Shown piece by piece: positions 1 through 49,981 of a stretch of DNA of 49,981 nucleotides (its first letter is position 1; the number at the start of each line of letters is the position of its first letter). Under the pieces are notes generated by a model. The model did no database searches, was not told the origin of the DNA, and worked only from the letters and a program-made list of their open reading frames with translations. Both the position numbers and the translations under genes were made by a program. Source of the stretch: a virus; the IMG/VR virus record IMGVR_UViG_3300010160_000065, positions 1 through 49,981 of that record; one strand, given 5' to 3'.

Positions 1-309
1 ATAAAAGAAATTCCAGTAAACAAATATTTGAATTTAATCAGAAAAGCAACGCCAGCAGACTTAAAATTGCGTAAGAAGTATATGAAGAAGCAAGGTGTGG
101 CGGAGGCAACACCAAAAAAACTCAAGACAGGACCGGCCGCACATTTTACTCCTAAAGATAAACATGTTAAAGTAGGGCAGTTTGTAGGCGGTATGGAAGA
201 AAGTAAAAGTGTTAATTGCATCCCATTAAGCGAGCATGTCGAAAATATCATGGGCGCACTTATCAATAAGATCATAGTAAATGAAGCAATACAGAATAAC
301 CGCAAATGA
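1..309 (+). CDS. Hypothetical protein, 5' truncated by window edge
   Basis: Reading frame 1 is open from the first base, so this is the C-terminal part (about 102 residues) of a longer gene; the in-frame TTG at 28 has no ribosome site and is unlikely to be a start. The product is basic and lysine-rich, with a GVAEATPKK segment near the middle and a predicted helical end containing ENIMGALINKIIVNEA. I do not recognise a fold. The VAE tripeptide recurs in the 443-residue protein at 1367-2698, which suggests membership of the same family of modular phage head or DNA-associated proteins; this is inference. It overlaps the next gene by 29 bases. Confidence 0.6.
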   Translation: MKEIPVNKYLNLIRKATPADLKLRKKYMKKQGVAEATPKKLKTGPAAHFTPKDKHVKVGQFVGGMEESKSVNCIPLSEHVENIMGALINKIIVNEAIQNNRK

Positions 310-541
310 TATCGTGCCAAGTAGCGACGACGATTGTTATCTTGCCCCAGAAGATCCTATACATGAACTAAAAGCCGCGGCTATGATGGGCGGGCTAGGA
401 GCGGCTGAAAGACTAGCAGATTATAGAGCTACACTAAGGCAACCTGTAGTAGGCAGTAATAAAGGTCAACTACAGCGTGAACAAGGCATTAAATCAGGGA
501 CCGAAGAATGGTTTCAACTTTGGTTTGGGAAGAATAAATAA
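281..541 (+). CDS. Hypothetical small protein (86 aa)
   Basis: Starts at ATG 281 inside the end of the preceding gene, and translational coupling is likely because no strong Shine-Dalgarno is visible. The N-terminal third is acidic (SSDDD, APEDP). The middle is an alanine/glycine-rich helix around ELKAAAMMGGLGAAERLADY, and the C-terminus is aromatic (EEWFQLWFG). No known domain is recognised. Position and size fit the small structural or DNA-associated genes found in marine T4-like phages. Confidence 0.6.
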   Translation: MKQYRITANDIVPSSDDDCYLAPEDPIHELKAAAMMGGLGAAERLADYRATLRQPVVGSNKGQLQREQGIKSGTEEWFQLWFGKNK

Positions 542-562
542 TATATCATATTGGGATTACAA

Positions 563-1003
563 ATGGAACAATTACAACAGTTTGCTAAAATTGCTTTTGC
601 CAGCACCTATAGTTTTGCACTAAAGGCGCAGAATTTCCATTGGAACGTAGAAGGATCAGATTTTTTAGAACATCATCAATTGTTTGAAATCATCTATAAC
701 GAAGTGTATGGTGTAGTCGATGATTTTGCAGAAAACATTCGTAAACTAGAAACTTATACTCCTGCAAGTTTAAGTCGTTTCAACATGCTGTCCAAGATTG
801 AAGATGAGACACAAATCTTACTTCCCCAAGAAATGTTAAGAGAACTATTAATGGACAATGAAAAAATGATCATTATCCTAAAGAAAACATACGATGCGGC
901 CGAAGCCGCTGGCAAGCACGGGTTTAGTAATTTCCTAGCAGAGCGTATGGACAATCACGAAAAACATGGTTGGTTCCTACGTGCTAGCCTAAAGGGTAAC
1001 TAA
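563..1003 (+). CDS. dps: Dps-like ferritin, DNA-protecting protein
   Basis: A 146-residue four-helix ferritin-like protein of the Dps family, slightly shorter than the usual 155-170. Dps proteins form dodecamers that oxidise and store iron and shield DNA from oxidative damage. The inter-subunit ferroxidase ligands are visible with exact family spacing: H26 (NFHWNVEG), H38, D53 and E57, that is +12, +15 and +4. ATG 563 is preferred over the in-frame TTG 551 because family homology begins just after it (MEQLQQFAKIAFAS). The gene ends TAATG, overlapping the next start. Either packaging with virion DNA or protection of replicating DNA is possible; the sequence cannot decide. Confidence 0.88.
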   Translation: MEQLQQFAKIAFASTYSFALKAQNFHWNVEGSDFLEHHQLFEIIYNEVYGVVDDFAENIRKLETYTPASLSRFNMLSKIEDETQILLPQEMLRELLMDNEKMIIILKKTYDAAEAAGKHGFSNFLAERMDNHEKHGWFLRASLKGN

Positions 1004-1374
1004 TGAGAGCTCGAGAATTTATTCTAGAATCAGATGGTAAAATGCCTGATCATTTAAATCAGGCACATCAAGGTTCCGTGCGAATGCGAGACATCGGCGG
1101 ATACGATCGTACCTATCATTTGAACAGAATCTGGATGGCCACTGCCATGGCCGATGGAACAAGTAAAAAGGCTGTGGACATGGACAGTGCCAGCTTTGTG
1201 GAAAAATATAACGTAGCATTTCCCTATACTGATATCGAACACATGATGGTCATGCAGGCTATTGCTACTATTCCAACTGACAGCAAAGAATTGGCCAAAC
1301 GCGGAAAAAGCGAGGAGCCTAAAGATACATATACAGTTAGCCCTGTAGCAAATTGGATGAAAAAACATGACTAA
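1003..1374 (+). CDS. Hypothetical protein with capsid-targeting-like N-terminus
   Basis: A 123-residue protein starting MRAREFILES. That N-terminus resembles the roughly ten-residue capsid-targeting peptides of T4 internal proteins (MKTYQEFIAE type), and ILE at residues 7-9 fits the (L/I)xE site cut by the T4 prohead protease. The rest is soluble: a TYHLNRIWMATAMADG segment, a YTDIEHMMVMQAI helix and a C-terminal SPVANWMKKHD. No catalytic motif is evident. The start overlaps the dps stop (TAATG) and the 3' end overlaps the next gene by 8 bases. A processed internal head protein is an inference. Confidence 0.65.
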   Translation: MRAREFILESDGKMPDHLNQAHQGSVRMRDIGGYDRTYHLNRIWMATAMADGTSKKAVDMDSASFVEKYNVAFPYTDIEHMMVMQAIATIPTDSKELAKRGKSEEPKDTYTVSPVANWMKKHD

Positions 1375-2698
1375 TGAATTTAAGAAAATTTCCAAGAAAG
1401 ATGAAACTAGATATGTCTTAGAAGACGCATCTTCAACTACCAGCGCATCTGTTGCATCAACGGATACTCCGTTGGGCGGAATGCAGAGGCGAACATCGGA
1501 CAATATCTTAGCACAGGAAGCAGACAAAAAGAAAGTACCTGCTACTAAGCCAAGAAACTTTGTTGCTAAGAATGCCAAGATGGGTGGCGCTGGTCAGCAC
1601 AAAGATAAAAAGAAAGCCCAAAAACAGGGCGATGTAAAACATAAGAAACCCCTAGCAGAGAATGTGGACAATTTAGAAATTGCTCTACAACAGGCTCGTC
1701 AGATTACCAAGATGATCAAATATGACGACACTGTCACTGACATCGTTGTAAAGATACAAGCATTGGCTGAAAAATTTAATGTCGATGCTAACGACATTAA
1801 GTATGCCATCGACGATGTATACGAAGCCAAACAAAAATTAGAATCAGTTGTTTACGGACTTGATGAAATTTTTGAAGATGCATTAAGAAATGCTCAGTAT
1901 GCGGCAGACGACGAAGCAAACTTTAATGAAGATTGGGGCAAAGGCGGATATGATACATACTCTGCTGGAAATCACGGACGTGGTGTTGCCGAAGAAGATG
2001 ATGTCCAACAAGAGCTGGGCATGGCAGGTAGCGAGTTGTATGGCATTGCTAAACATGCAAAAGAATTATTGGCTTTAATAAAACAGCACGGGCAACAGCA
2101 AGGGTTAGAAGCATGGCAACAGAGTAAAATTACCAAAGCCGCAGACTATCTAAATGCTGTACTACAAAGTCTGGACTACGATACCCACGGTGATGAGCAA
2201 GATGTGGCGGAGGAGTGGAGCAAAAAGTATAAGAGTTCAATCAATTGTAGTCATCCCAAAGGTTTTAGTCAAAAGGCACATTGTGCTGGCAAGAAGAAGC
2301 ACAATGAAAGCATGATGACAATGGAAATGGTTTGCGAAGATTGCGGCATGTGCCAAACACACGGCAACCTCAACGAGATCAAGAAGGGTCAAAAGGATGC
2401 TAATGGCTTTACTCGATGCTGGCCTGGCAAACACGCTGTAGGTACTAAGAAGGGCAAGAATGGCGGACAGGTTCGAGCCTGTGAGCCTAATGAAAGCGCA
2501 GATCCATACTTTGAATCATTAAGTAATAGCTTGGCAGAAAAACTTGATCCTAATGCACCAGTCGATGATTGGATACAAGATTTTCAAAAAGCTGATCCAA
2601 ACAAATATCATCAGTTTAAAAATAAAACACCAGAAAAAAAAACACAAATGGCTGTGGCCGCCAGCTACGGTGCTAAAAATCCCAGCAAGAAAAAATGA
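1367..2698 (+). CDS. Modular cysteine-containing phage protein (443 aa)
   Basis: A mosaic of short phage modules joined by charged linkers. The N-terminal ~100 residues are low complexity (SSTTSASVAST, lysine-rich). Residues ~100-180 are helical (NLEIALQQARQITKMI). GVAEE and DVAEE linkers follow, then three modules: SINCSHPKGFSQKAHCAGKK; a Cys pair-rich segment VCEDCGMCQTHG plus DANGFTRCWPGKHAVG...RACEPNE; and a final WIQDFQKADPNKYHQF...MAVAASYGAKNPSKKK basic tail. The cysteines could bind metal. LAE, VAE and VLE tripeptides recur and resemble prohead-protease sites. It overlaps its neighbours by 8 and 4 bases. A head-associated or DNA-binding role is inferred; no enzyme signature is visible. 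Confidence 0.7.
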   Translation: MTNEFKKISKKDETRYVLEDASSTTSASVASTDTPLGGMQRRTSDNILAQEADKKKVPATKPRNFVAKNAKMGGAGQHKDKKKAQKQGDVKHKKPLAENVDNLEIALQQARQITKMIKYDDTVTDIVVKIQALAEKFNVDANDIKYAIDDVYEAKQKLESVVYGLDEIFEDALRNAQYAADDEANFNEDWGKGGYDTYSAGNHGRGVAEEDDVQQELGMAGSELYGIAKHAKELLALIKQHGQQQGLEAWQQSKITKAADYLNAVLQSLDYDTHGDEQDVAEEWSKKYKSSINCSHPKGFSQKAHCAGKKKHNESMMTMEMVCEDCGMCQTHGNLNEIKKGQKDANGFTRCWPGKHAVGTKKGKNGGQVRACEPNESADPYFESLSNSLAEKLDPNAPVDDWIQDFQKADPNKYHQFKNKTPEKKTQMAVAASYGAKNPSKKK

Positions 2699-3204
2699 AA
2701 CTAAGAGAGTTTGAGAAAAGTGATTATGAAATACATAATCGTCCTAAGTTGGATCGCATCCTTCTCGAACTTTGCCATCAAGTAATTAAAGGAAAACAAG
2801 ATGATCCGATAAAATACGGGATGGTTGCGGCCTGTGTCTTAGACCCCAAAAACCGCAAAGTCCTCAGTCTTAACGAGGCGGCCGAGGACGGAACTAGACG
2901 CCACGCAGAAAGAGTTGCAATAGATAGGTACATCGAGCGATACGGTGACATACCTGAAGGCAGTATCATTTTGACTACGCTAAGTCCTTGCAACGAGAAT
3001 GGCACAGAAATGGCCGCGGGAAGATACGGCGAAAGTTGTACTGATTTAATAAACGCCAGCACCGTACGAAAGGTGTATTGTGGATATACAGATCCAAGCC
3101 AAAGCAATGATCATGCTAGATACACGTTAGAAGAAACTGGCAATCAAAAAATACAAGACCTCTGCAAAAAATTTGCTGATACCTTTTTGGACAAATTAGA
3201 TTGA
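2695..3204 (+). CDS. RibD/cytidine-deaminase-fold zinc deaminase
   Basis: A 169-residue member of the zinc deaminase superfamily. The zinc-binding and proton-shuttle motif is RRHAERVAI (H-A-E). The second zinc motif is SPCNENG followed 13 residues later by GESC, a long gap between the two cysteines like the PCSHxGRTPPC arrangement in the deaminase domain of riboflavin protein RibD. VYCGYTDPSQS corresponds to the RibD post-motif strand. The substrate is unknown; pyrimidine or modified-nucleotide deamination is plausible. The N-terminus MKLREFEKSD resembles that of the gene at 1003 (MRAREF) and contains LRE, a possible protease site. The start forms ATGA with the previous stop, and the stop TGA lies inside the next promoter's -35 box. 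Confidence 0.75.
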   Translation: MKLREFEKSDYEIHNRPKLDRILLELCHQVIKGKQDDPIKYGMVAACVLDPKNRKVLSLNEAAEDGTRRHAERVAIDRYIERYGDIPEGSIILTTLSPCNENGTEMAAGRYGESCTDLINASTVRKVYCGYTDPSQSNDHARYTLEETGNQKIQDLCKKFADTFLDKLD

Positions 3205-3229
3205 CCTAAATATTTCTAGAGTGTATACT
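3201..3229 (+). promoter_or_regulatory. Sigma70-type promoter for dsbA-like gene
   Basis: TTGACC at 3201-3206, a 17-base spacer and TATACT at 3224-3229, close to the sigma70 consensus. The -35 box contains the TGA stop of the upstream deaminase. The spacer holds CCTAAATATTT and the start region holds ACTAGTAC, both shared with the queE promoter. An AGGAG Shine-Dalgarno follows at 3238-3242. Confidence 0.85.
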
Positions 3230-3249
3230 AGTACATTAGGAGATATAAC

Positions 3250-3519
3250 ATGGGTAAAGCATTTGGTGCGCCTGAGCAGGCCAAAATCAAACAGATCATT
3301 GCAGAAGGTTGTACCGTTATGCAAGAGATCCAAGACCTCACCGAAGGTCTAAACGAAACAATCAAAGCAGTAGCAGAAGAACTAGAAGTTAAACCTAGCG
3401 TAATTCGCAAGGCAATTAAAATTGCACAAAAAGATACATGGGATCAAGTGTTCCGCGAATTTGACGATCTTGAAACTATTGTGGATATCAGCGGTCACGC
3501 AAATCGTCGTGAAGATTAA
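3250..3519 (+). CDS. dsbA: DsbA-like dsDNA-binding protein
   Basis: An 89-residue, strongly helical, charged protein, the same length as T4 DsbA. T4 DsbA is a small double-stranded DNA-binding protein that binds near late promoters and modulates transcription. The visible pattern is an N-terminal helix (KIKQIIAEGCTVMQEIQ), a turn, then EELEVKPSVIRKAIKIAQ resembling a helix-turn-helix, and an acidic tail (REFDDLETIVD). It has its own strong promoter and an AGGAG ribosome site 7 bases before ATG 3250. The stop overlaps the next ATG (TAATG). Identification rests on size, composition and the LEVKPSVIRKAI region rather than a signature motif. Confidence 0.6.
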   Translation: MGKAFGAPEQAKIKQIIAEGCTVMQEIQDLTEGLNETIKAVAEELEVKPSVIRKAIKIAQKDTWDQVFREFDDLETIVDISGHANRRED

Positions 3520-3815
3520 TGAATAACATACTTGTTGGCATCGTCGATTGGATAAAAGATGACTATAAAACTTCGCCTCGTCGCTTTTTCTTGGAAGTTG
3601 TGGCTTGGGCAATATCTATCGGATGCTCGATTGTTATGGCGGTCACTGTACCTGATCCGCCTTTACTTGTACTTTATCCTATTTGGATCGTTGGTTGTAC
3701 TATCTATGCTTGGTGCGCTTATACTAGGCAATCATTTGGCATGCTGGCTAACTATGCCCTGATTGTATGCATAGATTCTGTTGGCCTAGTGCGTATGTTG
3801 GCTAAATATTTTTGA
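3519..3815 (+). CDS. Small integral membrane protein
   Basis: A 98-residue protein with about three hydrophobic transmembrane segments: residues ~25-43 (EVVAWAISIGCSIVMAV), ~48-66 (LLVLYPIWIVGCTIYAWCA) and ~74-93 (MLANYALIVCIDSVGLVRML). The N-terminal 20 residues are charged and probably cytoplasmic. The start overlaps the dsbA-like stop by one base, so it is co-translated from the same promoter. Function is unknown; early phage membrane proteins of this type often act in superinfection exclusion or host takeover, but nothing here shows that. Confidence 0.7.
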   Translation: MNNILVGIVDWIKDDYKTSPRRFFLEVVAWAISIGCSIVMAVTVPDPPLLVLYPIWIVGCTIYAWCAYTRQSFGMLANYALIVCIDSVGLVRMLAKYF

Positions 3816-3852
3816 GAACAGTTGGGTCAGCTATAAATGACCAAGCAGGTAT

Positions 3853-3876
3853 TTGTCTGCCAGAAAAGACAAGGAG
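3853..3876 (+). promoter_or_regulatory. RNA hairpin abutting the polymerase ribosome site (candidate gp43 operator)
   Basis: TTGTCT (3853-3858) pairs perfectly with AGACAA (3867-3872), leaving an 8-base loop GCCAGAAA. The 3' arm merges with the AGGAG Shine-Dalgarno (3872-3876), and ATG follows at 3883. T4 and RB69 gp43 repress their own translation by binding an mRNA hairpin with an 8-base loop at this position. The loop sequence differs from T4. The upstream TATAAATG at 3832-3839 is only a weak promoter candidate. Confidence 0.6.
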
Positions 3877-3882
3877 AAAAAT

Positions 3883-6552
3883 ATGAGTTATGTTGATGCG
3901 ATCTGGGATCGCGAAAAAGATATCGTTCGTGTGGTTGAACGAGATTCAAAAAAGGGCAGGACCTATTACGACTATCCTGCCAAGTATTTGTTTTACTATC
4001 CTGATCAAAAAGGAAAATACAAATCAATCTTTGGACAAAATCTTAGCAAAGTCACTGCTAAGAATTGGAAAGAGTTTGCCAAAGAACAAAAAATTCACAG
4101 CAGTCACAAATTATATGAAAGTGACATCAACCCTGTGTTTAGATGCTTAGAAGAAAATTATCTAGGCAAAGAACCCCCAAAACTTAATGTAGCCTTTTTC
4201 GATATTGAGGTGGACTTCGATCCAGAACGTGGATATGCAAGTCCGGATGATGCGTTCATGCCAATTACTGCTATTGCAATTCATTTGCAGTGGTTAGATA
4301 CACTGTTATGCTTGGCTGTTCCGCCTAAAACATTGACCATGGAACAGGCCACTGATCAGGTCAAAGAATTTCCCAATACTATTCTGTTTGAAACTGAGCA
4401 CGAAATGCTAGATGCGTTTCTTGATCTTATACAAGATGCAGATGTACTAAGTGGTTGGAATTCAGAGGGCTTTGATATTCCATATACTGTTAATCGTGTT
4501 ATTAAAGTATTGAGCAAAGAAGATACTCGCAGATTCTGTTTGTGGGATCAACTGCCCAAGAAAAGAGAATATGAAAAATACGGCAAGGCCGCTGTTACTT
4601 ACGATCTTATTGGTAGGGTACACCTTGACAGTCTTGAACTTTACAGGAAATACACTTATGAAGAAAGACACACCTATAGATTGGATGCAATCGGGGAAAT
4701 GGAAGTTGGAGAAAGTAAAACAGTCTACGAAGGAACTTTGGACCAACTCTACAACAATGACTTCCGAAAGTTTATCGAATACAACAGACAAGACTGTGCG
4801 CTCCTTGACAAGCTCGACAAGAAGCTCAAGTTCTTGGATCTAGCCAACACTATCGCCCATGAGAATACTGTATTGTTACAGACCACTATGGGCGCCGTGG
4901 CAGTTACAGAACAGGCTATCGTTAATGAAGCCCACCATCGAGGATTAATAGTTCCCAGTCGACCTAAGCGTGACGACGATATTAGCAATCAGGCCGCGGG
5001 TGCTTATGTTGCATATCCTAAAAAAGGACTACACGAATGGATTGGGTCAATGGACATTAACAGTCTTTATCCTTCTGTGATTAGAGCATTAAACATGGGA
5101 CCGGAGACTATCGTTGGACAATTACGTCAAGATTACACCAAAACTGAGATCGAAGAAAAGATTGCCAAAGGATCTAGTTTTGCGGCGGCATGGGAAGGTA
5201 AATTTGGTAGCAATGAATACGAACTGGTAATGTCACAAGATCGAGCCCATGAAATTATCATCGACTGGGAAAACGGTGAAACTGACATCATGAGTGGTGC
5301 TCAAATTTATGAGATGATTTACGAAAGTAACCGTCCGTGGATGTTGAGTGCAAATGGAACAATCTTTACACACGATGTAGAGGGTGTTATTCCTGGACTG
5401 TTAAAACGTTGGTATGCTGAACGTAAAGAGATGCAGGCCAAATTAAAAGATGCAATTAAAGCGGAGAATAAAATTGAAGAAGAATACTGGGACAAACGAC
5501 AGCTCGTCAAAAAAATTAATCTTAATAGCCTTTACGGTGCTATTCTCAACGCTGGGTGTCGTTTCTTTGATAATCGTATCGGGCAGTCAACCACCCTTAC
5601 AGGCCGAGCAATTGCCCGCCATATGGCCTCAAAAATAAATGAAGTCGTAACAGGCGAATATGATCATTTAGGCAAGAGCATTATTTACGGTGACACAGAC
5701 TCTGCATATTTCAGTGCGTATAACAGCCTAAAAAATGAAATTAACAAAGGTCAGATCCCATGGGACAAAGATACAGTGGTTAAATTGTATGACACTGTGG
5801 CGGCCGAGGTTAATGGTACATTCCCTCAGTTTATGTTAGATGCATTCCACTGCCCTAAATCACGTGGAGAAGTTATTAAAGCAGGACGTGAGATTGTGGC
5901 TATCAAAGGTTTGTTTATTACTAAGAAACGTTATGCCGTGTTATACTACGACAAAGAAGGTAAACGTAGCGACATCGAAGGCAAGCCGGGCAAGATTAAA
6001 GCCATGGGCTTGGATTTGAAACGCAGTGATACTCCAGAATTTATGCAGAAATTCTTAGAAGAAGTTCTCACTAAAGTTCTTAATGGAAGTCGGGAAGCAG
6101 AAATTCTTGACATGATTACGGAGTTTAGAACAGAATTCAAAGCTAGGCCAGGATGGGAAAAAGGTAGTCCAAAACGTGCCAACAACATCACAGACTATCA
6201 GGCCAAGGAAGCCAAAGCCGGTAAGGCCAATATGCCAGGGCATGTACGTGCCAGCATCAACTGGAATACATTGCGTAGAATGAATGGTGACAAATATTCT
6301 ATGCAAATTGTAGACGGGATGAAGGTAATTGTATGTAAAGTTAAATCTAATCCATTAGGTTATACATCAATTGCTTACCCTGTAGACGAACTGAGGTTGC
6401 CTAAGTGGTTCCAAGAATTGCCATTTGACCATGCAGAGATGGAAATGACTATTATTAATAATAAATTGGAAAACCTTATAGGAGTTCTAGAGTGGGATTT
6501 AGATTCGACCACTCAGACCAACACCTTCAATAATTTATTCACCTTTGAATAA
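3883..6552 (+). CDS. 43: T4-type family B DNA polymerase (gp43)
   Basis: The replicative DNA polymerase with 3'-5' proofreading, 889 residues (T4 gp43 is 898). Exonuclease motifs: FFDIEV (D107, E109), GWNSEGFDIPY, and YNRQDCALLDK. Polymerase motifs: A, SMDINSLYPSVIRAL; B, KKINLNSLYGAILNAG; C, YGDTDSAYF with D604 and D606. The C-terminus ends NTFNNLFTFE; in T4/RB69 the last residues of gp43 dock on the sliding clamp, and RB69 ends in a similar FDMFDF-type tail. ATG 3883 has a perfect AGGAG six bases upstream, whereas the in-frame start at 3853 lies within the leader hairpin. The clamp gene follows. Confidence 0.97.
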   Translation: MSYVDAIWDREKDIVRVVERDSKKGRTYYDYPAKYLFYYPDQKGKYKSIFGQNLSKVTAKNWKEFAKEQKIHSSHKLYESDINPVFRCLEENYLGKEPPKLNVAFFDIEVDFDPERGYASPDDAFMPITAIAIHLQWLDTLLCLAVPPKTLTMEQATDQVKEFPNTILFETEHEMLDAFLDLIQDADVLSGWNSEGFDIPYTVNRVIKVLSKEDTRRFCLWDQLPKKREYEKYGKAAVTYDLIGRVHLDSLELYRKYTYEERHTYRLDAIGEMEVGESKTVYEGTLDQLYNNDFRKFIEYNRQDCALLDKLDKKLKFLDLANTIAHENTVLLQTTMGAVAVTEQAIVNEAHHRGLIVPSRPKRDDDISNQAAGAYVAYPKKGLHEWIGSMDINSLYPSVIRALNMGPETIVGQLRQDYTKTEIEEKIAKGSSFAAAWEGKFGSNEYELVMSQDRAHEIIIDWENGETDIMSGAQIYEMIYESNRPWMLSANGTIFTHDVEGVIPGLLKRWYAERKEMQAKLKDAIKAENKIEEEYWDKRQLVKKINLNSLYGAILNAGCRFFDNRIGQSTTLTGRAIARHMASKINEVVTGEYDHLGKSIIYGDTDSAYFSAYNSLKNEINKGQIPWDKDTVVKLYDTVAAEVNGTFPQFMLDAFHCPKSRGEVIKAGREIVAIKGLFITKKRYAVLYYDKEGKRSDIEGKPGKIKAMGLDLKRSDTPEFMQKFLEEVLTKVLNGSREAEILDMITEFRTEFKARPGWEKGSPKRANNITDYQAKEAKAGKANMPGHVRASINWNTLRRMNGDKYSMQIVDGMKVIVCKVKSNPLGYTSIAYPVDELRLPKWFQELPFDHAEMEMTIINNKLENLIGVLEWDLDSTTQTNTFNNLFTFE

Positions 6553-6560
6553 AATATTTG

Positions 6561-6589
6561 TTGACTTATCTCAAAAATCTAAATAAAAT
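6561..6589 (+). promoter_or_regulatory. Sigma70-type promoter for clamp operon
   Basis: TTGACT (6561-6566), a 17-base spacer and TAAAAT (6584-6589), placed in the 55-base gap between the polymerase and clamp genes. The Shine-Dalgarno AAAGGAAA follows (6596-6603) before ATG 6608. Confidence 0.75.
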
Positions 6590-6607
6590 TAACAAAAGGA
6601 AATTCAC

Positions 6608-7345
6608 ATGAAAGATATTTTACAAGACATCGTTGCACATACCAACAAACTAGGATTCTTAAACATTGTTAAGATCACTGGTACCGAGAAACAAACACTG
6701 ATCGATTCTATGGCTGATGATCGAACAGTGATCATGTATGCGGAAACAACAAATCCACATCCGGATATGATCGGTACATTTGGCATGCCGCAATTAGAAA
6801 AACTACGCTATTTGCTAGACGGCAAAGAATACCAAGAAGATTCAAAGATCGAAGTAGTCACTGCCGATCGAAACGGGGAGACTATTCCAGTTGGACTACA
6901 TTTTGAAAACAAAGACGGTGACTTTAAAAACGACTACCGTTTTATGAATCAGTCAATCATTGAAGAAAAACTTAAAACTGTTAAATTCCGTGGGGCTAAA
7001 TGGGACGTAGAAATTACACCAACTGTCAGCGGCATTCAACGTTTTCAATTCCAAGCAGGTGCTAATACAGAGCACACAACATTTTTGGTAAAAACAGACG
7101 GCGATAAATTAAAATTTATTTTCGGTGATGCGGCTAGCCATGGTGGAGAATTTATATTTGCACAAGGTATCACAGGCAAACTTACCAAAGCATGGACATG
7201 GCCAGTAATGCCAGTGTTGAGTATTTTGAAAATTGCCGATAGTAATAATGCCAAGATTAGTTTTTCAAATGATCAAGGCGCAATGCAGATTGAATTAGAC
7301 AGCGGTATTGCTACTTACAAATATATTATTCCTGCACAGGCATGA
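6608..7345 (+). CDS. 45: DNA polymerase sliding clamp (gp45-like)
   Basis: A 245-residue protein, close to T4 gp45 (228), which forms a trimeric ring that tethers the polymerase and, in T4, activates late transcription. The evidence is the repeating beta-alpha-beta layout of clamp domains, position directly after gp43, and features typical of marine T4-like clamps: an N-terminal helix (MKDILQDIVAHTNKLGF), strands such as TVIMYAETTN and NAKISFSND, and a C-terminal strand TYKYIIPAQA. Sequence similarity to T4 itself is low, so the call depends partly on synteny. It has its own promoter and shares ATGA with the next gene. Confidence 0.82.
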   Translation: MKDILQDIVAHTNKLGFLNIVKITGTEKQTLIDSMADDRTVIMYAETTNPHPDMIGTFGMPQLEKLRYLLDGKEYQEDSKIEVVTADRNGETIPVGLHFENKDGDFKNDYRFMNQSIIEEKLKTVKFRGAKWDVEITPTVSGIQRFQFQAGANTEHTTFLVKTDGDKLKFIFGDAASHGGEFIFAQGITGKLTKAWTWPVMPVLSILKIADSNNAKISFSNDQGAMQIELDSGIATYKYIIPAQA

Positions 7346-7716
7346 TAAAAGGTATAAATCAGGGTGGAAAATATATTACTGTAACCGGCGGAATGCCGGG
7401 CAGTAATTATGTTAACAACTACTCTGGAGCCCAGGGCATAGGCAATATGCGATTCAATACTTCTAACCAAAATGTAGAAGTATGGGACGGAAATAATTGG
7501 ATGACTTTACAAAGTTCCTATGCTACTGTACAATTAGATGACGAAGCAATTCGTATTTTAGATTGGGCCAAGAAAGAGATGATGAAAGAAATAGAAATTA
7601 AAAGTCTTGCCAAAGATCATACTGCTATTTCCGCCGCCCAAGAAAACCTAAGACGAGCAAAAGAACAACTAGACATAACAATTATATTGAGTAAAGATGA
7701 ACAGACCACCAGTTAA
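7342..7716 (+). CDS. Hypothetical protein, beta domain plus coiled coil
   Basis: A 124-residue protein. Residues ~1-55 are beta-rich and glycine-rich, with GNMRFNTSNQNVEVWDGNNW; this WDG-type motif resembles the GDLWWDTTNNQLKLW modules in the tail fibres encoded at 24263-29157. Residues ~65-120 are a charged helix or coiled coil (EAIRILDWAKKEMMKEIEIK, AAQENLRRAKEQLD). It overlaps the clamp gene by 4 bases (ATGA) and the dpdA-like gene by 20. Function is unknown. The fibre-like motif in a replication operon is odd; it may be a small domain shared between virion and non-virion proteins. Confidence 0.65.
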   Translation: MIKGINQGGKYITVTGGMPGSNYVNNYSGAQGIGNMRFNTSNQNVEVWDGNNWMTLQSSYATVQLDDEAIRILDWAKKEMMKEIEIKSLAKDHTAISAAQENLRRAKEQLDITIILSKDEQTTS

Positions 7717-9247
7717 CCTAACCCCATTACAGAAAGACTATGCTGTCTATTTGCCAGCTATTAGCAGTTTCTACAGTACCTATGTTGCTAAACAACGCCT
7801 AGAAGAATTTGTACCTAATGATCGTATTCCGGCAGGATTTGATCGCGGCATCGAAGGCATGAATTTCCTTAATCCAGAACAAGGATATTTTACTTACAAG
7901 TACGGCCTGTATTCTGCAGGTCATGCACAGTTAGATCTACAAAAGAGTCTTGTGCAAGAATCTATGATACAACAGCGTGATCGTAACAACACAATGATAT
8001 TAGGCGACTCTGGTGGATACCAGATCGGTAAGGGCGTTTTAAAGTTTGACTGGTTAAACTTCGAAGGTGCAGAAGCCAACAAGACTCGTCAAAAAATTCT
8101 TGAGTGGTTAGAAGTCACTGCTGACTGGTCAATGATGCTGGACGTTCCTACTTGGGCATGCGATCATATCCATAGTCCGAAAACTGGATTAAAAACATTT
8201 GAAGATTGTTTAGATAAGACAAAATTTAATAACAAGTATTTCTTAGATAATCGCTTAGGACAAACTAAGTGGCTTAACGTGCTTCAAGGTGGCGATTGGG
8301 ACACTGCTGAAAAGTGGTATCAAGGTGTTAAAGAATTTAGTGACCCAACAGGTCCATATGCTGGCAAAGAAGCTGAAGGGTGGGCCTTCGGTGGTGCTAA
8401 CATGTGTAAAATGGATATCACGTTAAAGCGTCTAATGACCTTGCGTGAAGATGGTTTGCTGAAGGGCAAAAACTGGATCCACTTCTTGGGTACAGCGCAA
8501 CTTGACTGGAGTTGTTACTTAACTTTGATTCAACGACAAATTAGGAAACATATTAATGAAGAGCTTACCATATCTTTTGACTGCGCCTCACCGTTTATCG
8601 CCACAGCACACGGACTTGTCTACACCAATGCAGTCCACACCCCCAAAAGGTGGAGTGTTATTATGGACAAAGCCCCAGATAACAAAGCACTTGCCGGAAG
8701 CGACATACCTTTCCCGTTTGAAAGCGAAATTGGCCGCAGGCTCACAATAGGCGATATCTGTCACTATGCTCCAGGCATGTTGAACAAGATCAAGAAGGAA
8801 GGCAAGACGTCTTGGGATTCATTTGCCTATGCTCTAATGATGGGTCATAATGTCTACTGCCATATTGTTGCTGTACAACGTGCTCAACAATTAATGGATA
8901 TTGAGATTGCCAAAACTAAGGATAAAATTAATTGGGGTGCGTGGAAAAAGGTTAAAACTCAAGATATGAGCGACGAATACAGTGATTGGGTTCCCCGCAA
9001 CATTCTATATTTTAACCAATTGATCGAAGACCTGTTTAATACAAAAACCAAAGCAGAAGCATTTGCTATGATTGAACAAGCTGGACCTTTCCTACGCAGT
9101 TTGGAAGGCGCTCGCTTACAAGGCGGTCCTGCTCAAAATACATTCAATAGCCTATTTGATATCGAAACAGTTACCAGAGCTGACGAGATCGATCTTGCCA
9201 ATCCAGATGACGACATGTTGCGTAGTTTGGAAGAAAATATCTCTTGA
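7697..9247 (+). CDS. dpdA: TGT-fold DNA transglycosylase (DpdA-like)
   Basis: A 516-residue member of the tRNA-guanine transglycosylase superfamily, most likely the phage DpdA type that swaps guanine in DNA for a 7-deazaguanine. Visible TGT landmarks: GDSGGYQIG with D104-S105-G106-G107-Y108-Q109 (the D(S/T)GGFQ substrate-binding motif), VLQGGD at ~196-200, GWAFGGANMC at ~228-237 (the GGL loop of TGTs), and HFLGTAQ...SFDCASPF, where D295 aligns with the catalytic aspartate nucleophile. It is longer than bacterial TGT (about 375), with a C-terminal extension carrying NTFNSLF at residues 481-487, nearly identical to the polymerase C-terminus. It lies in the polymerase-clamp gene run. A tRNA-modifying role cannot be excluded. 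Confidence 0.8.
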   Translation: MNRPPVNLTPLQKDYAVYLPAISSFYSTYVAKQRLEEFVPNDRIPAGFDRGIEGMNFLNPEQGYFTYKYGLYSAGHAQLDLQKSLVQESMIQQRDRNNTMILGDSGGYQIGKGVLKFDWLNFEGAEANKTRQKILEWLEVTADWSMMLDVPTWACDHIHSPKTGLKTFEDCLDKTKFNNKYFLDNRLGQTKWLNVLQGGDWDTAEKWYQGVKEFSDPTGPYAGKEAEGWAFGGANMCKMDITLKRLMTLREDGLLKGKNWIHFLGTAQLDWSCYLTLIQRQIRKHINEELTISFDCASPFIATAHGLVYTNAVHTPKRWSVIMDKAPDNKALAGSDIPFPFESEIGRRLTIGDICHYAPGMLNKIKKEGKTSWDSFAYALMMGHNVYCHIVAVQRAQQLMDIEIAKTKDKINWGAWKKVKTQDMSDEYSDWVPRNILYFNQLIEDLFNTKTKAEAFAMIEQAGPFLRSLEGARLQGGPAQNTFNSLFDIETVTRADEIDLANPDDDMLRSLEENIS

Positions 9248-9272
9248 CATTGTAACGAACATAGTTTATACT
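9244..9272 (+). promoter_or_regulatory. Sigma70-type promoter giving a possibly leaderless mRNA
   Basis: TTGACA (9244-9249), a 17-base spacer and TATACT (9267-9272). The -35 box contains the dpdA-like stop codon. The next gene's ATG at 9278 is only 6 bases past the -10 box, where transcription should start, and no Shine-Dalgarno is visible. Confidence 0.82.
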
Positions 9273-9277
9273 AATTT

Positions 9278-9790
9278 ATGAAACGCGATTATACAACTGG
9301 CGAAATAACTGATGTACAATTTTTTATTGGTACAGAAGTCGAGCATACTCCTGCATTTGGAATGAAAACATTGTTTGTTACAGGAGTCCATCCAGCTGAA
9401 GAAATTGCTCTAAACTTAAATGGGTGTGAGCATATTTTCTTTGGTGCTAATCATAGTTTTAATCCTACAAACTACGACGAATGGAAAAGTTGGGAATCTA
9501 TGATTGAATTCTTTTTGGAGAAAGGCTATTTGTGTAGCCTTGATATTCCAATTATTATTGCAGAAGAATTTCTAGAAAACGGACTAAATGAGTCTAATAA
9601 TTTTATTCCTCAAATTCGAATTCCACTTCCGTATATTAAATTGTGGAATTACAACACAATGATTAAAATTGACGATAAAGATTTTAAAGCAACTAATCCA
9701 GGTGTATGGTCTCACAGTCTGCATACTCTAATGGATCGTAGTAAGTTCACAGACTGGAATCAATACAAAAATGACGAGGTAATCAAATGA
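9278..9790 (+). CDS. Unknown alpha/beta protein in the deazaguanine gene run
   Basis: A 170-residue protein with no motif I can assign. It has alternating strands and helices: VQFFIGTEVE, KTLFVTGV, EHIFFGANHSF, a helix EWKSWESMIEFFLEKGY, LCSLDIPIII, then PQIRIPLPYIKL and NTMIKIDDKDF. This is compatible with part of a TIM-barrel. No cysteine cluster or P-loop is present. It lies between the dpdA-like and queD-like genes, so a role in making or modifying the base is a contextual guess. ATG 9278 is the only start consistent with the N-terminal strand, although there is no ribosome site. It overlaps the next gene by 4 bases. Confidence 0.72.
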   Translation: MKRDYTTGEITDVQFFIGTEVEHTPAFGMKTLFVTGVHPAEEIALNLNGCEHIFFGANHSFNPTNYDEWKSWESMIEFFLEKGYLCSLDIPIIIAEEFLENGLNESNNFIPQIRIPLPYIKLWNYNTMIKIDDKDFKATNPGVWSHSLHTLMDRSKFTDWNQYKNDEVIK

Positions 9791-9981
9791 TCAATGCAAA
9801 AGTAACCAAAAGCACTCCTACAACTCCTACCGAAGAACGGTTGTTTAAACTGCTGGAAAGTATCGATTGGAAATTGTGGGAAATCATGAATATGATTAAA
9901 GACAATGTTCCAGAGAAAGAAAAAACTCCTGCAACTAAAATCACCAAAACTGTTAAAACTTCTAAAAAATCCGAAGAATGA
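9787..9981 (+). CDS. Small lysine/threonine-rich protein (64 aa)
   Basis: A 64-residue protein: a short N-terminal segment rich in Thr and Pro, one amphipathic helix (EERLFKLLESIDWKLWEIMNMI), and a disordered basic tail (KTVKTSKKSEE). No family is recognised. It shares ATGA overlaps with both neighbours, which supports real translation. It may be an accessory subunit, but there is no direct evidence. Confidence 0.55.
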   Translation: MINAKVTKSTPTTPTEERLFKLLESIDWKLWEIMNMIKDNVPEKEKTPATKITKTVKTSKKSEE

Positions 9982-10379
9982 ATACTGATCTATCAATGAT
10001 TTGGGTAACCTTCCGTAAAGAAGGTATTCACATGTATCCTGCCGCGGCAACTGATCCTAAGCTAGCCACAGGAGATGAATACGATGTTAGTTTCCTTGGA
10101 ACTCCACATCGACATATTTTCCACTTCCGTGTTGCTATCCGGGTCTTTCAAGATGACCGTGATATTGAATTTATCCAGTTTAAGCGTTGGCTTGAAAAGT
10201 GCTATAGCGATGGCACATTAGAGCTTAACCACAAATCCTGTGAGATGATTGCTCGTGATTTAAACGACATCATCAAAGCAAGATATCCCGGTCGTAGGAC
10301 TGAGATTGAAGTGAGTGAGGATGGCGAGAATGGAGCCACTCTCACATTTATTAATCATATTTCTTATATGGAATCTTAA
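9978..10379 (+). CDS. QueD-like (6-carboxy-tetrahydropterin synthase fold) protein
   Basis: A 133-residue protein that aligns by pattern with QueD/PTPS enzymes, which make 6-carboxy-tetrahydropterin, the substrate of QueE. Candidate zinc ligands are H18 and the pair H44-R-H46 (PHRHIFHFRVAIRV, like LHGHSYRVEI). IEFIQFKRWLEK matches the (M)DFxxLK segment, NHKSCEMIA matches the DH...PTxEnlA helix, and EIEVSEDGENGATL matches the final V-E-T strand. The catalytic cysteine normally four residues before HxH is not obvious (L40 there), so it is divergent and may have altered chemistry. Its position beside a DpdA-like gene and the QueE in this window supports the pathway call. It overlaps the previous gene (ATGA). 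Confidence 0.55.
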   Translation: MNTDLSMIWVTFRKEGIHMYPAAATDPKLATGDEYDVSFLGTPHRHIFHFRVAIRVFQDDRDIEFIQFKRWLEKCYSDGTLELNHKSCEMIARDLNDIIKARYPGRRTEIEVSEDGENGATLTFINHISYMES

Positions 10380-10380
10380 A

Positions 10381-10653
10381 ATGGCACAGCCACAATACAT
10401 TCAAAAAACTCTTCGTTTGAAGCCAGAGGTAGAAAGGATCTTTGAAGATCTTGACAAGTGGCTCGACCACTGTCGCCTCAACCTACTCAAATTTGACCCA
10501 AAAGATTTGTATAGGTCTGACTCATATCGACAGTTCCAACGAGAGCAAGAGTATCTCGAACGAAAGTCTCGTCGAGAGAAAGAAGGTCGACCAGAACCGA
10601 CTCGTGTTCGTGAGCCCTACAAAGGCCGCAAAGATGAACGTTTTTCTCGTTGA
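10381..10653 (+). CDS. Small charged hypothetical protein (90 aa)
   Basis: A 90-residue protein beginning MAQPQYIQKTLRLKPEVERI at ATG 10381, one base after the upstream stop. The N-terminal half is helical (RIFEDLDKWLDHCRLNLLKF). The C-terminal half is highly charged and arginine-rich (REQEYLERKSRREKEGR, REPYKGRKDERFSR), suggesting nucleic-acid or acidic-partner binding. No family is recognised. The last 20 bases overlap the glycosyltransferase start. Confidence 0.65.
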   Translation: MAQPQYIQKTLRLKPEVERIFEDLDKWLDHCRLNLLKFDPKDLYRSDSYRQFQREQEYLERKSRREKEGRPEPTRVREPYKGRKDERFSR

Positions 10654-11734
10654 TTTAGAAAGCGTAGAAACTAGGTACACGGGTCAATGGAAGACCCATG
10701 TGCCTAATCTCTTACGAAAGGCAGGACACAATGTTCAAATTATCTCTGGTCCCACAGATATTCCTAGTGCTACTACCCCTGGGGCTTTTCTTAATTTTGG
10801 CGGCACAAACATCTACAAGGCTCGGCAGATTGAGCAGATGGGTCGGCTATTTTGCGACGGAGCCGTTCATGCAGGTGATCATTTTATATTTACTGATGCT
10901 TGGCACCCTGGTATCGTCAATTTAAAATACATGAGTGAACTACTGAATATTCCAGTAGTTACACACGGCCTATGGCATGCTGGCAGTTATGATCCTCAAG
11001 ATTTCTTAGGTCGTCTTGTTGGCAACAAGCCGTGGGTTAGACATGCAGAAAAAAGTTTCTTTCATGCGTTTGATCATAATTATTTTGCTACAAACTTTCA
11101 TATTGAAATGTTTTATGCTAATCTGTTAAACGATTATCCTACAGAGAATCCTTGGTTTAGTGAACACTTAAATGAAATCATTAATGGCAAGGACTCTAGA
11201 TTTGTACGCACAGGCTGGCCTATGGAGTATATGGAAAATACTCTGACTATGTATAAGGGCATGAAGAAACGTGATCTTATCTTGTTCCCTCATCGCATAG
11301 CGCCAGAGAAACAGGTTGAGATTTTCCGTGACTTAAAAGAACACTTACCGCAATATGAGTTTGTTGTATGTCAGGATCAGCAACTAACCAAAAATGAATA
11401 TCATAATTTGTTAGGCGAGGCCAAATTAGTATTCAGTGCTAATTTACAAGAAACTTTGGGTATTAGTTGTTATGAAGGTGCGATTGTAGATGCTATCCCA
11501 ATGGTGCCAGATAGACTTAGTTATACCGAAATGTATTATGATACATTTAAATATCCTAGCGAATGGACTGAAAGTTTTGAAAAGTATCAAATTTATAGAC
11601 CATTCGTATGTAAGACAATCATAGATCATATGACCTTCTATGAAAAAAGATTACCGCAACTTTACAAACAAACCCAAGACTTGACTAAAGGGTTTTTTGA
11701 TAGTACAATATTGTTATCTAAACTTAAATCCTGA
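10634..11734 (+). CDS. GT-B fold glycosyltransferase (GT4-like)
   Basis: A 366-residue protein with two Rossmann-like halves. The N-terminal domain starts MNVFLVDLES and includes a FTDAWHPGIVNLKYM strand-helix and VVTHGLWHAGSYDP, where retaining glycosyltransferases have an H-G or H-D motif. The C-terminal domain has LILFPHRIAPEKQVEIF (the nucleotide-sugar domain's R/EK region) and FSANLQETLGISCYEG, an E-x7-E motif typical of GT4-type enzymes. ATG 10634 is chosen because the preceding residues in this frame are not domain-like. Sugar and acceptor are unknown. Its place at the end of the dpdA/queD-like gene run makes glycosylation of modified DNA bases a candidate; a host surface polysaccharide target is the alternative. 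Confidence 0.78.
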   Translation: MNVFLVDLESVETRYTGQWKTHVPNLLRKAGHNVQIISGPTDIPSATTPGAFLNFGGTNIYKARQIEQMGRLFCDGAVHAGDHFIFTDAWHPGIVNLKYMSELLNIPVVTHGLWHAGSYDPQDFLGRLVGNKPWVRHAEKSFFHAFDHNYFATNFHIEMFYANLLNDYPTENPWFSEHLNEIINGKDSRFVRTGWPMEYMENTLTMYKGMKKRDLILFPHRIAPEKQVEIFRDLKEHLPQYEFVVCQDQQLTKNEYHNLLGEAKLVFSANLQETLGISCYEGAIVDAIPMVPDRLSYTEMYYDTFKYPSEWTESFEKYQIYRPFVCKTIIDHMTFYEKRLPQLYKQTQDLTKGFFDSTILLSKLKS

Positions 11735-11743
11735 AAGGTTTTT

Positions 11744-13771
11744 ATGAAACTCAAAATTTTGGTGACCAGTATTGCACTAATGGTCGGAAATTCTCATGCA
11801 CAAAATGTATCTACTGCAATTTGGGAAACTTCCGAATATTATAAAAGTGGTAATCACAAAATTATTAATTCTAGTACAGCATGGAGCCGCGGATACACAG
11901 GAAAAGGCAGTACCATAGCAATCCTCGATTCCGGACTTGATCCCAGTAACATAGAATTTTCAAATAGGATTAAACTTTCAAAAGATTTTACAAGTAGCGG
12001 AACCATCAATGATAGTGTAGGTCACGGTACTCATGTGGCAGGCATTGCGGCCGCGGCACGTAATAGTATTGGTGTTGAGGGTGTGGCATTTGATGCAGGC
12101 CTACTTATTGGCAAAATTACCACTAATGGAATTGTACTTTCTAACACAGCTCTTTCAGGTGTCCAATGGGCCAGTGCAAATGGCGCCGATGTAGCAAATC
12201 TTTCTTCAAATTTTACCTTATCTCAAGCTAGCCTACAGGCTAAATTAATTGCCCCAGGTGTATATAGTACATCCTTTACAAATTCAGGAGTAACAACAGG
12301 CGGATTAAATGCCCAGCAATGGGCTAACGCCATGCCTGGTAACATGGTGTTGGTAGTGGCCGCAGGCAACGACAGCACAGCATGGTCTGGCGGCCTCGGG
12401 CAATTGGCCACTGCTACAGACAGCAAAGGCAACCTAATACTAGGCGGGCGTGTTATCATTGCAGGTAACTGGAACGGTGTTAACAATTTAGGTCCGGGCA
12501 GTAACGGTGCGGCTACTCTTTGTCAAGTTGTTGCTAATAACATCTGCCAAGACAAATATCAAACTTGGCAATTTTATCTATTAGCACCGGGCACAGGAAT
12601 TACCTCCACAGTGCCGACTACCTACAATAAAACGGGTGTGGCCACAATGACTGGTACCTCAATGTCGGCACCGGCAATTAGCGGATCAGTGGCTATTATT
12701 CATCAGATGTGGCCACAAATGACTGGTGCTAACATTGCACAATTATTGTTTCAAACCGCCAATAAAAATATTCCTAACTACAACAAATATGTAGACGGGC
12801 AAGGGCTTCTTGATCTTGACAAAGCTACCCAGCCAGTTGGAACACTCGGTATACCCACAACCGGAAGACTAAGCGGTGCTGTTGTTACTGCCGCACAGCC
12901 ATTGCTGATAACCAATGGTAGCGCCAGTACCGGTAAAATTAGTAATATTGTGGTACTCGACGACTTCCAACGAGATTTTTATATCAAGAGCAAAAGTTTA
13001 ACCGCAGTTTCACAGTCCTCTCGAGAATTTAATGTAATGCAGGCAATGATGCCATATGCTACTAAAAATAATTATAGTCAATTTAACAATTACAATACAC
13101 ATGCCGGAACCAAGATTGATAACATTGATTTCCACATGTATGTAGACAACAGCCCCGAAGCAAAAAACATAACTCCTCTTATGATGGAGATCGGATATAC
13201 TGCAAAATTTGAGTGGGCAGACATTCGAATTAGTGGAGGCGCATTTGCCGAAAAGGCCACTTGGTTAGGCAATGCAGTAAATGGGTTCGAAGGCGGCGGC
13301 GACAACTCAGCTAGTGTAACTCAATTTTTAGGGCTAGGGGTAGAAAAATCCTTTGCGGATGATTACAAAGTTCATGCCAATATTAGCCATGGAGTAACCA
13401 ATACCAAAGCTCATAGTGCCAACATTAATAATATTGGCCCGATACTGAGTTATTCCTGGTCTGCAGGAGTAGAAAAGAAACTATCTAAAAATGACAGTAT
13501 TGGAGTTATGATGTACCAACCGGTCAGTGTTTATTCTGCAAAGGCAAACATTACAGCACCTGTTGGATTAGACAACGATTTTAATATTGTTCAAAATAGT
13601 ACTGCTAATTTGGCCGCAGATGTCCTCGAACGTCGAACTGGTGTCTACTATAAAATCGATGACCGTAAAACTACCAAGGTAATGACCTTTATCGAATATC
13701 GAAATAACTACAAAGGTCAAGAGGGTGTTACAGATAAAGTTGTCGGATTGTCAATTAACAAACTATTTTAA
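11744..13771 (+). CDS. Secreted subtilisin-like (S8) protease with autotransporter-like C-terminus
   Basis: A 675-residue protein. An N-terminal signal peptide is clear (MKLKILVTSIALMVGNSHAQ, likely cut after SHA). The peptidase S8 domain spans ~45-360 with a complete triad: D62 (AILDSG), H94 (GHGTHVAG) and S306 (GTSMSAP), plus oxyanion-hole N209 (AAGND). Residues ~460-675 are amphipathic beta strands (FEWADIRISGGAF, ILSYSWSAGVEKKLS, TGVYYKID, MTFIEYRNNY) ending VVGLSINKLF with a terminal Phe, as in outer-membrane autotransporter barrels. The product is predicted to reach the host cell surface. The ribosome site AAAGG precedes ATG 11744, 9 bases after the glycosyltransferase stop. A bacterial origin is likely; all catalytic residues are intact. 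Confidence 0.85.
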   Translation: MKLKILVTSIALMVGNSHAQNVSTAIWETSEYYKSGNHKIINSSTAWSRGYTGKGSTIAILDSGLDPSNIEFSNRIKLSKDFTSSGTINDSVGHGTHVAGIAAAARNSIGVEGVAFDAGLLIGKITTNGIVLSNTALSGVQWASANGADVANLSSNFTLSQASLQAKLIAPGVYSTSFTNSGVTTGGLNAQQWANAMPGNMVLVVAAGNDSTAWSGGLGQLATATDSKGNLILGGRVIIAGNWNGVNNLGPGSNGAATLCQVVANNICQDKYQTWQFYLLAPGTGITSTVPTTYNKTGVATMTGTSMSAPAISGSVAIIHQMWPQMTGANIAQLLFQTANKNIPNYNKYVDGQGLLDLDKATQPVGTLGIPTTGRLSGAVVTAAQPLLITNGSASTGKISNIVVLDDFQRDFYIKSKSLTAVSQSSREFNVMQAMMPYATKNNYSQFNNYNTHAGTKIDNIDFHMYVDNSPEAKNITPLMMEIGYTAKFEWADIRISGGAFAEKATWLGNAVNGFEGGGDNSASVTQFLGLGVEKSFADDYKVHANISHGVTNTKAHSANINNIGPILSYSWSAGVEKKLSKNDSIGVMMYQPVSVYSAKANITAPVGLDNDFNIVQNSTANLAADVLERRTGVYYKIDDRKTTKVMTFIEYRNNYKGQEGVTDKVVGLSINKLF

Positions 13772-13772
13772 T

Positions 13773-14228
13773 ATGAATAAATTTTTAAATTTCCTAGAGC
13801 GTATAGGTCGTAAAAGGATTATTATGGATCGTCAAAGCAACGACCCATATTTGGAAAGATATTATATTTTTTTAAAAGATCGTAAGAGTTTTCCATTCAA
13901 TGTTTTCTTGCATAAATTCTTAAAAGGTGATCCGGATGATGTTCACGATCATCCATGGCCCTATGCTACATTAATTCTCAAAGGCGGTTATAATGAATGG
14001 GTTCCAGTTTTTGACCATGCTGGCAAAAAAATTGGTGAGATTTGTCACTGGCGTGGTCCTGGTCATTTTAGGATTTGTGGTGCTAATAGTTATCACCGTA
14101 TTGAACTAGTCGAAGGGATAACACCTTGGACTTTGTTTATGCCCGGTCCACAAAAGAGAGAATGGGGGTTCCTTGTTAAAAATAAATGGATTCACAACGA
14201 GCAGTATCTTGTAGAAAAAGCAAAATGA
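13773..14228 (+). CDS. Cupin-like protein
   Basis: A 151-residue protein with a cupin-type metal-binding pattern: VHDHPWPYATLILKGGYNEW (H-x-H-(x)3-7-E region of motif 1) and later GPGHFRICGANSYHRIEL with PWTLFMPGP (motif 2 and following strand). These proteins bind a metal and act as dioxygenases, isomerases or ligand sensors; the substrate here is unknown. The N-terminus is basic (FLERIGRKRIIMDR). ATG 13773 lies 1 base after the protease stop; in-frame upstream codons belong to the protease gene. The 3' end forms ATGA with the next gene. Confidence 0.68.
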   Translation: MNKFLNFLERIGRKRIIMDRQSNDPYLERYYIFLKDRKSFPFNVFLHKFLKGDPDDVHDHPWPYATLILKGGYNEWVPVFDHAGKKIGEICHWRGPGHFRICGANSYHRIELVEGITPWTLFMPGPQKREWGFLVKNKWIHNEQYLVEKAK

Positions 14229-14506
14229 ACAGTAAAGAAAAAGAAGTGATGGATATTCTGCAAGAAGAATGTGCAGAAGTAATTCAAGCAGTGAGTAAGA
14301 TTAGTCGCTTTGGAATAGACAATTTTAAGCCGGGAAAACCAAAAACAAATCGAGAACACCTCGAAGAAGAATTAGGAGATATGCTGGCTATGATTGATAT
14401 CCTATGTAGTATGGAAGTAATCGATTTAGACAAACTTCGTGTTGCTAAATTAGCAAAAATTGAAAAACTAAAGAAATGGTCAAAAATTTATGAAGAACAC
14501 ACCTAA
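14225..14506 (+). CDS. MazG-like nucleotide pyrophosphohydrolase
   Basis: A 93-residue all-alpha protein of the MazG/HisE type. The metal-binding EExxE...ExxD pattern is visible: LQEECAEVIQAVSK and EEELGDMLAMIDIL. Such enzymes hydrolyse (d)NTPs to monophosphates; in phages they may clear aberrant or modified nucleotides or alter ppGpp-type signalling. ATG 14225 overlaps the cupin stop (ATGA). It overlaps the following small gene by 17 bases. The family is confident; the exact substrate is not known. Confidence 0.82.
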   Translation: MNSKEKEVMDILQEECAEVIQAVSKISRFGIDNFKPGKPKTNREHLEEELGDMLAMIDILCSMEVIDLDKLRVAKLAKIEKLKKWSKIYEEHT

Positions 14507-14681
14507 AGACGGAAGCAGATGGGCAGGTAATAATCGAGATACATTTCGTGTGTTAAACACAGTCGAATTAACTGACCATACATGGGTACATTACATTAAA
14601 GAAAATACCGATGCAGATCCTAGAGAATACAGTTGCTATTTAGAAAGTTTCTTGCAAAGGTTTACACCCATTCTTGATTAG
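14490..14681 (+). CDS. Small hypothetical protein (63 aa)
   Basis: A 63-residue protein starting MKNTPKDGSRWAGNNRDTFRV. Short strands (FRVLNTVEL, TWVHYIKEN) suggest a small SH3-like or beta-barrel fold; the C-terminus is CYLESFLQRFTPIL. Phages commonly carry similar small proteins with a W-...-VHY pattern, but I know no function. It overlaps the MazG-like gene, and a likely ribosome site (AAGAA) precedes ATG 14490. Confidence 0.55.
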   Translation: MKNTPKDGSRWAGNNRDTFRVLNTVELTDHTWVHYIKENTDADPREYSCYLESFLQRFTPILD

Positions 14682-14703
14682 ACACACATTAAAGGAAATA
14701 TAA

Positions 14704-15084
14704 ATGTCTAAAATTTTTGAAGGTCCTGATTATATCGAAGATAGCAGTGCCCCTTGGACCGATGTAGAACGAGAAGATTTTCATGTGGCTGTGTATAGAG
14801 ACAAATATCCCTGCACCCCAGGACATCTACTATTTGTCCCCAAATATAATACTGTTGGAATTTTAACCAATGCGTTTGATGACGCTGTTAGGTACGGGCA
14901 AGACAAAGTCGAGTCCGGAGAATGGGACGGATTTAATATTGGCATGAATTACGGAGAGGCCGCAGGACAAACTGTCAACTGGCCACACATCCATCTTATT
15001 CCCCGCAGAAAAGGTGATGTTGATGATCCAACAGGCGGAGTTAGAAATACAATACCCGGCAAGGGAAATTATTCCAAATTTTAA
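14704..15084 (+). CDS. HIT-family nucleotide hydrolase/transferase
   Basis: A 126-residue histidine-triad protein. The active-site signature is NWPHIHLIPRR, a form of H-x-H-x-(H)-hydrophobic in which the third histidine is replaced, so activity may be altered. Upstream, PCTPGHLLFVPK matches the HIT strand GH(x)LVIPK, and GFNIGMNYGEAAGQTV matches the N-x-G-x-x-AGQxVxH strand, with N for H. HIT proteins cleave nucleoside phosphoramidates or dinucleoside polyphosphates. AAGGAAATATAA gives a ribosome site before ATG 14704. The stop codon lies in a palindromic terminator shared with the convergent radical SAM gene. Confidence 0.85.
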   Translation: MSKIFEGPDYIEDSSAPWTDVEREDFHVAVYRDKYPCTPGHLLFVPKYNTVGILTNAFDDAVRYGQDKVESGEWDGFNIGMNYGEAAGQTVNWPHIHLIPRRKGDVDDPTGGVRNTIPGKGNYSKF

Positions 15085-15100
15085 AATTTGGTAATTTTTT
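15074..15100 (+). terminator. Palindromic terminator between convergent genes
   Basis: An 18-base perfect palindrome at 15074-15091 (CCAAATTTTAAAATTTGG) is followed on the plus strand by TAATTTTTT. The stop codons of both convergent genes (HIT at 15082-15084; radical SAM at 15081-15083 on the minus strand) lie inside it. The T tract serves the plus-strand transcript; minus-strand read-through is not followed by a T run. Confidence 0.65.
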
Positions 15101-15992
15101 GATCGTTAGGATATATACAGGCCTTCATTGAACACTGTTGAGGGCCCTGTGGCGGTGCCCACCCATCGTGCCATATATTGCCTAAAGGTTGATTGTTACA
15201 TTCACTACCCGATACCCATCCTTGGTGGCTTATGATAAGATACTCAACTCCTACATTACACATTTTACCTGTGTAACTAGGGTTTCTATCGTATATATCT
15301 GTGTAGCGTTGATCCCAAGTTTTAATCTCAAATTCAATTTTTTCTTGTAATAATGGAGGTGGAGGTGGAGGTGGCTCAATCACTGGTTTTGGAACAGGAG
15401 GTTTTGGTTTGATGCCGGACATGATCATTAATTGATCGTTGGTATATTTGAACATGCCTCCTGCACGATCAGCATTTTTATAAAGAACTGCCTTGCCTAC
15501 ATTAATATTCAATGTTTCTTCAGCATCGGTTGCACGTTTCATATCTTCTTCAAAATGATCGGGCCTAATCGGAACAGATACATGAAACGGTTTTTTATTT
15601 TTTTGAAAAGTATCAACAATATATTTTATAAGTGCAGGATTTTGCCAGTAATGATATGTAAGATTTAATTTGTCAACATACGGTTCAATGGCCCACCAAT
15701 CCATCCAAAGTTTTCCACCATTAGTGGTCAATTCCATACTGTCACCATTGGTCCTGCATAGTTTGAGTAGTGTGACTATATCATCCATATCTAGCGGTTC
15801 TCCTCCGTTAAAATTCCAATCGATAGATCTACCCATATTCCTATAGGCGTCAATGATAAGATTAGCTACTCTTAAATAATCTTTAGTTTCCGGAGGCAAT
15901 GTACCCCCTCTTAGGTGGACCGGACAATAACTGCATTCTGATTTGCAATAATCGTGTATGTTCCAGTTTATTTTGGTTTTTAAATTATTCAT
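15081..15992 (-). CDS. Radical SAM protein with SPASM-like C-terminus
   Basis: A 303-residue radical SAM enzyme. The cluster motif is C16-x3-C20-x2-C23 (YCKSECSYC). WNFNGGEPLDM is the SAM-binding GGE motif and ELTTNGG follows in the barrel. Residues ~195-220 form a proline-rich hinge (PPVPKP, seven consecutive Pro). The C-terminal part has further cysteines (GKMCNVG, GSECNNQ, QQCSMKACIYP) and a GNIWHDGW motif as in SPASM or twitch domains, which bind auxiliary clusters in peptide-modifying enzymes. It is the only minus-strand gene within the rightward block; a NATAAATA late-type promoter lies upstream. Substrate is unknown. It is not QueE, which is encoded next to it. Confidence 0.83.
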   Translation of the reverse strand: MNNLKTKINWNIHDYCKSECSYCPVHLRGGTLPPETKDYLRVANLIIDAYRNMGRSIDWNFNGGEPLDMDDIVTLLKLCRTNGDSMELTTNGGKLWMDWWAIEPYVDKLNLTYHYWQNPALIKYIVDTFQKNKKPFHVSVPIRPDHFEEDMKRATDAEETLNINVGKAVLYKNADRAGGMFKYTNDQLMIMSGIKPKPPVPKPVIEPPPPPPPLLQEKIEFEIKTWDQRYTDIYDRNPSYTGKMCNVGVEYLIISHQGWVSGSECNNQPLGNIWHDGWAPPQGPQQCSMKACIYPNDQKITKF

Positions 15993-16016
15993 ATTTAGGT
16001 TGACTTGCCTAAATAT
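15991..16016. promoter_or_regulatory. Inverted repeat (operator candidate) between divergent genes
   Basis: ATATTTAGG (15991-15999) and CCTAAATAT (16008-16016) are perfect 9-base arms separated by 8 bases. The spacer holds the -35 hexamer of the queE promoter, and the left arm overlaps the radical SAM start codon. It is well placed for a dimeric repressor or activator. Confidence 0.5.
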
Positions 16017-16028
16017 TTATTGTACACT
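16000..16028 (+). promoter_or_regulatory. Sigma70-type promoter for queE
   Basis: TTGACT (16000-16005), a 17-base spacer and TACACT (16023-16028). It shares CCTAAATATTT in the spacer and ACTAGTAC over the -10 end with the promoter at 3201. Shine-Dalgarno AAAGGAA follows before ATG 16050. Confidence 0.82.
16014..16021 (-). promoter_or_regulatory. Late-type promoter motif AATAAATA upstream of radical SAM gene
   Basis: TATTTATT on the plus strand reads AATAAATA on the minus strand. It matches the T4 late consensus TATAAATA except at the first base, and the NATAAATA form I recall for marine T4-like phages. The predicted start near 16008 gives a leader of about 16 bases. It overlaps the queE promoter spacer. 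Confidence 0.45.
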
Positions 16029-16049
16029 AGTACTATCTAAAGGAATACT

Positions 16050-16910
16050 ATGAGCAAAATAAAAATAGCAGAATTATTTTACAGCATACAAGGTGAAGGA
16101 CGCTACATGGGGGTACCCAGCGTGTTTTTACGCACCTTCGGTTGTAATTTTACCTGTCAAGGCTTTGGCATGCCAAGAGGCACGTTTAGTATAGAAGCCG
16201 CACATATTGCTAGGAACCCTGAACAATTTAAAAAATATGAGGAACTACCGCTAGTATCAACTGGTTGTGACAGTTATGCTAGTTGGCATCCTGCTTTCAA
16301 AGATCTAAGTCCGTTGCTGACTACAGATGCTATTGTAGAACGTATTATGGAAATGCTTCCGCATAATGAATGGCGAGACGAACATCTTGTGATTACAGGA
16401 GGTGAACCGTTATTAGGTTGGCAACGTCAATACCCCGACTTGCTATCACATCCCAAGATGCGTGGGTTAAAAGAAATTACATTCGAAACTAATGGTACGA
16501 TGAGATTGACTAAAGGTTTTAAAGATTTCTTAACAGCATGGCAACAGCCCGCATTGGGTTGTGCCAAAGATCATGAAATTACATTCAGTATCAGTGCTAA
16601 ACTTCCATGTAGTGGCGAGCCTTGGGCTGATGCCATTAAGCCCGAAGTAGTCTGCGATTACGAAAATTATGGTACTGCATATTTGAAATTTGTCATTGCC
16701 ACAGAACAAGACTTTGAAGATGCCCACCGTGCAACTAAAGAATATCGTGCGGCAGGATTCAAAGGGCATGTTTATTTGATGCCGGTAGGCGGCGTGGAAA
16801 GTGTTTACGCACTGAATAATAAGGCAGTGGCTATCATGGCAATGAACGCAGGTTTACGTTATAGTGATAGGCTACAGGTGCCGTTGTTTAAAAATGAATG
16901 GGGTACTTGA
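16050..16910 (+). CDS. queE: QueE, 7-carboxy-7-deazaguanine synthase
   Basis: A 286-residue radical SAM enzyme that converts 6-carboxy-tetrahydropterin to 7-carboxy-7-deazaguanine (CDG). Family landmarks: the N-terminal FYSIQGEGRYMGVPSVFLRT (QueE substrate-binding signature), LVITGGEPLL (GGEP) and EITFETNGT. The cluster cysteines are unusual: C32-x3-C36 is followed by a 36-residue insertion before C73 (TGCDSYASW, matching the CDTxYxW end of the standard motif). The last third carries the barrel (AYLKFVIA, VYLMPVGG). With the DpdA-like and QueD-like genes it forms a deazaguanine pathway. It has its own promoter and an AAAGGAA site. Confidence 0.92.
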   Translation: MSKIKIAELFYSIQGEGRYMGVPSVFLRTFGCNFTCQGFGMPRGTFSIEAAHIARNPEQFKKYEELPLVSTGCDSYASWHPAFKDLSPLLTTDAIVERIMEMLPHNEWRDEHLVITGGEPLLGWQRQYPDLLSHPKMRGLKEITFETNGTMRLTKGFKDFLTAWQQPALGCAKDHEITFSISAKLPCSGEPWADAIKPEVVCDYENYGTAYLKFVIATEQDFEDAHRATKEYRAAGFKGHVYLMPVGGVESVYALNNKAVAIMAMNAGLRYSDRLQVPLFKNEWGT

Positions 16911-16958
16911 ATGCCAATTCCAGAACGTATCACCATTTACAAAAAAGAAGAAAGTATA

Positions 16959-17330
16959 ATGAATAAATTTATTAAAAAAATATTTGGCATTGACCAAAAT
17001 AAACCTGATACAGAGGCTGAACGCATTGCCAAGTTAAGTCCTAAACAATTGGCTACAGAAAGAAAAGAACCGTGGGTTGCGGTACTAGATACTCATGTTA
17101 ATAAAGACAATATTCGTAACGGATTTTTTGAACTTGACTGGAACGAGTACTTTGTGATGCAATTAAAATCTAATGGATTTACAGGCGACAGCGAAGAAGA
17201 AATTGTAGATCAATGGTTCAGCGAATTGTGTCGCAATGTTGGAGCCGAGGAAGGAATTGATATGAGCCGACGGGGATCGGGCTATGTTAACAGAGCATTA
17301 CGTGACGATGGCAAAACTGAGGTTTATTAA
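16959..17330 (+). CDS. Conserved phage hypothetical protein (123 aa)
   Basis: A soluble acidic protein. From MNKFIKKIFGIDQNK, a basic N-terminal helix is followed by ERIAKLSPKQLATERKEPW and a conserved-looking core GFFELDWNEYFVMQLKSNGF, IVDQWFSELCRNV and a C-terminal RRGSGYVNRAL. An alternative ATG at 16911 directly after the queE stop would add 16 residues, but ATG 16959 has the better purine-rich site (AAGAAGAAAG). Similar proteins occur in marine T4-like phages without known function. The stop overlaps the RNase H start (TAATG). Confidence 0.65.
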   Translation: MNKFIKKIFGIDQNKPDTEAERIAKLSPKQLATERKEPWVAVLDTHVNKDNIRNGFFELDWNEYFVMQLKSNGFTGDSEEEIVDQWFSELCRNVGAEEGIDMSRRGSGYVNRALRDDGKTEVY

Positions 17331-18322
17331 TGAGTAAAACTTATATTCTGGTCGATACTGCTAATACATTTTTTCGTGCTCGACATGCTATTCGAGGTAG
17401 CTTGGAAGACAAAGTAGGTATGAGCATTCATACTGTGCTGGGCAGTGTCCGCAAGGCTTGGAAAGATTTCCAAGGCGATCATGTCATCTTCTGTCTCGAG
17501 GGGCGTAGCTGGCGCAAGGATTATTATGCTCCATATAAACGTCAACGTACAGATGCTCGAGCCGCACATAGTCCCAAAGAAGCTGAAGAAGAAAAAGTAT
17601 TTTGGGAAACGTTTGATCAGTTCAAAGATTTTATTATTAACAAGACCAATTGTACTGTACTACATAACCCTCAACTAGAAGCTGATGATCTTATTGCAGG
17701 GTGGATCCAGAATCATCCAGAAGACACGCATGTGATCATTAGTACAGACGGCGATTTTGCACAATTGATTGCACCCAATGTCAAGCAATATAATGGTGTA
17801 ATGCAGATTACGACCACTCATGAGGGATACTTTGATGATAAGGGTAAGCCTGTTAAGGATAAAAAAACTGGCGAAACAAAAGGCGCTCCGGACCCTGCAT
17901 GGTTACTCTTTGAGAAGTGTATGCGTGGCGACACCTCCGACAACATCTTCTCTGCTTATCCGGGAGTACGTGAGAAAGGCACAAAGAATAAAGTTGGTCT
18001 CCGTGATGCGTTTTCCGATCGAGCCAGCAAAGGATATTCTTGGAACAATCTCATGCTCCAGCGTTGGTCCGACCACGAAGGTATCGAACATCGTGTGTTA
18101 GACGACTATAATCGTAATGTGGTATTGTGTGACCTTACTGCACAACCTGTTAACATCAAAGATTTAATTAAAGATACTATTCAAACTGCCACTACCGCAG
18201 ATAAAAATATTCCACAGGTAGGTATTAGGTTACTAAAATTCTGTGCAGAATTTGATCTACAAAAAGTCAGCGAGCAAGTAACCAGCTACGTTGAACCACT
18301 CAACGCAAGGTATATAAAATGA
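17330..18322 (+). CDS. rnh: RNase H / FEN-type 5'-3' exonuclease
   Basis: A 330-residue nuclease of the T4 RNase H/flap endonuclease family (T4 Rnh is 305), which removes RNA primers and flaps during lagging-strand synthesis. Acidic metal-binding motifs are in order: VDTANTFFRAR (D9), the arginine-rich YYAPYKRQR bridge region, EADDLIAGW, STDGDFAQLI and GDTSDNIF. An H3TH-like region follows (YPGVREKGTKNKVGLRDAF). It sits between small T4-type genes, overlapping both neighbours (TAATG upstream, ATGA downstream). Confidence 0.9.
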   Translation: MSKTYILVDTANTFFRARHAIRGSLEDKVGMSIHTVLGSVRKAWKDFQGDHVIFCLEGRSWRKDYYAPYKRQRTDARAAHSPKEAEEEKVFWETFDQFKDFIINKTNCTVLHNPQLEADDLIAGWIQNHPEDTHVIISTDGDFAQLIAPNVKQYNGVMQITTTHEGYFDDKGKPVKDKKTGETKGAPDPAWLLFEKCMRGDTSDNIFSAYPGVREKGTKNKVGLRDAFSDRASKGYSWNNLMLQRWSDHEGIEHRVLDDYNRNVVLCDLTAQPVNIKDLIKDTIQTATTADKNIPQVGIRLLKFCAEFDLQKVSEQVTSYVEPLNARYIK

Positions 18323-18801
18323 ATTCAACAGCAAAGGTGCTTGTTCCAAATAAAGAATGGCTAGTACAAGACGGTAGAAATAAAATTGGATCAATAAGCA
18401 AAATTAAAAAAGGTTATGCTTTTTTAAGAAATGGTAAACAAATTAATTTTAACGACCTGACGGAAATTTCAGCTCAATTTGGAGTGGCTGTTTTTGAAGA
18501 AAAAATCAAAAAAGTAAAATCTGAACAGGTAGAAAACAAAAATTATGCCATATATGATTTTCCGTGTAGCAGTAAGCCCTACGATCCCATGTACAATGTA
18601 AAGAAAAAATTACCGTTGTTTGCCAAAAGCGATAAAAGTAAGAGTCAATATTGTGCAGGATACTATGTAATTAAATTTAGAAAAGGCTGGGTTAAGAGTT
18701 TTTGCCCTAAGCTAATTACACTAGAGAGATATCCTTTTCAAGGGCCTTTCAAAACCGAATCGGAAATGAAATCTACATTAAATATTGTGAACAAATCATG
18801 A
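18319..18801 (+). CDS. Hypothetical protein (160 aa)
   Basis: A basic 160-residue protein beginning MNSTAKVLVPNKEWLVQDG. It has beta-hairpin character early (GSISKIKKGYAFLRNGKQINF) and later PCSSKPYDPMYNVKKKLPLF, SQYCAGYYVIKFRKGWVKSFCP and an FQGPFKTESEM end. Two separated cysteines are present but no metal motif is clear. No family is recognised; similar-sized ORFs occur next to rnh in marine T4-like phages. It overlaps rnh and the next gene by 4 bases each. Confidence 0.62.
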   Translation: MNSTAKVLVPNKEWLVQDGRNKIGSISKIKKGYAFLRNGKQINFNDLTEISAQFGVAVFEEKIKKVKSEQVENKNYAIYDFPCSSKPYDPMYNVKKKLPLFAKSDKSKSQYCAGYYVIKFRKGWVKSFCPKLITLERYPFQGPFKTESEMKSTLNIVNKS

Positions 18802-19019
18802 AACAATTAAACACATTACCCATAGAAGATTTTTTAGATAGAGCCAGAATTGCTATTAAATCTAATCAAAAAAATTTAACTCTATCAATTAAAGAAGCCA
18901 CTGACCTACAGAATAGTCTTGCAGTGGTTATGACTAGATTAACTGGTGAATTAGATCAAATTTCCGCAGAAAAGACGCCGGAAACAGTGACAATCAGTAT
19001 GGACGGTGGAAAATTTTAG
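18798..19019 (+). CDS. Small helical hypothetical protein (73 aa)
   Basis: A 73-residue, mostly helical protein: TLPIEDFLDRARIAIKS, then KEATDLQNSLAVVMTRLTGELD, which looks like a coiled coil, then a short polar tail TVTISMDGGKF. No function is known. The start overlaps the previous stop (ATGA). It is followed by the late promoter/hairpin element at 19028-19067. Confidence 0.6.
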   Translation: MKQLNTLPIEDFLDRARIAIKSNQKNLTLSIKEATDLQNSLAVVMTRLTGELDQISAEKTPETVTISMDGGKF

Positions 19020-19027
19020 TCTGATAG

Positions 19028-19035
19028 TATAAATA
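19028..19035 (+). promoter_or_regulatory. T4-type late promoter TATAAATA
   Basis: An exact match to the T4 late promoter consensus, in the 46-base gap before ATG 19066. Transcription would start near 19041-19042, within the 5' arm of the hairpin at 19033-19067. Confidence 0.6.
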
Positions 19036-19067
19036 TATACACACTTTTTGGAGATATGTGTATATAT
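19033..19067 (+). promoter_or_regulatory. Hairpin around the ribosome site of the 19066 gene
   Basis: An 11-base-pair stem (19033-19043 with 19057-19067) encloses a 13-base loop CTTTTTGGAGATA that contains the GGAG ribosome site. The ATG at 19066-19068 is partly in the stem. Transcripts reading through from upstream would fold it, while transcripts from the late promoter would lack most of the 5' arm. Confidence 0.6.
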
Positions 19068-19365
19068 GAGCAGGCCAAAACCAAATGTACTGTTAGAGGT
19101 TGCCAATAAAAAGACCTATAAAACAGAACAAGTCTTAGAAGCAGAAGCTATCTGGGCCGTATTCTATCAGGCCAAACCAATTAATCTTAAAACCTCTAGT
19201 TTGGTCGGACATCAATTGGGCCCAAAATATAAAAAAGTTAGTTTTTCTAATAGCGGACATGCATTTAATCTAGCCGAAAAGTTAAACAAGTTATTCAATA
19301 CAGAAGATTTTGATGTTTATAAGTTAACTACCGGTGAAAAGATAGTTGATGAACCAAAAAATTAA
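19066..19365 (+). CDS. Conserved phage hypothetical protein (99 aa)
   Basis: A 99-residue protein starting MSRPKPNVLLEVANKKTYK; the longer frame from TTG 19048 only reads through the regulatory hairpin. The core is QVLEAEAIWAVFYQAKPINL, then LGPKYKKVSFSNSGHAFNLAEKLNKLF and a DVYKLTTGEKI end. The fold looks alpha/beta, with a possible basic nucleic-acid-binding face. Similar proteins occur in marine T4-like phages; the function is unknown. A late promoter and ribosome-site hairpin suggest stage-specific expression. Confidence 0.68.
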   Translation: MSRPKPNVLLEVANKKTYKTEQVLEAEAIWAVFYQAKPINLKTSSLVGHQLGPKYKKVSFSNSGHAFNLAEKLNKLFNTEDFDVYKLTTGEKIVDEPKN

Positions 19366-19729
19366 AATTACCAAATACGTAGCAGAACAAATTGGGCTAG
19401 ATGTTTCCGAAAAGTCAATAAGGAAACTCAAACAAGTTTGGTGGAAAAATCCTAGACTTAAAGAAAAGGGCGGCCTTAGACTAACTGAAGAAGGTTACAA
19501 TAGCCTGGTGTCAGCCGACATAAAGGTACATCGTGTTAAGTTTGATCCCATTGCGGAATATAATAATCAAGAAATTATTTGGTTAGATAACTTTATCGAT
19601 TGCCCGTGGTTTTTGACCAAAAAAGAAATCTTTGTGTTCGGAGAAAAAATGGCTGTACAGCTGGTGTTGTTTTCCGGCAACATAAAAAAATTTGCCCACG
19701 CAAAAGCAGAAAATCTAAAAAGTTCTTGA
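19349..19729 (+). CDS. Hypothetical protein (126 aa)
   Basis: A 126-residue protein with ATG 19349 overlapping the previous gene by 17 bases. The N-terminal 50 residues are basic and helical (YVAEQIGLDVSEKSIRKLKQVWWKNPRLKEKGGLRLTEEGY), resembling a winged-helix or DNA-binding segment. The C-terminal half is beta-rich (EIIWLDNFIDCPWFLTKKEI, MAVQLVLFSGNIK). No family is recognised. Its stop codon TGA lies within the -35 box of the next promoter. Confidence 0.62.
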   Translation: MNQKIKITKYVAEQIGLDVSEKSIRKLKQVWWKNPRLKEKGGLRLTEEGYNSLVSADIKVHRVKFDPIAEYNNQEIIWLDNFIDCPWFLTKKEIFVFGEKMAVQLVLFSGNIKKFAHAKAENLKSS

Positions 19730-19754
19730 CATAGCCAGCGGTCTAGTGTACAAT
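19726..19754 (+). promoter_or_regulatory. Sigma70-type promoter for MoxR-like gene
   Basis: TTGACA (19726-19731), a 17-base spacer and TACAAT (19749-19754). The -35 box contains the stop codon of the upstream gene. The leader of about 55 bases begins with a possible hairpin, ATATTGA (19761-19767) with TCAATAT (19780-19786). Confidence 0.85.
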
Positions 19755-19815
19755 ATATACATATTGATGCATAAGGCAGTCAATATTTTATCAACACTAT
19801 TTGAGAAAGATTAAA

Positions 19816-20895
19816 ATGGCTGAAAAAATTAGTTCCAATCGTTCAGTTACTCCGAATGAAGCCAAGCGAAGCATTCGCAAGTGCATCAAAATTCAGCGTC
19901 CTGTATTCATGTGGGGCCCTCCAGGTATTGGTAAGTCCGATATCGTTAAGCAGATCGGCGATGAACAAGCTCGTGAAGTTATTGATGTTCGTTTGAGCTT
20001 GTGGGAACCTACCGACATCAAAGGTATTCCATATTACAATAGCACTGAGAACACAATGACTTGGGCTCCTCCTGCAGAATTGCCCACAGATCCAGAGTCT
20101 ACCGCTATCCTGTTCTTGGATGAGTTGAACAGTGCGGCTCCTGCTACGCAGGCCGCGGCCTTCCAATTGGTGCTTAACCGCCGTGTTGGTACTTACATCC
20201 TTCCAAAAGGTGTTTCAATCGTTGCGGCTGGTAACCGTGAAACTGACAAGGGCGTTACTTATCGCATGCCTGCTCCGTTGGCAAACCGTTTTGTTCACTT
20301 GGAATTGAAGAGCGATTACGAAGATTGGCTGGAATGGGCTGTTAAAAATAAAGTCCACGATCAAGTTGTAGGTTATGTTGGTTTTGCCAAACAAGACCTG
20401 TACGACTTTGATCCGAAAAGTTCAAGCCGTGCCTTTGCTACACCACGTAGCTGGTCTTTTGTATCAGACTTGCTCATCGATGACGACCTAGACGAAGGTA
20501 CCTTGACTGATTTGGTTGCAGGTGCTATTGGTGAAGGTCTGGCAGTTAAGTTCATGGCACACCGCAAAGTTGCTAAACAGATGCCTAAGCCAGAAGATAT
20601 TTTGGCAGGCCGTGTTACAACCTGCAATATCAAAGAGATTTCCGCCATGTACTCGCTGACAGTGTCTATGTGCTACGAACTCCAAACTGCACATGAGAAG
20701 AAGGTTAAAAATTGGGATTCCCAAGCAGATAATTTCTTTGGTTTTATGATGGATAATTTCCCAACTGAGTTGGTTGTTATGGGCGCCAAAGTGGCTCTAA
20801 CAAATTATCAACTGCCTTTTGATGCATCTAAGTTGAATAACTTTGATCGCTTCCATACAAAGTACGGCAAGTTCATTATCCAAGCAATGGAATAA
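19816..20895 (+). CDS. MoxR-type AAA+ ATPase
   Basis: A 359-residue AAA+ ATPase. Walker A is GPPGIGKSD (K40), Walker B is AILFLDELNSA, sensor 1 is IVAAGNRETDKG, and an arginine finger region is PAPLANRFVHLEL. MoxR ATPases work with von Willebrand A proteins as chaperones for metal insertion or complex assembly, and the VWA partner is the next gene. ATG 19816 has GAGAAAG upstream; the earlier in-frame TTG 19801 lies in the leader. The gene has its own promoter and a strong terminator follows. The target complex is unknown. Confidence 0.9.
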   Translation: MAEKISSNRSVTPNEAKRSIRKCIKIQRPVFMWGPPGIGKSDIVKQIGDEQAREVIDVRLSLWEPTDIKGIPYYNSTENTMTWAPPAELPTDPESTAILFLDELNSAAPATQAAAFQLVLNRRVGTYILPKGVSIVAAGNRETDKGVTYRMPAPLANRFVHLELKSDYEDWLEWAVKNKVHDQVVGYVGFAKQDLYDFDPKSSSRAFATPRSWSFVSDLLIDDDLDEGTLTDLVAGAIGEGLAVKFMAHRKVAKQMPKPEDILAGRVTTCNIKEISAMYSLTVSMCYELQTAHEKKVKNWDSQADNFFGFMMDNFPTELVVMGAKVALTNYQLPFDASKLNNFDRFHTKYGKFIIQAME

Positions 20896-20918
20896 AAAGG
20901 CCCGAAAGGGCCTTTTTT
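20896..20918 (+). terminator. Rho-independent terminator after MoxR-like gene
   Basis: AAAGGCCC (20896-20903), loop GAAA and GGGCCTTT (20908-20915), followed by more T. A textbook GC stem with a tetraloop, immediately after the stop codon. Confidence 0.95.
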
Positions 20919-20920
20919 AC

Positions 20921-20949
20921 TTGCATTTTTTTTATATTGGCTGTATAAT
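20921..20949 (+). promoter_or_regulatory. Sigma70-type promoter for VWA gene
   Basis: TTGCAT (20921-20926), a 17-base spacer and a consensus TATAAT (20944-20949). AGGAG (20969-20973) precedes ATG 20979. With the terminator directly upstream, it gives the VWA gene independent transcription from its MoxR partner. Confidence 0.82.
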
Positions 20950-20978
20950 AGTATACATACAGTTAAACAGGAGCACAT

Positions 20979-22238
20979 ATGTCATCTAAATCAACTACTG
21001 CTACCAAAGGTACTAAGATTCAGAAAAAGAATTTCACTGAATCAGAAAAAAATAAAATTGTAGAAAAACTTATTACTGCTCGGATTGGCCTGTTGCTTCG
21101 TCATCCGTTTTTTGGTAATTTGGCAACACGCCTAAAACTTGTAGATGCAACGGATTGGTGTAGTACACTGGCCACAGATGGTCGCCACTTTTATTACAGC
21201 AACGACTTTGTAAACAAACTGACTCCAAAAGAAGCCGAGTTTGGATTTGCTCACGAGGTCCTTCACAACGTATTTGATCACATGGGGCGTCGAGATCATC
21301 GAGATCCAGTTCTGTCAAATATTGCGGCTGACTACGCGGCCAATCAAATCCTTAAAGATGAACGCATTGGTGAAGTGCCAGATTGGATTAAAATTTTCCA
21401 AGACGACAAGTACCGTGGCAAATCATACGAAGAAATCTACGAAGAGCTCGAAAAGAAAGCTGTCAAGATTAATATTAGCGACCTCGGAGAACTTCTCGAC
21501 GAACACCTTGACGGTGAAGGCGAAGACGGTGCCGATGGCGAGGACGGAGACCAAGAAGGTAAAGGTAAAGGTCGCCCTAAACTAACTGCTGAAGAAAAGA
21601 AACAAATCCGAGATGAGATCAAAGAAGCAATGGTAGCGGCTTCTCAGGCCGCAGGTGCGGGCAGGGTGCCTGCAGGGGTTGCACGTATAATCCAAAGTTT
21701 TACCGAGCCGAAAATGGATTGGCGTCAGATGTTGCGCATGAATATCCAAAGTATTCTTAAAAGCAACTTTAGTTTTAGTCGTCCTAACCGCAAGAGTCAG
21801 CATTGCGGAGCAGTACTGCCAGGCATGATGAACGAAGAAACTATTGATGTATCTGTGGCAATTGACATGAGTGGGTCTATCAGTGACAAAATGGCTATGG
21901 ACTTCTTGTCAGAAGTTAAAGGTATCATGGATGAGTATCAAGACTTTAAACTAGACTTATGGACATTTGACACAGAGGTTTACGGATACCAACGTTTTAC
22001 AGGCGACACAGCCGATGAAATTATGTCATACAAATGCCAAGGCGGCGGCGGAACTGACTTTGACGTAAACTACGAGTTTATGAAAAATGAAGGCATTGAG
22101 CCAAAACGTTTCATTATGTTTACTGATGGGTATCCGTGTGGTAGCTGGGGCGATGAAAACTACTGTGAAAGCCTGTTTATTATCCACGGGAACGATACCA
22201 TAATTGCCCCGTTCGGCCAGACAGCACACTATAAATAA
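20979..22238 (+). CDS. Metallopeptidase-like plus VWA domain protein (MoxR partner)
   Basis: A 419-residue protein of the DUF2201 type. The N-terminal domain has a zinc-peptidase-like AHEVLHNVFDH (H92-E93-x2-H96) followed by NIAADYAANQIL. A Gly/Asp/Glu-rich linker (~170-190) leads to a VWA domain with the metal-ion-dependent adhesion motif AIDMSGSIS (D296, S298, S300), a GGGGTDF loop and MFTDGYPCG. With the upstream MoxR ATPase it should form a chaperone-like unit; whether the HExxH is catalytic is not clear. It has its own promoter. The last codons overlap a TATAAATA late promoter. Confidence 0.87.
   Translation: MSSKSTTATKGTKIQKKNFTESEKNKIVEKLITARIGLLLRHPFFGNLATRLKLVDATDWCSTLATDGRHFYYSNDFVNKLTPKEAEFGFAHEVLHNVFDHMGRRDHRDPVLSNIAADYAANQILKDERIGEVPDWIKIFQDDKYRGKSYEEIYEELEKKAVKINISDLGELLDEHLDGEGEDGADGEDGDQEGKGKGRPKLTAEEKKQIRDEIKEAMVAASQAAGAGRVPAGVARIIQSFTEPKMDWRQMLRMNIQSILKSNFSFSRPNRKSQHCGAVLPGMMNEETIDVSVAIDMSGSISDKMAMDFLSEVKGIMDEYQDFKLDLWTFDTEVYGYQRFTGDTADEIMSYKCQGGGGTDFDVNYEFMKNEGIEPKRFIMFTDGYPCGSWGDENYCESLFIIHGNDTIIAPFGQTAHYK
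22230..22237 (+). promoter_or_regulatory. T4-type late promoter TATAAATA
   Basis: An exact late-promoter consensus overlapping the last two codons and stop of the VWA gene. Transcription near 22243 would give the gene at 22251 a very short leader. Chance occurrence from the Tyr-Lys-stop codons is possible. Confidence 0.5.
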
Positions 22239-22250
22239 AGTAGGTGCTTA

Positions 22251-22547
22251 ATGTCATTAAGTCGAGGAGAAGTAAATCCACTCGGTGTACTAAATCTTAG
22301 GAAACTAAATTTTATCCCCGAACATTTTACCAAAATTGCAGTTAGTTCAGCGGTCGATCTCAAACTTCTCGATCAATGGATTAACTACAACTTAAATAGC
22401 AGGTACGCAATTAAAAAGCAGTACACCGTAGACCAAAGTAATAAAATGGTTGAGGTGATAGAAATAGGTATAGAGGATCCGAAAGAAATTTTGATAATGA
22501 CATTAGGTTGTCCTCATATACATAAAACAAAAAAGGAAATTTTTTAA
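22251..22547 (+). CDS. Hypothetical protein (98 aa)
   Basis: A 98-residue protein starting MSLSRGEVNPLGVLNLRKLN. It contains FIPEHFTKIAVSSAVDLKLLDQWINYNLNSRYAI and a beta-rich end with EVIEIGIEDPKEILIMTLGCPHIH. One Cys-His pair lies near the C-terminus. No family is recognised. AGGTG upstream of ATG 22251 is a possible ribosome site. The next gene starts one base after its stop. Confidence 0.62.
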   Translation: MSLSRGEVNPLGVLNLRKLNFIPEHFTKIAVSSAVDLKLLDQWINYNLNSRYAIKKQYTVDQSNKMVEVIEIGIEDPKEILIMTLGCPHIHKTKKEIF

Positions 22548-22548
22548 A

Positions 22549-22803
22549 ATGGAAAACCAAGAAACCGCACAAGTAACAACCGCCAACGGAGTGGGGGGTG
22601 AAGCTCCTGCTCCACAAGCTCAACCTGAGCTTACAATTACAGATTTGCAAAATCTACGTGCTATCATTGATACTGCCGCTCGCCGTGGTGCATTCCCTGC
22701 CGCAGAAATGCAGGCCGTGGGATCAGTGTTTGATCGTTTGAATAAGTTTTTAGAAGTAGTTACTCCTCAGACACAAGATCAATCTGAAACACCAACAGCC
22801 TAA
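22549..22803 (+). CDS. Small conserved phage protein (84 aa)
   Basis: An 84-residue protein with a disordered Ala/Pro/Gln-rich N-terminus (GGEAPAPQAQPE) and a single helical region: LTITDLQNLRAIIDTAARRGAFPAAEMQAVGSVFDRLNKFLE. Comparable short proteins with the RGAF-x2-AEM...VG...D-x-L motif occur in marine T4-like phages without known role. AAAAGGAAAT lies about 10 bases before ATG 22549. Confidence 0.68.
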   Translation: MENQETAQVTTANGVGGEAPAPQAQPELTITDLQNLRAIIDTAARRGAFPAAEMQAVGSVFDRLNKFLEVVTPQTQDQSETPTA

Positions 22804-22815
22804 TAGGAGACCAAC

Positions 22816-23391
22816 ATGAAGCATGTAGGAAAAATGAAGAACAATGGTGCCAAAGTTATCGTGGCATATCGCACTCTTCCAGGCGATGCATACCACGCAT
22901 TGGTTATTGGTACTAGTAATTTGGGTCCTTCATATCACGATTCTTTGATGAGCGTGATACAAGATCCAGAAGGTCAACAAGCTAATGAACTAGCAGAAGT
23001 ATTGGCCATCAAATCGTTTCCAGACGGTAGCAACATGTTGGCATGGTTCCATGAACGTGGTCACCTTAAAAAGGTGCCAACTGATGGAGTGATGATGACT
23101 CCTAGTCCGCAGGCTCAAGTTAGTTTGGATCAGCTTAATCAAATCATTGCAGAACAAAAAGGTGTTAGTCTTGACGAATTAGCCCTTACTAATGGGATCA
23201 CTCCAAATCCTAAGACTGTAAAACCAGTTGAGCCAATCAAGGAAGAATCTACAGATAATCTTAGCCCTATAGAACTACGCTCTCGTGCAGATGCATTGTT
23301 CAAACAGGCACAACAGTTGCGAAAGAAGGCCGACGAAGTAGATCCTCCTAAGAGCAAAAAGAAAGCATCTGTGGTAGTAGAAACTGAATGA
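22816..23391 (+). CDS. Conserved phage hypothetical protein (191 aa)
   Basis: A 191-residue protein. The N-terminal ~85 residues form an alpha/beta domain (AKVIVAYRTLPGDAYHALVIG, LPGDAYHALV, YHDSLMSVIQDPEGQQANELAEVLA, MLAWFHERGHLKKV). The rest is a linker (VKPVEPIKEES) and a charged coiled coil (ELRSRADALFKQAQQLRKKADEVD) ending in a lysine-rich tail. No enzyme motif is visible. TAGGAG precedes ATG 22816. The 3' end overlaps thyA (ATGA). Confidence 0.68.
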   Translation: MKHVGKMKNNGAKVIVAYRTLPGDAYHALVIGTSNLGPSYHDSLMSVIQDPEGQQANELAEVLAIKSFPDGSNMLAWFHERGHLKKVPTDGVMMTPSPQAQVSLDQLNQIIAEQKGVSLDELALTNGITPNPKTVKPVEPIKEESTDNLSPIELRSRADALFKQAQQLRKKADEVDPPKSKKKASVVVETE

Positions 23392-24266
23392 TGCATCCAG
23401 AGCAGGTATACTTAAACGCATTACGAGACATTTTAGATAACGGCGAGGATCGGTCCGATCGAACAGGTACCGGCACTCGCAGTATCTTTGGTCTACAGAT
23501 GCGTTTTAATTTGGCTTTGGGTTTTCCAGCAATCACTACTAAAAAATTAGCTTGGCGGGCAATGGTCAGTGAACTACTTTGGTTTATCACAGGCAGTGGC
23601 GATGAACGCAAACTAAAAGAAATACTATACCAAGATCCAAACTCCGATAAGAAAACTATTTGGTCTGACAATGCCACTGCTGAGTACTGGAAACCTAGAT
23701 CCAAATTTAAAGGAGACCTAGGCAGAGTATACGGTGTACAATGGCGCACCTGGAGAGCTCCTGTGTTCGGTGCTAATCGCATGGGACTCAAACATATCGA
23801 TCAATTGACTGATTTGATTAACGGTATTAAGAAAGATCCTAATAGTCGCAGACATATTATTACTGCATGGAATCCAGGAGAACTTGATTTAATGGCATTG
23901 CCGCCCTGTCATATGATGGCACAGTTCTATGTTAGTAATGGAAAGTTAAGCTGTCAAATGTATCAACGTTCAGCAGATATGTTTTTGGGAGTGCCATTCA
24001 ACATTGCCAGTTACGCATTGTTCACACAGATGATAGCTCAGGTCTGTGATTTAGAAGTTGGAGAATTGATTGTTACAATCGGTGATGCTCATATTTACAA
24101 TAATCACTTTGATCAAGTTAAAGAGCAACTGAAAAGAAAACCCCTACCATTGGCAACTTTAAAGTTGAATCCAACCATAGAGGTTATTACAGATTTTAAA
24201 ATGACAGATATCGAGTTAGTGGGCTATCAAAGTCATGAAGCCATCAAGGCTCCTATGGCTGTTTAA
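23388..24266 (+). CDS. thyA: Thymidylate synthase ThyA
   Basis: A 292-residue thymidylate synthase that methylates dUMP to dTMP using methylene-tetrahydrofolate. Signatures: DRTGTGTRSIFG near the N-terminus, LPPCHMMAQFYV with catalytic C174, YQRSADMFLGVPFNIASYA, GDAHIYNNH, and the C-terminal IKAPMAV. The Asn in PFNIASY is the residue that separates dUMP-using ThyA from dCMP hydroxymethylases (Asp), so hydroxymethyl-cytosine synthesis is not indicated. ATG 23388 overlaps the previous stop; ATG 23391 is a second possible start. The stop shares TTAA with the stop of the convergent fibre gene. Confidence 0.96.
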   Translation: MMHPEQVYLNALRDILDNGEDRSDRTGTGTRSIFGLQMRFNLALGFPAITTKKLAWRAMVSELLWFITGSGDERKLKEILYQDPNSDKKTIWSDNATAEYWKPRSKFKGDLGRVYGVQWRTWRAPVFGANRMGLKHIDQLTDLINGIKKDPNSRRHIITAWNPGELDLMALPPCHMMAQFYVSNGKLSCQMYQRSADMFLGVPFNIASYALFTQMIAQVCDLEVGELIVTIGDAHIYNNHFDQVKEQLKRKPLPLATLKLNPTIEVITDFKMTDIELVGYQSHEAIKAPMAV

Positions 24267-25492
24267 ACCACTAATACCTCAATAACGCCAAAGCCTTCGG
24301 ATTGCGATTCGAGGGCTTTTCCAATTATAGCCCCACCAAATACACTATTAGCCGCAACTCCATATCCGGGTGTGCTACTAGTAACGATTAGATCACCTTT
24401 CTTAATATAGCCTTGAACTTTGCAAGGAACACGGCCTTTTAAGGCAATATAGGGGTGAGTTTCGTCGGATCCTGCCTCAGAATTCATCATATAGGCTGGG
24501 TTTTTACTTACTATACCCGCTACCCTTGTATCGGCAAATGTTGTGGTAACAGTGACTTCTTTTTCTCCACCGATCACCAAAACAGTACCTTCATCATAGA
24601 CTGCATCAGCCTCATATCGTTCTGCTAAATCTGCATATCGTGCGGCAGAGGCGGTGGTAGTTAACACATTCGAAGATGGGTTGTAGGTTATGCCTGCATC
24701 AGTTTGTAAAGATCGATTGCCAGTTGCGCCGGATGCAAATGGTACATAAAATGTAGCATCAGCTGAAGAAGAAGTAAGTGTAACATTAGTAGCTGTTATT
24801 GCTCGCAATGATTCAACTGCTGTTCCCCAAAAATAATATTCACTAGAGGTACTACTACCATTTGCATCGCATCCTGCAAGGGTGATACCTTTTCTTATAC
24901 CATTTCTAAAATTATCATAAAGATCAGATGTAGTTTTTGGATCTAATCTAGTAGCAGGGTCTAGAGCAGAACCTAAACTAGCTATTGTGATAATAGGTGA
25001 AGAACCTATTAATCCTTTAATAACAGAATATGATGTGTTCGTAGGAGCATTAACACCAATTTCTTCGTCAAACACCCATTTGGATCTGGAGGCAGAACTT
25101 GTAGTCGGGCCAATGACCAAATACTCAGTACCATCAAAAGCTCTTAATTGTTTATTGGTAGAATCCCACCATAGGTCTCCCTTGACAGAAGAATCAGGTG
25201 TATTAGATTGCACTCGAATTGATGCAATTCCTTTGAAATTTCTACCATCGTAACAGACATTTAATCTTCTGTTATCAAGCGTATTATCAAACCATAACTG
25301 CCCCTGTAGAGGTTTAGATGGTGCAGTATTTGATGAAAAATTTTCTAATAACTTAACAAGATTTTCGTTTACAATTTCGCCATATCCGGAATAGTTTCTT
25401 CCAACAAAAGTTAAATTCGTTGTGAGATCTACACTAGCATCTTGTACAGTAGCTAATACTGCTCCGTTAGTTTTATTTAAAATATATGGCAT
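24263..25492 (-). CDS. Tail fibre paralogue 4 (409 aa)
   Basis: Last gene of the late operon. The N-terminal ~130 residues are the shared fibre module: MPYILNKTNGAVLATVQDAS, a FVGRNYSGYGE..NENLVKLLENFSS segment, PLQGQLWFDN and GDLWWDSTNKQLRAFDG. The middle is Ser/Thr-rich and variable. The C-terminal ~120 residues (ARYADLAERYEADAVYDEGT, IGGEKEVTVT, AGIVSKNPAYMMNS, YIALKGRVPCKVQGYIKKGD) form a conserved domain shared with the 25513-26532 gene and seen at the ends of marine phage fibres. A receptor-binding or fibre-accessory role is inferred. A TATAAATA late promoter lies 17 bases upstream. Confidence 0.8.
   Translation of the reverse strand: MPYILNKTNGAVLATVQDASVDLTTNLTFVGRNYSGYGEIVNENLVKLLENFSSNTAPSKPLQGQLWFDNTLDNRRLNVCYDGRNFKGIASIRVQSNTPDSSVKGDLWWDSTNKQLRAFDGTEYLVIGPTTSSASRSKWVFDEEIGVNAPTNTSYSVIKGLIGSSPIITIASLGSALDPATRLDPKTTSDLYDNFRNGIRKGITLAGCDANGSSTSSEYYFWGTAVESLRAITATNVTLTSSSADATFYVPFASGATGNRSLQTDAGITYNPSSNVLTTTASAARYADLAERYEADAVYDEGTVLVIGGEKEVTVTTTFADTRVAGIVSKNPAYMMNSEAGSDETHPYIALKGRVPCKVQGYIKKGDLIVTSSTPGYGVAANSVFGGAIIGKALESQSEGFGVIEVLVV
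24290..24322 (+). terminator. Candidate terminator for thyA inside the opposing gene
   Basis: AAAGCCTTCG (24290-24299) pairs with CGAGGGCTTT (24310-24319) with one G-T wobble and a 10-base loop, followed by TTTT overlapping the stem end. It lies 24 bases past the thyA stop, within the coding end of the minus-strand fibre gene. The T run is short. Confidence 0.45.
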
Positions 25493-25509
25493 AATTTACT
25501 CTGTTGAAA

Positions 25510-25517
25510 TATTTATA
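25510..25517 (-). promoter_or_regulatory. Late promoter TATAAATA for terminal fibre gene
   Basis: An exact consensus on the minus strand, overlapping the stop region of the upstream fibre gene. Start near 25504 gives a leader of about 12 bases before ATG at 25492. It would allow the last fibre to be expressed apart from the operon. Confidence 0.6.
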
Positions 25518-26532
25518 GAATGATTGCTTCAATTGTGTCTTTAGTACCATCACTATCTTCTAACGCAATAGCAAACACTTCGTTTGAATGATAAACTCCT
25601 GCTGTTGCTCTGCCGCCGTTGGCCGCAATCAATCCCTGTTTTTTACGAATTACTCCGGACACTTTAACAGGTACTCGACCCTTTAGAGCAATGTAAGTTC
25701 CACCTTCTAATTCGCTGTTCATCATGTATCCTGGTTTGCTACTAACAACTCCAATTGCTCGATCCCCCCAAGAAGATGCAGTGACTTCTTTTTCCCCGCC
25801 GACCGATATAACTGTGCCTGCAGGATAATCTTTATCTGCTAGATATTTTTCAGCCAGATCGGCATACTTAGCCTGCGTTGATGTTCCGTGTCCTGTTGTA
25901 AACCAGATATCGCCTGCACTATCTCTGGCCACTACTTTAAATGGACTTGCACTATTAATTGTTCCAACATCAACTGACCAAGTTCTAGGTACAGCCCCGT
26001 TAAAAGATTCACCTAACATATACGAACCAGTTGATAGATAATTTGTAATGGTTGAACTAATAACGATATTTTCAGTACCATTAAATACTTTACCATTAAT
26101 AGTTCTATCAGAGTCTAAGCGAGTTGCTCGAAGAGCAGTATAATTTGGGCCAACTAACGTATGCCCGGTTGGTGTCCACATAAACAACTGATTATTAGTT
26201 GTATCCCACCACAGGTCTCCGGGTGTCTGATCCGAAGGCGGGGTAGCATTTACAGAAATAGTAGGTAGCTGTCTCCATTGGCTACTGGCACGGAGTTTTA
26301 ATCTTGCAACTCCATTTGTAGCGTCAAACCATAGTTGACCATCTAGATAATTACTAGGAGGCGTATCTTTAGCAAAATGTTCCACCATCCAAAGTAAATT
26401 GTCGTTTTGTATTTCGCCATAATTACTGACATTTTTTCCAATAAATTTAATACTAGCGTGGGAAGTGTCAACAAGACCATCGGCCAGTTGAAATATTATT
26501 GTTCCATCACTTTTTGTTATGTTATATGGCAT
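25513..26532 (-). CDS. Tail fibre paralogue 3 (339 aa)
   Basis: Shares the fibre N-terminal module (MPYNITKSDGTIIFQLADGL, FIGKNVSNYGEIQNDNLLWM, YLDGQLWFDATNG, TPGDLWWDTTNNQLFMW) and the C-terminal domain (AKYADLAEKYLADKDYPAGT, VGGEKEVTAS, GVVSSKPGYMMNS, YIALKGRVPVKVSG) with the 24263-25492 gene. The region between (about residues 140-220) is different and shorter. GGAAAG precedes the ATG by about 9 bases. It is likely part of the host-recognition apparatus; binding specificity would lie in the variable middle. Confidence 0.8.
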   Translation of the reverse strand: MPYNITKSDGTIIFQLADGLVDTSHASIKFIGKNVSNYGEIQNDNLLWMVEHFAKDTPPSNYLDGQLWFDATNGVARLKLRASSQWRQLPTISVNATPPSDQTPGDLWWDTTNNQLFMWTPTGHTLVGPNYTALRATRLDSDRTINGKVFNGTENIVISSTITNYLSTGSYMLGESFNGAVPRTWSVDVGTINSASPFKVVARDSAGDIWFTTGHGTSTQAKYADLAEKYLADKDYPAGTVISVGGEKEVTASSWGDRAIGVVSSKPGYMMNSELEGGTYIALKGRVPVKVSGVIRKKQGLIAANGGRATAGVYHSNEVFAIALEDSDGTKDTIEAIIL

Positions 26533-26546
26533 AATATACTTTCCAA

Positions 26547-27599
26547 TTATAATACTGTGTTAGTAGCAGTAAACTGAGCAATGATGTTTGGCCCTGAACC
26601 TAATACTCCAGTTGATGTAGATTTACTATACCAACGACCGACTGCACCTAATCGACTTGCTTCAAATAATCTAACCTGATACATTCTCGGATTACCAGGA
26701 ATCGTATTTCCTGGAGGAACGGTTCCTTGGAAGGATGACGATCTACACAGTACTCTGCACTGGCTAAAAATAGGAACTCCAACTTCTAAAGTTCCGGCGC
26801 TATATGCATTTTGCATGTTTGTGGATCCAAGATTAATTGGGAACATTGCGTCTAACACATTACAAATTGCAGAATTTTGAGCCTGCCGATCAGTTTCATT
26901 GGTTGTGGTCATATCCCATTTAGTCGGATATAATGTTGCAAAATCAACTTCTATAGATAGGTACTTGTTAGATATTTTTCCTGTATACTGTATGTCTCCC
27001 AGAATAGTTAATCCTTTAACAGTAGCAGTAGTGGTCCCCGAAGTTAGATATGTATAATTAGTTGATGTATTAACTGTAAATTGTTCGTTAGATATATAAC
27101 CTAAAGTTTGTCCGTAGTTCCTTAAAACTGTAATATTTTTAGAATTATTATTTGAATCTTGAACTTTAATTACAGGAAGACCCCAACCGTTCAGACCTAC
27201 ATCTTTAGGAAACGCAGGTCCGATAACTTGAGCACTAAGGCCGCTCCATAATTTTAATTGGTTGTTAGTTGTATCCCACCATAGGTCACCTGTAGATAAG
27301 TTACCTGGTTGTGTTGCGCTGACTATTGCACCGCTGACTGATTTAAAAGAATTGTCATAAACCATTAGGCGTCTAGCTGTAGTGTCGTACCACAATTGAC
27401 CTGTCAGTGGGCTACGGGGAGGACTGCCAGAAGTACTAGCAGAATTAGCCAATAATTTAATTAAATTATTATTATAGTACTCTCCAAACCCGCTATAATT
27501 TTTACCAATCAAAGTAAGGCTAGTAGTAGATTGATCTATCTTACCGTCTGCTAGTAAGACCAGCGTTGAACCATCAGTGTTTAAAATTGTATAGGCCAT
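26547..27599 (-). CDS. Tail fibre paralogue 2 (350 aa)
   Basis: Same N-terminal module as its neighbours (MAYTILNTDGSTLVLLADGK, LIGKNYSGFGEYYNNNLIKLL, PLTGQLWYDTTARRLMVYD, STGDLWWDTTNNQLKLW) but an unrelated C-terminal half: YLSIEVDFATLYPTKWDM, a cysteine-containing SQCRVLCRSSSFQG and RMYQVRLFEASRLGAVGRWY. It lacks the YADLAE C-terminal domain of paralogues 3 and 4. The ATG is one base from the stop of the preceding fibre gene. Probably a distinct receptor-binding or decoration tip on a common attachment domain. Confidence 0.75.
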   Translation of the reverse strand: MAYTILNTDGSTLVLLADGKIDQSTTSLTLIGKNYSGFGEYYNNNLIKLLANSASTSGSPPRSPLTGQLWYDTTARRLMVYDNSFKSVSGAIVSATQPGNLSTGDLWWDTTNNQLKLWSGLSAQVIGPAFPKDVGLNGWGLPVIKVQDSNNNSKNITVLRNYGQTLGYISNEQFTVNTSTNYTYLTSGTTTATVKGLTILGDIQYTGKISNKYLSIEVDFATLYPTKWDMTTTNETDRQAQNSAICNVLDAMFPINLGSTNMQNAYSAGTLEVGVPIFSQCRVLCRSSSFQGTVPPGNTIPGNPRMYQVRLFEASRLGAVGRWYSKSTSTGVLGSGPNIIAQFTATNTVL

Positions 27600-27600
27600 A

Positions 27601-29157
27601 TTATGTCTTAATTATGTAATAAGTTGCTGTAGATGCACCTCTAGTATCTCCTGCAGGCAGTGGTGCAGAAGTTGCAAGATTAGGAAGATATAATCCTTGC
27701 CCAGTTCCCCATTTTCCATATGTATAGCCAATTGCGTTATATAGATTTACATACGTAGCAGTTGTAGCAGTAGTTCCGTTGCAAACTTTCCACCCTGTAG
27801 GCACACTATTTGTTGCTGTCGATCCTGCCCACAATCTTAAAGTGCCTGCCGGAGTATTATAGTTTGCAGACCAAATATTTGTTGCGTAAATATTATCGGA
27901 GTAGGTGTTTCTAAAAGGAACCGCGGCGGTACCAATATCGTACATAGAAGCAGTATTGGCAATCAGAGCTGTCCCGTTTCCTCTACTAGTACCTAGGTGT
28001 AATGTCTCAGTAGCAGTTGTTATGCCTGCAACCATAAGGTTAGATGCTATCAATACACTGCCAGTGGTAACAGATATTGTTTGTGCTACAAGGGTGTTTA
28101 CTGTTAGTGTATTAAGTATTCTAGCATCGCCATAAACATCAAGCGTGGGACTCAACGCAGAGGTAGTTGTATTAATTGCTATTGTTCTACGAGACACTAT
28201 CATAGTGTTTACCATGTTAGAATCAGTAGGACTTTTAGTTTTAAATATTATCTGGCCGCCTTGCTTATTATTAGCAATGACTGCCGCATCATTTTGTTTA
28301 TAAAATTGTACATATTCAGAGGTAGGGTATCCCGAGACTCTCACTACAAGCCCATCTCGACCTTCCGGTGAAGTTGCATTAGGAGTCTCAAATACTACTC
28401 GACCGGTAATTATCTGTCCTATTGAAGTAGCATCGTTTTTCTGTAGGTAATTTGCGGCAATTACTCCTCCCAATTTTAAAGCATTAGATGCATCACCTTG
28501 TAGTTTCCAAGGTTGTCCGGATTTTGTAGTAAGTGTTATACCCGGAACAATTGTAGTAAATCCTTCCATGCCAGAGGGATATGTTGTTGGAGTAAACTCA
28601 TTTCCACTAGAAATAACCGATATAACATATCCGTCGGCCCAATTTAAAATAACTCGGCGTATGGCATTATCAGATGAATCAATTAGTTCAACTGGCTCAG
28701 ATCCAGTTTTTAGTACTCCGGACACAGAGGGACCTACCGTAGTCCAACTTCCCGCGCCGCTGTAAATCTTAAGAAGATTGTCTGTAGTGTCGACCCAAAT
28801 ATCTCCAGTTTTTAAACTTGATCCGTTATACAATTGAGGATTTAACGGTTGCTGATAAATGCCGTTAGCACTGGGCCAGTTTGCTCCGGCAGTGCCATCA
28901 TTGATTCGAAGCACCTTGCGGGCAGGATCGCTAGTGTCAAACCATAACTGCCCTTCAATAGGATTTTGAGGAGGTATTGGACTAGAAAAATTTTCTAAAA
29001 GATATAAAAAATTTTCTGCAAACTTTTGTCCGTATGCAGGATACCCTTTACCAACAAGACTTAGGCTGGTATCTATTGTGTTGATCCCAGGAACATAATC
29101 GGGGACTATTACAGTATCAGTTTTAGACGGATCAGAAAATTTTAAGGTATAGCTCAT
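27601..29157 (-). CDS. Tail fibre paralogue 1 with C-terminal collar domain (518 aa)
   Basis: The longest of the fibre set. The N-terminal module is present (GYPAYGQKFAENFLYLLENF, PIEGQLWFDTSDP, KTGDIWVDTTDNLLKIY). The middle is beta-helical and threonine-rich, with repeats such as MYDIGTAAVPFRNTYSDNIYA that resemble the stalk before fibre tips. The C-terminus holds a phage tail-collar domain: LRLWAGSTATNSVPTGWKVC, then YGKWGTGQGLYLPNLA and a final GASTATYYIIKT. This domain forms the receptor-proximal tip in short tail fibres. GGCGGAG precedes the ATG. Confidence 0.85.
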   Translation of the reverse strand: MSYTLKFSDPSKTDTVIVPDYVPGINTIDTSLSLVGKGYPAYGQKFAENFLYLLENFSSPIPPQNPIEGQLWFDTSDPARKVLRINDGTAGANWPSANGIYQQPLNPQLYNGSSLKTGDIWVDTTDNLLKIYSGAGSWTTVGPSVSGVLKTGSEPVELIDSSDNAIRRVILNWADGYVISVISSGNEFTPTTYPSGMEGFTTIVPGITLTTKSGQPWKLQGDASNALKLGGVIAANYLQKNDATSIGQIITGRVVFETPNATSPEGRDGLVVRVSGYPTSEYVQFYKQNDAAVIANNKQGGQIIFKTKSPTDSNMVNTMIVSRRTIAINTTTSALSPTLDVYGDARILNTLTVNTLVAQTISVTTGSVLIASNLMVAGITTATETLHLGTSRGNGTALIANTASMYDIGTAAVPFRNTYSDNIYATNIWSANYNTPAGTLRLWAGSTATNSVPTGWKVCNGTTATTATYVNLYNAIGYTYGKWGTGQGLYLPNLATSAPLPAGDTRGASTATYYIIKT

Positions 29158-29160
29158 AGA

Positions 29161-29790
29161 TTATACTCCGCCTGTAAGACTTTGGATCCTTACTGTGTAG
29201 TCAATTTGAATCATCCTGTTCAGTGATTTCTGTACAGGATGGAAAATAACGTGAGTTAATAAATCACCTAGACCTGTACCGTCAGGACTGTAAGCACGTA
29301 GTCCCAATTCATCAAATACGAATTCTCCGCTTGAATTTGTAGCATTATCGAATGCGGCTTGTCCCGAAGGCTCGCCAAAGTCTAACAAACAACTAACTAA
29401 AACATCAGAATATGCTGTGCCTAATACATGTCTAACTTCCATAAAATTTCTAGCGGGATCTAAACTAGATGGTTGCTTAGGGTCAACAATCTTAGTGTAG
29501 GTTGTATTATACAAATCAGAGTTAATGCCAACTGTGTTAGGAGTTAGGTATGTGATAATACCGGTTTCATCGACTCGTGTTCCGCCATTACCAAAACTCA
29601 TTTCAGAAATAGTACCGTATCCCTGATTACTGATACTGCGTGCCAATGCTACTGAAAAGTTTTCATAATGAATAGCATTACGCTTGTCGACAAAAACTTT
29701 TCCAGATTGCGGATCAAATATTTTAATGTGGCCTTGTATTCTTACATTGCCCTGTTCGTTTGGTTTATTCATGGTATTATCAGTTTTCAT
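29161..29790 (-). CDS. Virion structural protein, probable fibre/baseplate adaptor (209 aa)
   Basis: A 209-residue beta-rich protein: VRIQGHIKIFDPQSGKVFVD, AIHYENFSVALARSISN, ISEMSFGNGGTRVDETG, VSCLLDFGEPSGQ and a C-terminal IQIDYTVRIQSLTGG. No named family is recognised; its position between the collagen-like protein and the fibres suggests a structural adaptor. Two near-adjacent ATGs exist (29790 and 29772), and neither has a clear ribosome site. A CATAAATA late-type element ends 6 bases before the first ATG. Confidence 0.7.
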   Translation of the reverse strand: MKTDNTMNKPNEQGNVRIQGHIKIFDPQSGKVFVDKRNAIHYENFSVALARSISNQGYGTISEMSFGNGGTRVDETGIITYLTPNTVGINSDLYNTTYTKIVDPKQPSSLDPARNFMEVRHVLGTAYSDVLVSCLLDFGEPSGQAAFDNATNSSGEFVFDELGLRAYSPDGTGLGDLLTHVIFHPVQKSLNRMIQIDYTVRIQSLTGGV

Positions 29791-29795
29791 GTTGA

Positions 29796-29803
29796 TATTT
29801 ATG
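29796..29803 (-). promoter_or_regulatory. Late-type promoter motif CATAAATA
   Basis: TATTTATG on the plus strand. It fits NATAAATA but differs from TATAAATA in the first base. Transcription would start at or very near ATG 29790, so it is weakly supported. Confidence 0.3.
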
Positions 29804-29807
29804 CTAA

Positions 29808-30680
29808 TTAAAATGCACTGGCAAACAACTTTTTCCAGGTGTCAGTGGCGATACACAGATACACAAAGTTGCTGTCATAGGCAATATCCCCAAATGTTCC
29901 TGTACTGGCCGAGCTAACAGGAACTGCCACACTTCGTATACTAAACGGTCCTGTAGGTCCAGTTGGCCCTGCACCAGTAGGTCCGCTCGGGCCAGTCCAC
30001 CCTGTCGGGCCAGTCCACCCCGTCGGACCTGTAACTCCCTGTGGTCCGGTCCATCCTGTAGGCCCAGTACTACCAGTAGGTCCAGTAGGTCCGGTCCACC
30101 CTGTCGGGCCTGTAGGGCCTAAATCTCCCTGGAATCCTCGAGGTCCCGATACACCTTGGGGTCCTGTAACGCCTTGGGGTCCCTGCTCGCCTTGCGGTCC
30201 GGTAGGTCCCTGCTCGCCTTGCGGTCCTGTAACTCCGGTAGGACCTATTGGTCCTCCACTAGGGCCAGTTGCTCCGACATCCCCCGTAGGCCCGGTTGGA
30301 CCTATGCCACTTGGGCCAGTTGGTCCTGTTGCGCCGGCACCGGTTGCTCCGGTTGGTCCTGTACCACTCGGTCCTGTTACTCCAGTAGGACCAGTCGGTC
30401 CACCGTAACCAACTCCGCTAGGGCCAGTTGGTCCTTGTGGTCCAGCTACAGTACTAGAAGGTCCAGTTGCTCCAGTTGGCCCAGTCGCCCCGTTGTTTCC
30501 CGGACTGCCTGATAATCCCGATGATCCTGTAGGACCAGTTGGCCCTTTAGAAAAAGTAGTAATAATTTGATCAACTACTTGTCCAAACGTAAGTCGCTTG
30601 GCCAGTCGATTATCGACTACCATGAAATAGGTTTGATTAGTAACTGTGGTTATAATTGGTAATTGATTAATATTTGCCAT
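29808..30680 (-). CDS. Collagen-like virion protein (290 aa)
   Basis: Residues ~46-235 are almost uninterrupted G-x-y triplets, mostly GPT, GPS, GPQ and GWT, with a few one-residue breaks; such stretches form collagen-type triple helices in phage fibres. The N-terminal 45 residues ([33 protein letters not shown]) form an attachment or trimerisation domain, and the last ~50 ([35 protein letters not shown]) form a beta cap. The ribosome site AAGGATTT precedes the ATG, which is 2 bases after the giant gene stop. Role: rigid spacer or adhesive fibre. Confidence 0.9.
29955..30545 (-). repeat. Short-period coding repeat for G-x-y triplets
   Basis: Tandem 9- and 18-base units encoding Gly-x-y, rich in variants of GGTCCTACTGG on the plus strand (GPTGPT and GPTGWTG blocks). 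Near-identical units sit next to each other at 29995-30115 and 30165-30235. Repeat number may change by recombination or slippage. Confidence 0.85.
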
Positions 30681-30682
30681 TT

Positions 30683-33600
30683 TTAAAATCCTTGTAGTGT
30701 GTTTCCTTGATCGTCTGTTACAGCAAATCCGCTGTCGTCAAACAATGCAGGATCACCTCCATAATAATACTTGTCAGGTAATTCAGCAGGACGAGCTTGT
30801 AAGAATCTTGCAGGAACTGTAGTACTGTCCATTAGAGATTTAGTTGATTCTCCCGGCACTATCACATCATTCCAAACATCATAACCGGCAAACTGACGTT
30901 TAACCATTGTTAATCTTACTCCTGGCTGTACCCCTTCCGGAATATTTAACGAAATTTCTTGCTTAAATTCATTAGCCACTACTGAAAATTCTGGAGGGCG
31001 ATACATTAACCCTCGATACTCATAACCGTTAACTGCATTTAGCTTATTAGATTGCGTATAGACCCAGACCTGATTGGTTAGTGTGGTTACATATGCGGTG
31101 CCAATAATTGTTGTGTACGGTAATGTTTCAGTAGATGTAGTAAAATTAACAGTATTAATGATAGGACTATCATAAGAAATATTAATATCTTGATGATACG
31201 TTCCTAATTTATTCAGCAATCTACCTCCATAATATACAGATATTTGATCAGCAGAGTTTATGTAACTAGCCGTAGACAATATTATACCATTGTTGTTAAA
31301 TGATCCGGTGTTTACAGAATCTGTATAGAATTTAGATATATGATTATTTTTATAAACAGTATAGGCGGTACTGATGCCTGTTAAGGTATTTTGCACTAGA
31401 ATGCTTTCATCAAACGGCACTGTTTGCTCAATGCTTTGATCGATAACTTTTGTATTTTCTTGGCTATAAAAACTTGGCGCTGTTCCTAATGTACTTCTTC
31501 TTAACTGCGCTAAGACATGATCTGTACTGTAAGTTTTTCTGATAAAGGTTACTTCAGTTCCTGTAGTCAAAGCTATCGACGCAGTATTGTTCAAGGTTAC
31601 CCTGTTTGATACTGTAGAAATAACTGTAGTCTCTAAAGGTATTCCCTGTATTGTTACAAAATCTCCCGGATTAATCAAATAGTTAGTGCCGGTATCAATA
31701 GCGAGTACGTTTTCTCCAAATCTTGTTAGACCAATAATTGTTGTTGCGGTTACTAATGTTTGAGTTTCTACAGGTCTAGTTTCTGTTTTAAAGAATTCAA
31801 TTCTTTCGCCGTCAATTATTACAACCCCAGGAATATTTGCTTCCACTGAAGGTCTAGCAAGCACTGTCAAGTCTGCTACAAAAATTTCTGTATCAGTAAA
31901 AGTTAACGGTTTTGTTAAGTAGGTAGTATTCTGTTTACTCAATCGTTTGAAGTGAGTCCTATTAAACAGATCATTGAATATTCTGTGTCCCAGTATAGTC
32001 GATGATAATTTTTCACTGCTGAATGTTATGATAACAACTTTGTCAACGGGTTTGAAATTAAACCAATCGCTTACCTGTACAGTGACCTGATCTTCTAATA
32101 TTTCAAAGTCAACAAAATTGACCAGAGGTATACCATTAACTGTGATCCAGATATAATTTTCATCCAATACAGGTCTACTAATTTTATATCGTCGACTTGG
32201 GTTACCGTTGAACACTTCTGTCCTGATCAACATGTCGTCTTGATTATTATAGGTAATAACTTTTATTTCACCAGACCAGTTGGTATTCCAACCGTAATAA
32301 CCAAAATTAGTAACAGGAGCACATAATAATAAATTTGATCCCACAATATCATAATGATAATCTTGTTCAGGAAAATCAGCAGTACTTCCTGGTTTTCCTA
32401 GTATTGCAATTACATCTCCCCTACTTAACAGCGCCGAGTTAATAGTAACTTGATAAACTCCGTCAAGAAGTCCTACAGTAAAATCAAATCCTCGTTTTAA
32501 TTCAGACCCGTTAATATATGTTCTAACTCTGGCTAGATCAAAATTTTTCAATGCGCCAGTGCTGGTCACATTGTTAATTGCATAAGAATTATCTGCTGGA
32601 TCTTCTACCTTATAATAATCTATATGAGGCGGTGTCAGCATGCTTCGTCCGCCTGTGGAAGTATTATAAAATTCAACTATTGCATTGGCCACAAATGGTT
32701 CAACTTCCCCCGGAGGGTTCTCTAAAGCATAAGGAATCTCAGTGTATGTACCTACAGGAGCACGAGCATCTACATTGATTATTTGCTCATGGATTTCATT
32801 AAAGTACTTGTGCCCAAACCCAAAGAACCAAGCTGTTACCACATTAGGACCTGTGGCGGTTGACAGATTATAAACATTAGCAACCGCTCTGCGATTGTCG
32901 TCATCGGCATAGGTTAGTATGTAACCGTATTCAGTTGAGGTACTTACCGCAGGAATACTTTGTCCGTTGACTGTGACATATGCTGATCGAACTGAGTCAA
33001 TGCCAGCTAAACTTTGTACCTGTGCAGAACTAGTCGGAGGTATAATTGTAGCAGAATCAATAACTCCTGCTTCGGTATCTGGGCGGCCGCCACCGATGCT
33101 GATCACTGTGTATCTCACTAATCCAGAACTGCCTTGAGGTGGTATTATTAATTCATTTGTAGTCCAGTTAATTGCATATTGAGTACTGGTTGTAAAATTA
33201 GTATTTGTATTATATGAAAAAATTGTATTGGCATAACTGACCATTACACTGGCATAACTAGGAGGAACAATACTCATTATGCGAGTAGCAGTAGAGTTAG
33301 AATCTATAAAGAATGAAGATGATAAAACTACCGGTGCACCCTCTGGATTTTTTGTATAAACATTAATGCCTAGGCTTTCGGCTACGTGCCCGGGAACTAG
33401 CTCCTCAGGAGCATAGCTGTTGTCTGAACTAATAAATCTATCTCCATCTATAATAACATCTTCGGGATTTATTCCAAGGGCACCGTTTGCAACTCCAGCG
33501 TTCCATGTGCCGCCAATGATGGCACTATCTAGCAAGGCCGAATTAACGCTATAACTCCAGAATTCAATAGTAGAAGTGTTGGGTATTGTTTTAACCGTAG

Positions 33601-36600
33601 TAGTGTTAACTGTAATCACCTTGGTTATCGGATTGATACCTACCACTTTAGCAATAGATGATCTGAAGATAGGTGTAGATGTACTGATCACATTTACTGA
33701 CTGCCCTACAGTAATTCCACTAATGTCAGATACCGCAATGTTTGTCCAAGTACCGCCGACTACAGAAGACGACGCAGTTGTTACGGCACTGAAATATGTT
33801 CCAACTTCGTCGGCCCATAGGGCTCTATCAAAGCCTAGATAAGTATCCCATTTTGTACTATAATCAAATGTTAGCCCTTGGATTGATGCCTGGGGGTAAA
33901 CAATACCTGTCATTAACTGCCCTAAATCTAATCCTGGCATCCCCGATTTAGGTGTGTAATAGTTTAAAATTCTATCAACAGAGTTCAATACATCTGTACT
34001 CTTAATATAGGATATTTCAAGTGTCTGACCATTTAGCGGCACATAATTTAAAAATATTATTTTATTTTTATGCTGTAAATATTCTTGAGAATCGGTAGAA
34101 TATTCAGTATAGTACTTTATTGTATAATCTGAATTCAACACTAACTCACCGTCTAATGTTGCTACTATTTTATTTTTATCCGGATCTGCAACCCAAGATA
34201 AAATAAATTCATTAGTCGATCCATCGCAAACGAATGCGTCTATCGTGTTAAGATTACCTGTTTCGGACTGTCGACTTGTCCTATCAAATCTAATTCCAAT
34301 AGTATTTTCTCGAACTTTACCATTTGATAATTTAGCATAGGCCACTGCATTAATTAAACCAGTAGATCCTCCGCCTTGAATAACAACTCTTGGAGACCTA
34401 CTGTAATTTTGTCCTGGGTTAGTTACGATAATATCGTAAACTTCACCTGATCGAATGTACGCTTCGGCAGTGGCCCCGGAGCCAGTATCTCCAGGCTCTG
34501 TAATTAGATCAACCTTCGGAGGGAATGTGTATCCTGCCCCCGGGTTTCCTATAGAAATTTCGCCCACTCCAAACAGATAATTATCAGCCCAGGCCTTCCA
34601 AGGCTGGGTATTCATTAAAGGATTACCAAAATTAACTGTGATAAATTTTTCTAAATTATTATCATAAACTGACGGTAAATCAAAGTCTGTCACATAGGTT
34701 TGACTTGGTTCTAATACCGTGTAGTTAGTTGTAAAATTTCGAATACTGGTATGGTATGGTTTAACTTCGCCGATATAATCTTCATAGAATTGACTATTTT
34801 GAAGTTTATAAATAGGTCGTTGATCCAAATCACCTGCATAATTTATAACATTGATAAATGATGTTTTGAATGCCCAGTCTAAAAGTTTTTGCTCACTTAA
34901 CGCATATTTAACTGCTTTGAAGAACAACAAATTCCAGTTAATTTTTAACGCATTAACAAATAAATCGTCTCTTAATGCAGTCAATAGGTAGTGTAATTCA
35001 ATATCTGGTATTTGGTCAAACAAAGTTTGGTCAAATGCACTGTTGTTATCATATGATAAATTACTATTTGAAAAATTCCAAATGTTATCTAGTATTTTTA
35101 TTGTGCCGTTTTCTGCATAGACAATATTGAAATTACTATCAAATGTACCATTCACTCCGTCTGATGTTTTTTCAACAATGATATAAGTTCCAAGGCCTGC
35201 ATCGTTAACCTTGACATACGATCCTACTGTTAATTCAGTCAATGTGTCTAGTTCATATACTTCATTAACTGTTGCCGAATAATCTAAAAATTGGTTATAT
35301 GTGTCCGACGACCAATCAATATAGTCCCAATACAATGAGGTGTTGTATTCTTGAGTATGAGCTCTAATCCAGCTATCTGACAATTTGTCATAGATAAATT
35401 TTGTCCATTTGCCCGTAAATGACGTATCAGCTAACACTATTACTGTATAAGGCCTAACTGTTAACCGCGGAGCTGTGGCCAGTCCCTCACCGGCATTTTT
35501 AATTTCAGCGGAAATAACATGTCCTCGAGAATTAATTGTAGTAACTATTTCAGCACCGTTGCCTCCTTCAATAGTCACTACTGGACTAATTTTATAACCT
35601 GCTCCGGTTTTATCAATAGAGACGCTACGGATTTTTCCATCTTTTATTGTGCAAGACAACTCCGCGGCAACTAACTGTCGAGTATCAATTAATAGCAGTG
35701 CTTCGTTATCTTCGACTACTTGATCGTATTCGTGACTATATTCATCTGGTGGAATTTCTTGTTTGTTTAAATTTTCAAAACTATAATTTCCGGTAATTCT
35801 TTCTTTAGATAATACATCGTTAGCAAATTCAACAATATTTCTTAGAGCAGACAGTCTATCTTTAAACATGGTTTGTCTAGGCCTGATACCAACACCATAA
35901 CGAGCCCTAGCAGATAGTGCAGGATCAGGTACAGTATTACCTAGGCTATCATGTCCTAATAAACTGTCCATTAATTTCTTTTCTAATAATGCATTAGGTC
36001 GACTAGTAGCTAATCCGTCTTGCAATAATAACCATTCAGTGTGTCTAGGTATTTCATTACTGATAGTGTCGGACGCAATATTAAGGTGTATTCTATTATC
36101 AACTAATAAATTACCAACATTGGCTAATACTACTGCATCTTTAGCAATTATTGAAGCATATTGTAATCCATAAATTGTAGGATTAGCAATTAGGCTTGAT
36201 ACTTGATAACTATTGATTCTTCTATTTTTTACATTAGGAACAACTAATTTATTTTTTACCCAGAAGTAATAATAATTTGTAAAAGAATCATTTATGCTGT
36301 TATAAAATTGTTTAGCAGACACCACTGAGTTATCAGGGTGTTTAGGTTGCCCGCTAATTCCTAAGGCAAGGCCTTCTGTGGTGTCGGCAAATGCCGCCCA
36401 TTGACTCGGTAAGTATGTAGATCCTACCCATTCGTATACATCAATACTTGACCCTGGGAATAATCTTCCCCAGTTATTTTTTCTATACTCTAAGCTACCT
36501 TGTTCATACCATGAATATTTTACTGTGCTTAAATCCCACCATAGGTCTCCTACATGTTCTTCCATCCAACATGTATTAGGATCATTTACTGTAGCATCCG

Positions 36601-39600
36601 TACCGATGGCATAAATTGCAGGATCAAAAGATGATTTGTATCGTATTTCTTGTTCTGCAAGACCTGAAATTTTTCCCTTTAACGGATCAATTACATCAAG
36701 GTATTCAACTATTTCCTCATTGAAGGTATCAATTAACGATACCTTTTGAATAGCGTTTACAGATATTAAATTGTCCTGCTCTCTTAATAAATTTAAACTT
36801 TGTGCCGTGGTATCTTTTTTGTAAAACTGATAGAATGAACTGGTTGCCAAGTCTGGTGTGACAGAGTTTTTATAAGCCGGAGATCCAACATAGATACTAT
36901 TTTGATTCAATGCAATACTAAACCCAAAGTTAGTTCCCGTAGTTGTATCCGGAGGAATTAGTTCGTCGGCTAATCTAAACAGATTATTTTTTCTGTTATA
37001 TACATATGCCGTTCCCGAATATGTGATGGCATCAAAAAACGTTGTAGATTCAAGGTCAAATGTTGTCTGGGCATCTGATTGAGTACTATTAGGATCATTT
37101 ACATATTGTGCTGTAAGATCAGGTTGTGTTCCTAGCAACAAAGAATATTTGTCAAAGGTTTCAGAAACATGTCGATTGGTACCAATTGCTGATGCTACTA
37201 TTTCAGTAGCATCAGGGTTAATATCAACAGCCTGGCCAAACTTCATTCCTACACCGATTACAGGATTAGATATAATTTGTAATAGAGTAAATGTACCAAC
37301 TGAACTGGTTCTTTTATAAATTGCAACCTTACCATAAGATTGATCAGAATTTCGAGCTTCGGATGCAGTTACGCACATGTAATTGCCGGTAGGACTAACA
37401 GCAATATCTGTACCAAATTTAGCATACTTGTCAAATGGACTATAAATTGTTTGTAAAAATTGAGTAGTTGTTCCTACAAAAACTGTAACTAAACCTTTGT
37501 TGGAATCATACCCAGGGGCACTAATTGCAATTATTTCTGCATTGTCAGATCCGGTAATTATACTACCCCATTGACTGCCAGTGTTTGCCAAAGTAATTAC
37601 TGGATTAATAACCTTGCCTTTATAAGAGATGTCAACGGTTCCTGTAGTGACTGTGCTGGTAGTGACCCAGTAAGAATAAACAGTTCCTGTCCCAAGAGAA
37701 TTAGTTTGGGGAGCACCTACCAATAGAAGCTTACCTAATGAAGTAGCAACTTCATAAATGCTAGTTCCAAATCGTTCGTAATTAGATGGGTACGGGCTTA
37801 ATAAAACTTTTTGTGTTTTTTCTTCTATTAAAGTTCCGTCAACGCTACTAATTTTAACCAGACCTTCCTGTGTCCTCGATGATGCACTACCGGTACCCGA
37901 TGCATATCTTAATGATCCAACTGCATCATTAGATTTAACTTTACCTGTAAGAGGGGCTCCTACAAACATCAATCCGTAGCCTGTTGGCCCATTACTGTCA
38001 ATAAATTCTTGGCTATCGTAGGCCAAATCCCATCCAAATCCAGTTTCATCACCTAAAGAATAATACTGTGTGATTCCTGTGTTAATTCCGTACCTGAACT
38101 TTAATTGTATAGAATTTCCAGATTCGTAATAAACAGATACGTTACCAGTGTTTACATTTTCTGTATACCCCGGACTACCTACCATGAATATATTAGTCGG
38201 ACTTGATCTACTGATACTCCATCCTAACTTTTGATCAGTCGGTGATGTGCTAGCAGAAACTGATAATTCGTGATAGTTTTTTATTTTTTGATAAACACTC
38301 CATTTATTATTGCCGTTATCATCGACCCACAACTTTGATCCTTCGGGCAATTCTAAAAGTGTTTGATCTGATGGTAAATTATCAAAAGTACTATTTCTAG
38401 CACTGACGAATTTAAATAATAGTCCCGGAGAAGACGGAGTAATAGTACCTGCAACCACCGTAGAAGAATTTACAACAATGAAACGATTCAATCCAGGAAC
38501 TGATTGAATTTTATATACACCATTAACTCTATCGTCAAACTCATTTACAGATACAACGTCCCCTACAGACAAATTGTGTATGTAATCAGTGTAAAACTCA
38601 ATTGTTCCTGCAACTTCGGTATCTGAAGTCATACTAACTAACTTAGCAGTGTCGAGATTATATTTTAAAACATCCCAATCTCCGTTGTTTTTAGAACCTA
38701 CCCAAATAGTTGTTCCTTGTACAAGTAAATTAGTATTGGTTAACGTTAATATTTCAGATTCGTTAAACAGTGTAAAATCTACATCGTCAAATCTTGCATA
38801 TCCAGCAGTGGCTAATTGGAAAGAATCTGTTCCGGTTTCGGTAGTAAAAGTAGCAGTTGATTTATATTCTATAGGAGTAATAGATAAATCTGCAGGCAAA
38901 CTATAATAAATTAAATCGTTTGGTGTTGTAGGTGTTGTCTCAACAAAATTAATGACTTGAGGATTTTCAATGAACCCGCCTTCAACTAACGGTACTTCAA
39001 TTTCTTTATAGGTTTCGTAAGATCCATAGTATCCAACTCGGAACGCCCACTCTTCGTTGTAATCAATTTGTCCTTGAAGATTGTGGATTGTTGCTTTAGA
39101 AAGTTTACTAATTGCATTCTTAGTTCCCTTTTCTTTGATAAAACCTTGATAGAATTTATATTGAGCAATAGGATCTGTAAAAATATTGTTTAAGTAAACT
39201 CGAGGTGTATAGCCTGTTAGATGCTGTGCCATTTTTTGTTGGGCACTGTCAAAATTATCAATATCTAAACTGTAAAAATCTTCAAACTGACTAATTTTAT
39301 AATCAAAATTTGACAACAATGCGGCTACAGGTTTTTCGCCTAGAGGAACCCATTTTGTAAAATCAAATTTTTCTGAAGAGGCAACATTTTGTTTAGCAGA
39401 ATAATAATTTCCGTTGAAACGAACAACATCACCATATCGATAATTAGTGTATGTCTTCCAATCTGTTACTGTTGCTTCGTCATATATAAAACCCGGACTG
39501 AAATAATCGCCATCCCAGTTTGCAGTTCTAAAACCTTTTACTTTCATCCTATGTTGGCGATATCCTGTGACTTTATCATAGATAACATCATTAAACATAG

Positions 39601-42600
39601 TTCTATTTTTGAATACTAGACCGTGTTCTTTTTGTACAGAATTTAATCTAGCAAAATATATACCGTCAAAAGAATTTAATGTTTTGATTGTACATACTCC
39701 GTCTTCACGGTCGACTGACAAAGATGTTTTAGGAAACGGACGGCCATTGGCCTGTAATATACTATATTCGTAAAAACTATTAAAAATATTATCAACTACA
39801 GATGCAGGATTTTTAAATTTAATCTGATTAGCAAAAGGACTTAATGTAATGATATTTTGAGAAGCCCAGTTTTGTGTAGTCCAATATAAAAATTCTTTAC
39901 ATGTAAAGTCCCAATCAATAGCTGACTGAAGCTCACTGTTATATTCATCAAAATAGAACCCTTGCCCTTTGAGCCAGGCACCGTATCCTATTAATAAATC
40001 ATAGACTTCTTGAATTGTATTAAACTCTGTTCCGTAGGGAATATTTTTTTCTATACTGTCAATTGTACTTGCAATTTGCACAGTGGCCCCGCCAATTATC
40101 GGCAATGCAGGTAACCTTTGGAAATAAGACTCAACAAAAGTATCACCACTTCTGTGGCTATTTTTAACCCTATAATAATAATTTCCGTATTTTACTATCT
40201 GCCCTTGCTGATAATAAGTGCCTGATAATGCAGAATTTGCAGTAGTCGTATCAACTGACGATAACCCACTTTGCCCGATCGATGAACTCGATGCCCATGT
40301 AATGTAAGGATCTGAAACTCCGCCTACTGTAATCGTCGGAGTGTCGGTATTTCTTAAAACAGTATAGACTGTAAAGTAAGGATTATTATTATCATATCCT
40401 TTAACAATGAATTTGCCATTATTTTTTTGTACAATTACTCCAGAAATTGCAGTAGATTTAATAGGGTTACTAACATTTAAAATTAAACTATAATCTTCCG
40501 GAGGAAGCAATGCTCCCTGACTAGTGCTGGTAGGCTCAATAGAATCAATAGTAATTTGTAATTTGTTTTTATTAACAAATCCGCCAGCTTTATAAAATAA
40601 ATTAAAATCTGCATTATCAAGATCGGATCTTAGCTCTTTAATATAATTGCCGGTACGCTGAAGGCCAATTTCACTAACATATACACTATAACCGCTGTTG
40701 GTTATAGTATCAGTCTCTCCGTGGATGCTTACATTTTTTAATTTTAAAAATTCAAAATTTGGCTCGTAGTCCCACTGCCCGGAAAGGTTTCGTCTAGTCT
40801 TAATCGGGTCATACATCAGCGACGCATAGGAAGCAGGACTTGTTAATGCCAATAGTTTTTGGATGACAAATGGCCAATAACTGCTTCGGCGCCATGCGGT
40901 TTCGGCCGCACCATGATCTCCAAATTTCCAAGGCTGGCGGCGGTTATAAGCAGTTACATTTGTGGCTATTAATTGGGTCGGATCTACTAATCTTCCTTGG
41001 TCGTCAACTGGTAATACTTTAGATAAGCCAGGTCTTGCATATTCAACATGCACTCCTGCACGGTATCCTTGTCTTACTAATCCTTGTTCTAGATCTCTCC
41101 ATAACAACTCGTTTCCAGAAGTGTAAGGTGCAGGACCATATTGTCTAGCCCACCAGGTTGGATACTCTGTAAAACCCAGCATTTCCCACGGAGTATAATT
41201 AGGAGAGTCAGTATCGTAGAAATAATTAAATATCGATCTCCAACTTCCCGATAACTCAATGCCAAATTCTCTGTTATAACTTCCTGCGTAATTCCAAGTA
41301 AATGGATCATATTGATCAAATGCTGTATTTTCCTGATAGTCAATGCCGTAGGTTCCTGACCATTTAATAAAATCTCTTTGAATTATTTCATTTACTTCTT
41401 TAACAGAATAATCAGATTTACGGAATGCTCCAGGTAATGCACCCATGAACTCGAATACATTTGAGTTATAAGGAAATTTAATATTGTTATATACTCTCTT
41501 TTCAAATTCAAGAATGATATCATCTCTATAATCGTTATAAGCCGCCATGATACTGCCATCATGACATTTGATGGATTTGCGAAGGCCGTTTACATACGAT
41601 CCATCATCATAGATGTATGGTCGGCTTTTTGGATAAAGTCCTAATTTTGTAGGTGTCGGCGGAATAAAAGATCCGCGAGTATCGCGGTAGTCTTCGACTA
41701 CTAAAATATCGCCTTTATTACGAGTTACCAATAACTGAACAGCAGAATTTGTCGGCGAATAATCGTACTGTGCTCCATGTATTAATTGTACTCCGTTTAA
41801 GTATACCAAGACAGATCTATATGTATACCTTGAAATACCCGTAGCATCAAATGCTGAAGTAATAGGATAAGAAGAAATATTGGGATTAGTAATAGTCCAA
41901 GTTCTAGTATTTTTATCTGATCCATAGGCTATCATATCAGATAGATAGTAAGGTGATTGAACGTCCTTATCAACGTTTAATTCTTTAAGTGCTATATCAA
42001 CTGCGGTTACAGGATCAGTTTGTAACCCAATGCTGGCGATCTTTTTTAAGAAAGCCATTCTAAATTGATTATATTGATCAGCCGCAATTGTTATCGCATC
42101 AATGGCATTGTGTTCTTTTTTACCAAGGAAGAAATGCGCAAACGACATAGGATTTTTATTGGTTATAAACCTATTTCCCTTGGCAGAAATATTACTAAGA
42201 TCTCTTAAATTGCTATCGCCTGGAAAATTGCCAGTAAATTCTGAAGTTTTAACAACCATCGATTTAACATGATCGCTTATTTCGCTAAGTGTAAAACTAT
42301 CAGCATTTTCATTTAGTGGGTTATTGGTCAATCCTAGGGGAGTTTCATAATAATTTGATTCACCAACAGTTGTGGCAATATCAGATTTTAATAACGGAAT
42401 TTTATAAGGATCAGCTATTGACCAAGTATTAAAAAAGTTATCGCCAATCTTAAAAAATGTTGTGCTAGTAGGTATCGTTGTCTCATCTTCGGGCAAAACT
42501 ATTTGACCGTCCATGAAATAATTTTTAAAAAGATAACTACCTACTCCGATACTATTTCGATAGTTTAAAGGAAACCCTAGGATTGGATCTGCAGAGCCCG

Positions 42601-44308
42601 ATCCTATATCATACCCAAACACTTTATTACCAGAAAAACTAGTAACATAGTAATTTAAATCACTAAAACTTGCTCTCCTATAATCGTATAGATCAAATAA
42701 AGGCGCTTGATTTAATGCAGTTTTTTGTTGTGAATATTTCCATTCGTCTCCGTTAAACCACCAACTAGTTCCTGTGTATTTTTTACCATAGTTTACAGCT
42801 ACTACTGATTCCGTTGCAGGGGCATCAACTTGTTCGAGGGTTAATCTTAATCTATTATTGATACCAATATAATTAACTTGATAAATTTTTCCACGGACTT
42901 CGTTGTCAGTATCTGCTACAAATATAACTCTGTGACCTTGCGCTAATTGTACACCGTCAACATGATGTCCAGCAGACCCTTCAACTAAACTAAATGCGTC
43001 GGTTGTTTCTGTGTCAATTAAATCAACATTTTCTATGCCTCGAGACCCAAAGTTAAATAATTTAAAATCAGCTTCAAATTCAATAATAGGGCGTTTAGCT
43101 CTTAGGTTGGCAGGATATACAGGAGTTTGACCTGTGGCCAGAGCAGATGCGGTAATAACGTCTTTATGCACCCATCGATTATATCTTGACCAAGGGTTTA
43201 AATCCCTACTTGCTCGATTGATCGTAATGTAATCAGGTGTTAATGGTAACTTCTTAAAACTATCAAATGGATAGTCATCAAAAGGAGTAGCGTCAAAATT
43301 TTCATTAAAAGTTGCTGTGGGAAGTTCAGCACAGTTTAATAAATCATATTCGACTAACCTAATGGCAATACCTACACCTTCAACAAAAAAGTCTCGATTT
43401 CTATAAAATTCGGGATATACATCTCCGCCAAATCTAATCTTCATACCATTTGACAGGACCACATTGTTTCCGGAAGTATAATGTTTTTTACCTATAATAT
43501 CTGTTTCAACATTTATTTGAGAATCTTCTGCAACTGCTTTGACAGAAATTTGCCCTTGTGCATATTGTTGAGTATCACTGACGTAGAATAAAGTATCTGG
43601 AGTATTGTTATCGATTGTAACAGAAATTATTCCGGTACTGGTTCCATTATTAGTAACTCCAAAATTAAATTGATCTCCAGTACCCAGGGTGGCAGAAGTT
43701 TTAATGTAAAATTTAAAAGAAGAGTCAACTTTGAAGTGATAGGTGTTTCCTCTGTAAAGAGAAATTAACGGATTAGCAGTTAGTCCATCGGGGGTAAACA
43801 CAAACGCAGTTTTTGCGCTGTTGTTTACAACAGTATATGTACTGGTACTATTTTTTGGAGATCCGTCAATTGTTATAACATTTGGACCGGTAACCAACCA
43901 ATAGTATTGCTGATAGTTGATTAATTTATCCCAGTCAATATGAGGATTATAAGAATAAAACTCGGGCCTAAACAATCTGTCAAAGTTATCAACTTTACTA
44001 CCTTGTATAGACAGCTCGTTGACTAAATCATCTAATGCCACAACATCAGTTACATTATCAGAAGAATCTCTAATTACCAGGGCAGGATCTAATTGATAAT
44101 TTCTTCTCAAAGGCAGTGTTTCAGAAATATAGATATCTGCTGTAGAATTGTAGGTAACAGTTTCGGTGTCACCTATATATCCATCGAGACGTTCAACTTG
44201 CGGTTTCTGTATTAACTGATCAATTGTGCTGGATAGAAATTTAGAATTTCTATCTGTTCTTAGAAACTCCGGAAGTAGATTTACTGATTTAATAATTTTA
44301 TCTGCCAT
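30683..44308 (-). CDS. Giant baseplate/tail structural protein in gp7 position (4541 aa)
   Basis: A single 13.6-kb open frame. The N-terminal ~160 residues ([54 protein letters not shown]) look like the baseplate-wedge proteins of marine T4-like phages, and gp6 lies directly upstream, where T4 has gp7. Around residues 2030-2490 there are FG-GAP-like propeller repeats ([46 protein letters not shown]). Residues ~2900-2955 and ~3255-3330 hold two GAGY...P.V.I repeats. One GDLWWD motif matches the fibre proteins. T4 gp7 is only about 1030 residues, so this may combine wedge, cell-contact and fibre functions. No stop or frameshift interrupts it. Confidence 0.85.
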
Positions 44309-44311
44309 GGT

Positions 44312-47300
44312 TTAACTGCCGCTAGTGGTTACTATTCCTGATGCTTTTAATTGTGAAGATGTTATGGCATCGATGATTTCTATTTCATTGGCAGATGCAC
44401 CGCTAATAAACAATTCGTTGCTTTGACATGCAATTTCATAAAGGCTACCAAAACTGTTAGATGCTGTCGGAACAATAATAAAGTTAGTAATATCAGGAGA
44501 CATAATGTTCATCACATATGTTGAAAGCTCACTGAAGAAAAAAGACTGCCCAAAATCCCAATTTTGTAAGTTAAAAAAATCTTCAATGGCCATTAGTATT
44601 CTACTTCTTAAATCGTTATCGCTAGTAGGGCGAGAAGGATTTCTTACTGCTTTGAATACTCCCTGTAAATTTCCAGAAGCCTTGTTGCCAAACAACACTT
44701 TATATTTGACTGGTTGGAAAATAATTTCATCGCTGATAGTTTTAATAGGTTCTAATTTAGATGAATAATTCTGTTCTAAACTAGAACTAGTGGGTGCTAA
44801 TGGTTCTGCTCCTGTTCCAGAAGATAGCCATGTTCTAAAACTTAAATCATAATCGGAGGTTAATAGATATACATCTATGATATTGCTCTTACTAGGGTCA
44901 ATTCGTCTATCTTCACCACTGTTATGTGTATACTGAAATTTTAATCCATCTCGACCAGAATAGGCATAATAATCAGGTTCGTATACCCAATGATCAGATG
45001 TTCCTAAGAGGGCCGCAGAAAAACTTTTAACAACATTGTATTCTGGATTGTAAAAATAAAACAGGTCCCCATTATTAACCGCTAATTGATTTAACATAGC
45101 ATCTGCATCCTCTGGCGTAGGAAATGCTCTAAAAAGTTCTTTATCCATTAGACTGTATCTTTGCCCGTCTGTAGATTTTTTAAAATATACAAACTTATCA
45201 TTAAAATTAGTGGTCTCGTTAGTACTTGACGGCTCTACTACATTCATAAAGGTATCGGGATCTGAAATTTGCCCAGAACTATTATAATCATAAAAACTCA
45301 CTTTGACTTTTTTAGGCTCAACATACCCGTCAGTTTCTACAATAGCACCATCAATCTGCCATTGATAATCTTTACCCAATCCCGAGTTAATGTCTGTGTT
45401 CATCGTATTAATTGATAACACATTTATTTGATCTTTAATCACAGAATTAGTATTATAATCATAGTTAACGGTATTAGGGTCAATAAAAAATGCTGTTTCT
45501 TTTTCACTTTCAAAAATATAATCTGTTAGACGATATCTTACTTTATAACTCTTTCCTGTCCACGTAAAAGCCACCATCCAGCTGGCATCTCTATTTGCAT
45601 TATCTTTGTTTCCTTGGAAAGTAAGACTAAATGGGCTAATTAGATCAATATTAGTATCTAATATAATTACCCACTTCCTTGTAACTTTGTTAAATGAGAG
45701 CCCAAAATTTCTTTGATTCAGACAAAGATTAACCAATTCGTTTTCGAATGTATAGGTGAACACATCAATAAACTTAGGTATCACTTCAACTGGGATGGCT
45801 CCATTATCTATAATATTGCTGAGAATAACGGGACCCGTGCCGGTATCTAATGCACCCTGTCCTGTATTAGATCCGTCTCCAACTACTTGAACAACTTTGA
45901 CCCAAATGTAATCTAATGTGTTACTGCTTTTAACAGCGACTAAGTTGCCATTTGGTTTGAAATATTTTTTGCTGGCGTTGTATCTTGCATCAGTAGGCGG
46001 AAGGCTTCCTGGTGCTACGAATTTCATCAATGCCCCTTGAGTTGCATATTTGAGATTATTTGAAATAAATGTGCCTAAACTAGTCGGGCCGCCTAGATTA
46101 ATATCTGTGATATGTCCAGTACATTGTGTTGCACTCTTACTGTCTTGTACCCAAGATAGTTTTAAATCGCTAAGGGAAGGTCTTTCATATTGGTCAAAAT
46201 AGAAAGATCGCAATGCTGGGTTAGCAATTACTGGTTCTAAATAAAATTTAATAGCAGAAAATACTTCGTTCCTATTGCCAGTTGTAAATGAAAATTCAAA
46301 ACTTTTTTCTTGAGTATTTTTATATAATATACCATCAGTGGCAAAAATATTAGTTTTACTGTATTTTCCACTGACGTCACTAAGTTCAAAATATTTGCTT
46401 AATCCGCTGTTGACCCTGGCTACACTTTTTACTTTTAAAATGTTACTGCCTAAGGTTAATGGAGCCACGTTATAATCTTCAGCGGTAACCATACGGTTCT
46501 GTGTATAGTATACCTGTGGTGCTTTATTTTGTATGCTGGCGTTTGTTTCTGGGCCTGCGCTATTACTCACAGTGTATTGCAATCCCATTGTCAATGTTAA
46601 TGTATGCCCTTGCCCTGATTTATTAAGGTATGGTATTTCAACTACAATTCCACTCATCTGCTCTGGTTTAATTGTATATGTCAAGCCGTTACTCTGTCTG
46701 TAAAATAGATTAAATTGCCCTTGTGGAAGATTACCGAAGCTACCGTCTGCAAAATTTAAATCAATCTGATCTTGGTCTCGCGAAGTAACGCTATAGATAT
46801 TTCTTTCACTGTTAGATAGGCTATTATAGATAATATTATTACCAGTTATTGCAGGGACCTTGGTCCATAACGTAGAATATCTGTTGTTGTTGTCTAAATT
46901 CCAAAGCCATACGTCTGTATCATTAATGTTGTTAACATTAACTCCGACAATTTCATTAGAGACTGGGGTGGTAATATTAAAATTAGATACTGCTAATTTA
47001 CCTTGTTTAAAGTGTACAAAAAATCCTGTATTATTACTACTTGCACCCTGATTGTCATTTTTATAGATTAAACTAAAAGAGTTAGCCGGTTTAGGTGCTT
47101 CTTCATATACAGAAGTAGTTCCGGACATGGTTGCAGGAACTATTTCAAAATTCATTGCTGTACCATTAACTGTTTTTAAAAAACTGTATATAGGTACGTC
47201 TATGTTAGTACTGTTTATTCTATACTGCTCTGTTAGTATGCCGTCGATGGTTTTTCTATCGTAAGGTTTTCCAAAAATAAAACTGCCGCTCATAGCAGAA

Positions 47301-47779
47301 TTCATTATAGAAATAAACTGTTCATACCAATTGGTACTTGTGGGATCATTCCAGACAATGGTAGTATTTGCCACGTTTGTTCCATTGGAATCAATTACAG
47401 AATCAGTTGTGGAAACCGCAGTGATTTTTAAAAATCCGCTAGCGGGAACGTTTCTAGTAGGTGCATAACTGATTAGTTGTGCTAAACGTAGGATGCTGTC
47501 TCGACGTTGGGCTGTTTCTAAAAAATTTTCACGGGCGTTTAAGTCAACACGGAAACTTAAATTTTGCCCTAGGTATGCAATTAGATCAACTAGAGCAATG
47601 TATTCGCTACTATCAATAAAATCATTAAAATCTTCAGGGTAATTTTGCTGAAGATACTGGATCATAGTGCGTCTTAGGGTTTCAAAATCGTAACTTTGAA
47701 ACTCAGCATTGCGATAAGATTGGTATATTTTTTTCCAATCTTCGGACACTAGCAATTTATTATTAGTTGATGGGATCAT
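44312..47779 (-). CDS. 6: Baseplate wedge protein gp6
   Basis: A 1155-residue protein; T4 gp6 is 660, and marine homologues are often longer. The N-terminus is typical: SEDWKKIYQSYRNAEFQSYD, FETLRRTMIQYLQQNYPEDF, SEYIALVDLIAYLGQNLSFR and DLNARENFLETAQRRDSILR. Later, NKSGQGHTLTL and TAEDYNVAPLTLGSNILKVK are characteristic baseplate J-like motifs. The protein forms the wedge ring that reshapes at sheath contraction. It is placed between gp25 and the giant protein. A NATAAATA element lies 21 bases upstream. Confidence 0.9.
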   Translation of the reverse strand: MIPSTNNKLLVSEDWKKIYQSYRNAEFQSYDFETLRRTMIQYLQQNYPEDFNDFIDSSEYIALVDLIAYLGQNLSFRVDLNARENFLETAQRRDSILRLAQLISYAPTRNVPASGFLKITAVSTTDSVIDSNGTNVANTTIVWNDPTSTNWYEQFISIMNSAMSGSFIFGKPYDRKTIDGILTEQYRINSTNIDVPIYSFLKTVNGTAMNFEIVPATMSGTTSVYEEAPKPANSFSLIYKNDNQGASSNNTGFFVHFKQGKLAVSNFNITTPVSNEIVGVNVNNINDTDVWLWNLDNNNRYSTLWTKVPAITGNNIIYNSLSNSERNIYSVTSRDQDQIDLNFADGSFGNLPQGQFNLFYRQSNGLTYTIKPEQMSGIVVEIPYLNKSGQGHTLTLTMGLQYTVSNSAGPETNASIQNKAPQVYYTQNRMVTAEDYNVAPLTLGSNILKVKSVARVNSGLSKYFELSDVSGKYSKTNIFATDGILYKNTQEKSFEFSFTTGNRNEVFSAIKFYLEPVIANPALRSFYFDQYERPSLSDLKLSWVQDSKSATQCTGHITDINLGGPTSLGTFISNNLKYATQGALMKFVAPGSLPPTDARYNASKKYFKPNGNLVAVKSSNTLDYIWVKVVQVVGDGSNTGQGALDTGTGPVILSNIIDNGAIPVEVIPKFIDVFTYTFENELVNLCLNQRNFGLSFNKVTRKWVIILDTNIDLISPFSLTFQGNKDNANRDASWMVAFTWTGKSYKVRYRLTDYIFESEKETAFFIDPNTVNYDYNTNSVIKDQINVLSINTMNTDINSGLGKDYQWQIDGAIVETDGYVEPKKVKVSFYDYNSSGQISDPDTFMNVVEPSSTNETTNFNDKFVYFKKSTDGQRYSLMDKELFRAFPTPEDADAMLNQLAVNNGDLFYFYNPEYNVVKSFSAALLGTSDHWVYEPDYYAYSGRDGLKFQYTHNSGEDRRIDPSKSNIIDVYLLTSDYDLSFRTWLSSGTGAEPLAPTSSSLEQNYSSKLEPIKTISDEIIFQPVKYKVLFGNKASGNLQGVFKAVRNPSRPTSDNDLRSRILMAIEDFFNLQNWDFGQSFFFSELSTYVMNIMSPDITNFIIVPTASNSFGSLYEIACQSNELFISGASANEIEIIDAITSSQLKASGIVTTSGS

Positions 47780-47799
47780 ATTTTTATTAACTTGTACCG

Positions 47800-47807
47800 T
47801 ATTTATT
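47800..47807 (-). promoter_or_regulatory. Late-type promoter motif AATAAATA for gp6
   Basis: TATTTATT on the plus strand, in the 48-base gap between gp25 and gp6. Start near 47794 leaves a 15-base leader. Fits NATAAATA, one mismatch to the T4 consensus. Confidence 0.5.
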
Positions 47808-47827
47808 GCCAGAATTATCTGGCTACA

Positions 47828-48262
47828 TTATTGTGTTACTATACCTAATTTCTGATCAAAGGTCAGTTTCAATACAGACGACTGATCATCATTTACCAAA
47901 CTTAAGGTTATTTCTAAAATAAATCCCATAGGATATTCTGTAATATCAATTTGAGATGCCGAAACTCTAGGGTCAGCTGTGCAGATAGTAGTGATGTCAT
48001 CTTTAAGTGCATCTCGAGTTTGCTCAGTTAACGGTTCCATTAACAAATCCCATACAATACTACCAAAATTAGGATTCATAACCCTGCTACCTTTTTTAGT
48101 ATTAAAGTGATTAATGATATCTTGTTTGACTAGATCCATGTCATAAAGTCTAGATCCAGGATTCGCAGACAGTGAGCTAAATCCTTTGTAGAAATGACGT
48201 AGCTTTGCCGGCTGTTCGTTTATAGCATTGGCATTGGTTAGTTCGATAGTTTTAAATGGCAT
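47828..48262 (-). CDS. 25: Baseplate wedge protein gp25 (GPW/gp25 family)
   Basis: A 144-residue protein (T4 gp25 is 132) with the GPW/gp25 lysozyme-like fold that is the most conserved baseplate component in contractile systems. Visible signature: DLVKQDIINHFNTKKGSRVMNPNFGS, then LLMEPLTEQTRDALKDDI and YPMGFILEITLSLV. It nucleates sheath assembly on the wedge. It lies 10 bases downstream of gp5, and an AATAAATA motif overlaps the gp5 stop. Confidence 0.93.
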   Translation of the reverse strand: MPFKTIELTNANAINEQPAKLRHFYKGFSSLSANPGSRLYDMDLVKQDIINHFNTKKGSRVMNPNFGSIVWDLLMEPLTEQTRDALKDDITTICTADPRVSASQIDITEYPMGFILEITLSLVNDDQSSVLKLTFDQKLGIVTQ

Positions 48263-48266
48263 ATGG

Positions 48267-48274
48267 TATTTATT
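48267..48274 (-). promoter_or_regulatory. Late-type promoter motif AATAAATA near gp25 start
   Basis: TATTTATT on the plus strand, overlapping the gp5 stop codon. The predicted transcription start coincides with the gp25 ATG (48262), so if used the message would be leaderless. Weak support. Confidence 0.3.
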
Positions 48275-49829
48275 ACCCTGTTGATCCCGGTCTATTTGCA
48301 GAAACTACAGTTTCATCTGATCCTAAAGTAACATCAGTAGCGGGCTTGCTAAATTTTTCACTATTAATATTTTCGTGTTGTACCCAAGGTTCATGCATAG
48401 GTACACGTTGCATAATACTGGTGATCGGAGCACCTTTAAAGAAATTACCATCACTCCATCCAACATTTTTATCAGTACTGGGTAACGAATAAGTTATCAT
48501 TTTTCCAGGAGTAGCAGGATCAGTAGCAGGACTTGCTGTGCCTGCCGACGGGCCATTCATGTGAATTTTAGCCGCTGTTTCAAAATGCATGGCGCCACTA
48601 GAAATATTGGTATCTCCAGATGCTGTAAAAAAGTTAGTACTTCCTGAAATATTAAAATTGCCTGTAGCTGATTGATATACAGTGTCGCCTTTTAGATGTA
48701 CTGCCGAATCACCAGATAATTTTAATTCTAAATCAGATTTTATATTGGCAGATTCTGCAAAATGTAATCTTCCTGCCCTGTCTGCCCGCAGATTAAAATC
48801 ACCTGCAGATTCGAGATTGATATTTTTACCTGCTTTGATGTTAACATTTCTTCCTGCTTCAACGTTAAAATCTCTATCAGCACGGAAGTTAAAATCAGCT
48901 TCGGTATGTATGCTGACAGAATCTTCACAATAGATATCCATTTTTCCATCGCTGGTCAATTCAATCCAGCTTGTACCTCTGGCGTTCCCTATGTAGATTA
49001 AATCTTGACTATTGTGTAAAAGTATTTGGTGCCCTGTTCGAGTCCTAATGCGCACTAGTTCATTTTGTCCTTTGGCATCTCCGTCGTCCATAACAAAACT
49101 ACTACCACCTAGCCGCGATACAGGAGACTGTACACCTGCACCGTAACCTATTTTACCTTTTTTGGCATTGGTGTCAGTTTTTAACGGGCCAGGTGTGCTA
49201 ATACCGAATACCCTACTAGGTACTTCTCGTCTAGCACTACTCGAAGTAACTCCCCTTGTGGTGTCTAGTAATAATCCCTGAGACAATAATCTGTCAGCAA
49301 AAGGATGTATAGCTTTTTGTATTTTATCTATGTTAGGACCCGAATTGAGAGTTTGGCTTTTCTTGTGTACCTCTGCCACGGGCAATAAAGAAGTTCCATA
49401 CTTACGTTGTTGTTCGGCAGTTAGTGCAGATTGCAGTGAGGCCGCAATACCAGGAACCATTTGATTTTGAAATCTATCTTGAATGCATCCAAACCAAAAT
49501 CCTTGGTTAGGGTCACCATCAACAAAAATAACCAAAACCTGTGTACCTACATCAGGAGGGACCATCCACATGCCGTAGGATTTTTGTACGTCGTCAAAAT
49601 TACCGCTGTTGTTGCCTTCGTGCCTTGCAGATGTTACTCCGTAAAATGGACTTAGATATTGCACAGGATAAACTGCATTTTGACTACCAACTAGTCCAGG
49701 TATACCTTTCCTAATGGCCACTTCAACTCCGCCCATATAGGTTTTATCTAAGTGATTGGTTATTTCTCCTATATAGGGGCCAGGGCTAGGTAGCTTGGCA
49801 CGGGTTCTTGTATCTTGCGTTCCGCTCAT
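48273..49829 (-). CDS. 5: Baseplate hub/tail spike gp5 without lysozyme domain
   Basis: A 518-residue gp5/VgrG-type protein. The N-terminal OB-fold domain spans ~18-125 (YIGEITNHLDKTYMGGVEVA, YGMWMVPPDVGTQVLVIFVD, GDPNQGFWFGCIQD). A linker follows, then RIRTRTGHQILLHNSQDLIY leads into a triple-stranded beta-helix with short repeats of polar-hydrophobic strands (FNFRADRDFNVEAGRNVNIK, AGKNINLESAGDFNLRADRA) up to ~430. T4 gp5 has a lysozyme domain between these parts; here no catalytic Glu-Asp-Thr lysozyme segment is seen. The ATG overlaps the upstream stop (ATGA) and AGGAAA is the ribosome site. It forms the membrane-piercing spike. Confidence 0.9.
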   Translation of the reverse strand: MSGTQDTRTRAKLPSPGPYIGEITNHLDKTYMGGVEVAIRKGIPGLVGSQNAVYPVQYLSPFYGVTSARHEGNNSGNFDDVQKSYGMWMVPPDVGTQVLVIFVDGDPNQGFWFGCIQDRFQNQMVPGIAASLQSALTAEQQRKYGTSLLPVAEVHKKSQTLNSGPNIDKIQKAIHPFADRLLSQGLLLDTTRGVTSSSARREVPSRVFGISTPGPLKTDTNAKKGKIGYGAGVQSPVSRLGGSSFVMDDGDAKGQNELVRIRTRTGHQILLHNSQDLIYIGNARGTSWIELTSDGKMDIYCEDSVSIHTEADFNFRADRDFNVEAGRNVNIKAGKNINLESAGDFNLRADRAGRLHFAESANIKSDLELKLSGDSAVHLKGDTVYQSATGNFNISGSTNFFTASGDTNISSGAMHFETAAKIHMNGPSAGTASPATDPATPGKMITYSLPSTDKNVGWSDGNFFKGAPITSIMQRVPMHEPWVQHENINSEKFSKPATDVTLGSDETVVSANRPGSTG

Positions 49830-49981
49830 TGTGTTTTTCCTGAATTAAAAGTAATTAAATTGCGTACATCAATCGGAGAAGAAACGCTACTGGTGACTGG
49901 GAATAGCGATTGCAGTAAGGGCACCGAAGAAGCAGGGGGGGCCGGAGGAGCCAGGATTACCGACGGAGGTAAATTTGTTTG
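49826..49981 (-). CDS. C-terminus of upstream late structural gene, truncated by window edge
   Basis: An open frame enters from the right window edge on the minus strand and ends with TGA overlapping the gp5 ATG. About 51 residues are visible: proline/alanine-rich (LAPPAPPASSVPLL), then PVTSSVSSPIDVRNLITFNSG and a terminal GKTQ. The family cannot be assigned from this end. The ATGA coupling and position imply a baseplate hub or tail protein co-expressed with gp5. Confidence 0.65.
   Translation of the reverse strand, partial: QTNLPPSVILAPPAPPASSVPLLQSLFPVTSSVSSPIDVRNLITFNSGKTQ

Follow-up and report, generated by a model that had tools for sequence, protein, structure and literature searches.

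A viral DNA stretch of 49,981 nt (IMG/VR record IMGVR_UViG_3300010160_000065, positions 1 to 49,981, referred to here as the window) encodes a family B DNA polymerase (PolB) and a DpdA-like enzyme that both carry the peptide NTFNxLF near their C-termini. Why should a putative base-exchanging enzyme share a tail peptide with a replicative polymerase? The initial annotation proposed that both proteins dock on the sliding clamp encoded between them, and its reading is supported by conservation of the peptide, by its covariation with the polymerase tail, and by its recurrence in DpdA2 of T4-like phages. It is likely that the DpdA-like protein is a DNA (deoxy)guanine transglycosylase, which docks on the clamp via a PolB-type tail motif and exchanges guanine on newly replicated DNA. 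The features considered below are the following:

3853..6552, + strand: PolB, 899 aa from TTG (889 aa from ATG at 3883)
6520..6549, + strand: PolB peptide NTFNNLFTFE, proposed clamp-binding motif (by sequence; conserved in relatives)
6608..7345, + strand: sliding clamp with predicted PCNA fold, 245 aa (Foldseek of the read-through model)
7342..7716, + strand: 124-aa ORF with no assigned function, between clamp and dpdA
7697..9247, + strand: DpdA-like protein with predicted TGT fold, 516 aa (AlphaFold2 model and Foldseek)
8006..8008, + strand: Asp104 in DSGGYQ, proposed equivalent of TGT Asp102 (invariant, 45/45)
8579..8581, + strand: Asp295 in FDCASPF, proposed equivalent of the TGT nucleophile Asp280 (invariant, 45/45)
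9116..9208, + strand: predicted disordered DpdA C-terminal tail, residues 474-504 (pLDDT below 50 throughout, about 30)
9137..9166, + strand: DpdA peptide NTFNSLFDIE, residues 481-490, proposed clamp-binding motif (sequence and conservation)
16050..16910, + strand: QueE-like radical SAM protein of 7-deazaguanine synthesis (NCBIfam QueE models, 9e-14, below curated cut-offs)

The polymerase, the clamp and the DpdA-like enzyme

PolB matches Pfam DNA_pol_B (4.9e-38), an exonuclease domain (3.2e-17), and PHROG 262 (3e-199). Its C-terminus reads ...STTQTNTFNNLFTFE, where NTFNNLFTFE corresponds to residues 890-899 when counted from the TTG start, or to 880-889 from the first ATG, as numbered in the initial annotation. 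Directly downstream lies the clamp gene. Searching PDB sequences with profiles of the clamp family and of the DpdA family gave nothing useful, so that both folds had to be predicted. In Foldseek, the clamp part of a clamp-linker-DpdA read-through model matches PCNA chains (E about 1e-9, prob 1.00, TMt about 0.65), which points to a two-domain PCNA/gp45 clamp fold; the homologues are annotated as a sliding clamp in Phosso and as PCNA in phage PAC2. The pol-clamp-dpdA order on the same strand is kept in all 97 non-redundant loci compared. The statement that polB and dpdA flank the clamp gene holds, with the clamp adjoining PolB and the 124-aa ORF preceding dpdA; some relatives have no room for this ORF, and the clamp stop directly precedes dpdA.

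The DpdA-like protein has no match in Pfam, PHROG or NCBIfam models. Its AlphaFold2 model is of high confidence over residues 1-473, and all 50 PDB matches listed by Foldseek are tRNA-guanine transglycosylases (E from 5e-7, prob 1.00), with modest TM-scores of 0.32-0.40 by query length. By its predicted fold, the protein thus belongs to the TGT/DpdA superfamily. Residues D104, Q109, D149, and D295 are invariant in the family (45/45 and 35/35), and we take them, by motif and not by superposition, to correspond to Asp102, Gln107, Asp156, and Asp280 of Z. mobilis TGT. The catalytic aspartates and substrate-site residues of TGTs therefore appear to be present. As for the three-cysteine/one-histidine zinc site of tRNA TGTs, no cluster of three conserved cysteines was found in the family, where cysteine reaches at least 70% only at positions 237, 273, 296, and 355.

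Genomes of this jumbo-phage family carry FolE, QueD or QueE-like genes. QueC is missing from most of them, which makes the base inserted by the DpdA-like enzyme uncertain, and to our knowledge, no DNA modification has been measured in this group. The protein resembles phage DpdA/DpdA2 in its TGT fold, its DSGG[YFL]Q-type catalytic motif, and the 7-deazaguanine genes in the genome (Hutinet et al. 2019, PMC6884629), but differs from them in its greater length, its clamp-type tail, and the lack of profile matches. A tblastn search with KVP40 DpdA2 and 9g DpdA returned no jumbo-family phages among the matches listed.

Conservation and covariation of the tail peptide

The DpdA peptide, placed by the initial annotation in a C-terminal extension, is indeed found there, 26 residues before the protein end. 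Nor is it buried: the predicted disordered tail follows the confident TGT fold. A degenerate DNA pattern for NTFNxLF occurs in exactly two places in the window, PolB and DpdA, and nowhere in a reversed control; among the ORFs of the 86 sequences first scanned, NTFNxLF was likewise found only in PolB and DpdA. Strict NTFNxLF is too narrow for the family as a whole, since most relatives carry NTFG or variant letters, and the PolB tail consensus among relatives is N[TN]F[GN]x[LF]F.

The motif phenylalanine (F487) is retained in 92 of the 97 non-redundant DpdAs and has the lowest entropy in the tail, which is variable outside the motif and drifts freely; in the 44-row read-through alignment, no column of the C-terminal region other than F487 is invariant. 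When a scoring matrix was built from PolB tails only, with a threshold set at 95% of shuffles, 74% of the 97 DpdA C-tails scored above it versus 0.5% of DpdA-body windows and 3.1% of other ORF tails. The likeness of the PolB and DpdA peptides is not due to chance. About a quarter of DpdA tails stay below the threshold; L244 and L258 are among those that lack a recognisable motif, and in Phosso, DpdA only has IVEGLF at its end.

The DpdA tail appears to track the polymerase tail of its own genome, distant relatives included. Thus, the Pol/DpdA tails end in NNTDLFDW/NNNDLFGW in Vibrio 2.275, ALQAFFEF/VLNEFFEF in L173, and TMQQFFEF/VMNEFFEF in L174, while L295 has FNKFFKF/FKKFFSP. Uncorrected for relatedness, FF occurs in DpdA in 5 of 6 genomes with an FF polymerase versus 3 of 86 with an LF polymerase. 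The motif is followed by 2 to 39 residues, usually about 30, and in some lineages lies at the extreme C-terminus; such a shifting position is expected of a re-gained linear motif. Being predicted to be disordered, fitting hydrophobic-x-x-[L/F]-F, and common with the replicative polymerase, the peptide may be regarded as a clamp-binding-type short linear motif.

In the read-through model, the peptide alone emerges from the low-confidence tail as a helix turn (FNSL) and a strand (FDI), the conformation that clamp-bound peptides adopt; it is unstructured when DpdA is modelled alone. This is no more than a hint of peptide docking: the peptide gives a weak signal, with pLDDT of 50-70, and an artificial linker joins the two proteins.

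Other DpdA subfamilies and known clamp clients

In T4-like phages, which carry the separate DpdA2 subfamily with polB and dpdA2 kilobases apart, the Pol/DpdA2 C-termini are SSLESLFG/QSLEELFG, PSLDDLFE/TTLDELFE, and STLDDFFS/ASLDSFFD. DpdA2 ends like the polymerase in four of seven T4-like lineages, a chance C-terminal match being found in 1.2% of ORFs; DpdA2 of nt-1 and pf16 shows no clear motif copy. DpdA1 of the 9g group has xxLF as its last residues, and its gene is close to the beta clamp gene. The check on DpdA homologues elsewhere also came out as anticipated, the motif being absent from both mycobacteriophage DpdAs sampled. On balance, we lean towards clamp docking as a principle shared by phage DNA transglycosylases in general, in which at least three DpdA subfamilies would have separately gained a replisome-matched clamp peptide: the jumbo-phage proteins (PCNA-like clamp), DpdA2 (gp45), and 9g-group DpdA1 (beta-type clamp).

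The gp45 pocket of T4-like phages receives motifs of the polymerase, ligase, gp33, and gp55. Like these RB69/T4 motifs (T4 gp43 ends in SLDFLFG), the peptide considered here is a hydrophobic C-terminal or tail peptide; unlike them, its jumbo-phage form mostly reads N-T-F-x-x-[L/F]-F, and the DpdA copy usually stands about 30 residues from the end. Tying DNA base modification to replication via a clamp peptide also recalls the PIP box of Dnmt1 and PCNA, although Dnmt1 serves eukaryotic maintenance methylation and is unrelated to the DpdA-like protein. Binding of T4 alpha-glucosyltransferase to gp45 is said to have been described by Sommer in 2004. The initial annotation's remark that no clamp-bound DNA transglycosylase has been described still stands after a literature search, but this T4 protein is a known case of a phage DNA-modification enzyme that binds the clamp (PMC13216743), and its clamp contact was not the main determinant of the modification share (same source). 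Both are phage DNA-modification enzymes, the T4 one transferring glucosyl and the DpdA-like one proposed for base exchange. No hydrophobic-x-x-[L/F]-F peptide was found in the T4 enzyme, which presumably binds gp45 in another way. The word "clamp" is absent from the text of Hutinet et al. 2019 (PMC6884629).

Proposed clamp docking and its alternatives

In the proposed mechanism, the disordered DpdA tail would present a hydrophobic-x-x-[L/F]-F motif matching the PolB clamp peptide, DpdA would dock on a protomer that is still free in the PCNA-like clamp loaded with the polymerase, where the enzyme would exchange guanine for a 7-deazaguanine on just-replicated DNA. Clamp binding, DNA as substrate, and coupling to replication are what this reading would entail; base exchange might follow the replication fork, and clamps that stay on the DNA once the fork has passed would do equally well.

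The shared peptide might instead bind another common partner (a clamp loader, SSB or a host factor). We regard this as unlikely, as the C-terminal peptide of the T4-like polymerase is a known clamp ligand and DpdA2 ends alike, and the clamp gene separates polB from dpdA in every locus of the set and is near dpdA in the 9g group. With such a partner, DpdA would still reach the replisome.

It is very improbable that the enzyme modifies tRNA and that its tail serves something else, such as a dimer contact or stability. The TGT fold and the family's lack of a DpdA profile match would suit a tRNA enzyme, but no tRNA enzyme is known to use a polymerase-type clamp peptide, the three-cysteine zinc site was not found, the gene stands beside the polymerase and clamp genes, and in Vibrio 2.275 dpdA is near reductase, transporter, QueC, and FolE genes of 7-deazaguanine metabolism.

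That the two 3' ends reflect common descent or DNA exchange, with a tail copied once and functionless in DpdA, is hardly credible: the closeness of polB and dpdA would permit local copying, but the motif is conserved within a freely drifting tail, the DpdA tail follows the polymerase in lineages with another peptide at another position, the pattern is present in T4-like phages with distant genes, and the motif coding stretches share just 19 of 30 bases (versus 7 of 30 directly upstream), so that a recent DNA copy was rejected.

Clamp docking of DpdA would bear on two questions: how guanine replacement in a phage keeps up with its growing genome quickly enough for restriction to be avoided, and why the replacement is only partial (up to 27% in 9g; PMC6884629). 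If docking is true, replication and modification would be coupled, modification would be targeted to DNA carrying the phage's own clamps, and phage DNA may gain protection while being copied. DpdA targeting, if clamp-tethered, would be testable by a three-residue change. A polymerase-matching tail may also serve as a sequence signature for finding further clamp clients among phage proteins with no annotated function. In eight records, a C-terminal LF-x-W DNA pattern was found in the PA5oct and Vibrio 2.275 polymerases, in the Vibrio DpdA, and in three further places.

Organization of the locus and identity of its products

The initial annotation held that the phage family B DNA polymerase (PolB) and the DpdA-like protein share an NTFNxLF tail, and that both may dock on the sliding clamp whose gene they flank. 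Both peptides, their residue numbers and the gene order are borne out by the sequence:

3853-6552, PolB, C-terminal end NTFNNLFTFE (residues 880-889, counted from the ATG at 3883)
6608-7345, PCNA-like clamp, lying with a 124-aa ORF between the PolB and DpdA-like genes
7697-9247, DpdA-like protein, a putative DNA guanine transglycosylase, NTFNSLFDIE at residues 481-490
11744-13771 (+), 675-aa ORF resembling, by eye only, a secreted subtilisin-type protease with an autotransporter-like end, an unusual neighbour for phage replication genes
30683-44308 (-), one 4541-aa ORF upstream of a baseplate-like gene (48273-49829)

A degenerate DNA pattern for NTFNxLF matches only these two sites in the 49,981-base window. 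The first product is certainly PolB. Searches of Pfam, PHROGs and NCBIfam gave no match for the DpdA-like protein; its structure, predicted from a 45-row alignment (mean pLDDT 87.6), has a confident domain at residues 1-473, and the best PDB matches to the model are all tRNA-guanine transglycosylases (TGTs; E 5e-7, prob 1.00, TM by target ~0.5). D104 (DSGGYQ), Q109, D149 and D295 (FDCASPF) are invariant in all aligned members and presumably correspond to residues of the TGT active site; the zinc site found in tRNA TGTs is absent. For the clamp candidate, the libraries gave only one unnamed PHROG, but other phages carry homologues with the annotation clamp or PCNA, and its predicted structure matches PCNA chains (E 1e-9, prob 1.00). 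In several related loci (L202, L207, L268, L283, L286 and others), the dpdA frame directly follows the clamp stop codon, a single stop separating them.

Conservation of the DpdA tail and its relation to the polymerase

Past residue 473, the DpdA-like protein is predicted to be disordered (pLDDT ~30 over 474-504), and therefore the peptide is probably exposed rather than buried in the fold, which the initial annotation would have counted against docking. Relatives were collected from IMG/VR and phage records and cut to 97 with <90% DpdA identity; PolB, clamp and DpdA follow in this order on one strand in all 97 loci. The peptide proved to be conserved among them: F487 is kept in 92/97 (0.36 bits, the lowest entropy of any tail position), 84 have L or F at position 486 and 77 have F or Y at position 483, while the tail around the motif drifts freely. 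A scoring matrix built from PolB tails alone places 74% of DpdA tails above the threshold set at 95% of shuffles, compared with 0.5% of windows from the DpdA body and 3.1% of the tails of other ORFs; at the 99% threshold, the corresponding values are 64%, 0% and 0.7%.

As judged from sequence, the DpdA tail tracks the polymerase tail of the same genome. In Vibrio phage 2.275, Pol NNTDLFDW and DpdA NNNDLFGW both stand at the extreme C-terminus; the ends are likewise paired in L173 (ALQAFFEF and VLNEFFEF) and L174 (TMQQFFEF and VMNEFFEF), while L203 has a Pol end TLSTFFEF with DpdA GFGAFFEE, and L295 has FNKFFKF with FKKFFSP. DpdA carries FF in 5/6 genomes with Pol FF but in only 3/86 with Pol LF (Fisher p 7e-6, ignoring relatedness among genomes; L172, L173, L174 and L203 collapse to one representative at a 60% cut). 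Between 2 and 39 residues separate the motif from the DpdA end. The tail thus behaves, by its sequence pattern, as a short linear motif selected for a shared pocket; that it is a relic was rejected, given the polymerase-tracking tails and the shifting position.

Clamp-type tails in other DpdA subfamilies

The pattern is apparently general across DpdA subfamilies. DpdA2, described from Vibrio phage nt-1 (PMC6884629), is present in T4-like phages, and the Pol and DpdA2 C-termini read SSLESLFG and QSLEELFG in X1, SSLEDLFGW and NSLDDLFG in Moby, PSLDDLFE and TTLDELFE in ACP17, and STLDDFFS and ASLDSFFD in BUCT-ZZ01. KVP40 Pol ends in TLESFFG, which the internal insert DLSAFFGG of its DpdA2 (KVP40.0122, L304:6646-8025) resembles. 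Such C-terminal ends occur in 1.2% of 1,477 ORFs from five genomes; the probability of four of seven DpdA2 lineages matching by chance is ~6e-7 if the lineages are taken as independent. T4 gp43 ends in SLDFLFG, the polymerase being an established ligand of the gp45 pocket. No clear copy of the Pol end was found in DpdA2 of nt-1 (Pol TLESFFG) or pf16 (Pol SLEDFFS). Since nt-1 DpdA2 (L308:601-1995) lacks the KVP40 insert, yet dPreQ0 has been reported in nt-1 DNA (PMC6884629), any tether, if real, is dispensable in this phage.

In the 9g group, a beta-type clamp gene lies close to dpdA, which directly precedes it in several phages. The DpdA1 ends of seven sampled phages (LQDLFDE, VQELF, IQELF, VMELF, IQELF, EQRLF, QMELF) resemble the bacterial clamp motif Q-aliphatic-x-[L/M]-[F/L] (PMC11139829), but the Q stands one place late in most, and this further case is therefore suggestive. 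DpdA of two mycobacteriophages, Typha and CRB2, has no such tail.

Proposed docking on the clamp and related enzymes

Because the window's clamp and dpdA share a reading frame, reading through the stops gives one clamp-DpdA chain (879 residues, 44 paired rows), that is, the window's own sequence under a changed code with an artificial linker. In its model, pLDDT is below 50 over the linker and over most of the DpdA tail; it exceeds 50 at peptide residues 845-852, where FNSL forms a helix turn and FDI a strand after it, the general shape of PCNA-bound peptides. In DpdA modelled alone, the same residues are unstructured (pLDDT ~30). This low-confidence model with its artificial linker lends weak support to docking.

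Most likely, clamp-docked DpdA exchanges guanines on newly copied DNA: the clamp there would offer free pockets, DpdA would dock through its tail and then act on the new duplex, and coupling to the replisome would confine it to phage DNA. DpdA need not sit at the fork, as clamps left behind, chiefly on lagging-strand segments, would serve. With its predicted clamp binding, DpdA would resemble Dnmt1, which is known to modify DNA while bound to PCNA, and T4 alpha-GT. The latter binds gp45, its modification share being set mostly by promoter strength and other expression signals rather than by clamp contact (PMC13216743). In agreement with the initial annotation, the mostly open-access literature searched yielded no account of a DpdA, or of a TGT of any kind, bound to a clamp.

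FolE- and QueD-type genes are present in PA5oct (NC_071039), Phosso (PV764938) and the IMG/VR relatives G003, G006 and G008; QueC (PF06508) was not found in these five, the first two being complete records, and among the phages compared a strong QueC is seen in Vibrio 2.275 alone. The five may have 7-carboxy-7-deazaguanine in place of preQ0. An annotated Phosso glycosyltransferase (L338:453-1325; 223052-223924) ends in TQLSDLFDFG, like Phosso PolB (TTFNDLFTF), and is possibly a second clamp-docked modification enzyme. Three near-dpdA ORFs (L225:11512-12138, L215:10218-10805 and L213:9604-10017), unknown or nuclease-like, have the motif-like tails NSTFQNLFAYDN, NEFNSLFDVEE and NPNFSKFFEEV, the last on an HNH-like product, and are candidates for further clamp clients.
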